A DNA stretch of 52,986 bases from a virus: the IMG/VR virus record IMGVR_UViG_3300025112_000017, positions 1 through 52,986 of that record; one strand, given 5' to 3'. Positions 1 through 52,986 of the stretch are shown one piece after another. Made by a program: the position numbers and the translations under genes. The notes beneath the pieces are model-generated. The model was not told where the DNA came from and did no database searches. It saw only the letters and a program-made list of their open reading frames with translations. The first letter of the stretch is position 1. Each line of letters starts with the position of its first letter.

Positions 1-9
1 TTCGCCCTT
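1..9. repeat. 9-bp direct terminal repeat, left copy (right copy 52978-52986)
   Basis: TTCGCCCTT opens the window and closes it at 52978-52986, in the same orientation. On the minus strand it codes Lys-Gly-Glu, and the gene that ends here continues in frame at the other edge. It may be an overlap left when a circular contig was opened, or filled-in cohesive ends of a linear virion genome. Nine bases are shorter than the usual assembler overlap, and a cohesive site inside a gene far from terminase would be unusual, so neither reading is settled. Confidence 0.6.
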
Positions 10-138
10 CTCAAGCCTATCTAATTCCCTATCTGTAGCAGTGACCACAAAGGAAGAACCCTCCTCCACTGTGCTCCAACCTTTACCGTCAGATAGAACG
101 ATGATTGTATTATTACTTTTCATATTATTGCTTTTCAT
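1..138 (-). CDS. Hypothetical early protein, N-terminal part (continues at 52774-52986)
   Basis: This is the 5' part of a leftward gene that runs off the left edge of the window. The start is ATG at 138-136, with GGAGG six bases upstream; the first ten residues are a repeat (MKSNN MKSNN) made by a 15-bp direct duplication, so a second start at 123 is also possible. The frame stays open to base 1 and ends in Glu-Lys-Gly-Glu. The right end of the window begins, in the same frame, with Lys-Gly-Glu, so the two parts join into one protein of about 113 residues when the 9-bp terminal repeat is collapsed. It overlaps the end of the upstream gene by 14 bp, as expected in this operon. I do not recognise the family; the sequence has no clear motif. 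Confidence 0.7.
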   Translation of the reverse strand, partial: MKSNNMKSNNTIIVLSDGKGWSTVEEGSSFVVTATDRELDRLEKGE

Positions 139-457
139 TTTGGCCTCCTATGGCCTGTGCTTCCTTAATTAATTCATACAGTCCAACCGAAATGTCGTGC
201 TGTAACCTAGTAAACCTCCCTTCTGGTAGGGATTCATAGGGCCTATCGTCTTCCTTTACGGTGTAGAGATCGCCGGGACCCCAACAAACAGGCTTGTCTT
301 CGCAGTGAATAGATAGCCATGCTGTACACTCCGGGTCTCCTAAGTCTCCCTTGAGGTCTGTCACTGTAACAGTACACTCTTTGTAAGAGCCAAAGCCTAG
401 ACCGATGATGTGTGTAAGCCTTTTGAATGAGAAAGTTTTAGCTAAACTAAGCATCAT
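125..457 (-). CDS. Hypothetical protein, 110 residues
   Basis: Leftward early gene, joined to the gene before it by an ATGA overlap (its start codon shares bases with the upstream stop at 456-454). Two ATG codons stand in tandem at 457 and 454; the GGAGG upstream is three bases from the first and six from the second, so the second may be used, giving 109 residues. The protein is acidic, contains several Cys and Trp residues and ends in a polar helix. No known domain is recognised. The place in an unbroken leftward operon supports a real gene. Confidence 0.7.
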   Translation of the reverse strand: MMLSLAKTFSFKRLTHIIGLGFGSYKECTVTVTDLKGDLGDPECTAWLSIHCEDKPVCWGPGDLYTVKEDDRPYESLPEGRFTRLQHDISVGLYELIKEAQAIGGQNEKQ

Positions 458-1260
458 TGACCTCCAGTCTTGTATTCAAGAAGTACTTCGCCATTCTTGG
501 TTAGTGATTCGATTACTTGATGCGCTGCTTTTCGTTTGCGCTCTGCTCTCTCTGTCTTACGTTTGTAATGGTAAGTATGGTACTTAGGACCGTGGTCAAC
601 GAATCCAATGACGGGGCCTGGCTTACTAGCATCACAAAGTAAGCAGCTATTACAATTAATAGCTCCGAACGATGTAGTATTAGGACAGACAATACCCTTG
701 TGTCCAGCCTCTGTAGTGAACGGCTTGCTTGGAATCTTTATCAGGTTCTCTGGCCGCTCCATATAGTCATGAGGAAGTACGACAGTAGCTCTAAAGCCCA
801 GCCCTATAGCCTCATCGACCTCCTCTAAGGTATCGCATGACGCCATAAAGGAGCCAGCATATCTTAGGTTGTCTCTCCATTGGTGGATGTACCCCACTAC
901 AGCGAGACCCCAAGCCTTTATCATATTGATAGACTTGTCTACGTACTCCTCACGAAGGGCAGTAATCTCACCGATAGCGGTAAGCCTTGCCATCCTGGCA
1001 CCCATTGGACTCTTAAGTAAGGCGGACTCAAGACTGTAGTCTTTACCTCTTACCTTAGCTTTCATCATTGAAGCATGACCGAAGGCCACTGTTCCGAATT
1101 GAGAGTAGCACTTCTTTTCATCTAAGAGAGAACATCCAGCACAGCTTCCAAGGCTTTGCTCTCTGGTCTCTCCTACATAAAGAGTAGGGACCTCCCCTGT
1201 CTTTTCATTGTCTTTACTTACGCCCCATAGGGCAGCACTGTCAGGTAGTTTCGCAATCAT
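454..1260 (-). CDS. Cysteine-rich phage protein, 268 residues
   Basis: The start chosen is ATG at 1260, five bases after GGAGG; an upstream in-frame ATG at 1272 has no ribosome site. Two cysteine groups are visible: CAGC plus a third Cys near residues 40-51, and CP..., CNSC, LLC near the end. Such spaced cysteines could bind zinc or an iron-sulphur cluster. I have seen similar architecture in conserved phage proteins of unknown function, but I cannot name the family with confidence. The C-terminus is rich in Lys and Arg (around residues 230-250), which may contact nucleic acid. It is coupled by ATGA to the next gene. Confidence 0.75.
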   Translation of the reverse strand: MIAKLPDSAALWGVSKDNEKTGEVPTLYVGETREQSLGSCAGCSLLDEKKCYSQFGTVAFGHASMMKAKVRGKDYSLESALLKSPMGARMARLTAIGEITALREEYVDKSINMIKAWGLAVVGYIHQWRDNLRYAGSFMASCDTLEEVDEAIGLGFRATVVLPHDYMERPENLIKIPSKPFTTEAGHKGIVCPNTTSFGAINCNSCLLCDASKPGPVIGFVDHGPKYHTYHYKRKTERAERKRKAAHQVIESLTKNGEVLLEYKTGGQ

Positions 1261-1301
1261 TCCAACCTCCATTGGTATTGTTTTTGCTATTTGGTTTTAC
1301 T

Positions 1302-1466
1302 TTACTCTATGTCCAACTCTTCTAATGCATCGTTGTCCTCCTCTTCGATGTCGTGTAAACACCGGTCACACTCTTCTTCATCTATGGTAGTTACCCAAGC
1401 TCCACACTCTATACAAGTAGGTGGTTCAGGAGGGCTCTCCAGCTTCCATTCGTCGTGCTTAGTCAT
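1302..1466 (-). CDS. Small zinc-ribbon protein, 54 residues
   Basis: Start at ATG 1466, which overlaps the stop of the upstream gene by eight bases and is preceded by GGGAGG; an in-frame start at 1499 would overlap more and lacks a ribosome site. The protein has two CxxC pairs (CIEC and CDRC, about 15 residues apart), the pattern of a zinc ribbon, and a very acidic C-terminal tail. It is one of several small zinc-ribbon genes in this genome. Target unknown: it could be a protein-binding adaptor or a nucleic-acid-binding ribbon. Confidence 0.7.
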   Translation of the reverse strand: MTKHDEWKLESPPEPPTCIECGAWVTTIDEEECDRCLHDIEEEDNDALEELDIE

Positions 1467-2013
1467 TTCTAAGTGCCTCCCTTTCCTCATCAGTTTCAAT
1501 ATGATAAGGGATTTTATAAGGTTTGAGGGTGCTGTTTACGAGGGCCATCACAGTCTGTACACTGTTGTAATTCCTCCAAGCTACACAAGTATTCTCATCA
1601 CAGTACACTTCGCCTATCCAAGACCCATTAGACTTTACGAATCGAATGTGGTGTGGAAGTCTTCCTTTGTATTTTCTGCGCTTATGGTAAGCAACTACAT
1701 GCCCTCTCCACTCAGTAGCAAACTGATTACAGGGTGGGTCGGCAGCTTCAATAATAGATAAGGGGCAGTCCACTTGAACAGGACCCATCGACTCATCAAC
1801 ATCCTTATAAGACCACTCTCCTTCATGTCTTTGAAGTAAGTAAAGACAAACAAAGGAAGGTCCGCCGGGACTCTTTATTGTAAGCCAAAGGCTTCTCCCA
1901 AAGTTTTTCGTTCTCTTACATAAGACCTCTCCACCTCGGTCGGAGATACCGCCTATTATGTCCTTGACTACACTACTTCTACAGTGGCTATTGTGCGGTG
2001 TTATCCAGCCCAT
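1459..2013 (-). CDS. Hypothetical early protein, 184 residues
   Basis: First gene after the strong leftward promoter at 2068-2097. Start ATG at 2013 with GGGAGGTG just upstream. The protein has many Trp and Cys residues, a probably globular alpha/beta composition and a Glu/Arg-rich tail. No motif was recognised. Its place directly behind a repressible sigma70-like promoter suggests expression immediately after infection. It could be a host takeover protein, but nothing in the sequence shows that. Confidence 0.75.
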   Translation of the reverse strand: MGWITPHNSHCRSSVVKDIIGGISDRGGEVLCKRTKNFGRSLWLTIKSPGGPSFVCLYLLQRHEGEWSYKDVDESMGPVQVDCPLSIIEAADPPCNQFATEWRGHVVAYHKRRKYKGRLPHHIRFVKSNGSWIGEVYCDENTCVAWRNYNSVQTVMALVNSTLKPYKIPYHIETDEEREALRND

Positions 2014-2067
2014 CACTCACCTCCCTTCATCCGGTTTCCGCCTTGCTCCATTGCTCGGCTCCCCAAA

Positions 2068-2097
2068 AGTATAACCCGACGTTATCAAACCTGTCAA
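2068..2097 (-). promoter_or_regulatory. Leftward sigma70-type promoter
   Basis: Read on the minus strand: -35 TTGACA (2097-2092, perfect), 18-bp spacer, -10 TATACT (2073-2068, five of six). It drives the gene at 2013 and the leftward operon beyond. The spacer holds an inverted repeat ATAAC-N5-GTTAT (2071-2085) that overlaps the -10 box, which suggests repression by a dimeric DNA-binding protein. Confidence 0.75.
2071..2085. promoter_or_regulatory. Operator candidate, ATAAC-N5-GTTAT
   Basis: Perfect 5-5-5 inverted repeat within the spacer and -10 box of the promoter at 2068-2097. The same motif occurs at 3386-3400 and 52112-52126. The XRE-type protein encoded at 3046-3360 is the natural candidate to bind it. 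Confidence 0.65.
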
Positions 2098-2101
2098 CCC
2101 C

Positions 2102-2122
2102 GAAACTACCAAGGGTAGTTTC
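2102..2122. other. 21-bp perfect palindrome (9-bp arms, 3-base loop)
   Basis: GAAACTACC, AAG, GGTAGTTTC. It lies between the end of the gene at 2141 and the -35 box at 2097. No T-run follows on the minus strand, so it is not a standard terminator. It may be a protein site just upstream of the promoter or an mRNA end-stabilising hairpin. Confidence 0.6.
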
Positions 2123-2140
2123 CGCGCGCGTATGCGTGCG

Positions 2141-3049
2141 CTATGTGTCCATGTACGACTCGGCTTCGGAATCGGCACAGTCCTCTTCGCGCATCATCTC
2201 ACGTATCTGCATACCTGCGGCTGCCTCTAAGGGTATGTCCCTGTTCCATGCCTGGTTGAGCATGCGTGCGTACTGACCTCTGAACGTGCGTTCGATTGAG
2301 CCTGTAGTTTTCCAGTCTGTACAAAACCCCTGGTTCCACCACTGAGGTACTAACCTAGATAATAAGGACACCCCTTGCTGGTAGATACCTAAGGCTGTCT
2401 CTCTATTTATAATAGGAGACCTGTACTCTAAGAGCCCGGCCAGTTCAATAAGTTGCGCAGCATCCTTGGCATCTAAGGCTAACACTAGGGATACCATAAG
2501 CGCGTGCTTTACAGTAGGTACCGAGGGAACAAGTAAATCAAAGTCTCGCCAGGCTTCGCAGACACCCTGTGCGTAGTGCTTGGTTGTACGTGTGTACCCA
2601 AGTGCGGCTGCGTCTACGATACGTGCGTTCACAAGTGAGCGCACGAGCTTGCGGTAGCGCTTGATGGCCTGCACACACACACGCGCTTCCTCTTTTGTAG
2701 TAAGGGAATCCGCAATGCTTCTTACAATTCCATCTGCCCACGCGCGCTTGGATGCATCGGTCAGGGTTTCAGGGGACACCACCTTCACTTGTATGTTCTT
2801 ACCTGGGAACTTCCAAAGCCTACCCCTCACACCCAAGAAGAACTCCCGCCTGCCTGGTATGACACCCACCCAATAGGTCTGCATGCCTATCTGGATCAGA
2901 CCAGCAGACACTATGTCGTACCTTTTCCTCTTGGTACCACCCTGCAAATAGAAGTACCCAATGTTTGCGCCGTAGTTATTTGAATCCTCTCTACCTTGGG
3001 AGTACTTCTTCCTGCACTTAACGCTTGGCGGTGCGTTCCTGCCTTTCAT
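2141..3049 (-). CDS. Hypothetical protein, 302 residues
   Basis: Starts with an ATGA overlap on the stop of the XRE gene, so the two are co-translated. The protein is basic at the N-terminus (several Lys/Arg groups in the first 50 residues), mixed in the middle and helical with many Ala/Leu towards the end. I recognise no domain. Cotranscription with a repressor candidate makes a regulatory or immunity role possible, but this is inference from position only. Confidence 0.75.
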   Translation of the reverse strand: MKGRNAPPSVKCRKKYSQGREDSNNYGANIGYFYLQGGTKRKRYDIVSAGLIQIGMQTYWVGVIPGRREFFLGVRGRLWKFPGKNIQVKVVSPETLTDASKRAWADGIVRSIADSLTTKEEARVCVQAIKRYRKLVRSLVNARIVDAAALGYTRTTKHYAQGVCEAWRDFDLLVPSVPTVKHALMVSLVLALDAKDAAQLIELAGLLEYRSPIINRETALGIYQQGVSLLSRLVPQWWNQGFCTDWKTTGSIERTFRGQYARMLNQAWNRDIPLEAAAGMQIREMMREEDCADSEAESYMDT

Positions 3050-3360
3050 TCCAGGGTCTCGCCAGAAGGCTGCTCACATGACGGGCAATAAATATCCCCC
3101 ACGTATAGAGTGTCGCACTCTATGCACGCGCGCTCTTCCTGTTTGGGTGTTACGTCCTCAACCATAAGGCTGAGACAGTGCTGACCGTTCAGCCCGAGCA
3201 CCTCTTGCAAGAGGCACAGGTTCTTTATTGTTGGCATGGTCTTACCGGATTCCCAGGCTTGATACGCAGGTTGTGAGACGCCAACAGCCTTTGCCACCTT
3301 TCGCTGGGTCAGGTTCTTGTCTTCTCTTTTTGATGTGAGATGCTTCCCAAATACAGTCAT
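3046..3360 (-). CDS. XRE-family HTH regulator with C-terminal zinc ribbon
   Basis: Residues 18-44 form a clear helix-turn-helix of the Cro/CI (XRE) type: TQRKVAKAVGVSQ, then AYQAWESGKTMPT. A zinc ribbon follows with Cys at about 79, 82, 92 and 95. The start ATG at 3360 has AAGGAG seven bases upstream. The gene is divergent from the helicase gene, and the 61-bp gap between them holds an operator-like inverted repeat, the classical arrangement for an autoregulated phage repressor. Family knowledge: XRE proteins bind short inverted repeats as dimers. I infer that it controls both directions here and the promoters at 2068 and 52109. No integrase is seen, so a lysogeny role is not supported; an early-gene shut-off role is as likely. 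Confidence 0.85.
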   Translation of the reverse strand: MTVFGKHLTSKREDKNLTQRKVAKAVGVSQPAYQAWESGKTMPTIKNLCLLQEVLGLNGQHCLSLMVEDVTPKQEERACIECDTLYVGDIYCPSCEQPSGETLE

Positions 3361-3382
3361 TGCTTGACTCCTTGTTTCACAT

Positions 3383-3411
3383 ACGATAACTCACAGCTAT
3401 CACCCCGGCAA
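3383..3411 (-). promoter_or_regulatory. Divergent control region: leftward promoter with operator (3386-3400)
   Basis: Minus strand: -35-like TTGCCG (3411-3406), 17-bp spacer, -10-like TATCGT (3388-3383), both four of six. The operator candidate ATAAC-TCACA-GCTAT (3386-3400) lies across the spacer and -10, as at 2071. On the plus strand TTGACT (3364-3369) with GATAAC (3385-3390) is a poor rightward match (15-bp spacing) that the same operator would cover. I infer autoregulation of the XRE gene and control of the helicase operon. Confidence 0.55.
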
Positions 3412-3421
3412 GGAGGACAAC

Positions 3422-4765
3422 TTGACCGACATTGAGAGACACATCTTAGCTACCCTGCTGATGTCAGCGGGCGCAGGATTCGAGGAAGCAGAAGAGGAAC
3501 TGCAACTACAAGACTTTTGCTCTGAGCAGCACAGAGCCTTGTTCGCGTGGATAGGAAACCAAATACAGATGAAGCTAACACCAGACCTATCGGTGTTGCT
3601 TTCGGACAAGAACGTGTCTGATTCTGTGGGTGGGAAGGACTACATTCAAAGGATGATAGCGTACGCTGGCCCGCCAGCTTCTATGAGGAGTTGGGCTACC
3701 AAGCTTCATAGCGGTGCTCGCATGCGCAGGATTCAGGATGCAGCAAGCGAAATCATAGAGCTATCCAAGACCGAGGTGACAGCGGAAACTTTAGCTAAAG
3801 AGTCTGAACAGATAATGCTGAACGCCACTGCGGATAAGTATTCAGAAGGACCTCAAGGGATTGACTCTTTGGTTACAGCAAGATTAGACCAGTGGGAAAA
3901 GATTCAACGGGGTGAGCTTACTGAGTACGTCCCGTCTGGGTTCAAATCATTTGATGACCACTTCTTTGGCTGGCCCGTAGGCTACCCTGTAATCGTGGGT
4001 GGCCGCACCAAGATGGGCAAGACCATGTTCATGCTGTCCGCTGCTTTACGGGGCGCACACACGGGCGTGCCGCAAGGAATACTCTCTATTGAAATGCCCG
4101 CTTCATCCTTAATGGATAGGATTGCTGGCGTGAGCGCGGGCGTCCCCTCGTTTGCTGCTCATCGCGGTACAGAAGAAGACATGGAGAAACTGTGGGATGC
4201 TTTGAATACAGTGCGCAAGCTACCCATACAAGTAGACGAGTCCTCAAGGAGGCTGTCTTCTATTGAGTCTTCGATCAGAAGAATGGTTCGCAGGGATGGG
4301 GTGCGTGTAATCTGGCTGGACTATCTTCAACTGATCAGCGGTGTGGGCAGGGTCGATAACCCTGTTCAAAAGATTGAAGAAATCTCTGAAGGTATCCGGG
4401 CTATTGCCAAGAGTGAGGGTGTATCTATTATCAATATGATGCAGTTCAATCGAGACGGCGAGCGTGTAAAGATTGACGGTAAGCTGGGGTACCCAACAAG
4501 TACAGCGTTCCGTGGCTCAGACAGGCCACTGTTCGACAGCGCTATAGCCTTCGGGCTTTACAGGCCGTGGCATTACCAACCACCAGTAGACGCCATCACA
4601 GGGCAGCCACTACCACCTGAATCTTTGGGTGATAGGCTTCAGCCGCTGGAGCTTGTGTGTCTTGCGTGCAGGTACACCGCCCCTAAGAACCTCAAGTTTT
4701 GGGCTCGTCTATCAGTCCAACAGCTATTCGACGGTCAAGATCCAGGATTTGGCGAGACCAAATAG
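3422..4765 (+). CDS. Replicative DNA helicase, DnaB type
   Basis: Hexameric 5'-3' helicase that would unwind the phage fork. Residues 1-100 match a DnaB N-terminal domain. The RecA-like domain shows Walker A GRTKMGKT (194-201), Walker B ending VIWLDYLQL with Asp300, and a later QFNR sensor-like motif near 343. At 447 residues it is about the family's normal length. The start codon is TTG at 3422: AAGGAGG (3410-3416) stands five bases before it, and no ATG has a comparable site nearby. It is the first gene of the rightward replication block. The 3' end overlaps the convergent gene at 4692 by 74 bp. I saw no separate loader gene, so host DnaC or self-loading would be needed. Confidence 0.93.
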   Translation: MTDIERHILATLLMSAGAGFEEAEEELQLQDFCSEQHRALFAWIGNQIQMKLTPDLSVLLSDKNVSDSVGGKDYIQRMIAYAGPPASMRSWATKLHSGARMRRIQDAASEIIELSKTEVTAETLAKESEQIMLNATADKYSEGPQGIDSLVTARLDQWEKIQRGELTEYVPSGFKSFDDHFFGWPVGYPVIVGGRTKMGKTMFMLSAALRGAHTGVPQGILSIEMPASSLMDRIAGVSAGVPSFAAHRGTEEDMEKLWDALNTVRKLPIQVDESSRRLSSIESSIRRMVRRDGVRVIWLDYLQLISGVGRVDNPVQKIEEISEGIRAIAKSEGVSIINMMQFNRDGERVKIDGKLGYPTSTAFRGSDRPLFDSAIAFGLYRPWHYQPPVDAITGQPLPPESLGDRLQPLELVCLACRYTAPKNLKFWARLSVQQLFDGQDPGFGETK

Positions 4766-5279
4766 GACACCCTTCTCTTTGAGCCATCTCAATTGCGCAC
4801 TCACCCTCCCCCCGAACGTCATCAGCGGTCAGGCGGGAGGGTGTTCCGTACAGGACAACACACCCTGAGGTGTCGTCGGACTCAAGTAGGGACCACCTGG
4901 ATACCCAGAAGCCACTGAACGATATCCGGATAGGGCGACAGTTGAACACTTCCTCTCTTGCCATTGAGAAGTACCTGGCAATCAGGATGTCAGTGGTCTT
5001 CAACCAGTCCTTGCCCATCTCCTCCCGCCACGCCTTGAACTCAACCCGTATCCGAAACAACTGGTACTCAGACTGCGCCATGTACATGGTGGTGTGCTTA
5101 CGCCACAACAGGAACAGCTTGCGTATGTCGTTGTCGCGCGCGAGCACCCGCTCAAATTTGTTAGCCAGTTTCAATTGCTCAAGGTTCCACCCCGCGTGTT
5201 GTGACAGGGTCGCAGGCCACCCATTGTCACCGCGTAACGCGGGCACGACTTGGCCTTTCCACATCTTCTTTCTGTACAT
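4692..5279 (-). CDS. Hypothetical leftward gene inside the replication block, 195 residues
   Basis: The only leftward gene between 3.4 and 12.3 kb. The protein has natural composition with nine Trp, charged helices in the middle (around residues 35-100) and no membrane segment. I do not recognise it. Its 3' end overlaps the helicase gene tail to tail by 74 bp. No good ribosome site precedes ATG 5279; the frame is open further upstream, so a non-ATG start is possible. It shares the control region 5280-5333 with the rightward HTH gene, where a conserved element (5286-5308) lies. The longest competing frame on the plus strand (4870-5310) is less protein-like. Confidence 0.65.
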   Translation of the reverse strand: MYRKKMWKGQVVPALRGDNGWPATLSQHAGWNLEQLKLANKFERVLARDNDIRKLFLLWRKHTTMYMAQSEYQLFRIRVEFKAWREEMGKDWLKTTDILIARYFSMAREEVFNCRPIRISFSGFWVSRWSLLESDDTSGCVVLYGTPSRLTADDVRGEGECAIEMAQREGCPIWSRQILDLDRRIAVGLIDEPKT

Positions 5280-5284
5280 TTTTC

Positions 5285-5313
5285 TTGACAGCCTCAGGTT
5301 ATCACAATAAAAG
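5285..5313 (+). promoter_or_regulatory. Rightward promoter with conserved element
   Basis: -35 TTGACA (5285-5290, perfect), 17-bp spacer, -10-like TAAAAG (5308-5313). The segment 5286-5308 recurs at 49416-49438 with about two differences in 23 bases (common core TGACAGCCTCAG, then TTATCAC). It also contains ACAGC-N5-GTTAT, one base off the operator seen at 2071, 3386 and 52112. It lies between the divergent genes 4692-5279 and 5334-5582. Confidence 0.55.
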
Positions 5314-5333
5314 GTGGGGGAGCTTGGACAGAA

Positions 5334-5582
5334 ATGGACAAGATAAAAGTATACATGGCAGCGACCGGCGATTCGTTGGTCTCTATAGCAAGGCGGGCTG
5401 GGGTGGACCCAGCAGAGTTGAGGAGAATTTCGGCTAACAAAAGGAAGCCAGGGAAGAGAGTACGAACACGCATAGCGTTCGCTATGGGTATCACACTAAA
5501 CGAACTAGACGCAGACATGGATGTGTTTGTGTCACGAATAAGGAAGTCTAATGACTTGGAAAGAAATCGAGGCGATTCTTAA
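5334..5582 (+). CDS. Small HTH DNA-binding protein (Cro/XRE-like), 82 residues
   Basis: Residues 13-40 (LVSIARRAGVDPAELRRISA) look like the helix-turn-helix of small XRE/Cro-like proteins; family calls on such short proteins are uncertain. The start ATG 5334 follows a G-rich stretch (GGTGGGGGAG) somewhat far upstream. Its 3' end overlaps the next gene by 32 bp. With its own promoter and the conserved element upstream, it may be an autoregulated second regulator. Confidence 0.7.
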   Translation: MDKIKVYMAATGDSLVSIARRAGVDPAELRRISANKRKPGKRVRTRIAFAMGITLNELDADMDVFVSRIRKSNDLERNRGDS

Positions 5583-6414
5583 GCGCCCATTCGATGACCA
5601 CGAAATCAACTGGAAACTAAAGACTGTCACCAGTAATGGTAAGGCTTTGTTGCTTGCTTACATGGACGCTCGTGGAGTGCGGGATAGGCTTGATGAAGCG
5701 TTCGGTCCACACTGGATGACTGCTTACTGTGCGGGGCCAAGCGGCGGCGTCATGTGTACGCTGTCAGTTAAGTGGAACGGCGAATGGGTTTCTCGTTGTG
5801 GTGTTGCAGAGAACACTAACATTGAAGCTGTAAAGGGTGGCGCATCAGATGCACTCAAGCGTGCGGCTACTGCCTTTGGGGTTGGCCGTCATCTGTATGA
5901 CTTAGGCGCTACGTTTGCTACCATCCAAGACAAGGCAGACTACAGTGTAGAGAACGGTAGGTCGGTGTATTGTAAGGGTAAGGGTTATGCTGTTGCCCCA
6001 AGTATCCGGGTTGCGCAGCCTGACTTATTCAATAAGCCAGCACCCAAGAAGAAAAAGCCAGCACCCAAACCTCAAGTAAAAGCTCCTGTTGTTCCTGGTG
6101 TTCCGGCTGCTATGGAAGCCAAGACAAAGAAGACAACTGCTGATTACATCAACAAGCTAAGAAGTATTTGTAAGTCCCGTGAGCTTAGTAAGCTGGAAGC
6201 CGAAATGTTTATTGGCTTATGCACCGCCATTATGAAGGACGGGGTTGTCGATAAACAAGGGTACTCTCCTAAGGGTCTGAAGAACGCCAGCCTACAAGTA
6301 CTGCGTATCGCTGTCCGTAAAGGGATGGAGCTTGATGAGCTTGATGATGGTGGCTTTACCGACAAGCTGTGTGCGTATGAAAACATTCATAAGTCTTTAG
6401 GTCCTCAACAGTGA
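5551..6414 (+). CDS. Rad52-like single-strand annealing protein
   Basis: Residues 80-120 carry the signature of the Rad52/Rad22-like recombinase group: SRCGVAE, then GGASDALKRAATAFG, then RHLYDLG. These proteins coat single strands as rings and anneal complementary DNA without ATP. A Lys/Pro/Ala linker (about 160-190) leads to a C-terminal helical domain (200-287) that in relatives binds SSB or the nuclease partner. The Cas4/RecB-like nuclease and two SSB-like genes downstream make a two-component recombination system likely. The length of 287 is in the range seen for phage members. ATG 5551 overlaps the previous gene. Confidence 0.85.
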   Translation: MTWKEIEAILKRPFDDHEINWKLKTVTSNGKALLLAYMDARGVRDRLDEAFGPHWMTAYCAGPSGGVMCTLSVKWNGEWVSRCGVAENTNIEAVKGGASDALKRAATAFGVGRHLYDLGATFATIQDKADYSVENGRSVYCKGKGYAVAPSIRVAQPDLFNKPAPKKKKPAPKPQVKAPVVPGVPAAMEAKTKKTTADYINKLRSICKSRELSKLEAEMFIGLCTAIMKDGVVDKQGYSPKGLKNASLQVLRIAVRKGMELDELDDGGFTDKLCAYENIHKSLGPQQ

Positions 6415-6433
6415 GGGCTAACAACTCATCCCT

Positions 6434-6488
6434 GGGGTGGCGGGATTCATTACCAACCAATGGTTCTGTATCGGGCAACCGCCATCCC
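6434..6488 (+). other. Intergenic RNA stem-loop ahead of a small zinc-ribbon gene
   Basis: GGGGTGGCGG (6434-6443) can pair with CCGCCATCCC (6479-6488), giving ten pairs with one G-U. The loop holds a second small stem (ACCA 6452-6455 with TGGT 6461-6464). It lies in the only sizeable gap of this operon (6415-6502) and ends 14 bases before the next start codon. No T-run follows, so a terminator is unlikely; it may protect mRNA or control the next gene. Confidence 0.45.
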
Positions 6489-6502
6489 TACGGGGGTGCT
6501 AA

Positions 6503-6667
6503 ATGAAACTCGCCTATCAGAAGTGTGAACTGTCTGGCTGCCACAGGCGCGGAAGTGTGTTCAAGCAAAGCGACATTACTGGAAAGTATTTGGTGGTCTG
6601 TGTTGAGTGTGCCCAGAAAGGAAAGAAGAAGAAGCCTGTAGGTTCAAAGCAAGGGAGCTTGGTATGA
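6503..6667 (+). CDS. Zinc-ribbon miniprotein, 54 residues
   Basis: Reads ATG AAA CTC GCC TAT; protein MKLAYQKCELSGC..., ending in a Lys-rich tail (KGKKKKP). Cys at 8 and 13 and a CVEC pair near 33-36 suggest a treble-clef or ribbon zinc site. The next gene starts inside the stop codon (ATGA), which supports translation. The upstream CGGGGGTG is a poor ribosome site, so the RNA stem just before it may matter. Function unknown. Confidence 0.65.
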   Translation: MKLAYQKCELSGCHRRGSVFKQSDITGKYLVVCVECAQKGKKKKPVGSKQGSLV

Positions 6668-6957
6668 TGAAAAAAAGTAAATGGGTAGAGACCGAGATCG
6701 AAGTTGGAGGAGAAGTTTTCCTTATTCCCCTGCGTTGTCGGATGGAAGCAAAGAATGGGCGGTTCCGAACTCGCATTCAGATAAGGGATCTCCAGACCAA
6801 TAAATGGCACGCACGCCATACGAGTGATTGGATGCGTCTCCCTGCGATCACAAAAGTCACACGCGACTATTTAGACACCCTGGCCGAGGGGATGGCAGAT
6901 AAGCTTGTCCACGATACTGTGGCCCATAATATGCTGCACCCTGATTGGAGGGTGTGA
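6664..6957 (+). CDS. Hypothetical protein, 97 residues
   Basis: Start ATG 6664 forms an ATGA overlap with the previous stop; a second ATG follows directly. The protein begins Met-Met-Lys-Lys-Ser-Lys and has a beta-rich first half (EIEVGGEVFLIPL) followed by a basic strand and helices. It could be a small nucleic-acid-binding fold, but no family is recognised. The stop overlaps the next start by one base. Confidence 0.7.
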   Translation: MMKKSKWVETEIEVGGEVFLIPLRCRMEAKNGRFRTRIQIRDLQTNKWHARHTSDWMRLPAITKVTRDYLDTLAEGMADKLVHDTVAHNMLHPDWRV

Positions 6958-7154
6958 TGGCTAATCGTAAACCATCATTGACAAGCAAAGCAGTCGATGG
7001 ACTTAGCACCGTTCAGTATATAGCTGAAGCAAGCTTGGAGAGCTTTGTAACCGACGCTGTTAGGAACACAGAATACGAACGAAGAATTATGCGCGGCATC
7101 AAATACATACAGGAACTGACCGATTGGTATGCCATCAAGCAGAAGGGGGGGTGA
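6957..7154 (+). CDS. Hypothetical protein, 65 residues
   Basis: ATG 6957 shares a base with the previous stop (TGATG) and has GGAGG five bases upstream. The product is helical and mixed in charge, without Cys clusters or membrane segments. No family is recognised. It is likely a small accessory factor of the replication operon. Confidence 0.65.
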   Translation: MANRKPSLTSKAVDGLSTVQYIAEASLESFVTDAVRNTEYERRIMRGIKYIQELTDWYAIKQKGG

Positions 7155-7157
7155 GTG

Positions 7158-15500: not shown

Positions 15501-18500
15501 CCTGGGGATAACTCTAAATCTTTTTCCATAACAGACCACAGTTTACGCATGTGCTCTGTTGTTCCAGGGGAGTCCTTCAACGCTGAGAAGGAAGCAATGA
15601 GCTTGTCCTCTACTGTAAGGTTTTTCGTTAGGGTGTTGAAGTCCTTCCAAAGCTGGATCTCCCAATCTCGTAGCTGGCGGACATACTCACCCCCCCTTGC
15701 TGTCTTGTCTGGAAGACGCAATTCAAACGCTTCAGCGTGCTCAACTTCAAGAATATCCAGCCTTGCTGGGGCGTCCATGGATTGCTTGGCTACCTTGGCA
15801 AGCACCCGCTCCTCCGCACCCGGCAAGCTCTTGATTGCGGAAGCATCAGCCTTGGCTGTAGCCTCAGTAACCATACGCTTAGCTGCACGAAGTTCACCAA
15901 GCATAGCTGAAGGAGAGTTGCCTGATTCGGTTTCGAAAAGAATCTGACCCGTCCTCTTGGAGAACCTGTCTATCCAACGGGACAGACCTTTCTGGTTTTC
16001 TCTTCCACCATACAGCCTCCACATTGACTTACGGACACGATCAATAGCCTCTGCTTCTGTCTGAGCACCATGAACAGCACCGCGCAATCGGTTGTAGGCC
16101 GCTGTCTCTTTGGTGAATATACCTGTAGCCGCCCCAACCTTAGCGCCCGCACCCTTGCGCCCAGTCAGGGCTTTTTCTGCTAACTTACTGGCAAGTCGAG
16201 AGTTGACGGACCTGCCGTATGTCATCCCTGCGAATAGGTTCTGTATTTGCGGGGGCATTTGAATGTCGATATCGCTGGATCTTAGCTCCTCGTACACGCT
16301 ACGCATGGATGTCTTCAGTAAGCTGAACGCCTTTACTAACTCATCAGATGCACCAGTTGGCGCGATGTGGTCGTAAACAAACCGCTCAAAAGCACGGGCA
16401 AAAGTTTCCTCTGCTGCTCTCGTCCACTTCCCATCCTTGACTCCAGCGAACCTTTCGGCAGCCCTAAGCTGAGCATCGGGAAGTTGCCGCCTTAGTATGT
16501 GGCCCATTTCATGGATGAGTGTAGATGCGTCTGCATTCTTGTATAGGTACAAGATAGCGCGGCCATCTTCGACAAACTTTACAGCACCCTTCTTTACTTC
16601 GTTCCCTATTTGGTAGAGAGGCTCCCCCTCTTTAAGGACAAGCTTCTTGAACTCCTCTGTGAAGAGCATAATCCGAACACCGACATCAGTGCCTTGATGC
16701 ATACCATAAGCATCCTTTCCTAACTCAAGAGCAACCGTGTCTATTATTCTTCGGTACTCCTCCTCTGAACCACCGTTCTTCAGATAGGCCTTCCTGACGG
16801 CCAGGTCTTCTCCAGCCGGGATATGAGTGTACCCATCCTCAAGCTTCATGCCGTGTTTCTTGTACAGCTTCTTGATTCGAGACGGGACCACTGTGTCGTA
16901 ATGTACGATGTGCCCAAGCCCGCCTTGGTATCCGTAGGTTCTTTCAAACACAGAAGGGGGTATCTCTCTCACCCTCTTGGCGCTTGATGCTTCTAACACC
17001 CATCGATCCTCTATAAACTGGCGGATATGTTCCGGCCAATCACTCCTAGGGGTACGCTCAAGTAACTCAGCCAGTTCCGCGCCGCCGTGGAACATGGGGC
17101 CCGCTCCACCCGACCTGTGGTCGGGTACAGGGGAAAACATGTTTGTCCTGGTGGTGTCGAAGGGAACAAAGGAGGGGGGAGCTTGGCGTGGCTCGAAGAC
17201 GACTTTTTCTTCTGATAACTCTCGGATCTTTTTCAATGCGTCTTTATAAATGCCTGTGTTTATACTTCCCATACCGGCGGGCTCGGTGAAGCTCTTGTTC
17301 GCCCGTTTAATTCGCCAAGCGATCTCCTCCTTCAAGCCGGTGAGGCCAGCGGCGGGAGCCCTTGCGTCCGTGAAGGCCTCTTCAAAGAGGCGACCAATCT
17401 TGGCACCCTCATACCTAACATTTCTTAGCACGAGTTGATGCAACTTCGGGTCAGCCTCAAGACTATTGAGGTCCAACCCCCGCCGGTAAGGGATGTCAGC
17501 GCCAACACCAAGTACATGCTTTACGTAAGCGGGCTTCCCTATAAGCTTTTCTAACTCCGTAGTCTGAAGAGAACTCCAGTCGTCAGCGGAGTCAAGTGCG
17601 GAGTCAAATACTTTGAAACCCGCCGCATTTTCAGGAGAATAAAACTTTAATGAAGTTTGTCTGCTCTCGCGCCCAGGGTGGTACCTGTACAGGTTTGTTC
17701 TTCCTGTATCGAAGGAGATACCGTCCTTACCCATTTCAACAGCCTCTCTTACGGCTGCCTTGATGCTAAGGTCTACCCAGTTTGTTTTGAATGGCGCGTC
17801 CGGGAGCGAACGGGTCCCGTAACCCCCTTTCCCGCCGGCCTTGTGTATGTCCGATTGCAGTTCACCGACATGAAGAAGGTCATAGCCTGGTGTGGTTGGT
17901 GCTAATGAGGCTGGTCTGCTGAACATGCTGGGCATGTTTTCTTTCGGACCAATGTAAATCATTCCGTTCGGATCGCTTGGATACTTTTTTGCTAGAGATT
18001 TCCAGACCCTCTGCGATGCGCTGTTCCTCGATGAGGTGAGGGCGGGAGAGAAAACAAACCCGCCCGGATGTTTACTCCTAAGATTCTTGATGGCCTCTTC
18101 GTATAGCCACTTCCCAAGACCCTTGCCCCGCAGGTTGTAGTCAATAAGAACATTTCGCACACCCTCGACCGGCAACCCCTCGATTTTAGGAATTGGCTTG
18201 TGCTCAAGCTTTAGGCCGCCAACTTGTTTGTCTTTAATAAATATAAACACCCCCCCAGTGTTCATGTTCCTGTTAGACGCGGCTTGGTAGGTGTGCCTCG
18301 GTAGTGGGCCGCCAGGAAGCACGGGCAATATTTCATGAAACGAAAGCGCCCTCTTACTGGATGCCAATGGAGTGGGAGGAGTACCTATAAAACCCTCTCG
18401 AACAGAAGCTCGAACATGGGAAATCAACCCCATTCCAGAAGTGTTTTTGTAATGAGAATTATTGTATACGTGGCCAAACTTCATGGAGAAGCTTAAGAAG

Positions 18501-21500
18501 TCTGCATCATCGGGCTGAACAACCCGCAGGGACTTGACCGGGTAGTCTGCGGTTACAAGAAGCTCTATCTCATGGGTTGAGCCCGGAAGAGTAAGAGACC
18601 AGTGGGACCAATTTGGTGTATTTCTGTGTACGCTTGTAAGGCTAGAGTACTTGGCCCCACCAGCGGTGTGAACAACCTGCCCCGGCAGAACAGGTGGATC
18701 AGTTAGTATCAGTTCAAGGTGACGAGCAATAGATTCAGTCCTCTCACCGGGGTACCGACCCTGAAGAACGCCCAATACCCTCTCATCTCGGTACGTTGGT
18801 ATAGTCTGTTCATCTATAAAGTTGCGAACTGAATTAGCAAAACCGGTGAACTCAAAATCATCAATCGCTCTACCGTAGCTGCTCTCAAATATGGCGTCTC
18901 TTGCCCACGCACCAATTGTTGCCGTTATGTCTGTGAAGCTCCTTTCGCCCTCCAAGGCCAGAAGGTCTGAGACAATCGCGCTCCTGTTTTGAAGAGCATC
19001 TTCTGCGGAGAGGACGAACTTTTCCATCTCGTCCATTGTGGTTCCGGCAGGCATCATCTCCTCTAAGGTCCACTGCTCGGTTAATTTTTTAACCTGCTCA
19101 TCAACCAGTTCCCTCCTGAAGAGTTCCTCTTTGTCTATCCTGGCAGCCGCCGCAGGGTCTATCTCATGGGATTCCAACCGAGTTGAACGAGCCTCAACGC
19201 TCACGCTTGCGTTCTCTGTTTCAATAGCCTCCAAGAACTGTTGCTTAGTCCAACGCTCCGCTGGGGCACCCTCAAGAATACCAAGCAGGCCGTTCTCAGC
19301 CAACTCCGCTTTCTTTACACTAGAATGGGCTGCTCGTTTAGAGGTAATAAGCTCACGCACCTGCGCGCTTGTGAGCACCTTATCCGTCTTAACCCTCGTC
19401 GAAGGTCTTCCACTGCCCGTCTTCTTTGTAGGCCAGTTCTCATCCACATAACGAGCAAGTTGGCTGTAGAAGACAGGCCCCATGCGCTCGTCTATTTGAT
19501 ACAACGTGTCAGCCGACATGCGGCCACGCGCGCGCTTGATATCAGCAAAGGTGTGTGCCCACCAATCAGACGGTGCGTTGCCTGTCTCCAAAGCCCAGGC
19601 AAGGCTCCTGCCGAAGTGTACAGCCAAGATCGCCTCTACCTCCTCATCGGAAATGTTGAGCCCTTTACTGACGGAGCGCAGCTTCTCCTTTATAGCTATC
19701 GCTTCAGCGGACTCTGTAGCCCCCCTCATCACGGAGGCCGTTCGGCTTACCTCGGATGGGACGAGGTTGCTCATCATGTGAAACCGCTCTACCTCTCCAC
19801 GCGCAAGCGCGAAAGCTCTCTCAAGACCCTCGGGTGCTTCAGCAGCGCCTGATATCAGCCAGTCCTCGAAGGTCTTCCACTTCTCTACACCGACAATCGC
19901 CTGGGCACTGATCAGGTGTTCTTCAGCAAGAAGCTTAGATACATACTCCAAATCAGGGAGAGAAGAACCCGCACTGACCCTGTGCTCCCCAATAAAGAAC
20001 TCTTCCAACTCTCCATACAAGAACGCCTCAATAGAGGCTGCCTCGTAGTCAAGTCTTATTGCAGCGTCTTTTACCGCGCTAGCAGTAATCTCTTTAGATT
20101 TAGCAGACCACTTCTTGCCCCACTGAGTGTCCTGCATATAAGTCGCAAGCTTTCGCATAGAGAACAGGATGTCGTTGCTACCCATTGCTGCATTCAAAGA
20201 GTTTTCGAAAGCCCGAACCGCAGCGGAGTTGCCGTCAAAGGCTTCGTGCAGGGCGGTACGAATCCACCCCAGTTGGGACTCCTCCATAGTAATGCCCAGC
20301 AACTCGACACGAAGTTCCTCTAAGGTAGCGGCAAGCTTCTCGGGAGAAAGCCCACGCACCACGTTCCGAAAGGACGCCCTGCCGCGGGCCGCTGAACCGT
20401 AGGCTGCCCGTAAAGAAAGAATCCTTTCGTGCGCCACCACCTCCGGGTGGTCTATAAGGTTCCTGGCTAAGGACATCTGGCTTTCCAACTCAGAGATAAA
20501 CTCTGGAGTAGCTTTTAGTTCTCGCTGCATCAGCACCAGAATCTGCCGAAGCGCGTCTTCCTCTACTTCTACGCCCTTCTTGTACTTCTGCACAAGGGCC
20601 TCTATTTCTGCAACAATGGGGGCTAACTCTGGTCGACGCTTTATCAGGCCAGCACCAGTTTCAATCTCATTGGCGGCTTCCGCGAGAACAGCCTTCGCAT
20701 TATAGCCAGGCGTAAGGTACCGCTCATTACGAGCTATGCTCTCCTCTAAAAAATGAATAACTAGTTCGCGACCGGCCTTCTCTTCAGAAGACAGTGCAGC
20801 CTTCTTTTTTACTTCCTCCTTAAGAATCTCTTTACGAAGGTTCTTGATCGCTTCTGGCGCGGCGGCCTTGTGTCTTTTCGCTGTGTCAGCAGCGTTTGCC
20901 GTAATACGGTTCACGTGCTGTAAAAGCTCTGACTCCATGAACCCATGCTTGCGCATGTATCCGTGTAATGAATCTATGTACTGGTCCCACAGTTGTTGTG
21001 GCACACGGCGAAGCAGACCATCCTTATGAACATTTAGGAACGGCTGCATTGATGTTGTGCCAAACGCTTTGGCAATCCAGTCGTAAGCAACCGTAGGCCA
21101 CAAAAGTGCTGCGCTGCCAGACTTCGCACCAACAAACAAAAACTTCTCAGCCGTTGTGAGTTGGTCGAACTGAATAAGCTCTGACCCAAGAAGCATCTCT
21201 AAGGACTTGTAGCTATCAACCGGTGCCCTCAGCCACGACAAGCCTTCCCCTCTCGTGGTGGCGGCTTGCGCCTCCCGCCATGCCTCAACCTTGGCAAGCC
21301 GTTTAGCCTGAAGGCCAGCGTCTACCCCTGCCCGGTGCTTCTTGAGTTCTGTACCCGCTGAACGAGATGCCGCGTACTTTCCTGTAGACTTAGGCTTAAG
21401 TGCTATGCTCGGGGACCCCGCCACCACTTCCGCAGGAACAATGTACCTAACCTTTGATGAGCCAGGCATGTGTACAGGAAGCCTACCTGTGGGTTTTAGC

Positions 21501-24500
21501 CCTGTTGACTTGCGAACATCACTAATCCTGGTGCCCTCTAAGAGCTTGCCGTCAAGCGATCTACCACCCCTAAGCAACCGGACGTTATGGTCGGCAGCCC
21601 TGGCTGTATGCTCAAGCTTGTTCGCATCACGGATCAATCTGCGGCCCTGTCGGCGCATAAACTTTTCCGCACCAGCCGTGTCATCGAAAACCGCAAGCTC
21701 AGCTTTGGCGTCGGACAGTTTCTGCGTAAGTTTTCTTACTTCGGATGCGTGTGCTGCGCGCTCTACCTCTGTAAGTGTCTCTATTACAGGCTTGGCAAGT
21801 GGGCCTATCCGCTCAAGACTTCTCTCTACGGCCTCTACTGTGAGCCTCGCATCTTCTGCGAGCTTTCCCGCTGTAGATCCGGGGTTGATTGCACCAGAAG
21901 ACTTAATGTCATCGGCAGCCCTAACCAAATCCTCACCAGCCTGCCTAAACGAGACAGACTTCTTGCCGGCACCTATGAATGTGTCATGAATAAGCTCGGT
22001 CGTTTTCTTCACGCTGGCCAACAAGGCCGCACGTTCGGCCTCATCTGCAACAGTCTGTAGCTTTCGAATATCTAATTGCATCTCAGCGAGGCGCTGTGCC
22101 CACGCGGCTTCTCCACTAATAGATGTAACCCCACCACGTTGGGACAGAATCGCCAACTCTTTGGCCATCTTGTTGAAGCTCTTGTCAGCCACAAGGATCT
22201 CGTCACCAACCTTCAATAAGCGCGCACTTCCTCCGACCCCACCCCACAACAGGGGGTCAAATAAAAACCATGAAGTCATCTCCATGATCTCTTTACCAAC
22301 AGGGGATGTCATTACGTCCCACTGCCAAGAGGCATCCTTTGGTTCGTACTTCTTCAGTGCGTGGGCTTCCTGTGGAGACACAGCGTAATCAAAGAAGTAC
22401 TTGAAGCTTGGGTTGAACATGCTTCGACCCCCTTCCTCAGGGACCTCGAATCCAATCCAATCCGCGTTCTGTCCGAATGCGTACCCGAAATGCCCTTCTG
22501 AGAAAGGTTCTACACCGTGAGTGATGTCGTAAAACTTTCGAGCCACATCTTTCGCTTTGGCCTCAGCAGCGTGATCTCCCTCAAAATCAAACCCAGCAAA
22601 CACCTCATCGAACGCCTCAATCCGACCGCGCGCACGCTCGGGTGCGCTAAGCATTGCTGCACCGTAGGCGCGCAGGCCCAAGTAAGCGCCAAGCTGAGCC
22701 TCTCTACGAACAATATCCAACCCCCAACCAAGCGTATGAAACGCTTGAACAAACCTGTTGGGGCCTGCCTGCTCAAGGTACTCGTCAGGGCTAACGAAGT
22801 CGTAATCCGTCCACTTGGAGAAGTGACGGAAGACATCCGATGTAGGGTCGTGACTCTCTTTATTAATTAAAGCAAACCACTCACGGATGGAAGCCTGGTC
22901 TGTCGGGTCTACACGGGGGATGTTCGTCGAGTACTTAGGTCCCCGCCCAAGGTCGATGGTTACATCTAAGGCAGAGGGTAAGTCTGGGTTGCCGAACCTA
23001 TCAAGAGCACCACCTGAGCGTAGTATCTCAAACCCCAGGTCAACCTCAGGTGCTGAGATGGGAATAGTCGGCTCGCCGTACAACTCTTTAGCAGCAGCCT
23101 CCACCGCGTCCCGCATACTGCTGGGCAGTACCCCTGGTGTAATCAAGCCCCCAACACTCCCTGCTGCCGCCTGGGACCAAGCGGATGTTTGAGCCTTGAC
23201 TATGTCGGAAGCTTCCGTGGTGTCTTCAATCTCACCAAGAAGGTACGAAACCGCCTCGCCTCTGCGAGAAAGCTCTTCGAGCCTCTTCTTCTCTTTATCA
23301 GTAAAGGGGCGGTCATCCTTCTGCTTGTAGGTCGAAAGAGAAAAGATTTCTTTAAAAAAGACGGACTTACTGCCGAAGAAGCTCTCTTCCCAATCTCGCT
23401 TATTAGAGATTATCGCAACCATCTCTAGAGCAATGTCCTTCTTCTCCGCCTGTAGCCTCGACCTCTCCGCGCTCCCGGTAAGGCTTTCATTCAGCGCTCC
23501 GGTAGGGATGAAGGCTGGTTGGGTGTGTAGGATTTCAGGAACTTCGGCTGGACTGTTCTCAACTAAGGCGTTGTACCGCTTTCTCATTTCCCCGAGAGGT
23601 TTCTGGAGAGGCTCTAATTCTCTTTTAAAAGCAAGAAGGTCTTTTACTTTTCCGGTAATCGTAAGATTGTTCCCGCCAGAAAGGGGGATTTGAACAGACG
23701 TTTCTTGGTTAAGCCTCCTTCCGGTTGCCCCTTTTAACCCAGTAAGGTTCCGAACAATATCTGAGTTTAAGAGATTTCCATCATTAGAAAAACCTGGGGT
23801 AAGCGCAGCCACGATTGACGGGAACGCCTCCGACTCCAGCAAGGAAAGAACATGCTTGTCCCTTGGTGCCTTACCCAAGTGACTCTGGCCCTTCCAGGCT
23901 CGGTCAGCACGGCGAAAGAACGATTGGTAAGCCTCATCAATAGCCTGGTTGAGAACAGCATCATCAACAGGTGAGTTGTAGGTGACATCACCGTGCATGG
24001 TAGTCAAGCCTTTGTCGCCAATAGGCTCCTCGTTCAGAAACGTAACCGACCCCGGCTCCAACCTTTTCAGCTTGCGAAACACCCACCAAGCAAGCGAGCC
24101 TTCACGCGCCGACCCCCCTACAGCCGGTAGAGACCTTTTGGCATTCTCTCTATCTCCCCCACGGAATACAATATGGTCTTTACCCTCGACCGCTATCTGA
24201 ACCTTAAAGGTGCGGGCTGTTTCGAGAGCACCTTTCCACGCATGCATAGGAGATCCGGGCTCTCCCCACCGGGCAGTCTCATACCTTCCGCCAAGCTTGT
24301 CCTCCCAGTAATCGCTAAGGGGAGCGCCGTTCAGGCTAATCTCCACCAAGCTATTCTTGTTGGACTCTACAGAATACACGGCGTCCATAAAGGAGGAGGC
24401 GAACTCTGATTTATCGAAATCAATTACGCCACCCCACCCAGGGTAGCCTGCACGAATTGCTTCGCGAGAGTTGTTGTCTAAAGACACCGCGCGCTGGAAG

Positions 24501-25411
24501 CTGTCTTTACTGGCAACCCTGGGGCGCATAAACAAGCCGCCCTCGTTAGCCCCCCAGTCGTACTCTTGAGTCAACCTGTGGGCTATATCCGAGTGCTCAT
24601 ACGGTGCCTTGTGAAAGTTTTTCCACTCCCTTAGAGCCGTGTTTACATCTTTATGTTCGTCATACGCTTTACCAATAGCAAGAGCTACCTCTGATGTAGC
24701 GTCCTCATAAAGCTGTCTTCGATCTTTGGGTAGGTTGGCAAAACTACTGGAAGATTGGCCAGCGCTGTAGTCTTCCGAATTGGAAAGGTTGGGATACATC
24801 ACCTTTTGAATGGTGCTCACCCTCTCAGCACCCTCTTCTCCGGAAGAGAGGTTTCGCATTACAACGAATCTGTTTTGGCGGGCTAAGTGTTTGTGGTACA
24901 GCGGGTTGCTGAATTGTGAAACCAACGCCTGACCCACGAGCCGTGGGATGCCTGTGTTCGGGTCTTTCTCTATCTCAACATATTGCCAGATAGGTTTACC
25001 ATCACTGCCCCGAAGATACCCCCCAGGGTCTACTAAGTCCCACTCTTCTCTGAGTGCAGGTACCCCCTGGCCCTCATCCTCATAAAGCCCCGCCAATTCT
25101 ACAGAGTAAGCGGACAACTCTTCCGGTGTAGATTGAGCCTTGCTGCCGACCTGTTCCCCAAAGAGGGGCTCGAACCCATCCTTATGACGAAAAAGCTGCT
25201 GCTGCGCCACATTAGATATCTGACCACCGTCGTCACCCTCAAAAGAAACGGGCTTCACAGGATCTACGTCTGTCTTAATGTCAGCCACAGGGGTGGCTTC
25301 TACAGGTGCTACAGGCACTATTGGTTCGACACCCCCATCAGGTACTGCGGGGGTCGGGTCGTACTTGGGCCAGGAGAGAGGGGTTAGCTTGTTTGATGTT
25401 GGGTCAGCCAT
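12581..25411 (-). CDS. Giant polyvalent virion/ejection protein, 4276 residues
   Basis: About a quarter of the genome in one unbroken frame. Visible parts: a Pro/Val-rich N-terminus (1-50); long helical and coiled regions (about 1080-1300 and 1490-2000); a GNAT acetyltransferase-like segment (about 2380-2490, with LRGKGLGKWLYEEAI); the segment GELQSDIHKAGGKGGYG near 2515, which I know from large phage polyvalent proteins; a zincin-type HEMGH motif (His near 2967) with Glu about 30 residues on; a C-terminal module with FHARNAVSN near 3708 and PFFVWSNKN near 3938. Its place last after the ejection genes suggests it is packed in the capsid and delivered with DNA. No vRNAP catalytic motifs of the N4 type were identified. 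There is no clear ribosome site before ATG 25411; it starts seven bases after the upstream stop, so translation is probably coupled. Confidence 0.85.
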   Translation of the reverse strand: MADPTSNKLTPLSWPKYDPTPAVPDGGVEPIVPVAPVEATPVADIKTDVDPVKPVSFEGDDGGQISNVAQQQLFRHKDGFEPLFGEQVGSKAQSTPEELSAYSVELAGLYEDEGQGVPALREEWDLVDPGGYLRGSDGKPIWQYVEIEKDPNTGIPRLVGQALVSQFSNPLYHKHLARQNRFVVMRNLSSGEEGAERVSTIQKVMYPNLSNSEDYSAGQSSSSFANLPKDRRQLYEDATSEVALAIGKAYDEHKDVNTALREWKNFHKAPYEHSDIAHRLTQEYDWGANEGGLFMRPRVASKDSFQRAVSLDNNSREAIRAGYPGWGGVIDFDKSEFASSFMDAVYSVESNKNSLVEISLNGAPLSDYWEDKLGGRYETARWGEPGSPMHAWKGALETARTFKVQIAVEGKDHIVFRGGDRENAKRSLPAVGGSAREGSLAWWVFRKLKRLEPGSVTFLNEEPIGDKGLTTMHGDVTYNSPVDDAVLNQAIDEAYQSFFRRADRAWKGQSHLGKAPRDKHVLSLLESEAFPSIVAALTPGFSNDGNLLNSDIVRNLTGLKGATGRRLNQETSVQIPLSGGNNLTITGKVKDLLAFKRELEPLQKPLGEMRKRYNALVENSPAEVPEILHTQPAFIPTGALNESLTGSAERSRLQAEKKDIALEMVAIISNKRDWEESFFGSKSVFFKEIFSLSTYKQKDDRPFTDKEKKRLEELSRRGEAVSYLLGEIEDTTEASDIVKAQTSAWSQAAAGSVGGLITPGVLPSSMRDAVEAAAKELYGEPTIPISAPEVDLGFEILRSGGALDRFGNPDLPSALDVTIDLGRGPKYSTNIPRVDPTDQASIREWFALINKESHDPTSDVFRHFSKWTDYDFVSPDEYLEQAGPNRFVQAFHTLGWGLDIVRREAQLGAYLGLRAYGAAMLSAPERARGRIEAFDEVFAGFDFEGDHAAEAKAKDVARKFYDITHGVEPFSEGHFGYAFGQNADWIGFEVPEEGGRSMFNPSFKYFFDYAVSPQEAHALKKYEPKDASWQWDVMTSPVGKEIMEMTSWFLFDPLLWGGVGGSARLLKVGDEILVADKSFNKMAKELAILSQRGGVTSISGEAAWAQRLAEMQLDIRKLQTVADEAERAALLASVKKTTELIHDTFIGAGKKSVSFRQAGEDLVRAADDIKSSGAINPGSTAGKLAEDARLTVEAVERSLERIGPLAKPVIETLTEVERAAHASEVRKLTQKLSDAKAELAVFDDTAGAEKFMRRQGRRLIRDANKLEHTARAADHNVRLLRGGRSLDGKLLEGTRISDVRKSTGLKPTGRLPVHMPGSSKVRYIVPAEVVAGSPSIALKPKSTGKYAASRSAGTELKKHRAGVDAGLQAKRLAKVEAWREAQAATTRGEGLSWLRAPVDSYKSLEMLLGSELIQFDQLTTAEKFLFVGAKSGSAALLWPTVAYDWIAKAFGTTSMQPFLNVHKDGLLRRVPQQLWDQYIDSLHGYMRKHGFMESELLQHVNRITANAADTAKRHKAAAPEAIKNLRKEILKEEVKKKAALSSEEKAGRELVIHFLEESIARNERYLTPGYNAKAVLAEAANEIETGAGLIKRRPELAPIVAEIEALVQKYKKGVEVEEDALRQILVLMQRELKATPEFISELESQMSLARNLIDHPEVVAHERILSLRAAYGSAARGRASFRNVVRGLSPEKLAATLEELRVELLGITMEESQLGWIRTALHEAFDGNSAAVRAFENSLNAAMGSNDILFSMRKLATYMQDTQWGKKWSAKSKEITASAVKDAAIRLDYEAASIEAFLYGELEEFFIGEHRVSAGSSLPDLEYVSKLLAEEHLISAQAIVGVEKWKTFEDWLISGAAEAPEGLERAFALARGEVERFHMMSNLVPSEVSRTASVMRGATESAEAIAIKEKLRSVSKGLNISDEEVEAILAVHFGRSLAWALETGNAPSDWWAHTFADIKRARGRMSADTLYQIDERMGPVFYSQLARYVDENWPTKKTGSGRPSTRVKTDKVLTSAQVRELITSKRAAHSSVKKAELAENGLLGILEGAPAERWTKQQFLEAIETENASVSVEARSTRLESHEIDPAAAARIDKEELFRRELVDEQVKKLTEQWTLEEMMPAGTTMDEMEKFVLSAEDALQNRSAIVSDLLALEGERSFTDITATIGAWARDAIFESSYGRAIDDFEFTGFANSVRNFIDEQTIPTYRDERVLGVLQGRYPGERTESIARHLELILTDPPVLPGQVVHTAGGAKYSSLTSVHRNTPNWSHWSLTLPGSTHEIELLVTADYPVKSLRVVQPDDADFLSFSMKFGHVYNNSHYKNTSGMGLISHVRASVREGFIGTPPTPLASSKRALSFHEILPVLPGGPLPRHTYQAASNRNMNTGGVFIFIKDKQVGGLKLEHKPIPKIEGLPVEGVRNVLIDYNLRGKGLGKWLYEEAIKNLRSKHPGGFVFSPALTSSRNSASQRVWKSLAKKYPSDPNGMIYIGPKENMPSMFSRPASLAPTTPGYDLLHVGELQSDIHKAGGKGGYGTRSLPDAPFKTNWVDLSIKAAVREAVEMGKDGISFDTGRTNLYRYHPGRESRQTSLKFYSPENAAGFKVFDSALDSADDWSSLQTTELEKLIGKPAYVKHVLGVGADIPYRRGLDLNSLEADPKLHQLVLRNVRYEGAKIGRLFEEAFTDARAPAAGLTGLKEEIAWRIKRANKSFTEPAGMGSINTGIYKDALKKIRELSEEKVVFEPRQAPPSFVPFDTTRTNMFSPVPDHRSGGAGPMFHGGAELAELLERTPRSDWPEHIRQFIEDRWVLEASSAKRVREIPPSVFERTYGYQGGLGHIVHYDTVVPSRIKKLYKKHGMKLEDGYTHIPAGEDLAVRKAYLKNGGSEEEYRRIIDTVALELGKDAYGMHQGTDVGVRIMLFTEEFKKLVLKEGEPLYQIGNEVKKGAVKFVEDGRAILYLYKNADASTLIHEMGHILRRQLPDAQLRAAERFAGVKDGKWTRAAEETFARAFERFVYDHIAPTGASDELVKAFSLLKTSMRSVYEELRSSDIDIQMPPQIQNLFAGMTYGRSVNSRLASKLAEKALTGRKGAGAKVGAATGIFTKETAAYNRLRGAVHGAQTEAEAIDRVRKSMWRLYGGRENQKGLSRWIDRFSKRTGQILFETESGNSPSAMLGELRAAKRMVTEATAKADASAIKSLPGAEERVLAKVAKQSMDAPARLDILEVEHAEAFELRLPDKTARGGEYVRQLRDWEIQLWKDFNTLTKNLTVEDKLIASFSALKDSPGTTEHMRKLWSVMEKDLELSPGVAKDWALGPRLQAENSRIAPVVEELRDLIKKYERLYEESGMDFMANPTIMLQKWGVVDYFPHSFVDGGSILSTAGSQRAGGAIETHRRMKSFMGRSPVSLDERLTVSMDAQRRRGIMGTIREINMQIESKGEFGVDPLQIVRRYMQANGKITAREFLFALLDTGVIQPILPILREDGTVIPASKVARQRGYIPLLARESDEIESISREHILFGTRKQWAELDLTEPSKLEALLGFDLVSIKVGKESALRRKGSFYKSNRFATWATEVGEIKAISRIEDTIGAIRYYEMKSGADKLTNVRDLVRSALELTDEAAQNAALDSIAASLRDRVMKYANQDIRFKGKDLRMYFAGGQEGWKLYIPESVVASMENILAGQLGESGAFKGALDNIQNFYKVRLTVLAIAFHARNAVSNVVQSFLNLDVPTVLDPKSNMISGVLAVGVSHYEEFGSMVKARKALAAPRLHGETTLAYNSRQTRSKLFETQYGRMIDDGVDLGDGVIRSLDDSYDILKRHGVLSESFTQYVDIADVEANLLDMMARNGLGGTWTKAKQGLSVTEDALVVMLPMAITGGLPVTLPKGLGASLGRTIENQARVLNFRGALSQGASLADSAKRVEKHLFNYGDLTSVQKQYMRTIFPFFVWSNKNVWLQLESIGKVPSFYSSFNHLMYEGLPNIANAALEDEETGLRPVNPNRQSMLAKREPHSYHRISLPVPGMSNVFMEGFGLPQEGFNEWLNPFFDSARFLRHGVIGHLNGADYKTRYWNHSGRQPLLRVVGQGNIPIRVLAELGSGRHFFYDKPISELTNGRMIADMTRGIADRFGGPGELAADYINQMMGLSMAWRVNEEGTAYDDIPVVSGTANWAVGSLPWGRLIKQAVSYTDIASLSHAASLGSVDSSGAFSPAHGYGTAIDPGSTDIPSYLRAVEALSGLRVTQRNAKWENAIMRARLRDFMNEQYKAKKLLKESESPVGVDPLK

Positions 25412-25418
25412 GCTTTTG

Positions 25419-27383
25419 TTACCAAGTAGGTGTGTCTCTTGTGTATGGATTCTGGATCATCTTTCCATCGCCCTCGCGTTCGGCCCCCGCCTCTAGACTT
25501 TCCAGTAGAGACTTCCTCTTTTTAGCGCGCTTATCTATATCTCTAAGCTTAGGATTTTTGTTCCATTTAGCCCCTGTATACTCCCCAAACACCTCAGGCT
25601 CAGTCGAAGCAGCGCCCGCCTGGGAGGATATCCCGAACTGCTTGCGCAATAAATCAACCGCTTCCTTTTTATCCTCATCACCCCCCGCTTGTTCTAGGAA
25701 GTCTGATACGCCCTGCGGAACAAACTTAGCGGGACCTAGCCTGCCTTCTGGTTCTTCAAGCTCGTCCCCCTTGTCTTCCAGTCCGCCAGCAGCCTCGATC
25801 AGCGCATCTGGGCTGTATGCGCGAGCCTGAAGGGATTTCTTTCCCGTCTCAGGGTCTACCCCTACCGTTGTATATTCTCGTCGTGGGCCAATAGGGTCGG
25901 CATCGTCGCGCAATTGCTGTGTCCGCTCCTGCTCAGCAGCCAACCTCTTCTGTGCGTCCTCTTCTGATTCCACAACATCAACACCCGTCTCTTCGGTGAA
26001 GCCAACCTGAGCGGTAATAGCGGGCCATACCCTTTCTGCGTACTTGTCCCCATCCAGAAACTTCTGTTCAAGAACATCGCGGCCGTGCTTAGTAACCCCA
26101 AGCTCACCACGGCGAACACCAGGAGCCTTCACACTGAAGTCCCGAAACGCAGCGGTTAGCTTCTCCTCAGTAACAACTTTAGACCCACCCTCAGTGATGT
26201 CATCCCAAGCGCCTAATGCTGCGCGAAACTGACTGGGGTCTTTCACTACCCACCGTAGAGCGCTGTCAATATCTGTGAAGCTGGTGCCAAACAAGTTGTG
26301 TACTACGTCAGAAGCCCCAGGATGCACAGTTAACAACTCCCCTACAGCCTTTTGGTACGGGTCTTGGTGATCCTTAATCTTAGCAATCTCGTCATTTAGA
26401 AACGCACGAGTGGATTCAATACCGCTTGTGTCCATTCCAGCAGTGATTACCTCTTGCTGTTTTCCTGTTGGGTCCTCAAGGATATCCGAAACCCGCTCAA
26501 GGTTTTCAATCGCGCGGTTCATGAGCGGGTCGTTCACTGAAAACCCCTGGCGCTTAATCTCGGTCTGGATGTCCTTCACTGCATTAAGAGCCTGCTGTCT
26601 ACGTCCTTCGACCTCCTGCCCCACCTCAGATGTTGAGTCGAAAACCTCTCCATCTATTGGCCCCATAAGCTGAACAGTCAGGATGTGCGCTACTTCTGGG
26701 TTGTCGAAAGTCCCTTTTTTATACCCAGGAAGTGTAGACATGGCGGTTTCCCAAGAGGCTAAAGAACTTTTTATCTGATGGGCAGTTTGCCCACGAGCCT
26801 CACGAGCAAACGTATCTTTCAGCCTGGCGTTGTCTCCCTGCTCCCTGTATTTAACTTTGTATGTATCAGCGCTGGGGGTTTTGTCCGTCTTTTCAAGGGC
26901 TTTAAGAATTAAATTGGCGGCCGCCTCTGGGGTATTAACAGGGTGCAGTTTGGTACCAGCCAACTGGTCTCTTACCATGCCTTTCTCTGCATCGGAGATG
27001 TTAACCTGTCGACCATAAGCCCCTGCGACTGCTGACGCAGCCGCAACCTGGGCATCGTCTGCTGCTGGAGCGATATCATTTAGCTTAGCTATTTCTCGGC
27101 CCAAGTCACTAAGGGACTTCACTTTGGCTGAGTCTACCTCTGCCTTTGCGGCCAGTAGTTCTGCTCTAGCGGAGATAATAGAACCCATTGCTCCAGCAAT
27201 GGACTTCTGGACCTCACCCCACATTCCAAACGCAGAGTCCTTCATGCGTTGTTCTGCCTCGTCGATCTGTACAAGCAGACCGTACAACTCCATTAGCTCT
27301 GCCCGGCTACCCCCTTTTGTTGGTGTCCGGTAGCCCTCGAAAAACTCTGAAACAACCCCTGCTGGCCCCACATTCCTTGCCAT
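25419..27383 (-). CDS. Internal virion (ejection) protein candidate, 654 residues
   Basis: Long helical protein with few aromatic residues, high Ala, Glu and Lys, and no signal or membrane segment, as in internal virion proteins of short-tailed phages. It stands between the 193-residue Ala/Gln-rich protein and the giant protein, the usual place for ejection proteins. ATG 27383 overlaps the previous stop (TGATG) and has AAGGAAG upstream. No enzymatic motif was seen. The C-terminal 60 residues are strongly basic (RDIDKRAKKRKS). Confidence 0.7.
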   Translation of the reverse strand: MARNVGPAGVVSEFFEGYRTPTKGGSRAELMELYGLLVQIDEAEQRMKDSAFGMWGEVQKSIAGAMGSIISARAELLAAKAEVDSAKVKSLSDLGREIAKLNDIAPAADDAQVAAASAVAGAYGRQVNISDAEKGMVRDQLAGTKLHPVNTPEAAANLILKALEKTDKTPSADTYKVKYREQGDNARLKDTFAREARGQTAHQIKSSLASWETAMSTLPGYKKGTFDNPEVAHILTVQLMGPIDGEVFDSTSEVGQEVEGRRQQALNAVKDIQTEIKRQGFSVNDPLMNRAIENLERVSDILEDPTGKQQEVITAGMDTSGIESTRAFLNDEIAKIKDHQDPYQKAVGELLTVHPGASDVVHNLFGTSFTDIDSALRWVVKDPSQFRAALGAWDDITEGGSKVVTEEKLTAAFRDFSVKAPGVRRGELGVTKHGRDVLEQKFLDGDKYAERVWPAITAQVGFTEETGVDVVESEEDAQKRLAAEQERTQQLRDDADPIGPRREYTTVGVDPETGKKSLQARAYSPDALIEAAGGLEDKGDELEEPEGRLGPAKFVPQGVSDFLEQAGGDEDKKEAVDLLRKQFGISSQAGAASTEPEVFGEYTGAKWNKNPKLRDIDKRAKKRKSLLESLEAGAEREGDGKMIQNPYTRDTPTW

Positions 27384-27964
27384 CACGCACTTCCTTTTGA
27401 ACTAAAGGTTTTAAATACATCGCTTGCGGCTTTACCAAGTGTCTGGGCTTCCCGCTGCCCCTTCAAGGCGGTCTTACCCTCCTCCTCTTTAGCTTTAGCC
27501 AACATCTGGGCGGCAGTGAGTCGGCGGGTTTGTTCTAAGCCAGCCGTTTGTGCCTCAAGGTTGCCAAGAGCAGCCCTGTTCATTGCCGCTTTCTTAAGGG
27601 CTGCATCACGGTTACCTGACTGTAGCTGTCTCGAATGGTCTAGTGTGGCCCTGTTGGTAGCCAGGTTAGCCAATGCTTGTACCCCGCTCTCCCCTGTTGA
27701 CCCTGCTGCCCCGCGAGCAACCTGCGCAATCATTGGGGCCAACGCTTGACCCAATTGTTGTTGGCTTTGTAAGTTCCTGTGGGACTGTGCCGTGGCGCTC
27801 TCGCTGTCACGACCACCAGCGGTTGCCTTGTATCCAGCGGTAAGCCGGTCACGCATACCCTTCTCTACCTGCCCCTTACGCCCTGCCAAAATAGAGGGGA
27901 GCAACTGGTCGATAAGTATTGGTGCTACCGCTTTTATCGCTGTTCCTATAAGTGCTGCCGACAT
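27383..27964 (-). CDS. Ejection-type internal protein candidate, 193 residues
   Basis: An N-terminal hydrophobic stretch (about 3-27, ALIGTAIKAVAPILIDQLLP) is followed by a long Ala/Gln/Arg-rich helix. This is the pattern of small internal head proteins that form a channel in the membrane during DNA delivery (T7 gp14 and similar). The start ATG 27964 has GGGGAG close upstream. It precedes the large internal proteins. The role is by analogy and position. Confidence 0.65.
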   Translation of the reverse strand: MSAALIGTAIKAVAPILIDQLLPSILAGRKGQVEKGMRDRLTAGYKATAGGRDSESATAQSHRNLQSQQQLGQALAPMIAQVARGAAGSTGESGVQALANLATNRATLDHSRQLQSGNRDAALKKAAMNRAALGNLEAQTAGLEQTRRLTAAQMLAKAKEEEGKTALKGQREAQTLGKAASDVFKTFSSKGSA

Positions 27965-27965
27965 A

Positions 27966-28775
27966 TCAACTCCCCGTAATCAAATCTGTTCCAGCCCTAA
28001 AAGCCAGAACGTAAATACCACTAGACCGTGTAATGCAGCGCATCTTCTCAGCATCAGGTGCTAAGCAATCAGGCCACATTTTTACTTCTATCTTATGATA
28101 ACCCTTACCAGAAACAGAGAGTAGTCCGCTCTTGTTTACAAAGCGCCACCTGTCCGCCTGCCCTATCCCTGGGTAAGACCTTCCGGCGACCTCATCCCCC
28201 GGACCAGCAACCCGAGCAGTGTTGTCATAATCCTCAGCGGAGGACGCAGAGTCGTACCCGCCAACCTCTTTTAGGTGGGGAATAGATGTGGCAGGAAGAA
28301 CCGCTACCTGAGATTGATCCACAACCCCGTCAACATACAACCGGACGAACCACTCCTCGTTGTACCACGTGCTCGCTTCTGGCCACCATTGGGCCGCAGT
28401 GTGCGTAAACCAAGCCTGGTACCCATAAAGAACAACGGCCTTATCCCAAGGAATAAAAAACCTTTTAGACAGAACTCCGTGGCCAATCCATTGTTCATCT
28501 TGAGCCGAGTTGTTCCCTGTCTGTTGGGCTGAATGCATCTCCCACATGTCTGACCCATCGTACTCGCCGCGAACAAAAGCGCCTGGTTGTATGGATGCGG
28601 CAGTAATGTTCTTTGAGCCGCTGTAGTTGGCTTCGTCCATTAGCCCATTCAGGGCCTCAAGCGTATTGTTAGCGTCTGCGCCGATGGAGGGCTTGTACAA
28701 ACTATTTTCATACAACTCGTCAGGGCTTACTGTTGCGCCCAATGTTCCCTCGGAAAACGCTGTTATATCAGCCAT
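27966..28775 (-). CDS. Fibre- or spike-like virion protein (third of three), 269 residues
   Basis: Trp- and Tyr-rich beta protein. The end has a strand pattern HKIEVKMWPD, then IYVLAFRAG, that resembles the ends of the two genes upstream (29605 and 28777): a 'GxH' strand, a variable loop, then a final short strand. The three may be paralogues with a jelly-roll-like fold, used as tail fibre or neck fibre proteins. They stand between the tail-nozzle-like protein and the ejection proteins. No enzyme motif was seen. Confidence 0.65.
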   Translation of the reverse strand: MADITAFSEGTLGATVSPDELYENSLYKPSIGADANNTLEALNGLMDEANYSGSKNITAASIQPGAFVRGEYDGSDMWEMHSAQQTGNNSAQDEQWIGHGVLSKRFFIPWDKAVVLYGYQAWFTHTAAQWWPEASTWYNEEWFVRLYVDGVVDQSQVAVLPATSIPHLKEVGGYDSASSAEDYDNTARVAGPGDEVAGRSYPGIGQADRWRFVNKSGLLSVSGKGYHKIEVKMWPDCLAPDAEKMRCITRSSGIYVLAFRAGTDLITGS

Positions 28776-28776
28776 G

Positions 28777-29604
28777 TCAACTCCTTAGAGCGAAGAAGCC
28801 CAACGAACCGGAAGTGAGCTTCCACTTAGGCGGGTTGCCAGAAAGATTCATTGGTGGTGTCACCGCCGACTTGTGTGTGAGGTCGCCCTCGAATGTAGCA
28901 AACCTTGGATGAATAGAAGTAAGCGTCCAGTTACCCGCCTCTGCGCTCTTATCAATTACTTTCCAGATGCTGATTGACTGCTCAATAATCTGTGGCTCTT
29001 GGTCGAACCCTGTGGTGAATTGGACAGCCTTGTTCTGGTAAGCCGGGTCTCCGGCACCTGGGCCATTGTAAGTGTTGGTATCTAAAGAACGGACACAGCC
29101 TGTGTCTGCGAGTTCAAAGTGCTCACCGCCAGAGTCTTCATAACCTAAGCCCGCGAACAACATCCAAGAGTTAGAGTATTCCGTGTGGGGGGTCTCCGTG
29201 CTAACGCTTGTATCAAATGCGCCCCCATGCCACACAACCCTGGACACCCTCAGGTTCATGAAGGCAATCACCTTGCACGGTGGCAAGGTGTAGCCTGCGC
29301 CAAGGTTATTCAGAACCCAGTTAGTGTTCAGGCCAGTGGCCTTATGGTAACAATACCAGTCTGTAACGATACTACCGGGGGTCTCCTGTTGAAACCTGCC
29401 CTGAGTATAGTCCAGTTCAATAGCCAGTAATGACTGCTTATAATCGAATGCCGTGATAACTCCGGGGAGTTGTTCATGGTTTAGACTGTTACGTCCTAAG
29501 TTTTCCTTTGGTATATCGTTTACAAGCGTGCGCACATCAGAATGCATAGCAGTGATGTCTGACTTGTTCAGAACTGAGTCGTTAGTTGGTTTTGTTACAG
29601 CCAT
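28777..29604 (-). CDS. Fibre- or spike-like virion protein (second of three), 275 residues
   Basis: The N-terminus is helical (SVLNKSDITAMHSDVRTLVN), then reads NLGRNSLNHEQLPG, a linker type common at the base of phage fibres. The remainder is beta-rich, ending in SGSLGFFALR like its neighbours. It starts right behind the previous stop codon; the ribosome site is weak, so coupling is likely. Receptor contact is possible but unproven. Confidence 0.65.
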   Translation of the reverse strand: MAVTKPTNDSVLNKSDITAMHSDVRTLVNDIPKENLGRNSLNHEQLPGVITAFDYKQSLLAIELDYTQGRFQQETPGSIVTDWYCYHKATGLNTNWVLNNLGAGYTLPPCKVIAFMNLRVSRVVWHGGAFDTSVSTETPHTEYSNSWMLFAGLGYEDSGGEHFELADTGCVRSLDTNTYNGPGAGDPAYQNKAVQFTTGFDQEPQIIEQSISIWKVIDKSAEAGNWTLTSIHPRFATFEGDLTHKSAVTPPMNLSGNPPKWKLTSGSLGFFALRS

Positions 29605-30453
29605 TTATCCGCCAAAGGTTGTTCCCTTAGGGAACCTAATCACAATCATTCGTCTATATGCAAGGGTAACACCTTGGTCTGGTGGGTCTACGGGAGATCC
29701 CCCTGTTAGCTCCTTCAAATCATTGAATGCGTGGTCCCCTCCAGCGGGTTTGGTGTGTGGCCCTACAGAGGCTACAGCCGAAACCCTGTGTACACCAGCA
29801 GGAACAGGCACCAATGCGCACACCGTTGTCCTGTGGTCGGCACCCTCGTACCCTGTTCCTCGCTGGTTCCCGTACACCGGCAACGAGAAAGGTCCTGTCC
29901 CTGGGATGTGAGAACCGTCTACGGAAATGCGAACCTTAGACCGAATCCTAAGGTAAGTTTTTGCATCGGAATGAGCCGACACCGGGGTGGTATTCCAGCC
30001 TGCTGGGTAAGGGTACTCACCATCTGCAAGCCGCGCATAATCACGAATGAACTGATACGAGAAGGCAACCAACACCAACTCTGGGTACTTGCTTGTCCAT
30101 GTTTGGACAGTAGCGGTGTCCTCACTCCAACCCCTGTTGTAGGGTATCTGAAACAGATTAACGTCAGGAACGCGAGCAGGGACTCCAACATGGGTTTTCA
30201 GGACGGGGTCTCTTGGCTGGTCAGCGCCCGCTGGGTGGCTTGCCCCTCTTACCCCTATAAGAGGCTCCACCTTTGAGGTCATAACCGTTGCAGCCGCATT
30301 CACGCCCAGTTTAGACATGTCGGGGAACGCACCAGCCTTCCATTGGTATTGGCTTGTCTCAGACGCAACGCGCGCTGCCTCTTGGTATTCCTTGGCTAAA
30401 CGCTCAGGGTCAATGACTTCATTATCGAAAACCCCGTGGGGAAAGAACAGCAT
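29605..30453 (-). CDS. Fibre- or spike-like virion protein (first of three), 282 residues
   Basis: The N-terminus (about 15-45) is helical and the rest beta-rich. The end reads GVHRVSAVASV, then RRMIVIRFPKG, matching the 'strand, loop, final strand' pattern of the two following genes. AGGAG precedes ATG 30453 by five bases. Many Gly/Pro turns and few charged helices fit an external virion protein. Confidence 0.65.
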   Translation of the reverse strand: MLFFPHGVFDNEVIDPERLAKEYQEAARVASETSQYQWKAGAFPDMSKLGVNAAATVMTSKVEPLIGVRGASHPAGADQPRDPVLKTHVGVPARVPDVNLFQIPYNRGWSEDTATVQTWTSKYPELVLVAFSYQFIRDYARLADGEYPYPAGWNTTPVSAHSDAKTYLRIRSKVRISVDGSHIPGTGPFSLPVYGNQRGTGYEGADHRTTVCALVPVPAGVHRVSAVASVGPHTKPAGGDHAFNDLKELTGGSPVDPPDQGVTLAYRRMIVIRFPKGTTFGG

Positions 30454-30461
30454 TACTTCTC

Positions 30462-32636
30462 CTAAGAAGAACTTCCTTCAGGAACTCTACCAGATGGAGA
30501 GGCTATAGTCAGACCAAATACGTCCATACCATAGAGGCAGAAAGGGGATGAGACCTGTATCTCCACACGAGATACTCCTGTTGAATGTGTATCTAACCCG
30601 ATTCGTTGCTGATAGAACTTGTCAGACCTCCATGTACCAACGCCCCACAGGGCGCTGCCGTAGTAAGCAATAGGGCTTTCTTCCGCGTGCGCCGCTGTTA
30701 TTGAGTCGGCAGCAGCAACGTCGGACAAGTCCCACTCTTTATAAACATGTGCTGTTGCGGCTGTGCTACCGCGCTCTTCACCTGTAACAATCAGGTCGGT
30801 CAAGTGGTAGGTGCTAGAGAACCCGGACGGACCCTCGCCCAAAGAGAACCAACCAGAAGAGTACTTAGCTGTTGGGTGTGTAAAAGAAAAGGAAGAGTAG
30901 CCCCTGTCTTTTACCCAAACAGTAGAAAGACTATCGTAAGTGCCAGCAATGAGAACGATGTCATGTCTCGGGATTGCTGCAACGCTTTCAATAATGAAAT
31001 CCTCACGCAGCCTCCACCCGCTGTACCGATAATCGTAAACAAACTGGATGTTGTTCCCCTTGCTGTCGTCTAGCGGAAGAGCAAAGTACAACTCACCTGT
31101 TTTCTTTTGAATCCAAGACACCCCCCGCTTTGCTGCAAAAGGGTTTATGCGAGCCAGTCGCTTACGGATAGGTCCGCCTATGTCATTGACCTGCCCCTCG
31201 GATGGGTCGAGTTTCCAGAAGGTGTTCGCCCCATAGAAGACCACTGTTCCATCTGGGGCCGACTGGACAAGGTTAGGACCGGCAAGCCCTGGGCCTTTGC
31301 GGATAGTTGCTGATTGGAAGTTGGGGTATTGGCCGCCAACAGCGTGGACTGCGTGCTCCTTGAAAACCAACATAGAAGACGCTGTATCACCGGACCCAAA
31401 CCTCGCAGCAATCGCCCCGGTAATGGGGCCGGTTTCAGGAGAGACATCCATCCAATGCCCCATCATAAAGCTTTCCGGTGTTGGCCCGAAGATATTTGTT
31501 TGCTCACTCCACCAAACACGAGAGGCCTCCTCGTCGGTCCTCATAAGAAACAGAGAGCCGGAGAAGTACTTCATAAAGTAAAAGTCTCGCGGGAGAACCT
31601 CACGGTCTTCCCACGGTGCCCCGAGTGCTCCGTCAGGAATGTCGTCAATAAACTCTTCAGATACGTTGTTCGGGATTCGTTTGAGTAAGCGTGGCCTGCC
31701 GTCATCGTTTGGGCCAAGCCGCATAAGGTTAGGGGTCCGGAGGATGATTCGGGCAACAGTCCCCTCTGGTCCCGTGCCGATACCACCAACCCAAAAGGAC
31801 CGGGTAAGCCTGTATAGGTTCATCGTCGCAGTTGACGCAAGCTCTCTATGCATCGTTACAGGGCTCGACACAGGAGACATTGCTGAGTAAGCACCTGCCT
31901 CGTTCTCCCACACGACGTAGTATTCCCACAAACCCTGGTCTAAACCACCAAGAACCGCGCCAGTGTTGTCTGTCCAGTCGTTCTCAAGAGAGCCGATACG
32001 GCCCGGAAAAGAGAACCCGCCGCAGTTCTCACCAGCCAACATGGCTAATCTCTCTGCGCTAGTGGTGGCCCCGTTCGCGCTGGATGATGGGCCTTGAGCG
32101 ATAGCGGGCGGGGGCTTGTTGGTGTACCCAAACTTGCGAAGCTTCTCCCCGTTCCACACCCAGCAAGCACCGCCATCACAAAAGTTTATGTAGACGTACT
32201 TCCCAACGGATTCCATTTGAGCCGGAAAGCGAGGGGTTCCTGTTGGAATTACTTCGTTTGCATTGTTATCGAAATCGTAGAAGTAGACGGGAATAAGTGC
32301 AGAATCATTATCTGTACGGTGCCACGGCGCGAATCTACGGATACCTGAATCAGTAATAAAGAGAAGCTCAGGGCGGCCAGACATGCCAAAGTCAAAGAAG
32401 CCAAGCCCGTAAACTTTAGATAACTCAGGTGGATACACCGGAACTGCCGGATGAATTGGCGTTTTGCCCCAGTTCTTTGGATGTAAAGGCATGGCCTTGA
32501 AAGAGCTATCAAGCAGACCCCGATCATCAATACCGAAGTTCACAATCTCATAAGCAAGCGTGCCATCAGACTGAGGCATGTCCGCCATGACGCGAGCATA
32601 CCCAACGGGTAAAACCGATTTGTTGCGCCAGCCCAT
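30462..32636 (-). CDS. Tail nozzle-like / stabilisation protein, 724 residues
   Basis: Large beta-rich protein with blade-like repeats typical of propeller folds (for example LLFITDSGIRRFAP, TVVFYGANTFWKLDP, ELYFALPLDDSKG, NIQFVYDYRYSGW). Tail-nozzle and stabilisation proteins of short-tailed phages have this type of sequence and this map position, just after the neck protein gene. It starts one base after the upstream stop (TAG ATG). It would form the distal tube of the short tail. Confidence 0.7.
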   Translation of the reverse strand: MGWRNKSVLPVGYARVMADMPQSDGTLAYEIVNFGIDDRGLLDSSFKAMPLHPKNWGKTPIHPAVPVYPPELSKVYGLGFFDFGMSGRPELLFITDSGIRRFAPWHRTDNDSALIPVYFYDFDNNANEVIPTGTPRFPAQMESVGKYVYINFCDGGACWVWNGEKLRKFGYTNKPPPAIAQGPSSSANGATTSAERLAMLAGENCGGFSFPGRIGSLENDWTDNTGAVLGGLDQGLWEYYVVWENEAGAYSAMSPVSSPVTMHRELASTATMNLYRLTRSFWVGGIGTGPEGTVARIILRTPNLMRLGPNDDGRPRLLKRIPNNVSEEFIDDIPDGALGAPWEDREVLPRDFYFMKYFSGSLFLMRTDEEASRVWWSEQTNIFGPTPESFMMGHWMDVSPETGPITGAIAARFGSGDTASSMLVFKEHAVHAVGGQYPNFQSATIRKGPGLAGPNLVQSAPDGTVVFYGANTFWKLDPSEGQVNDIGGPIRKRLARINPFAAKRGVSWIQKKTGELYFALPLDDSKGNNIQFVYDYRYSGWRLREDFIIESVAAIPRHDIVLIAGTYDSLSTVWVKDRGYSSFSFTHPTAKYSSGWFSLGEGPSGFSSTYHLTDLIVTGEERGSTAATAHVYKEWDLSDVAAADSITAAHAEESPIAYYGSALWGVGTWRSDKFYQQRIGLDTHSTGVSRVEIQVSSPFCLYGMDVFGLTIASPSGRVPEGSSS

Positions 32637-34229
32637 CTACCAGCCTTTTACTGTTCCCGGTACAGACCGAGACCGAGGGCCACCGGTAAGGCCGTCCCCG
32701 AACGATGACTTCACGTGGGAGTCAAGGGCAGCAATCGAGCGGAGCTTTCTCAACTCCTGCTGGTACAGGGTCTTATACATTGCCACCCGATCAGCGCTAC
32801 CATCCCTCTCCCCCGCTACGTAAGAGCACACAACGGAGATGAGCGCCTCCGACGCCTCGGGTGGAATCCTGGGGGTGTCTGTATCGTAGTTCAACTCGTG
32901 TGGCCTACGAATGAGGGACAACAAGACATCGTCAGCCTCTGTCGGAAGATAATCAAACCGAATGTGGTAGTGGCCAGCACTGTTGATCAGTTGGAATCTG
33001 CGGTCAACAGGATCGTCATCACCACGGTCGTACGTCACTGTCTCGTACCCAGGGATAATCCTCCAAAGATAATAGACTAAATCAGGCTCAACAGGTCCGT
33101 GGATGGTACCAAGGTTGTTAGCGTGATTGTTTGTGTAGTTCTCTGTGTGCCGTGCTCTAAAGATCCACTTCTCTACACCGTTGTGATGGTGGCTCTTTAG
33201 CGTGTTGTCGGGCGAATACCCATAGACATAGTCGATATCTGGAGTCGTAATCTTTACAGCAGCGCCGCCCCACACCACAGCCTGCACTGCCGAAGCCTTG
33301 CTGTGCGCTGAAATGTAGTATGGAAGGAGTTTACCCTCTTGTGTTCGGGCACCACGGTAGTCGCTTGACGGTGGCCTGCGACCCCAAACGTGGGCGGTAA
33401 TGTAACTGAATGAACCAGCGGGACCCCATTTACGGTTCTCAACTAATGTGTTTGGACCGGCGGGTAGCCAAGATCCATCATATCCCCACTGGTACTCATA
33501 CTGGTACTCATTAGTTGGGTCAGCAACAGGAGCGGCAACCGCTACCGCTGGGATGTAATGAGGGGGCTCCAGTTGAAAGAAGTCTCCACGAGCACTGACA
33601 AGGGGCGTACCCTTTTCTTTCCAGCCATTCTGAATCTTACGAGAAGCCATTGAGTCGGGGTAAGAACTAAACTGTACGTCAGAAGACCGCCCCTCTGGGT
33701 CGATGATTACATTCCGAACACGGATAGTATCCGCAGGGTAGGGGTACTCATAAGTGTAAACCTTATAGGTAAGACCCGTATCGGTAAGGTTGTGCCACGG
33801 GGTACTTAGGTAAATAAACCAAGTTACCTCACCACCCGGAACAGCCACCTCTTTAACCAAGTCCTGAATCTTGAATGTGCGGGGCTCACCCTCGGCATCT
33901 GTAATATCAATGTCGCGAGCGCGGTACCTGTAGTAGGTATTGGAGCCCACAAAGTCTTCGGGGAAATAAGTCGCCCCTGCTGTTCCTGGGTTGTGCGGGC
34001 CGTTGGTCATCACCATCCCGTCTGTACCCAAAACAGAGAGAGTGCCCAACTCAATGGGCACTTCTAAATCGAAACGAAACTCCTCTCGCAAGAGGACCTC
34101 TGGCATATCACCACGTAACTGGTTGAGTCCGTGATTGATCAATGTGTTGAGCCTGGCAGTACCGGCCGCCCCACGTTCGGGGAAGCCGGTCTTTGCCTGG
34201 ATAAGCTCACGAATCTTAGACAGATTCAT
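32637..34229 (-). CDS. Neck/tail adaptor-like protein, 530 residues
   Basis: The N-terminal helical segment (SKIRELIQAKTGF, then LINHGLNQLRGDMPEVL) and C-terminal helical segment (PPEASEALISVVCSYVAG) match head-to-tail adaptor proteins, with a large beta-rich insertion between them. AAGGAGG stands five bases before ATG 34229. It follows the capsid and decoration genes and precedes the nozzle-like gene, the usual order of a short-tailed phage. Confidence 0.65.
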   Translation of the reverse strand: MNLSKIRELIQAKTGFPERGAAGTARLNTLINHGLNQLRGDMPEVLLREEFRFDLEVPIELGTLSVLGTDGMVMTNGPHNPGTAGATYFPEDFVGSNTYYRYRARDIDITDAEGEPRTFKIQDLVKEVAVPGGEVTWFIYLSTPWHNLTDTGLTYKVYTYEYPYPADTIRVRNVIIDPEGRSSDVQFSSYPDSMASRKIQNGWKEKGTPLVSARGDFFQLEPPHYIPAVAVAAPVADPTNEYQYEYQWGYDGSWLPAGPNTLVENRKWGPAGSFSYITAHVWGRRPPSSDYRGARTQEGKLLPYYISAHSKASAVQAVVWGGAAVKITTPDIDYVYGYSPDNTLKSHHHNGVEKWIFRARHTENYTNNHANNLGTIHGPVEPDLVYYLWRIIPGYETVTYDRGDDDPVDRRFQLINSAGHYHIRFDYLPTEADDVLLSLIRRPHELNYDTDTPRIPPEASEALISVVCSYVAGERDGSADRVAMYKTLYQQELRKLRSIAALDSHVKSSFGDGLTGGPRSRSVPGTVKGW

Positions 34230-34242
34230 AGTGCCTCCTTAC

Positions 34243-34259
34243 GGAGACTAAACGTCTCC
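34243..34259 (-). other. Intercistronic hairpin after the decoration gene
   Basis: GGAGAC, TAAAC, GTCTCC: a six-bp perfect stem in the 37-bp gap between the decoration gene and the adaptor gene. No T-run follows, so it is likely an mRNA processing or stability element that lets capsid genes be expressed more strongly than those downstream. Confidence 0.45.
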
Positions 34260-34266
34260 TGTTGAC

Positions 34267-34752
34267 TTACAGAAGACCGCTAACCAGAACGTTGACAATC
34301 CCGCCACCACCACCAACACCGTTGAGCGCCCGACCAAACTGGCAATGCTCAATACCGGCAACAGCAGTATCTGCGATCATGCCATCGGTTGCTAAGGTAG
34401 AAACCAATGCGCCAGCAACAACAGTAGAGGCAGTTGATTGTACCGGAGCTACACCAGAGCAAAGAACCCAACCGTAGTCGTCGTCAGCAATCTCGGCAAC
34501 TGTAACCCCAGCAATAGTAGCGTTAGGCGCAGCAATGCCTGATTTCGCCACCTCGTATGTAGAGCCTATAGCTAACTGCGCAACCCGAGCGATTTCAATC
34601 AAACCACCGCTGGTGTTTCGCACAGGGCGGTACACTTGCATGCCAAGTGTGGGGTGTTTGTGGATTCGCAAAGCCCCTGGGGGGGCGATTGAAGAACTGT
34701 TGGTATCGGTGGGGCGGTCCAGATATGGAATCGCAGCAATATGTGCAGACAT
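34267..34752 (-). CDS. Capsid decoration (cement) protein candidate, 161 residues
   Basis: Small Ala/Gly/Val-rich beta protein directly after the major capsid gene, the usual place for head decoration proteins. The middle (IARVAQLAIGSTYEVAKSGI) and Ala/Thr-rich strands look like compact trimeric head stabilisers. AGGAGC precedes ATG 34752. The end is Gly-rich (GVGGGGGIVNVLVSGLL). Call by position and composition. Confidence 0.6.
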   Translation of the reverse strand: MSAHIAAIPYLDRPTDTNSSSIAPPGALRIHKHPTLGMQVYRPVRNTSGGLIEIARVAQLAIGSTYEVAKSGIAAPNATIAGVTVAEIADDDYGWVLCSGVAPVQSTASTVVAGALVSTLATDGMIADTAVAGIEHCQFGRALNGVGGGGGIVNVLVSGLL

Positions 34753-34770
34753 AATAAGTGCTCCTCGGGA

Positions 34771-35865
34771 TTACAGTGAAACTGCGCCCTGAATAAGAAG
34801 GTTGGAAACGGCGAATTGAGTTTCAAGGATGATATAACCGACATCAGCGTCAGTGTTCGAGACCTCAAGATGGTCAGAGAACTTAGTAACGCGGAAGTCG
34901 TTGTTGGCATTTACCCAGTACTCAATACCGGACGGGTTCAACAAGTAGCAATGAGAGGCAGTAGTAGCGGCGGGGCTTGCTACGTTCTGCATGCGAGCAT
35001 CAGTCATCCAGCGATTCGAGTAATATTGAACACCGTTCACGATGTGAACAGTAGGATGAGCCTTACCCTTAGCCAAGTCTTCGACCGAGTAGGTCAAAGC
35101 AGATGCGTTAGCAGCGCCACCTGGGTAGGAGCGGACCTCTTCAGCAAGCTGAACATGGTCTGCAATAGACAGGAGACCCAAAGCGATTCCGCTTCCGTCT
35201 TCAGCGTAAGTGTCAGCAGTCATTTTGACCTGCTCAGCGTTCACAAGGAAGTCGGTACCGATACCGGTGGTCATTGCTTGGTACTGGTTGTACCAGTTGT
35301 TCATGAAGCTCGCCGTGTCTTGGACGCGAGTCTCGTTCAAATACGAGATACCTGCGGCTGCCTGAGCGGCGGGAGTCTGGAAACGAACAGCGCCGTTTCC
35401 GAAACCATTAGAAGTACCACTGGTCACATGTCCGTTCAACGAGCCCAAGCCCGTGAGCGTGCCGACATCACCAATGTAAACCTGTTGCATCATATCGTTC
35501 TTCAACGACATCATCGCAGCATCACTCTCCTCGCGGAGCCACTGAGCTTTCTCAGCAGGGGTGGGAAGGCGGTCCCGCGTAATATGCGGGAGAATGATAG
35601 GCTTAATGTAACGAGTCCAGTCACCAGTCATGGTGCTGTACGTTTCATAACGAACCAAGGGAACGCTCATGTTCGAGTCGTTAATCTCGGTAACGTCAGA
35701 GTGGCCGCCTTTGATTCGCTTGAAGCGAACCTGGGTTCCCCCAGAGCGTTTCACGCGGTTCTTATTCTGAAGCATCCGCAAAAGAGGATCGCTATTATAG
35801 AACGAGACGGTGGACTTTTTTACAAGGTCCGGGACAGTTAGATCAGCGTATTCAAGAAGGGCCAT
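34771..35865 (-). CDS. Major capsid protein, HK97-fold type
   Basis: The length of 364 residues and the order of features suit a HK97-fold capsid protein: an N-terminal arm (MALLEYADLTVPDLV), a basic loop (KNRVKRSGGTQVRFKRI), a long helix with KNDMMQQVYIGD, then a P-domain and C-terminal beta strands (YIILETQFAVSNLLIQG). It follows the scaffold genes and precedes the decoration gene. The ribosome site before ATG 35865 is weak (GTGAG), which is odd for the most abundant protein; coupling to the scaffold gene, whose stop is seven bases away, is likely. Confidence 0.88.
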   Translation of the reverse strand: MALLEYADLTVPDLVKKSTVSFYNSDPLLRMLQNKNRVKRSGGTQVRFKRIKGGHSDVTEINDSNMSVPLVRYETYSTMTGDWTRYIKPIILPHITRDRLPTPAEKAQWLREESDAAMMSLKNDMMQQVYIGDVGTLTGLGSLNGHVTSGTSNGFGNGAVRFQTPAAQAAAGISYLNETRVQDTASFMNNWYNQYQAMTTGIGTDFLVNAEQVKMTADTYAEDGSGIALGLLSIADHVQLAEEVRSYPGGAANASALTYSVEDLAKGKAHPTVHIVNGVQYYSNRWMTDARMQNVASPAATTASHCYLLNPSGIEYWVNANNDFRVTKFSDHLEVSNTDADVGYIILETQFAVSNLLIQGAVSL

Positions 35866-35872
35866 GTTTTAC

Positions 35873-36796
35873 TCACGCGATAAGGTGTAGGTTTCTGTTA
35901 AGCAACTCATCCCATGACATTTCGTCAACGTCACGCTGAGGAGTTGTTGAGGCAACAGAACCATCAGCAACGACAGACTGCTTCCGCGCATCAACATTAG
36001 CAGGTGTAGAAACTTTTTCAACACCACTATTCAGTTTTTGTGTAACCGGAGCAGCGGCAGGAGCCGCTTGAGCGGGCGCTGGCTTGGCCGCAGGCTGCCA
36101 TTTAGACTTATATAAAGCGAACTGATACGCTTCTTCCATTTGGTTCAAAACATTTCCGTTCGTGTACCGAGTTCCGATGGCGCTAAACTGTGCCTCCACC
36201 TCTTGCTGTACATGTTTAGGCAGTGTTCTGAGTTCAGAATGAAGGCTTGAAAAAGCGGAGAACGCGGTTTGCGTTACCTCTGACAAGAGTAAATCAATAG
36301 CCATGTTCTGGCTGTCGATGTGCTCCACAAGCGATCCAGCGTCTTTCCCGTCAGCCGTTTCCATGTGGGACACTAAGTCCATCATTCGAGACTTAGCTGA
36401 TTCGTAAGACTCGCGAGCAGTGCTAATCTCAGCAGCGCGTGACGAAGCCAACTCAACAATCCGGGTAACGTGCTCACGGAACTGCTCCGGAAAAGCAGAC
36501 GAATCCACATCTTCAAGAGAAGTATAGGTGGCCTCCGGGAAAGATAAAGCGGGCTCCACTAAAGGCGCAGGCTCCGCAGCCACCTCTATAGCAGGCTCAG
36601 GCGCAGGTTCTTCTTCAGGCACAGGAGGTTCGGCAGCAGCCGCGCCGGCAGCCTCAATAGCGTTGTTAGATTCCTGGGATAAGTCCAGGGGCTCCGGGGC
36701 CGAGGTCGGGACCTCCAGGGACGGGACCTCCAGGGACGGGGCCTCCTGCACCTGGGCTTGGTCCGTCGATTGGGATTGTTCCGTCTGCGATTCCAT
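35873..36796 (-). CDS. Scaffolding protein candidate, 307 residues
   Basis: Start at ATG 36796, six bases after GGGAGG; the frame is open further up but without a site. The first 110 residues are Pro/Glu/Ala-rich and disordered with short repeats (PSLEV PSLEV), then a coiled coil (about 110-220), then a C-terminal segment ending in SWDELLNRNLHLI that could bind the capsid shell. Acidic, helical and just before the capsid gene: classic for a scaffold. The first 131 bp lie inside the 3' end of the gene at 36666. Confidence 0.8.
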   Translation of the reverse strand: MESQTEQSQSTDQAQVQEAPSLEVPSLEVPTSAPEPLDLSQESNNAIEAAGAAAAEPPVPEEEPAPEPAIEVAAEPAPLVEPALSFPEATYTSLEDVDSSAFPEQFREHVTRIVELASSRAAEISTARESYESAKSRMMDLVSHMETADGKDAGSLVEHIDSQNMAIDLLLSEVTQTAFSAFSSLHSELRTLPKHVQQEVEAQFSAIGTRYTNGNVLNQMEEAYQFALYKSKWQPAAKPAPAQAAPAAAPVTQKLNSGVEKVSTPANVDARKQSVVADGSVASTTPQRDVDEMSWDELLNRNLHLIA

Positions 36797-37286
36797 TAAT
36801 TGCCTCCCGCAAGTCCATCTCATTATTTAGGTCGAGCATGCCTGGAAAGGCACGGTCTACAACGGTTTGTACCGCTGCTTTCATTTCTGGTGTAACTGAG
36901 TTTGTTGCCGCACTCATAAGGTTTGATTCTACAAGTCTTGCGCTGGCTGCCTCTACAACGTCAGCCTCCATTAGTCCAGCCCCAGAAAGCGGCTCCTCTC
37001 CAGGAGGAAGAGCAGGCTCAAGTGGAGATGCCTCTGAAGGCGGGAACGCTTCAATGCTTGGGACAAGAGCGGACTCTTCAAGAGCCGTAGGCTCTACGCC
37101 AATAGCCCCGGCGTCTGTTGAAAGGGACCCCATTCCTCCTCGTTGAGCAGCAAGCTGCGAAACCCGGTTGGCCTTTTCAATAATAAGCTGCTCTAATTCA
37201 TCAGGTCCCATCTCCCCCGCCTCCTCTTGCAGGTGGTCTGGAAGTTGTGGTGTGCTTTGTGGGGTCATAGGCTCTTGTGGCAACAT
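36666..37286 (-). CDS. Pro/Gly-rich protein overlapping the scaffold gene, 206 residues
   Basis: Ends in a Pro/Gly repeat (GPVPG GPVPG GPDLG) coded by the same DNA that, in another frame, codes the PSLEV repeats of the scaffold gene; the overlap is 131 bp. At its 5' end it overlaps the FmdB-ribbon gene by 86 bp. The first part is acidic and helical. It could be a scaffold accessory or head maturation protein; no protease motif was seen. GGAAGG stands about eight bases before ATG 37286. Confidence 0.65.
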   Translation of the reverse strand: MLPQEPMTPQSTPQLPDHLQEEAGEMGPDELEQLIIEKANRVSQLAAQRGGMGSLSTDAGAIGVEPTALEESALVPSIEAFPPSEASPLEPALPPGEEPLSGAGLMEADVVEAASARLVESNLMSAATNSVTPEMKAAVQTVVDRAFPGMLDLNNEMDLREAINGIADGTIPIDGPSPGAGGPVPGGPVPGGPDLGPGAPGLIPGI

Positions 37287-37746
37287 TACTCGCTTCCTTC
37301 CATTTGTGGTATTTGGAATCTGTCCAACCGTGCTTAGATTGTATATCAGACTTGGTACAATAATCGACTAAACCTTTCGAACCCTTCTCCCTTTTCACAC
37401 GAGACAAGGTAGAGGCTTGGTCTCTCATGTAGTCTTGGTTCCGGTTGTAATCAGGGGTTCCGGGGATAAGCCTGCGCATTTTCTTCGAGTCTTCGAACTG
37501 ACTTAACTCCTTTTGACTACGGAAAGACTTGCCTGCTCGCAAGTCTTTTTTGCTAAAATGAGCCTTAGACATGGCTTCTAAGTAACCAGAATCAGCGCCA
37601 ATAACCGCAATACGGCCAATAATTACACGCTTAGCCTGGGCCTTACAGCGGCCACATTCAACTGTGTCGGCAATATCTTCCCCACCAAAAAACAACTCTT
37701 CAGTTAGCCCGCTGCAATCGGGGCATTCGTAGGAAAACATAGGCAT
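37201..37746 (-). CDS. Zinc-ribbon (FmdB-like) head-block protein, 181 residues
   Basis: The N-terminus MPMFSYECPDCSG, then CGRC near residue 33, is an FmdB-like zinc ribbon. The rest is polar and basic with a Gly-rich end (RGGGGDGT). It overlaps both neighbours: TAATG with the gene at 38120 and 86 bp with the gene at 37286. It lies between portal and scaffold. Function unknown; ribbon proteins in this place may be minor head proteins. Confidence 0.65.
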   Translation of the reverse strand: MPMFSYECPDCSGLTEELFFGGEDIADTVECGRCKAQAKRVIIGRIAVIGADSGYLEAMSKAHFSKKDLRAGKSFRSQKELSQFEDSKKMRRLIPGTPDYNRNQDYMRDQASTLSRVKREKGSKGLVDYCTKSDIQSKHGWTDSKYHKWKEASNVATRAYDPTKHTTTSRPPARGGGGDGT

Positions 37747-38120
37747 TAGTTCTCACCACCCTTATCGGGTTGCCCACTCTCGCTAAGAGCAGCCTGTAGA
37801 TCCGCCAAGTATTTCTCTCCCTCGGGTGTTTCTGGCTTCCAGTCTGCCACTAACTTCTCTACAGCGGAGAACAGCGGGGTCTCTGGGCCACCCTCGGACT
37901 CCTTGTAGACATCAGGCATGTCGTACTCTTCTTTCTTCTCGGGGTCCTCCTTCTCCTCCCCCGCAATCTCCTTGGCGTAGGACATCGCGTCTTCAGGGGA
38001 AGAAGCCTTCCCTTTAGGGGCCTCGATAATAAGGAGGTCCATAGCTCCGTCTTTACCGCCGATCACATCGGCAGCTAAACTTTTCATCTTTTCTAGTACA
38101 TCAGGTCCCAACATGGGCAT
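37746..38120 (-). CDS. Acidic head-block protein, 124 residues
   Basis: Very acidic, helical (long Glu/Lys stretch around 45-70, EEKEDPEKKEEYD). Two starts are possible: ATG 38120 lies directly after AGGAG, while ATG 38114 has six bases of spacing and is the better start (122 residues). It follows the portal gene. It may be a portal- or scaffold-associated factor; no family is recognised. Confidence 0.6.
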   Translation of the reverse strand: MPMLGPDVLEKMKSLAADVIGGKDGAMDLLIIEAPKGKASSPEDAMSYAKEIAGEEKEDPEKKEEYDMPDVYKESEGGPETPLFSAVEKLVADWKPETPEGEKYLADLQAALSESGQPDKGGEN

Positions 38121-38135
38121 CTCCTAAAAGGTTTG

Positions 38136-39893
38136 TCAACTAAGGCCAGGAATAGACTTGGCTAACGACGCTAAAATATCAGGGCTTATTCCGCCAGGAG
38201 CCGCCCCATTAACTGGTGCTTCAGGCGGCAACCCCATAGGCGGGCCCCCCTCCTCTGGCGCTGGTGGTTCTGGCGGGTTCTCGCGAATAACGCTGGGCCT
38301 CCAGCCGTAAGCATCGACAAGCTCTTTCGCAAGCTCTTTCATATCGAAAGACTCCGAGAGGCTGCTGCCTGTGAGCGCGGGCAACATGTTCGTCATTGAG
38401 TCTCGTCGAGCAATCTTGTCCTCCATAAGCGGCGAGAACGGAAGCAAGCGGAACCGGACGGATTCAGCGAGAAGCTCGTGCCCTAACACCTCAGGCGTAA
38501 CATCTGTGGTGGTCTTCTCTGCCAGGTCGGCAAGGTCGATACCAGAAACATCCCGGTTGGCTATGGCCCAGCGCATCACATCTAAGCACTGCTCAAATAA
38601 CTGCGTGACAACGCGAACTAACTTTTGTGAACGAATACGGAGGCGTCCCTCTACAGCACCGCGAATCATGTTCGCCTCTGCCGCTGTGCGTATGTTCGCC
38701 ACTTCTCCCCGCTGGTAATCGGACATTCCGGGAGTCCAGCGAATAGCTTCTACATTATCCTCAAGGTGCCTGTTAAAGTCGAATGTGGTCTGCATGTCAG
38801 GGGAAACCCAGACGCGCTGATCAATAGTGCCATCCACAGGAAACCGAATACGAGTAGGCTCCCAAGTCTTGGCGTCCTTCCAACGCTCAAAATCTTCCTC
38901 AGAGTTAAACAACCCCTCATCAACCAGCATGCGCTTAGGTAGTCGCGCAACCACCTCGCGACGAGCGGAGACCAGTTCGTTGATGTCTCTTTGTAGTGGC
39001 GCGATAAGCGAAACATCACTGATGCCTCGGATTCGGCCAACGCCATTGTTGAAGACCAACAAGCTGTAAGGTCTACGATAAGGCATCTTTGCTTCCATGA
39101 GAACTTGTCGCGTCTCTGGATGCATGTGGTAGATCATTCCACGCTTGTAATCCCAGAACTCAATCAGTCCAACAAACTCTTTCAAGCCTGCGCTTCTAAG
39201 CTCTCGCTCTTCCGCATCACCCAAACGCTCAGAGACAAGGCTCCGTGGATAGGTGTCTGCCTTAATATCTTTAGTTGCAGAATATAAGCCGCTCTTAACT
39301 CGCTTATTGAAATCGTCCCAATGAACGGTGAAGCGCTCGAAAGACCAGTTTGCATCACGGATGTGCTTCGCTGACGGGTCAAAGTGTACTTCCCACGGAA
39401 GTTTCAGTCGCCAGATTGGGCGGCCAAGCGGCATAGACCAAGAGACTTTCGCAATCCCCTCCCCAAAAAGGAGAGCGTGGAGAACAAACTCCTGAACGGT
39501 TGAGTCCAACTCATCGCGCTCAGCAATCCAATTGAGCACTGCTGCGATTCTGCGCCCTGAAAATGTAGGGTCCTCTGCTCGCGAGTTCGACTTGTACGAC
39601 GACTGACGCTGATCCAAAGCCTCTACTTGCGGTAGGTCCATAGCCAGGGCGGAAACAATCGTGTCCACAATAGGGAAGACTTCATTGCGAACAGCTTTGT
39701 ATGAACGGAACTGGCCGCTCTTTCCGTCCCCCCCGTAGCCGTCGCCGTCCCAAAATTTACCTCTATAGTAAGAAATGTTACGAACAATCTCTTCCATCCG
39801 CTCGTTACGAAAGAGCTTCTCCGAAGTGTTGACTAAGCCCATGACCCGCTTCACCAAGTCTTGTGTCTTTTCCTTTTTCGATTTCTTTCTCAT
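38136..39893 (-). CDS. Portal protein
   Basis: Forms the dodecameric ring through which DNA enters and leaves the head. 585 residues from ATG 39893, which overlaps the terminase stop (ATGA); an in-frame TTG at 39908 is less likely. The N-terminus is basic (MRKKSKKEKTQDLVKRVM), followed by a helical stem region, a central 'RDINELVSARREVVARLP' helix typical of portals of this class, and a Pro/Gly-rich C-terminal tail. The position next to terminase and before scaffold and capsid genes is canonical. Confidence 0.85.
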   Translation of the reverse strand: MRKKSKKEKTQDLVKRVMGLVNTSEKLFRNERMEEIVRNISYYRGKFWDGDGYGGDGKSGQFRSYKAVRNEVFPIVDTIVSALAMDLPQVEALDQRQSSYKSNSRAEDPTFSGRRIAAVLNWIAERDELDSTVQEFVLHALLFGEGIAKVSWSMPLGRPIWRLKLPWEVHFDPSAKHIRDANWSFERFTVHWDDFNKRVKSGLYSATKDIKADTYPRSLVSERLGDAEERELRSAGLKEFVGLIEFWDYKRGMIYHMHPETRQVLMEAKMPYRRPYSLLVFNNGVGRIRGISDVSLIAPLQRDINELVSARREVVARLPKRMLVDEGLFNSEEDFERWKDAKTWEPTRIRFPVDGTIDQRVWVSPDMQTTFDFNRHLEDNVEAIRWTPGMSDYQRGEVANIRTAAEANMIRGAVEGRLRIRSQKLVRVVTQLFEQCLDVMRWAIANRDVSGIDLADLAEKTTTDVTPEVLGHELLAESVRFRLLPFSPLMEDKIARRDSMTNMLPALTGSSLSESFDMKELAKELVDAYGWRPSVIRENPPEPPAPEEGGPPMGLPPEAPVNGAAPGGISPDILASLAKSIPGLS

Positions 39894-41512
39894 AGGTGGC
39901 GACCCCAAGGACTGTTCTGTCCTCTATTGGTCCCGCCATCAATCCTACGGATGAGCCGGTCCCAGTTTTTCTTAGCTATCTTACGACGATCCATCTCAGC
40001 AGGAATAGTCTTACCTGACTCGTAACGCCAAGCCCACGCGGCGATAGACATAGCAGCAACCAAGTCAAAGTGACCTCCCTTAGCATCCCTTTTCAGCTTA
40101 TCCCATTGTCCCCTATACTGGGTAAGTTGCTGGATAATCCGCCTAGAGGGTATGGTTAGGGACTCGTCAAGTATCAACTGTTGAAGTATTGAAATCGACT
40201 CTGCCTTTGTCTTCATGGACGAGTGCCACCCAGGTATACGGTTTGTGCCTATGTTCCGAGACAACGGCGAAGTGCTCGTCCTGTAATAGATCCTTCGGTA
40301 CCCATTTGATATAAGGTGACTTAGAACAGCCTCGCCAACGCCATTGCTCTCTACATAAATAGAGGCTTTGTTGAACTCAGCCCCAATCTTGCAAAGCCAT
40401 CCCGCCATATCGTGCGCGTCTCTGTGGCCTAAATAGTCGGCAACGACGGTACAAGTATCTATATCGAGAACAACCACGCCGGTATAGTCTCTCTTTGACC
40501 AGGACGATGCTGGGTCTACAGCGATCACATACCGATGATTTTCGTTTACGGCGTCATACCTTTCAAAAGACTTTGTCTCTTGGGACAGCCCAGTGTTCCC
40601 ATCGAGAGACTTCAGCATTAGCATTAGCCTGTCCGTATCGAAGACGGCGTCACCGACCATCGTCCAACAATCGACCTCATTAATTGGGTACTCCGCTCTA
40701 AACCTGCGCATGTCGCGGCGGCACTTCTCAAACCCAACAGTCTGCAACCAGAACGCCTGTGCGTCTGTAAGCGAATGCTTGTGCGCGTAATCAGCGATAA
40801 CGGAAGACGTTCTCCATCCGGGCGTGGGCTTCTTCGAATAAGAATCCACCATAGTCCACGGTATAAAAACTTTCAGCCACTTAGACCCCGGCGTGTCCGA
40901 GTCTATTGAAACTTGGTGCATCTGGTCCCCCTGAAACTTAGGGGTACTCTCTGCGAACACAATTCCCCCGTCGTCAGCCACTGCGTTCAGGGCGGATGTC
41001 CAAGCATCAGCACCCATCGACTCTGCCCAAGAACTAATCTCTGTTGCGAGAAGGACCTGAATAGTCTCTCCACGAAGGGGCTCTTCACCGCGAATGGTGT
41101 CAACAGTAAGTCTACTATCAATGTCTGGAAACTCAAGAGTCCTCTTAAGGCCAGGGGTCTTTCGCTGCTTTATTTCAGCGGGCGTGTGACCATGAAAACG
41201 AACAGCCATACCAGCAAGATAAGAGGCTGTATCTTTCTTGTGAGCCAGGATGGCTGTGCGACAACCGGGCCTATAAGCTGTGTGTTGATACGCAAGACCA
41301 GTAAAGAAAGTAGAGGAGCCCTCCTGCCTTGGCTTGATGTGACATATCCATCGGCGCTCTTTGTACGCCCTCATCACCCCGGCTGCCAGTATCTTCTGCG
41401 GTGTCCATAGGTCGAAGGGGACTATCTTTCCGCTCTTCGAGCGAAGGCTCATCATCGGTAAGAAGTGATTCGGGTCCCAGAAGTTTGGGTCATTCGGATA
41501 GACTATTTTCAC
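39890..41512 (-). CDS. Terminase, large subunit
   Basis: DNA-packaging motor with ATPase and nuclease. ATPase: variant Walker A PRQEGSST (61-68) and Walker B VLLATE (153-158, Glu158). Nuclease of RNase H fold: Asp333 (VIAVDPASSWS), Glu388 (IYVESN), Asp483 (GHFDLVAA). The length of 540 is normal. The start is GTG at 41512, joined to the previous stop as GTGA; the next in-frame ATG codons (near residues 20-21) would cut the N-terminus. Walker A lacks the usual Lys of GKS/GKT and relies on the Arg-Gln form common in terminases. Confidence 0.92.
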   Translation of the reverse strand: MKIVYPNDPNFWDPNHFLPMMSLRSKSGKIVPFDLWTPQKILAAGVMRAYKERRWICHIKPRQEGSSTFFTGLAYQHTAYRPGCRTAILAHKKDTASYLAGMAVRFHGHTPAEIKQRKTPGLKRTLEFPDIDSRLTVDTIRGEEPLRGETIQVLLATEISSWAESMGADAWTSALNAVADDGGIVFAESTPKFQGDQMHQVSIDSDTPGSKWLKVFIPWTMVDSYSKKPTPGWRTSSVIADYAHKHSLTDAQAFWLQTVGFEKCRRDMRRFRAEYPINEVDCWTMVGDAVFDTDRLMLMLKSLDGNTGLSQETKSFERYDAVNENHRYVIAVDPASSWSKRDYTGVVVLDIDTCTVVADYLGHRDAHDMAGWLCKIGAEFNKASIYVESNGVGEAVLSHLISNGYRRIYYRTSTSPLSRNIGTNRIPGWHSSMKTKAESISILQQLILDESLTIPSRRIIQQLTQYRGQWDKLKRDAKGGHFDLVAAMSIAAWAWRYESGKTIPAEMDRRKIAKKNWDRLIRRIDGGTNRGQNSPWGRHL

Positions 41513-41775
41513 TGGACAACACCAAAGACCCCGAACGGCCCGTTCGAAGTAAGCTCCGTCACGTTTGTAGCAGCAACCGGGTTCTTCTTAGAACTCGGTG
41601 CCAGCTTCTTCTTTGCCTCGATAACACCGCGCGCCGTGGTCACTGCTTTCAGTAAAACGTCCGCCTCTCGCGGCGTAATACTTCCAGAGCACATCGCTTC
41701 AACCGCTGCTTGCGTAGTGTTTAACAAACCGTCGAACGAATCCATGGTGATTCTGCCGTCAAGTGGATTACTCAT
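41509..41775 (-). CDS. Small protein before terminase, small-subunit candidate, 88 residues
   Basis: Helical protein with a Lys-rich linker (EAKKKLAPSSKK) near residue 58. It is coupled by ATGA upstream and GTGA downstream, directly before the large terminase gene, where the small subunit is often found. No clear helix-turn-helix is visible, so the call rests on position; the upstream RHH protein is an alternative small subunit. Confidence 0.5.
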   Translation of the reverse strand: MSNPLDGRITMDSFDGLLNTTQAAVEAMCSGSITPREADVLLKAVTTARGVIEAKKKLAPSSKKNPVAATNVTELTSNGPFGVFGVVQ

Positions 41776-42272
41776 AATGACCTCATGATTAGGTCAGCAC
41801 CAATCCCGGATTCGGGAAAGCACTGACAAAGCGCATCTATAAACTCTCTATCATTACGCAGCACTTGTAAAGCTCTCTTTAGGCTCATGTGTACCGCCTG
41901 TTTGGAGCAGCCCTCTTCCGAAGCGATGTCCACAAGCTGCATCCCGGACAATCGTTGCTCTAACCGTGCCGCCTGAGAAGAGGAGAGCTTCCTGTAGATA
42001 ATCCTCTTAAGGTGTGTGTCCATAACACCACCCGTATACAAGTCAGTAACAACCGGCCTTCTAGAGGCGAGATATTCAAGAGCCCTGTCTGGCCATGATG
42101 CGTTCGCTATCACCACTTCACGCACCGCGCTTAACTCAGAACTAAGTATGTTTTTAGAAATCGCGAGACGAACAACCTCACTTCTTGATATACCTAGACT
42201 ATCGGCGCGGTCCTTGACTTGCCGATCCATTCGGTCTGTAATCCACATTCCGATATACTTAGACTTAGTCAT
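41772..42272 (-). CDS. RHH plus sigma-region-4-like DNA-binding protein, 166 residues
   Basis: The first 50 residues match a ribbon-helix-helix of the CopG/Arc type (KYIGMWITDRMDRQVK, then GISRSEVVRLAI). Residues about 105-145 (SSQAARLEQRLSGMQLVDI, then GCSKQAVHMSLKRALQVL) resemble the region-4 helix-turn-helix of sigma factors. Either a terminase small subunit that reads the packaging site or a late transcription factor would fit. No ribosome site stands before ATG 42272, so translation depends on an upstream frame or on the codon at residue 9. Confidence 0.7.
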   Translation of the reverse strand: MTKSKYIGMWITDRMDRQVKDRADSLGISRSEVVRLAISKNILSSELSAVREVVIANASWPDRALEYLASRRPVVTDLYTGGVMDTHLKRIIYRKLSSSQAARLEQRLSGMQLVDIASEEGCSKQAVHMSLKRALQVLRNDREFIDALCQCFPESGIGADLIMRSL

Positions 42273-42547
42273 AGGACAACCATAGCACTCTCAGGAGAGT
42301 AAATGCCCCGCAAACAATCAACAACAACTGAAAACCAATCCCCAATCGGAACCGAACTCCCGGCCATGAAGCGCCGTGCCAGCGCACGCGCTCCTGTCAA
42401 AACAGTGTTTGTTCTTAAAATCTTTGCTGTAGGGCGAGAGTTTGAAGTCCTGTTCGAAAGCGAACAGAAACGAAAAGTGGAGGTAGTCCGATTTTCCCAA
42501 CGCTCTCCCCGAGGTCTTCCTGTAACCATCGAAGGGTTTACTTTCAT
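42269..42547 (-). CDS. Alternative leftward frame opposite the gene at 42303, 92 residues
   Basis: Its ATG overlaps the upstream stop (ATGA) and its stop overlaps the next start (ATGA), exactly as true genes of this operon do, and the next gene (42272) lacks its own ribosome site. But the protein is Ser/Arg-rich with few acidic residues, like an antisense shadow. It competes with the rightward gene 42303-42581. Kept at low confidence because the two lines of evidence conflict. Confidence 0.3.
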   Translation of the reverse strand: MKVNPSMVTGRPRGERWENRTTSTFRFCSLSNRTSNSRPTAKILRTNTVLTGARALARRFMAGSSVPIGDWFSVVVDCLRGIYSPESAMVVL

Positions 42548-42581
42548 TGGGCCTGTTGTCTTGGAACAGGTTGAGCGTTAG
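42303..42581 (+). CDS. Hypothetical rightward gene in the late block, 92 residues
   Basis: AGGAGAG stands just before ATG 42303. The product starts with a basic Ser/Thr-rich segment (MPRKQSTTTENQ), then has strands (TVFVLKIFAVGREFEVLF) and a basic middle. It looks like a small beta protein that could bind nucleic acid. It runs against the late operon and overlaps the end of the gene at 42544 by 38 bp. The leftward frame over the same bases is the alternative. Confidence 0.55.
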   Translation: MPRKQSTTTENQSPIGTELPAMKRRASARAPVKTVFVLKIFAVGREFEVLFESEQKRKVEVVRFSQRSPRGLPVTIEGFTFIGPVVLEQVER

Positions 42582-42930
42582 ATTTAGAACCTGTCTTCTG
42601 TGAAAGGAACTGCGTCAAGGTCTTGGAGGAATCCTTCAGGGCCTTGATGTTCTTTTGGGATTCCTTGTGTGCCTTAAAGTATAGGTTCTCCATTTCCGCA
42701 GCCATAGCGCAAACCCACTGCGGCTCTCTTGGGTTTCTCCAATCAGTCCACCTTTTATCGTCTTCATCGAAGACTTGGAAGTGCCCGGAATACCCGTCCC
42801 ACCGAATGGTTACGGAGTGCTCCTTGTTGGTGACCGAAACATCGCAAACCATTTCTGCTGAAAAAAAGGCCCTTTCTAATCCGCAAATCATTCGGACAAT
42901 GTTGGTGTAATTCTCTTTAAAGAAACTCAT
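42544..42930 (-). CDS. Hypothetical late protein, 128 residues
   Basis: Start chosen at ATG 42930 (MSFFKENY), with AAAAGG about nine bases upstream; ATG 42939 and a further upstream start are also in frame. The first 80 residues look globular (TIRWDGYSGHFQVFDEDD), followed by a helical, Lys/Gln-rich tail. No family is recognised. It follows the lysis genes. Confidence 0.65.
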   Translation of the reverse strand: MSFFKENYTNIVRMICGLERAFFSAEMVCDVSVTNKEHSVTIRWDGYSGHFQVFDEDDKRWTDWRNPREPQWVCAMAAEMENLYFKAHKESQKNIKALKDSSKTLTQFLSQKTGSKSNAQPVPRQQAQ

Positions 42931-42943
42931 GCTCCCCATCCTT

Positions 42944-43351
42944 TTACTTGTTGGGCTCAAGCGCCACCCCTATAACAACCCCCGCTGCCACACCAACTGA
43001 AACACCCACAGCCACCCAACTTAGCCGGTCCTTCCACACACCCCACACAGAAGGCACTTGGGATTTTAGGTACTCGTTTTCTGCAACAGCAACAGCTTTC
43101 CACGAATCCAACCCAATGTAATACCCAACGAGGGAAGTGGGAACCGCCACCCCGTTGCAGGCAACCACCCACGCCCCAGGGTCCACAAGGTCCTCTGGTG
43201 GAGCTTGACCGGAGATAAGTGGGTACGCTTTCAAACACTCGTTAGGTACTGGCTCGCCTTGAATTGGGGGGTCGGTGGCCAGGGCGGGCTGAAGACTACA
43301 GTATAAGCACGCACCTATAAGCGCCAACAGACGTTTCCCCACCCAAGCCAT
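42944..43351 (-). CDS. Secreted/membrane protein in the lysis cassette, 135 residues
   Basis: N-terminal signal sequence (RLLALIGACLYCSLQPALA) with a good type I cleavage site after ALA; a lipobox-like IGAC is also present. A C-terminal membrane segment follows (about 108-131, LSWVAVGVSVGVAAGVVIGV). A periplasmic domain with two Cys lies between. Next to an i-spanin-like gene it may be a spanin component, but the double-anchored shape is not that of a typical Rz1. Ribosome site weak. Confidence 0.6.
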   Translation of the reverse strand: MAWVGKRLLALIGACLYCSLQPALATDPPIQGEPVPNECLKAYPLISGQAPPEDLVDPGAWVVACNGVAVPTSLVGYYIGLDSWKAVAVAENEYLKSQVPSVWGVWKDRLSWVAVGVSVGVAAGVVIGVALEPNK

Positions 43352-43353
43352 AG

Positions 43354-43566
43354 TTATTTTAACTTCTCATTGATGAGTTCAGCGATCCTCTCTTCTGCAT
43401 TCTCAGCAGCGAGGGCAGCACGAACCTCTTTCTTTTTATCGGAGTGGGTATCGTTGGCCTTGTCTAGAGCCTTCTTGTCAAGGGAGGGGCTGTGCGTATC
43501 AAAGGACAAAAGCCACGCGACAGCCGCCAATAGAATTCCCCCAACAAGACCAACGATATAGTCCAT
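43354..43566 (-). CDS. i-spanin-like membrane protein, 70 residues
   Basis: A membrane segment at the N-terminus (MDYIVGLVGGILLAAVAWLL), then a charged coiled-coil helix (DKKALDKANDTHSDKKKE and on). This is the layout of an inner-membrane spanin, which bridges to the outer membrane in the last lysis step. The start ATG 43566 shares a base with the upstream stop (TAATG); an upstream in-frame start at 43671 would overlap more. Confidence 0.6.
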   Translation of the reverse strand: MDYIVGLVGGILLAAVAWLLSFDTHSPSLDKKALDKANDTHSDKKKEVRAALAAENAEERIAELINEKLK

Positions 43567-43760
43567 TACTCGATCACTGCTTCTGGAGCGGGTGTAGGCT
43601 CCACAGCGGGCGTGACCTCTGCGGCAACAGGTTCCTCCACCACTTCTACTTGCGGTGGGGACAGCACGCATTGACCGAATACTGAACCGATGACGAGACT
43701 TCCACCGACCAGAGCGGCAGTCACACCATATTTGTTTTTCAACTCTACTAACTTAGACAT
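43566..43760 (-). CDS. Small membrane protein with Pro/Glu tail, 64 residues
   Basis: One membrane segment (about 13-32, VTAALVGGSLVIGSVFG) followed by a Pro/Glu/Val-rich extracytoplasmic tail. GGAGG stands six bases before ATG 43760. A short protein with a rigid Pro-rich tail behind an endolysin gene could be a holin accessory or spanin part; the sequence alone does not decide. Confidence 0.6.
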   Translation of the reverse strand: MSKLVELKNKYGVTAALVGGSLVIGSVFGQCVLSPPQVEVVEEPVAAEVTPAVEPTPAPEAVIE

Positions 43761-44337
43761 CTTCTTCCTCCATCAGCGTATAGGTAAAGGCGTTGCCCCA
43801 TTCCTCTGCTGACTTCTTGATTATGGACAAGAAAAACTTCCAGTCCTCATAGCTCTGTATCACCTGGCAGCCTGCTGACCACTTGTCCACTGTAACCGCG
43901 AACCTCTGGGTTGAGGCACGATGGATATTTATTCCGTACCAGCCCTCATGTAAATCGTCATCTGTGCTATCCCAATCAAAGGTGTGGTCCCTGTCGTTAT
44001 CGCGCCACACCTTGACCGGAGCAAGGCGTTGACACAGGGCGTCGTACTTGCCTCGATGCTTGTCAATCTTCCATGCTTTGTACTGGCCTGGCACCAAGGC
44101 TGCCGTACCGTTCACAGCCATAGGATTCTCAAGCCAGTAGGTCCCTGGGTCTGTAGTCCCAGCGAATTCCCTGGTGATCCAAATGCCATCGTCGTCCTTG
44201 TAGACCAAGGCAATGGTGTCATCGAACTTGTTGGGCTCGCCTGTTCGACGGATGCCAATGATGTTGACGTTCCAGTTTCCGGAAGTGAAAATTCGGTAGC
44301 CCTTGGCTTTCACTTTCTGTAGTAGCAACGGTATCAT
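43753..44337 (-). CDS. Endolysin candidate, YkuD/L,D-transpeptidase-like
   Basis: Motif order His139 (GINIHRA), then Ser154 and Cys157 (WSAGCQV) follows the HR...SxGC pattern of YkuD-type catalytic domains; Cys157 would be the nucleophile acting on peptidoglycan cross-links. Related proteins are annotated as phage lysins or carboxypeptidases. There is no signal peptide, so a holin is needed; a holin-like gene lies directly upstream (44492, ATGA-coupled). The length of 194 suits a single-domain endolysin. Call confident for fold pattern, less so for the exact bond cut. Confidence 0.7.
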   Translation of the reverse strand: MIPLLLQKVKAKGYRIFTSGNWNVNIIGIRRTGEPNKFDDTIALVYKDDDGIWITREFAGTTDPGTYWLENPMAVNGTAALVPGQYKAWKIDKHRGKYDALCQRLAPVKVWRDNDRDHTFDWDSTDDDLHEGWYGINIHRASTQRFAVTVDKWSAGCQVIQSYEDWKFFLSIIKKSAEEWGNAFTYTLMEEEDV

Positions 44338-44492
44338 TCGACTGCCTTCAGTACACGTTCAAGTAATTCCTCATACTTCTTGGACATCAGGCTGAGTTGA
44401 GCCCCGTACTTCTTGTTCTGAAATATGAGGTAACCAATGAATAGCCCGGTGATTCCAAGATCAATTAACTGTGCGACGAACTCAGACTCCAT
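44334..44492 (-). CDS. Holin-like membrane protein, 52 residues
   Basis: One membrane segment (LIDLGITGLFIGYLIFQNK) followed by a charged coil (MSKKYEELLERVL). This is the usual shape of BhlA/UviB-type small holins, which have a single segment and a Lys/Glu helix. ATG 44492 overlaps the stop of the previous gene by one base; the stop overlaps the endolysin start (ATGA). Direct coupling to endolysin supports the role. Confidence 0.6.
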   Translation of the reverse strand: MESEFVAQLIDLGITGLFIGYLIFQNKKYGAQLSLMSKKYEELLERVLKAVE

Positions 44493-44680
44493 CAGCCTAA
44501 GAACTCAATGAGCAATGGCATCACAACGACCAGCACCAGGGTAGCACCCTGCATCTTGAAGAGTATTCGCGAATGATACTTCACTTCTACCTCCAAGTCT
44601 GAGATACGATTCTCACTAACCTTACCTTTGTTTTCAAGTACGGCAGCGCGAACTTCTAGGTCTGATACCCGTCTTTCCAT
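44492..44680 (-). CDS. XhlA-like coiled-coil membrane protein, 62 residues
   Basis: From ATG 44680: a coiled coil (VSDLEVRAAVLENKGK, then RISDLEVEVKY) followed by a C-terminal membrane segment (ATLVLVVVMPLLIEFLG). Haemolysin XhlA-type proteins have this layout and act with a holin. A longer in-frame start at 44722 would overlap the gene at 44682 by 40 bp. Sits beside another single-segment protein, so holin/antiholin pairing is plausible. Confidence 0.55.
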   Translation of the reverse strand: MERRVSDLEVRAAVLENKGKVSENRISDLEVEVKYHSRILFKMQGATLVLVVVMPLLIEFLG

Positions 44681-44681
44681 T

Positions 44682-44966
44682 CTACAGTTTTCCCCGCAAA
44701 AACCAAGCCTTTGATACTTCATCCGCCTCAGTAAATGAATCAGGCGTTGAAATGCTGTAACCTATATTATAGGTTTCACCCGCTGGGCAGGCGTCAATCA
44801 GGGCAAGATTTCTGGTCTTCGTACACTCAATTAAAACACGGTCAGAATAGGTAGATGCCCGCGAGGTTGTGCCCATGTCCACACCCCAAAGCTCGCCGGC
44901 CTCAACGGCTGAAACCGCCGCTTGTGCTGATGTCGGGCTACTGCAAACGATTGTGATAATAGTCAT
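44682..44966 (-). CDS. Small tail-fibre-associated protein, 94 residues
   Basis: Coupled by ATGA to the fibre-like gene at 44963. Mixed alpha/beta with 'TIITIVCSSPTSAQAAVSAVEAGELW' as its first part and no membrane segment. No family is recognised. It may be a fibre chaperone or minor tail protein by position. Confidence 0.55.
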   Translation of the reverse strand: MTIITIVCSSPTSAQAAVSAVEAGELWGVDMGTTSRASTYSDRVLIECTKTRNLALIDACPAGETYNIGYSISTPDSFTEADEVSKAWFLRGKL

Positions 44967-45967
44967 AGCGTTGCCCTATGTTGTACGGGCTGAAGATACA
45001 TGCGGATTTTCTTAATTCGAATCTCGCCCTTGCCGCCTGTGCCTGAATTCGTGCCGAACCAGAGCGCCACATGCCAGAAAGGAGTCAGGGTCTGGTCACT
45101 AAATTTCGTAGAGTTATCAAACATTTGCTGATTCAGCATACACATCCCAGCGAAAGGAGTGGTGTTGTCATAGCTGCCAGCCTGGATGTTGCATCGTCCG
45201 TAAGGCCCAGAGCCTGCTTCTTTTCGAAGTGGAGAAGTGGCATAGACAATAGCGTTGTGTGCCCCGGCGCCGCCTCCACCAGACTGATTCTTCCACATCG
45301 AGGTGCCTTGCATTCCAGAATTCGTATTGGTGGACTTGTAGCCTGAAGTATACATATTGGTACGGGTAGAAGTCGCCGGATCTCCGCCGTAGTTTTTATA
45401 CACTTGAGCGGCTGACCACATTACGCTTGATGAATGTACGGGGTTTCCGCCTTGATCACTCGGAAAGCCTGCCAGCCCTGCCAGGCATGTCAGGTATGTG
45501 CCTTCGGCACCCGCTACTGATCCGCCGGAGATTGGCCCGCCATTCGAGGTCGCAAATTCTACCTCTATTTTAAACTGGACTGCTTCCGGTTCAAACTGAT
45601 TATCGGTGGCCCCAGCCGGCTTCGCAATGCCCGCATCTTCCCACGGTTTAATGTGGATGTCGCGTGCCATGAAAAGACCTCTCATCTGAGTTCCCACGAT
45701 TCGCATGTCTGCATTATTCGTTACAAAATGAAGCTCATCTCCACCAATACCAGATACCTTAGAAAGGGTAGATCCCACGCCTGCCGCGCCGATTCCTGTG
45801 CTGATGGTCCACCCATCCGTCGGGTCTAATGGCAAATCGATCCACTCTTTCCACTCGTTTCCGCCGCCGCCGCCAGCGCCGCCGCCGCCGCCGCCTGCGG
45901 CTGGCTGATGAAGCCCGTCATGCTTACCCCCCAAGGTTGTCATGGAGTCTAGGTTTGATGTTGGCAT
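44963..45967 (-). CDS. Tail fibre/receptor-binding protein candidate, 334 residues
   Basis: The N-terminal 40 residues hold a Gly-rich hinge (AGGGGGGAGGGGGNEW), coded by a GCC/GCN run (about 45857-45900), then a large beta-rich domain with many Asn, Gly and Thr (TSGYKSTNTNSGMQG; GGKGEIRIKKIRMYL at the end). Such a Gly hinge plus a lectin-like domain suits a host-contact protein. The start ATG 45967 stands one base after the previous stop, with AAAGGGG upstream. Confidence 0.6.
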   Translation of the reverse strand: MPTSNLDSMTTLGGKHDGLHQPAAGGGGGGAGGGGGNEWKEWIDLPLDPTDGWTISTGIGAAGVGSTLSKVSGIGGDELHFVTNNADMRIVGTQMRGLFMARDIHIKPWEDAGIAKPAGATDNQFEPEAVQFKIEVEFATSNGGPISGGSVAGAEGTYLTCLAGLAGFPSDQGGNPVHSSSVMWSAAQVYKNYGGDPATSTRTNMYTSGYKSTNTNSGMQGTSMWKNQSGGGGAGAHNAIVYATSPLRKEAGSGPYGRCNIQAGSYDNTTPFAGMCMLNQQMFDNSTKFSDQTLTPFWHVALWFGTNSGTGGKGEIRIKKIRMYLQPVQHRATL

Positions 45968-45968
45968 C

Positions 45969-46325
45969 CTATACCCCTTTGGACAAGAACTGCGCAGACA
46001 CGTTGAAATCACCACCTGCGCCAATAGTCACATTAGTGAATCGCAAATAAAGCCGCGTACCTACGCAGTAGACAGCAACAACTCCTGTTCCCGTTACGGT
46101 ACTCGCCGCGCCCTCAGCCCACGCCTCGAATGTGGGGTCCCACCAGAAAGGGGTGACATCAATAGTGTCGGCTGCCCCTGTTCCGTTTGCGGAAACCATA
46201 ACCATTGCTTCCGTTACGTCTACTGTGGGATATTCAACACCCTGAGTGACGAGTGTGGGTATGCCTGTATCAGCAGACACGCCTGTTGCGTAAGTGGTTG
46301 GGGTGATTCTAAAGTTTCTTCCCAT
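45969..46325 (-). CDS. Hypothetical beta-rich late protein, 118 residues
   Basis: First gene of the leftward late block. Start ATG 46325 after AAGGAAGGTG. Thr/Val/Gly-rich with alternating strands (TVDVTEAMVMVSANG, GTGVVAVYCVGTRLYLRFTNV), so probably a small beta-sandwich virion or fibre-base protein. No family is recognised. Confidence 0.6.
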   Translation of the reverse strand: MGRNFRITPTTYATGVSADTGIPTLVTQGVEYPTVDVTEAMVMVSANGTGAADTIDVTPFWWDPTFEAWAEGAASTVTGTGVVAVYCVGTRLYLRFTNVTIGAGGDFNVSAQFLSKGV

Positions 46326-46406
46326 GTGTGCACCTTCCTTCAATCATATAGACTGAGTCAACTCAATAACGGTATTGTTGTAACCTACCCATAACAGGAG
46401 AGAAAC
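46326..46406. promoter_or_regulatory. Divergent region between late block and rightward genes
   Basis: This 81-bp gap must hold starts for transcription in both directions. TGAGTCAACTCA (46353-46364) is an inverted repeat (TGAGT, CA, ACTCA). On the minus strand it is followed by TATGAT, an acceptable -10, but without a good -35, as expected for an activator-dependent or late promoter. AGGAGAG serves the rightward gene. Confidence 0.4.
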
Positions 46407-46730
46407 ATGGCTAAAGTACAGAGGCTTGGGCAATTGGTCAAGACCAGCAAGAAAGACTTCGTAAAGAATCTTAGAACCACCCTATCAAAAAGCGAGGGGG
46501 CTGTCTCCCCAAATATAATTCCACAAGGGGAGCAACCCAAAGAAGCTCGCACGGACGTAGAGAGAGAGGCCGCGAAGAAACAAAAGCAAGCATTAGCCGC
46601 AAGCCCCGAAGTTTCCTACACAATCAGCGATGAAGAGCGCATGATGAATCATGTTATTGGTAAGATGCGCTTAGGGCGCGACCTAACCACAGAAGAAGAA
46701 ACTTTCGTACAAAAAATAATTGGAGATTGA
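46407..46730 (+). CDS. Hypothetical basic protein, 107 residues
   Basis: Lys-rich start (MAKVQRLGQLVKTSKKDFVKN), disordered middle, helical end with acidic residues (TTEEETFVQKIIG). AGGAGAG is before ATG 46407. It stands in the small rightward group with the next gene (one-base gap). No family is recognised. Confidence 0.65.
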   Translation: MAKVQRLGQLVKTSKKDFVKNLRTTLSKSEGAVSPNIIPQGEQPKEARTDVEREAAKKQKQALAASPEVSYTISDEERMMNHVIGKMRLGRDLTTEEETFVQKIIGD

Positions 46731-46731
46731 G

Positions 46732-47490
46732 ATGGGATACTTTGGAGCAAGCGACGACGAGCGAGCAGAGCGCCGAGCCGCACGAGAAGAAAGACTAGAC
46801 GAATACCGCGCTAGCGATGCGTATAAGGCGCGCTGGGCAGACAGTATCGACAACCCAGCCGCACCATTCATGGATAAAAGCCCGGAGGAAATCCAAAGCC
46901 TTATTATTCACATGGCCCAACTCCTAAGGGTTTCGGGCAAGGTAACAAAGGGTGGAGGTCTCGGGCGGGAGCAATTCCTTGAAACGCTTGGAGAGCTTGA
47001 AGCCGCCAAAGAGACAAAGCGCCGGGAGCTTTTGCAGGAGAGCGAGCAACAGCGCCGGGAGCTTTTGCAGGAGATTGAGGAAGACATGGTGTATTTCCAG
47101 CCACAGGGAGAAGGGGACATTGCCGTTGAGGAAGACCCAAAGCCAACCAGAGGCTCAAGCCGAACAACAGCCACACCAGAGAAACTAGAACATCTGCCCC
47201 CATCCCAATTCGACAAGGTCGAGCGTCGTATTGAGGTCACAAAGCCAGAACCGACCAACAAGAACCAACCCTCCGGTAGCAAAAAGAGGGACACCAAGGG
47301 CGACAACCTCCACTTGCTGGTAGACGGACCCACGCTTACCGAATCTCCTGCGGAGAAGGCTGCGAGTGAGGCCCGCCGCAAAAAGGTAATAGCGGAGTTG
47401 GAGGCCGTTATGGACGAGGCCAAGAAGGCAGAACCCAAAGCAAAGAAAGCCCCCTCCCGCACTACGAACCCCAACACCCTCCGACGGTAG
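46732..47490 (+). CDS. Charged repeat-bearing protein, 252 residues
   Basis: Start ATG 46732 directly after the previous stop (TGA G ATG), with GGAG upstream. Very charged, with a near-repeat RRELLQESEQQ, RRELLQEIEED (about 101-122) and long coiled-coil regions; the C-terminal 100 residues are Lys/Glu/Pro-rich. There are no Cys clusters or membrane segments. Could be a structural or DNA-associated protein; no family is recognised. Confidence 0.65.
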   Translation: MGYFGASDDERAERRAAREERLDEYRASDAYKARWADSIDNPAAPFMDKSPEEIQSLIIHMAQLLRVSGKVTKGGGLGREQFLETLGELEAAKETKRRELLQESEQQRRELLQEIEEDMVYFQPQGEGDIAVEEDPKPTRGSSRTTATPEKLEHLPPSQFDKVERRIEVTKPEPTNKNQPSGSKKRDTKGDNLHLLVDGPTLTESPAEKAASEARRKKVIAELEAVMDEAKKAEPKAKKAPSRTTNPNTLRR

Positions 47491-47508
47491 GGCCATGAAC
47501 ACAGAGAG

Positions 47509-47581
47509 TGGGGTGTAGTTCAATCGGCAGAACGCCTGACTGTTACTCAGGAGGTTGTTGGTTCAAGTCCAGCCGCCCCAG
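47509..47581 (+). tRNA. tRNA-Asn (GTT)
   Basis: Complete cloverleaf of 73 bases: acceptor TGGGGTG pairs CGCCCCA (one T-G pair), D stem GTTC/GAAC, anticodon stem CCTGA/TCAGG with loop CTGTTAC (anticodon GTT), T stem GTTGG/CCAGC with loop TTCAAGT. CCA is not encoded. Phage tRNAs usually compensate codon bias or replace cleaved host tRNAs. It lies between two rightward genes. Confidence 0.9.
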
Positions 47582-47603
47582 CTTCTCACATAAGGAGACT
47601 ACC

Positions 47604-47831
47604 TTGAAGACATTTGAGTTTACGTTCAAAGCGGTTGGCTACGGAGCCGACGCAGACGAAGCGCTTGAGAATATACTGACCTCCATAAAGGAGAGCCCGG
47701 AAGGAACCATTGAACCAGACGTAGTGTTCGAGGAGATACCCCCCGACGCCGCCTGCCTTGCCCTCCAGGAAACCCTAAGGACAGTCTCTAAACACATGCT
47801 TCCTTGGAACACCGCCACCGGTAAGGCGTAA
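47604..47831 (+). CDS. Hypothetical small protein, 75 residues
   Basis: Start TTG at 47604, eight bases after AAGGAG; an in-frame upstream ATG lies inside the tRNA and is not credible. The sequence (FEFTFKAVGYGADADEAL) resembles small phage proteins of an alpha/beta fold with a GYG motif. Function unknown. It is the last rightward gene before the long intergenic region. Confidence 0.65.
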   Translation: MKTFEFTFKAVGYGADADEALENILTSIKESPEGTIEPDVVFEEIPPDAACLALQETLRTVSKHMLPWNTATGKA

Positions 47832-48216
47832 AGGCAAGCCAGTACCGCCAGACGTAGCGCACTCTAATGACAAGACAGTTGTTTCTATACTAGTAGAGTT
47901 CCTAGTAACCATACGTATTCTACTAGTGGATACTGTTGCTATAATTTAATTAACCACAGTTACAACAAGCAAGATAATTAACAGTTGCTACTAGTAAGAA
48001 CCCCAGTGACATACGTATAGGTACCAGAGGGTAAAGTGTTATAGGTCCTGTATCCTTGTCAAGGGCAAAAGCAAGCTGGTTTTACAAAGTATTACTTTTA
48101 GATACAACCAGTGACCTACGTGTAAGGACTAACCCCAATCGCAATACCCCCATTACGGAAGACGCTCTTCTTGTATTCAGTATATTTTTTATGAGAGGTG
48201 TATAGATACTAGTAGT
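47832..48216. other. AT-rich intergenic DNA with palindromes and repeats
   Basis: No gene is seen. ACTAGT palindromes stand at 47889, 47922, 47990 and 48208; ATACGTAT at 47911 and 48011. Two near-copies of CAGTGAC(A/C)TACGT start at 48004 and 48109. The stretch 47875-48000 is clearly AT-rich (TAATTTAATTAA around 47942), so it melts easily. GAAGA-CGC-TCTTC (about 48159) is a weak hairpin that could end the rightward genes. A T6 run lies at 48185-48190. Confidence 0.6.
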
Positions 48217-48443
48217 ATGGGGGCATGGGGGGGCGTGCACGGGTGCGGGGGCGCGCGTACGGGGGCGTGCGCGTGTGTGTGCCCGCATGCGCAAGCGCCT
48301 GCCCACGTATGTGTGCGCATGTGCCCACGTATGCCTGCGTGTGTGTGCGCATGTGAGCGTATGTGCGTGTACGTGTGTGTGCATGTACGTATGTGTGCAC
48401 GCAAGCGCCTGTGTGTGCACGTGTGGGTGCCTGTGTGCACGTG
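48217..48443. repeat. Alternating purine-pyrimidine tract 1
   Basis: About 225 bp, G-rich at first (G-runs to about 48270), then long alternating GT/GC/AT steps on the plus strand. Repeated words include GCAAGCGCCTG (twice) and CCCACGTATG (twice). Such DNA is prone to the left-handed Z form under negative supercoiling. Open frames in it are low-complexity artefacts (Cys/Val or His/Thr). It lies between the convergent ends of the rightward genes and the gene at 48794. Confidence 0.85.
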
Positions 48444-48520
48444 AAAGGGTGATTTATGCCGATTTTGACACTATTAGACCCTCTCCTACCGGTATCCGCA
48501 CCGCATTAGAACCCCCTGCA

Positions 48521-48630
48521 TAGCCCGTAAAGCCCTATAGCTGCCCCGTGAAGGCCCTTGTCAGTCCTTAGGTATACCATGACATAGGTTTAGCCCCTTG
48601 CGAGCCCTTGAGAGGCCTTGTAGCGCTTGC
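48521..48630. repeat. 10-bp phased repeats (iteron-like)
   Basis: Four consecutive 10-bp units at 48591-48630 (TAGCCCCTTG, CGAGCCCTTG, AGAGGCCTTG, TAGCGCTTGC), preceded by looser copies of the AGCCC/GGCCC word at 48522, 48531, 48542 and 48553. One repeat per helical turn places the words on one DNA face, as in iterons or cooperative protein sites. No gene is found in 48444-48665. Confidence 0.5.
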
Positions 48631-48665
48631 TTTGCCGAAACCAGGGTACCAATAAGGCCCAGAAC

Positions 48666-48699
48666 AAAAAAAAGGCCCCACCCGGATAGGTGAGACCTT
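48666..48699 (-). terminator. Rho-independent terminator (leftward)
   Basis: Minus strand: AAGGTCTCACC pairs with GGTGGGGCCTT (11 pairs, some G-U), short loop, then eight T. It ends the leftward transcript of the genes at 48717-49360. Confidence 0.88.
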
Positions 48700-48716
48700 G
48701 AATTCTGTTAGCTACT

Positions 48717-48797
48717 TTATGGAATAAATAGCCAAGCTATTGCAGCTACGTAGGCCATCCACAGCAGAACCGTGGCAGCCATAAGCACCGCTTTCAT
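48717..48797 (-). CDS. Membrane miniprotein, 26 residues
   Basis: ATG 48797 overlaps the stop of the 188-residue gene (ATGA). The product is one hydrophobic span (MKAVLMAATVLLWMAYVAA, then IAWLFIP) with a single Lys. Its size fits a one-pass membrane peptide. The terminator lies 18 bases downstream, so it is the last part of that transcript. It could tie the basic protein upstream to the membrane or be a toxin- or holin-like peptide; this is speculation. Confidence 0.5.
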   Translation of the reverse strand: MKAVLMAATVLLWMAYVAAIAWLFIP

Positions 48798-49360
48798 TGA
48801 AGCTTGGCCATCTGCGCTTGAATAGCTGTCATCTGGTCAGCAAGTGCTTTCAAAAGCTCCTGGTTGCCTGCCTTGGGCGCTACCTTGCGGCGTTGGGCTT
48901 TACGCCTTTTGTCGCTGTCGTACTCGATAGGCTTTGCTTTGGGTGCTTTCTTTGGTGCTTTCTTAAGCGATACCTTAGGCTTTACTTTGGCCTTAGGCGC
49001 TTGCTTTGGTGCCTCTGTCAAGATGAGACCTCCGTCCGTCGAACGGCTAACGCCCCAAGCCTCTAAGGTCGGCGTGTTGTGGCCGATAGACTCCCTAAAT
49101 AGCTGCTTGTCATAGCTACGTGAGCATTGGGAAGCATCTTTGTGGAGCATGCTAAACGAATGCCCTCCACGGCCTCGCATAAGCCGACCGATAGCCAATT
49201 CTCCGCTTTCGAATAGCTCGATAAGCTCATCGAGATCCTCCGCAAGGGCTTCGCCGCAACGACAGCAAACTAATTCCCCCTTAGGGAATGAATCTACAAT
49301 ATCCTCAATGGCTAACAGGCTTTGCGTCTGCTCTTTTGCTCGTCTAATTACTTTTCTCAT
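48794..49360 (-). CDS. Basic, histone-H1-like protein with Cys site, 188 residues
   Basis: The first 100 residues are globular, with CCRCG near 32-36 and further Cys/His that could bind zinc. Residues about 115-165 are Lys/Ala/Pro-rich (APKQAPKAKVKPKVSLKK, APKKAPKAK), like histone H1 tails or bacterial histone-like basic tails, ending in a short coil (ELLKALADQMTAIQAQ). AGGTAGGAC precedes ATG 49360. It lies between alternating tracts 1 and 2, so DNA or chromatin-like binding is plausible but inferred. Confidence 0.7.
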   Translation of the reverse strand: MRKVIRRAKEQTQSLLAIEDIVDSFPKGELVCCRCGEALAEDLDELIELFESGELAIGRLMRGRGGHSFSMLHKDASQCSRSYDKQLFRESIGHNTPTLEAWGVSRSTDGGLILTEAPKQAPKAKVKPKVSLKKAPKKAPKAKPIEYDSDKRRKAQRRKVAPKAGNQELLKALADQMTAIQAQMAKLQ

Positions 49361-49415
49361 TTTGTCCTACCTTTTAGGGTTTCCATCACCCGGTTTTGTC
49401 TGGCCGGTCATCGGC

Positions 49416-49438
49416 TGACAGCCTCAGCTTATCACTAT
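49416..49438. promoter_or_regulatory. Conserved control element, second copy
   Basis: Nearly identical to 5286-5308 (shared core TGACAGCCTCAG, then TTATCAC). It lies 56 bp upstream of the gene at 49360, just as the first copy lies beside the gene at 5279. A common regulator binding site is likely. The downstream promoter boxes are not clear. Confidence 0.55.
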
Positions 49439-49465
49439 CCGGCGAAAAAATTCAAGTTCTTTTGG

Positions 49466-49480
49466 TGCGCATTATGCGCA
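49466..49480. other. 15-bp palindrome at the edge of tract 2
   Basis: TGCGCAT, T, ATGCGCA: perfect seven-base arms. It stands 11 bases before the alternating tract, and an A6 run lies a little further left (about 49445). It could be a protein site or a Z-DNA junction. Confidence 0.5.
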
Positions 49481-49490
49481 GGGAAAAGCC

Positions 49491-49757
49491 GCGTGTGTGC
49501 GCGTAGTGTCAGGAGACCGCCCGCCCCCATGCCTATGCATGTGTGCATGTGTGCATGTGTGTGTGTGCATGTGCGTGCGCCTGCATGTGCGCCTGCGCCT
49601 GTGCATGTGTGTGCGCGCCTGCCTGTGCGTGTGCGCGTGTGCGCCCGCTCGCCTGCCCGCGCCCGCTCGCGCCTGCGCCTGCGCGCCCGTGCCCGTGCGC
49701 GGGTGTGCGCCTGCGCACTTATATAATAGACACACACAGACACACACAGACACGCGC
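49491..49757. repeat. Alternating purine-pyrimidine tract 2
   Basis: TG/CG-rich alternating DNA (core 49529-49717) followed by TATATAAT (49720-49727) and a CA-rich arm with three GACACA units (GACACACACAGACACAC at 49729-49745). The 17-base word recurs exactly in tract 3 at 52366. The TG and CA arms could pair into a very long hairpin. Between the terminator at 49777 and the gene at 49360; frames in it are artefacts. Confidence 0.85.
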
Positions 49758-49776
49758 CTACTTATAAAGTGAAGGC

Positions 49777-49817
49777 AAAAGAAAACCCCGATAGCTCAAG
49801 GACAATTGCTACCGAGG
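49777..49817 (-). terminator. Rho-independent terminator (leftward)
   Basis: Minus strand: CCTCGGTAGC pairs with GCTATCGGGG (ten pairs, two G-U), 12-base loop, then TTTTCTTTT. It ends the leftward operon that starts at the promoter 52109. Confidence 0.85.
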
Positions 49818-49876
49818 TCTTCTATCTAAGGAGTCGAGCGATGGACTCTCGAAACCTATAACATATCTTATAGCTG

Positions 49877-50035
49877 CTAACTATAAGTCTCACCTTCTTT
49901 AGGTGGAGTAGGTACGGACTGGTCTACCAGAACACCAGCGAAAAAAGCATTGGCCTCCTTATCAGACATTGGTCGAACCACCTTAGCTATCCACTTAAGG
50001 AAAGCTCTCTTCTCCTTAGGTGTCAGCCCTTCCAT
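49877..50035 (-). CDS. Hypothetical protein, 52 residues
   Basis: ATG 50035 shares a base with the upstream stop (TAATG). The product is a short charged helix pair (TPKEKRAFLKWIAKVV, then MSDKEANAFFAGVLVD) with a polar Pro-rich end. No family is recognised. It is the last gene before the terminator at 49777. The 59-bp gap holds the palindrome CTATAA-CATATC-TTATAG (49856-49873). Confidence 0.6.
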   Translation of the reverse strand: MEGLTPKEKRAFLKWIAKVVRPMSDKEANAFFAGVLVDQSVPTPPKEGETYS

Positions 50036-50328
50036 TAGGCCACCGCCTTGTCAGCTTCGGATAGGTCTTCTTCTTTAGAGGGTACTGTCTCGACATCTAC
50101 GCTAACTGCTACAGTAGGGCCATCAGCTTTCCACTCCTTAGGCTGCGCAGTAAAGGCAACACCAGTAGCCTTCTCTTCTACCGACCAGTTCTCAGCATAG
50201 GTAGAACTACCAAAGAACTTAATCTTCATAGTCTTTACCTCTGTAAAAGTAACTGTTGCTACATAAGTGTGTGTGACTGGCTTGCCGTCCAAGCCTCTGA
50301 TTGACCGACTGATTGTTTTAAATCCCAT
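50035..50328 (-). CDS. Hypothetical beta-rich protein, 97 residues
   Basis: Start ATG 50328, six bases after AGGAG; an upstream in-frame ATG at 50385 has no site. Strands THTYVATVTFTEVKTMKIKFF and TVAVSVDVETVP suggest a small beta fold; the C-terminus is acidic. The ribosome site sits in the loop of a hairpin (50330-50345). No family is recognised. Confidence 0.65.
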   Translation of the reverse strand: MGFKTISRSIRGLDGKPVTHTYVATVTFTEVKTMKIKFFGSSTYAENWSVEEKATGVAFTAQPKEWKADGPTVAVSVDVETVPSKEEDLSEADKAVA

Positions 50329-50329
50329 G

Positions 50330-50345
50330 ATAATCTCCTGATTAT
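50330..50345 (-). promoter_or_regulatory. Hairpin holding the ribosome site of the gene at 50328
   Basis: ATAATC, AGGA, GATTAT on the minus strand: six A/T-rich pairs with the Shine-Dalgarno bases AGGA(G) in the four-base loop. The start codon follows one base after the stem. It could present or tune the ribosome site. Confidence 0.45.
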
Positions 50346-50365
50346 AGTTTTGGGGTTGTTGGGTT

Positions 50366-50386
50366 GGTGAGATTACGGCTCTCACC
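50366..50386 (-). other. Intercistronic hairpin after the DUF932-like gene
   Basis: GGTGAGA, seven-base loop, TCTCACC: perfect seven-bp stem in the 72-bp gap. No T-run, so an mRNA stability or processing element rather than a terminator. Confidence 0.45.
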
Positions 50387-50400
50387 AGGCCGTCCCTTCC

Positions 50401-52038
50401 CTACTGGAAGTACATTTGATTTACTTGCTTAGCCTTAGCTGCCAAGACTGGAACCAAGACACCGGCTTCCTTCTCTAAGGTAGCTGACTCAACCTCGTCC
50501 AAGAGACCTTCCCAGGCTCCTCTTGTAAGAGAGTTTACTAATGATTCTAAGGTGTTACCTTGTTCAAAGTCATACCCTACAGTAAGGGCCTCGACCAGAA
50601 CCTTGTCGGCAATAGCCTTGCCAATCTCTCCCTCTTGAATACCATAGTCAAGAGCATCAGTAACAGTCTCGAATCGCTGGCCCCAAAGCTCTACCTTATT
50701 GATAGGGGTTTCATTTAGATAGCCCCAGTCCTGAAGGAAGACATTGAAGCCAGCCTTTAGTGCTTCCATGTGAGATAGCATAGTCTCTTTGACATGAGAG
50801 ACATCTCCCATGTGACGAATCCGGAAAGTCGGAGCATACTTCTCATCTAAGATAATGAGATTCAAGCAAAGGTTACGGAAGCTAATTCCACCACCGTTGA
50901 TTGACCCCTTACCACTATCATTAGTACGGAACCGCATACCTACTTTGAATACGTCACCGGCTGCCAAGTCAGTGATAGTCTCCGGCATCCATAGGGCATC
51001 AAAGGTTACATTAGTGGTAGCAGGATTGTATGTTAGCTTACCTTTAGCACCAGTGAAGTCAATGCCAGCAGCTAAGTTAGCAGCTATCTCGTCGGCATCT
51101 ACTACTGCATAGTTAGGGCTGACCACACCAAACACTGACCGACCGTCACCGTTCAACCTTGTCCTTAGGTTTATAGTAGCGTCCTTATCTGCTTTGACTA
51201 CTTGCTTGTTCCATACATAGGCTCTAACGTCAGGGTCTAATGCCAAGAACTGGCGATAACCTGAAGGGAATAGCTGGTCACTTCGAGTACCTGTTAGGGT
51301 GTGAGGCGCTCGCATCTTACTTAGTAAGGCATTCAATCCCGCTTCCTCTAAGAAGATAGGTGCCTCACCAGGAATGTTCAGACCACCATCGTCATTCATA
51401 AGCAAGTCAGAAGAGAATACCTCTAAGTCTTCTCGCTGTTCTAATCGGACAGTAGAAGCCAAAGCCTCCAAAGCCTCCTTAGCTTCTGGCATATCACTGA
51501 ACGAGCTTCTAAACTCACGGAACCTTTTGTTCCCATCGTCCCTTACTCTTGTTCCCTTAGCAAAGATAGGGGGAGCATGAGAAATACCCATAGCAACTAA
51601 GGCTTCTTGATGACGGTCAATACGGTCCACCGCAATCTGGCTTACACCCTTTCCAGTTACCTCGTTACCATGAGAGTTAGAATAAGGCTTGAGTTCGCCG
51701 CTTTCGATTGCCTTGTTGACAGAGTCTTTGTACTCTTGAGAAGGTACATAAGGCACCGTCTCATCACCGCCTAAATGGTAAGCCTGCTCTGCTTCGTTCG
51801 TATCTACCTCATCTTCATCATCATAGTTATCTTCAGTAGAAGTAAACTCATTGACCGACTCACCAAGGGAATCCATGGCATCGTTGGTGGCCTCATAGTT
51901 ATCTTCAGAGGTATCTGAATCTCTATCAGGTACAAAGCGCAAGTCCTTGTTGAATCCTGAAGCTGCGAAAGTTTCCATAGCCTCTACCGTAGTACCAAAG
52001 TACTGTACTTCTCCTGTCCTATCATTTACAAGTCTCAT
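50401..52038 (-). CDS. DUF932-like phage/plasmid protein, 545 residues
   Basis: From ATG 52038 (GGAG eight bases upstream). The N-terminal 150 residues are very acidic and disordered (many Asp/Glu runs). The middle and C-terminal part resemble the DUF932 family of phages and plasmids: FGVVSPNYAVVDADEI, a beta-rich block, then SINGGGISFRNLCLNL. Function of the family is not established. The gene has its own promoter with the operator motif (52109-52138), so it is probably early and repressible. It heads a three-gene leftward operon ending at the terminator 49777. Confidence 0.75.
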   Translation of the reverse strand: MRLVNDRTGEVQYFGTTVEAMETFAASGFNKDLRFVPDRDSDTSEDNYEATNDAMDSLGESVNEFTSTEDNYDDEDEVDTNEAEQAYHLGGDETVPYVPSQEYKDSVNKAIESGELKPYSNSHGNEVTGKGVSQIAVDRIDRHQEALVAMGISHAPPIFAKGTRVRDDGNKRFREFRSSFSDMPEAKEALEALASTVRLEQREDLEVFSSDLLMNDDGGLNIPGEAPIFLEEAGLNALLSKMRAPHTLTGTRSDQLFPSGYRQFLALDPDVRAYVWNKQVVKADKDATINLRTRLNGDGRSVFGVVSPNYAVVDADEIAANLAAGIDFTGAKGKLTYNPATTNVTFDALWMPETITDLAAGDVFKVGMRFRTNDSGKGSINGGGISFRNLCLNLIILDEKYAPTFRIRHMGDVSHVKETMLSHMEALKAGFNVFLQDWGYLNETPINKVELWGQRFETVTDALDYGIQEGEIGKAIADKVLVEALTVGYDFEQGNTLESLVNSLTRGAWEGLLDEVESATLEKEAGVLVPVLAAKAKQVNQMYFQ

Positions 52039-52108
52039 GATGAGTCTCCGTTGGCCGTAGCCGGTTTGGTTTGGTTTGACCGTGACATCCACTGCCCCGT
52101 TCAGTCCC

Positions 52109-52138
52109 TTTATAACGCCAGGCTATCAGAAAAGTCAA
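52109..52138 (-). promoter_or_regulatory. Leftward sigma70-type promoter with operator (52112-52126)
   Basis: Minus strand: -35 TTGACT (52138-52133), 18-bp spacer, -10 TATAAA (52114-52109), each five of six. The spacer and -10 carry ATAAC-GCCAG-GCTAT (52112-52126), the same operator form and place as at 2071-2085. It drives the DUF932-like gene. Confidence 0.75.
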
Positions 52139-52189
52139 CAAAATAGTTTGGACAGGCTCTCGGTACAACGAAAAAAGTTTTCCACAAAA

Positions 52190-52394
52190 TGTGTGTGTAT
52201 GTGTGTTGAGTGTGCATCTGTGTATATGCTTATGCATACGCTCTTGTACCTGTGTATGTGCGCACGTGTCTATGTGTATATGTGTGTGTATATGTATGTG
52301 TATGTGCGCGCTCGCCTGTGCCTGCGCACGCCCGTGTCTGCGTGAGGCAGTGTGCCTGCATGCTTGACACACACAGACACACGGACACACACAC
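52190..52394. repeat. Alternating purine-pyrimidine tract 3
   Basis: About 205 bp of TG/TA/CG alternation, then a CA-rich arm (GACACACACAGACACAC at 52366-52382, identical to tract 2). An A6 run lies just left of it (about 52171). It sits between the end of the leftward gene at 52510 and the promoter at 52109. The perfect TTGACA at 52364-52369 has no matching -10. Frames in it are artefacts. Confidence 0.85.
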
Positions 52395-52509
52395 TGCTAG
52401 AAGAAAACTCCCCACAGAAGTATGAAGGAGAACACTACAGTAGCTAATGGAGAACCGCTCTCCATTGTTAGGGCTCCCTGAATTACTATCCCCATAACTA
52501 AACAAAACC
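52395..52509. other. Hairpin-rich intergenic stretch
   Basis: No gene is seen. AATGGAGA-ACCGC-TCTCCATT (52446-52466) is a perfect eight-bp stem; GTTAGGG and CCCTAAC form a wider inverted repeat (about 52467-52513); AGCTTT-GG-AAAGCT lies at the edge. No strong T-run, but together they may end or slow the leftward early transcript before tract 3. Confidence 0.5.
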
Positions 52510-52764
52510 CTAACATAGCTTTGGAAAGCTAATGCAGGCACCTCTTAGGTTAGGGTCCTTGAATAGAGAGTCAGGAGGTAGGCTGATAATGATGCGGTTT
52601 AGTTTATCATTGACCGTCTCCATGTCTAAGTTATTGTAAAGGTTATACTTTCTTTCACAGATACCACACTGCCAGACTTCATGCGTATCAGTTGTATCTA
52701 CAATAGAGACGTTGCTATGCCTAAGCTTCATGCCTTCAATGAAGGCCCTACGTTTCCCTTCCAT
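52510..52764 (-). CDS. Small zinc-finger-like protein, 84 residues
   Basis: ATG 52764 with GGAGG about six bases upstream. A CGIC pair near residues 33-36 (QCGICERKYNLYNN) suggests one half of a zinc site; a Cys near 76 and a C-terminal Cys could complete it. The other parts are helical. No family is recognised. Follows the wrap-around gene in the leftward operon. Confidence 0.65.
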   Translation of the reverse strand: MEGKRRAFIEGMKLRHSNVSIVDTTDTHEVWQCGICERKYNLYNNLDMETVNDKLNRIIISLPPDSLFKDPNLRGACISFPKLC

Positions 52765-52773
52765 GATTACCTC

Positions 52774-52986
52774 CTATGGATTGTCTGGAATAGATTGTAG
52801 CTTAGCTTGAACCTCAGACAAGGAGTCAACCAAGTCCACTATCTTGCTTTCAAGGGAGAGCTTTCCGCTTCGGCTGATACTCTTGACGGGTCCTGTTCCT
52901 AAGAGCAGCCCCACTACAGTATGCAGTTCGTCTTGAGAGTATCGTATGCGATCCCAACCAAAGACTTTGTAGGGGTGTTCGCCCTT
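52774..52986 (-). CDS. Hypothetical early protein, C-terminal part (starts at 138 across the window ends)
   Basis: Open frame from the right edge to TAG at 52774. It continues the protein that starts at 138: the last residues at the left edge (Lys-Gly-Glu) are repeated here as the first. Visible are a basic aromatic stretch (HPYKVFGWDRIRYSQ), a hydrophobic helix (LHTVVGLLLGTG) and a final coiled helix (KIVDLVDSLSEVQAKL). It may form an oligomer; no family is recognised. It stands nine bases before the gene at 52764, in the same operon. Confidence 0.7.
   Translation of the reverse strand, partial: KGEHPYKVFGWDRIRYSQDELHTVVGLLLGTGPVKSISRSGKLSLESKIVDLVDSLSEVQAKLQSIPDNP

Follow-up and report, generated by a model that had tools for sequence, protein, structure and literature searches.

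The window analysed here, 52,986 bases long, is the entire record of an uncultivated bacterial virus (phage), which belongs to a lineage with almost no known relatives. The two ends of the record have nine bases in common (TTCGCCCTT, at 1–9 and 52978–52986), and a 116-codon open frame crosses the join once one nine-base copy is dropped. The genome map is therefore most likely circular and the record looks complete, so that the leftward genes 2016 to 1 run on into those from 52914 to 48794. Non-coding DNA makes up 8.1% of the genome. The features that concern us, with promoters as predicted and operators as proposed below, are:

2068–2097, minus strand: promoter PL1, TTGACA-18-TATACT, with operator O1 at 2071–2087 (TGATAACGTCGGGTTAT) centred at about −17; directed at the leftward genes 2016 to 1 and onward past the circular join
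2141–3049, minus strand: 302-aa protein, overlapping the XRE stop codon and in the same transcription unit as XRE
3046–3360, minus strand: putative XRE repressor, 104 aa, HTH_3 domain at residues 11–57 and a C-terminal CxxC...CxxC zinc ribbon
3383–3411, minus strand: weak XRE promoter, TTGCCG-17-TATCGT, with operator O2 at 3386–3402 (TGATAGCTGTGAGTTAT)
3422–4765, plus strand: DnaB-type replicative helicase, divergent from XRE
5285–5313, plus strand: promoter PR, TTGACA-17-TAAAAG, with operator O3 at 5288–5304 (minus strand TGATAACCTGAGGCTGT) covering the −35 box and spacer
5334–5582, plus strand: 82-aa Cro/C1-type HTH protein, first gene behind PR
5551–12332, plus strand: rightward replication/recombination block, with Rad52-like, two SSB-like (a label from reading the translations, with no database hit behind it), Cas4-domain exonuclease and DnaG primase genes
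48794–49360, minus strand: 188-aa ORF behind O4 that carries a CxxC pair and a tail rich in lysine; it matched no family
49415–49435, minus strand: operator O4 (motif 49418–49434, GTGATAAGCTGAGGCTGTCAG), 55–75 bp upstream of the leftward ORF 48794–49360
50401–52092, minus strand: 563-aa DUF932-like protein (E=0.0017, below the curated cut-off), downstream of PL2 and O5
52109–52138, minus strand: promoter PL2, TTGACT-18-TATAAA, with operator O5 at 52112–52128 (TGATAGCCTGGCGTTAT); directed at 52092 to 50401 and onward

The product of the XRE gene has the N-terminal XRE domain of lambda/P22-type repressors (HTH_3, E=1e-14). Its residues 58–104 form the CxxC...CxxC ribbon, and a domain search found neither a peptidase match nor a C-terminal CI-like domain, so that the LexA/Peptidase_S24-like part of such repressors is missing. 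A structure model built from two sequences (mean pLDDT 81) matches the P22 C2 DNA-binding domain most closely (E=7e-4) and DdrO, SinR and further XRE proteins as well, and P22 C2 is among the best PDB sequence matches. As modelled, the protein is an HTH protein of the P22 C2/Cro fold. The 82-aa protein also has a Cro/C1-type fold, with a transcriptional regulator as its best PHROG, and is a candidate Cro analogue or alternative binder. The 302-aa protein matched no Pfam, PHROG or NCBIfam family above cut-off.

The initial annotation had described three inverted repeats of the form ATAAC-N5-GYTAT, at 2071, 3386 and 52112, and had read them as a three-site regulon of the XRE protein. The positions, half-sites and five-base gaps of all three are exactly as described, the repeat at 3386 does lie upstream of the XRE gene, and on re-reading the sequences at 2071 and 52112 we found good leftward promoters with 18-bp spacers and the operator in an identical register. 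The genome scan proposed as a check, with the 15-base pattern, one mismatch and two strands, was not striking: there were 8 matches against 3.6 ± 2.4 expected, and 6 of 100 shuffles reach this number. On the minus strand, and with flanking bases included, the original three are TGATAACGTCGGGTTAT, TGATAGCTGTGAGTTAT and TGATAGCCTGGCGTTAT, and the pattern TGATARC-N5-GYTRT adds exactly one place to them, 5288–5304. With TGATARS-N5-GYTRT the genome scan gives five matches against 0.06 expected, a count reached by none of 100 shuffles; the pattern was fitted to the sites themselves, so the expectation is post hoc and an independent test is called for. These five are the original 2071–2087, 3386–3402 and 52112–52128 and the additional 5288–5304 and 49418–49434. 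All of them are non-coding and they are graded in quality, while the structural block 12329–46024 is operator-free.

Four of the five operators lie within recognisable promoters. A genome-wide sigma-70 scan, the scores of which presuppose a sigma-70-like host, gave six promoters scoring at least 9.5, and the only three that are non-coding are PL1, PR and PL2, each overlapped by an operator. At O4, which is identical to O3 at 19 of 21 bases, the scan gave no promoter better than background. The XRE and dnaB genes diverge from a 61-bp gap that holds both O2 and the XRE promoter. O2 overlaps this leftward promoter in the same register as O1 and O5 do theirs, an overlap absent from the initial annotation. 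A repressor operator at the repressor's own promoter is the usual autoregulatory arrangement. In PL1, PL2 and the XRE promoter the operator centre is about 17 bases ahead of the expected start, so a protein bound there would be expected to exclude RNA polymerase. The half-site GTTAT feeds into the −10 box, and motif and promoter scores are therefore partly linked; the −35 boxes of PL1 and PL2 fall outside the operator, and the upstream half TGATARC is conserved although it is not part of the promoter consensus. It is possible that the 3386 site also serves dnaB through TTCACA-16-TATCAC on the plus strand, but the start would overlie the ribosome-binding site and we make no such claim.

For comparison we used a relative, a 10.2-kb IMG/VR contig (L004/L006) that encodes the same gene block, with identities of 78% for DnaB, 77% for the 302-aa protein, 74% for the 82-aa HTH protein and 57% for the XRE protein. 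Three of the five operators are retained in syntenic positions, in the gaps upstream of XRE, of the 82-aa gene and of the leftward genes:

L006:960–980: counterpart of O1, with promoter TTGACA-18-TATATT
L006:2270–2290: counterpart of O2, operator kept, with TTGCAT-17-TATCAT
L006:4172–4192: counterpart of O3, TTGACA and operator kept

A PWM built from the window's first four sites ranks these syntenic sites first to third in the relative (19.8, 18.3 and 15.7; the next scores 9.6), and when the relative was shuffled none of 200 shuffles matched the scores of its three sites. In the other direction, a PWM from the relative's three sites only ranks the five operators first to fifth in the window, where the fifth, 49415–49435, scores 14.6 and the next 11.2. 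In both genomes the next-best score after the operators is at chance level. The site at 49415–49435 is not decisive alone, as 17% of shuffles top as high as 14.6. The relative's sites were first spotted with the pattern derived from the initial annotation, which leaves the second direction not entirely blind, and we give more weight to their syntenic position. When the gaps are aligned pairwise, blocks of identity coincide with the operator and the promoter hexamers, and the flanking sequence has diverged; of the operators, the one at the XRE promoter is the best conserved between the two phages. This footprinting used one relative, a 10-kb fragment, with O4 and O5 beyond its reach; apart from remote DnaB proteins, a search for further relatives of XRE or DnaB recovered this contig alone. 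Other IMG/VR contigs that match the promoter-plus-operator pattern encode none of the window's proteins, and were for this reason excluded as evidence.

Conserved, non-coding, located at promoters and in one case at the promoter of the XRE gene itself, the sites appear on these comparisons to constitute a well-supported repressor regulon. The regulon first proposed has thus stood up, with its number of sites raised from three to five. As the rightward early promoter is included, the arrangement would be an immunity-region-like switch and not a small leftward regulon.

The XRE protein, named as the binder from the start, is likely to be so, with the second Cro-type HTH protein (5334–5582) as an alternative or additional binder. 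The relative shares the recognition helix of XRE, SQPAYQAWE, residue for residue, although much of the remaining protein differs, and we count it in favour of XRE that a protein at 57% identity keeps this helix and that the operators are likewise kept. Other XRE proteins with an SQPAYQ helix tend to have upstream repeats with the inner C-N5-G geometry: two ATAAC-N5-GTTAT repeats precede a bacterial XRE gene (L025), and TATAC-N5-GTATA repeats occur at several clostridial genes. As extra support these bacterial comparisons are suggestive only. A family-wide search for relatives of the L025 protein recovered only itself, so the recognition-helix argument stays weak.

The explanation that we hold to be probable as a whole is that the phage XRE repressor binds TGATARS-N5-GYTRT and shuts the leftward early, the rightward early and its own promoters, one small repressor probably keeping the early genes off via five near-palindromic sites. 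The motif, its positions, non-coding bias, conservation and promoter overlap, and the fold and family of the protein, make up the direct part of this model. An XRE dimer would contact both operator half-sites, covering the −10/spacer region for RNA polymerase at O1, O2 and O5 and the −35/spacer region at O3. Steric exclusion of the polymerase would then shut the leftward early promoters 2068–2097 and 52109–52138, probably a third leftward promoter near 49415, and the rightward replication promoter 5285–5313, which is headed by the Cro-like gene. At its own weak promoter, 3383–3411, XRE would exert negative autoregulation, and the structural genes 12329–46024 would stay silent because the early genes are off. 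We infer that XRE is the binder, that it represses by binding and that the outcome is a lysogen-like or latent state. The scanned proteins, which include only part of the small ORFs, yielded no recognisable integrase, ParA/partition protein or other gene for lysogeny, and a lysogenic life is conjectural for this phage.

Possible, though clearly short of an even chance, is that both HTH proteins use the same operators with a different order of preference and form a CI/Cro-type bistable switch, which would be an elaboration of the XRE model and not an exclusive rival. In lambda and P22, CI and Cro use common operators. In keeping with such a switch, there are two HTH regulators whose promoters both have an operator, and the sites are graded in quality; the operators are, however, single and isolated without clustered triplets, and the recognition helices of the two proteins have no evident similarity.

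We think it unlikely that the operator is mainly that of the 82-aa protein and that XRE has another role. The 82-aa protein would in that case be made first from PR and then turn down the early promoters in the manner of Cro, with lytic growth only, which fits a phage in which integrase was not recognised among the proteins scanned. Its gene lies directly behind the operator 5288–5304, and it combines a Cro/C1-type fold with better conservation than XRE (74% against 57%). However, the XRE promoter holds the best-conserved operator and it is SQPAYQ-helix XRE proteins that elsewhere tend to have C-N5-G repeats upstream; the two binder models are in any case not exclusive. That a host regulator, such as a host XRE or LacI-type protein, recognises the sites and lets the phage sense host state is improbable: the inverted repeat is generic, but the operator is co-conserved with the phage's own regulator and located at that regulator's promoter. 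Chance, or a repeat derived from two promoters with similar −10 regions, is scarcely credible, since it accommodates the near-chance count of the original 15-mer with one mismatch but is contradicted by the five non-coding matches to the extended form, by an upstream half TGATARC kept outside the promoter consensus and by the cross-genome test.

The XRE system resembles P22 C2 and lambda CI in its XRE-type HTH repressor and near-palindromic operator, in operators that overlap the −35/−10 regions of leftward and rightward early promoters, in an operator at the repressor's own promoter (3386–3402, kept in the relative) and in a Cro-type HTH gene at the head of the rightward early operon. Lambda/P22-type repressors carry a C-terminal LexA/Peptidase_S24-like domain that provides cooperativity and RecA-dependent self-cleavage. 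Here, unlike in P22 and lambda, the repressor is 104 aa long and has a zinc ribbon where they have that peptidase/dimerisation domain; the operators are single and scattered instead of clustered in triplets between repressor and cro; the Cro-like gene is 2 kb off behind its own operator, with dnaB as the divergent partner of the repressor; and an integrase was not recognised among the proteins scanned. As two defining features, the peptidase domain and the clustered operators, are missing, we do not place the system in that family. A zinc-ribbon repressor without a peptidase domain raises the testable question of how such phages are induced. We regard it as quite doubtful that the ribbon replaces the SOS peptidase so that induction, in a lineage without integrase, comes from metal, redox or an antirepressor and not from DNA damage.

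RstR and DicA regulate phage or phage-like genes and, like the XRE protein here, are XRE repressors of small size that lack a peptidase domain; the XRE protein reaches 42 of the 80 bits and 35 of the 101 bits that their models (NCBIfam NF041951 and NF007257) require, far short of either curated cut-off. Mycobacteriophage L5 (cluster A) has one repressor acting at stoperators in many places, including the early promoter; these are more than 20 asymmetric 13-mers, mostly off promoters and oriented with transcription (PMC9283540, PMC6550527). The likeness is only that of one motif at scattered places, since the sites here number five, are near-palindromic and in four cases fall within recognisable promoters. 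The MqsA antitoxin has an N-terminal zinc domain and a C-terminal XRE HTH (PMC2791442). The XRE protein shares the combination of an XRE HTH with a four-cysteine zinc module and, over the HTH part, matches the MqsA HMM weakly (E=0.003, below cut-off), but the order is reversed, HTH then zinc ribbon, and no MqsR-like neighbour of the XRE gene was recognised. The system belongs to the broad kind of phage repressor with early-promoter operators and to none of these specific families.

On this reading the early control circuit of an uncultivated phage becomes drawable, with its early promoters, those that are repressed and the sequence responsible, and the exact operator would let immunity groups be predicted among related phages. 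The design is a classical switch, here in a lineage with almost no known relatives.

Some further observations were made on the genome. A second trace of the lineage is a 5-kb viral contig (L042) with, at 1033–2652, a terminase 80% identical to the window's; considered as an operator test, the contig stops short of the operator regions and contains only one weak, chance-level match. Adjoining the terminase genes, a 166-aa protein (41772–42272, minus strand) has a weak match to sigma-70 region 4 (E=0.008, below cut-off) and is possibly a late regulator. One 4276-aa ORF (12581–25411, minus strand) takes up about a quarter of the genome and gave no match in a Pfam search. A tRNA-Asn (GTT) gene at 47509–47582 on the plus strand precedes a non-coding, AT-rich stretch that contains inverted repeats of ACTAGTAG; the gene was considered as an attP site and set aside, integrase not being recognised. 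Three long non-coding stretches (48215–48480, 49462–49771 and 52168–52402) have near-strict purine/pyrimidine alternation, with maxima of 93%, 90% and 88% over 100 bases where the genome averages 47%, and since they alternate without being simple repeats they are predicted to be Z-DNA-prone. Two of the three lie near operator regions, those at 49415 and 52109, and start about 30 bases upstream of them.
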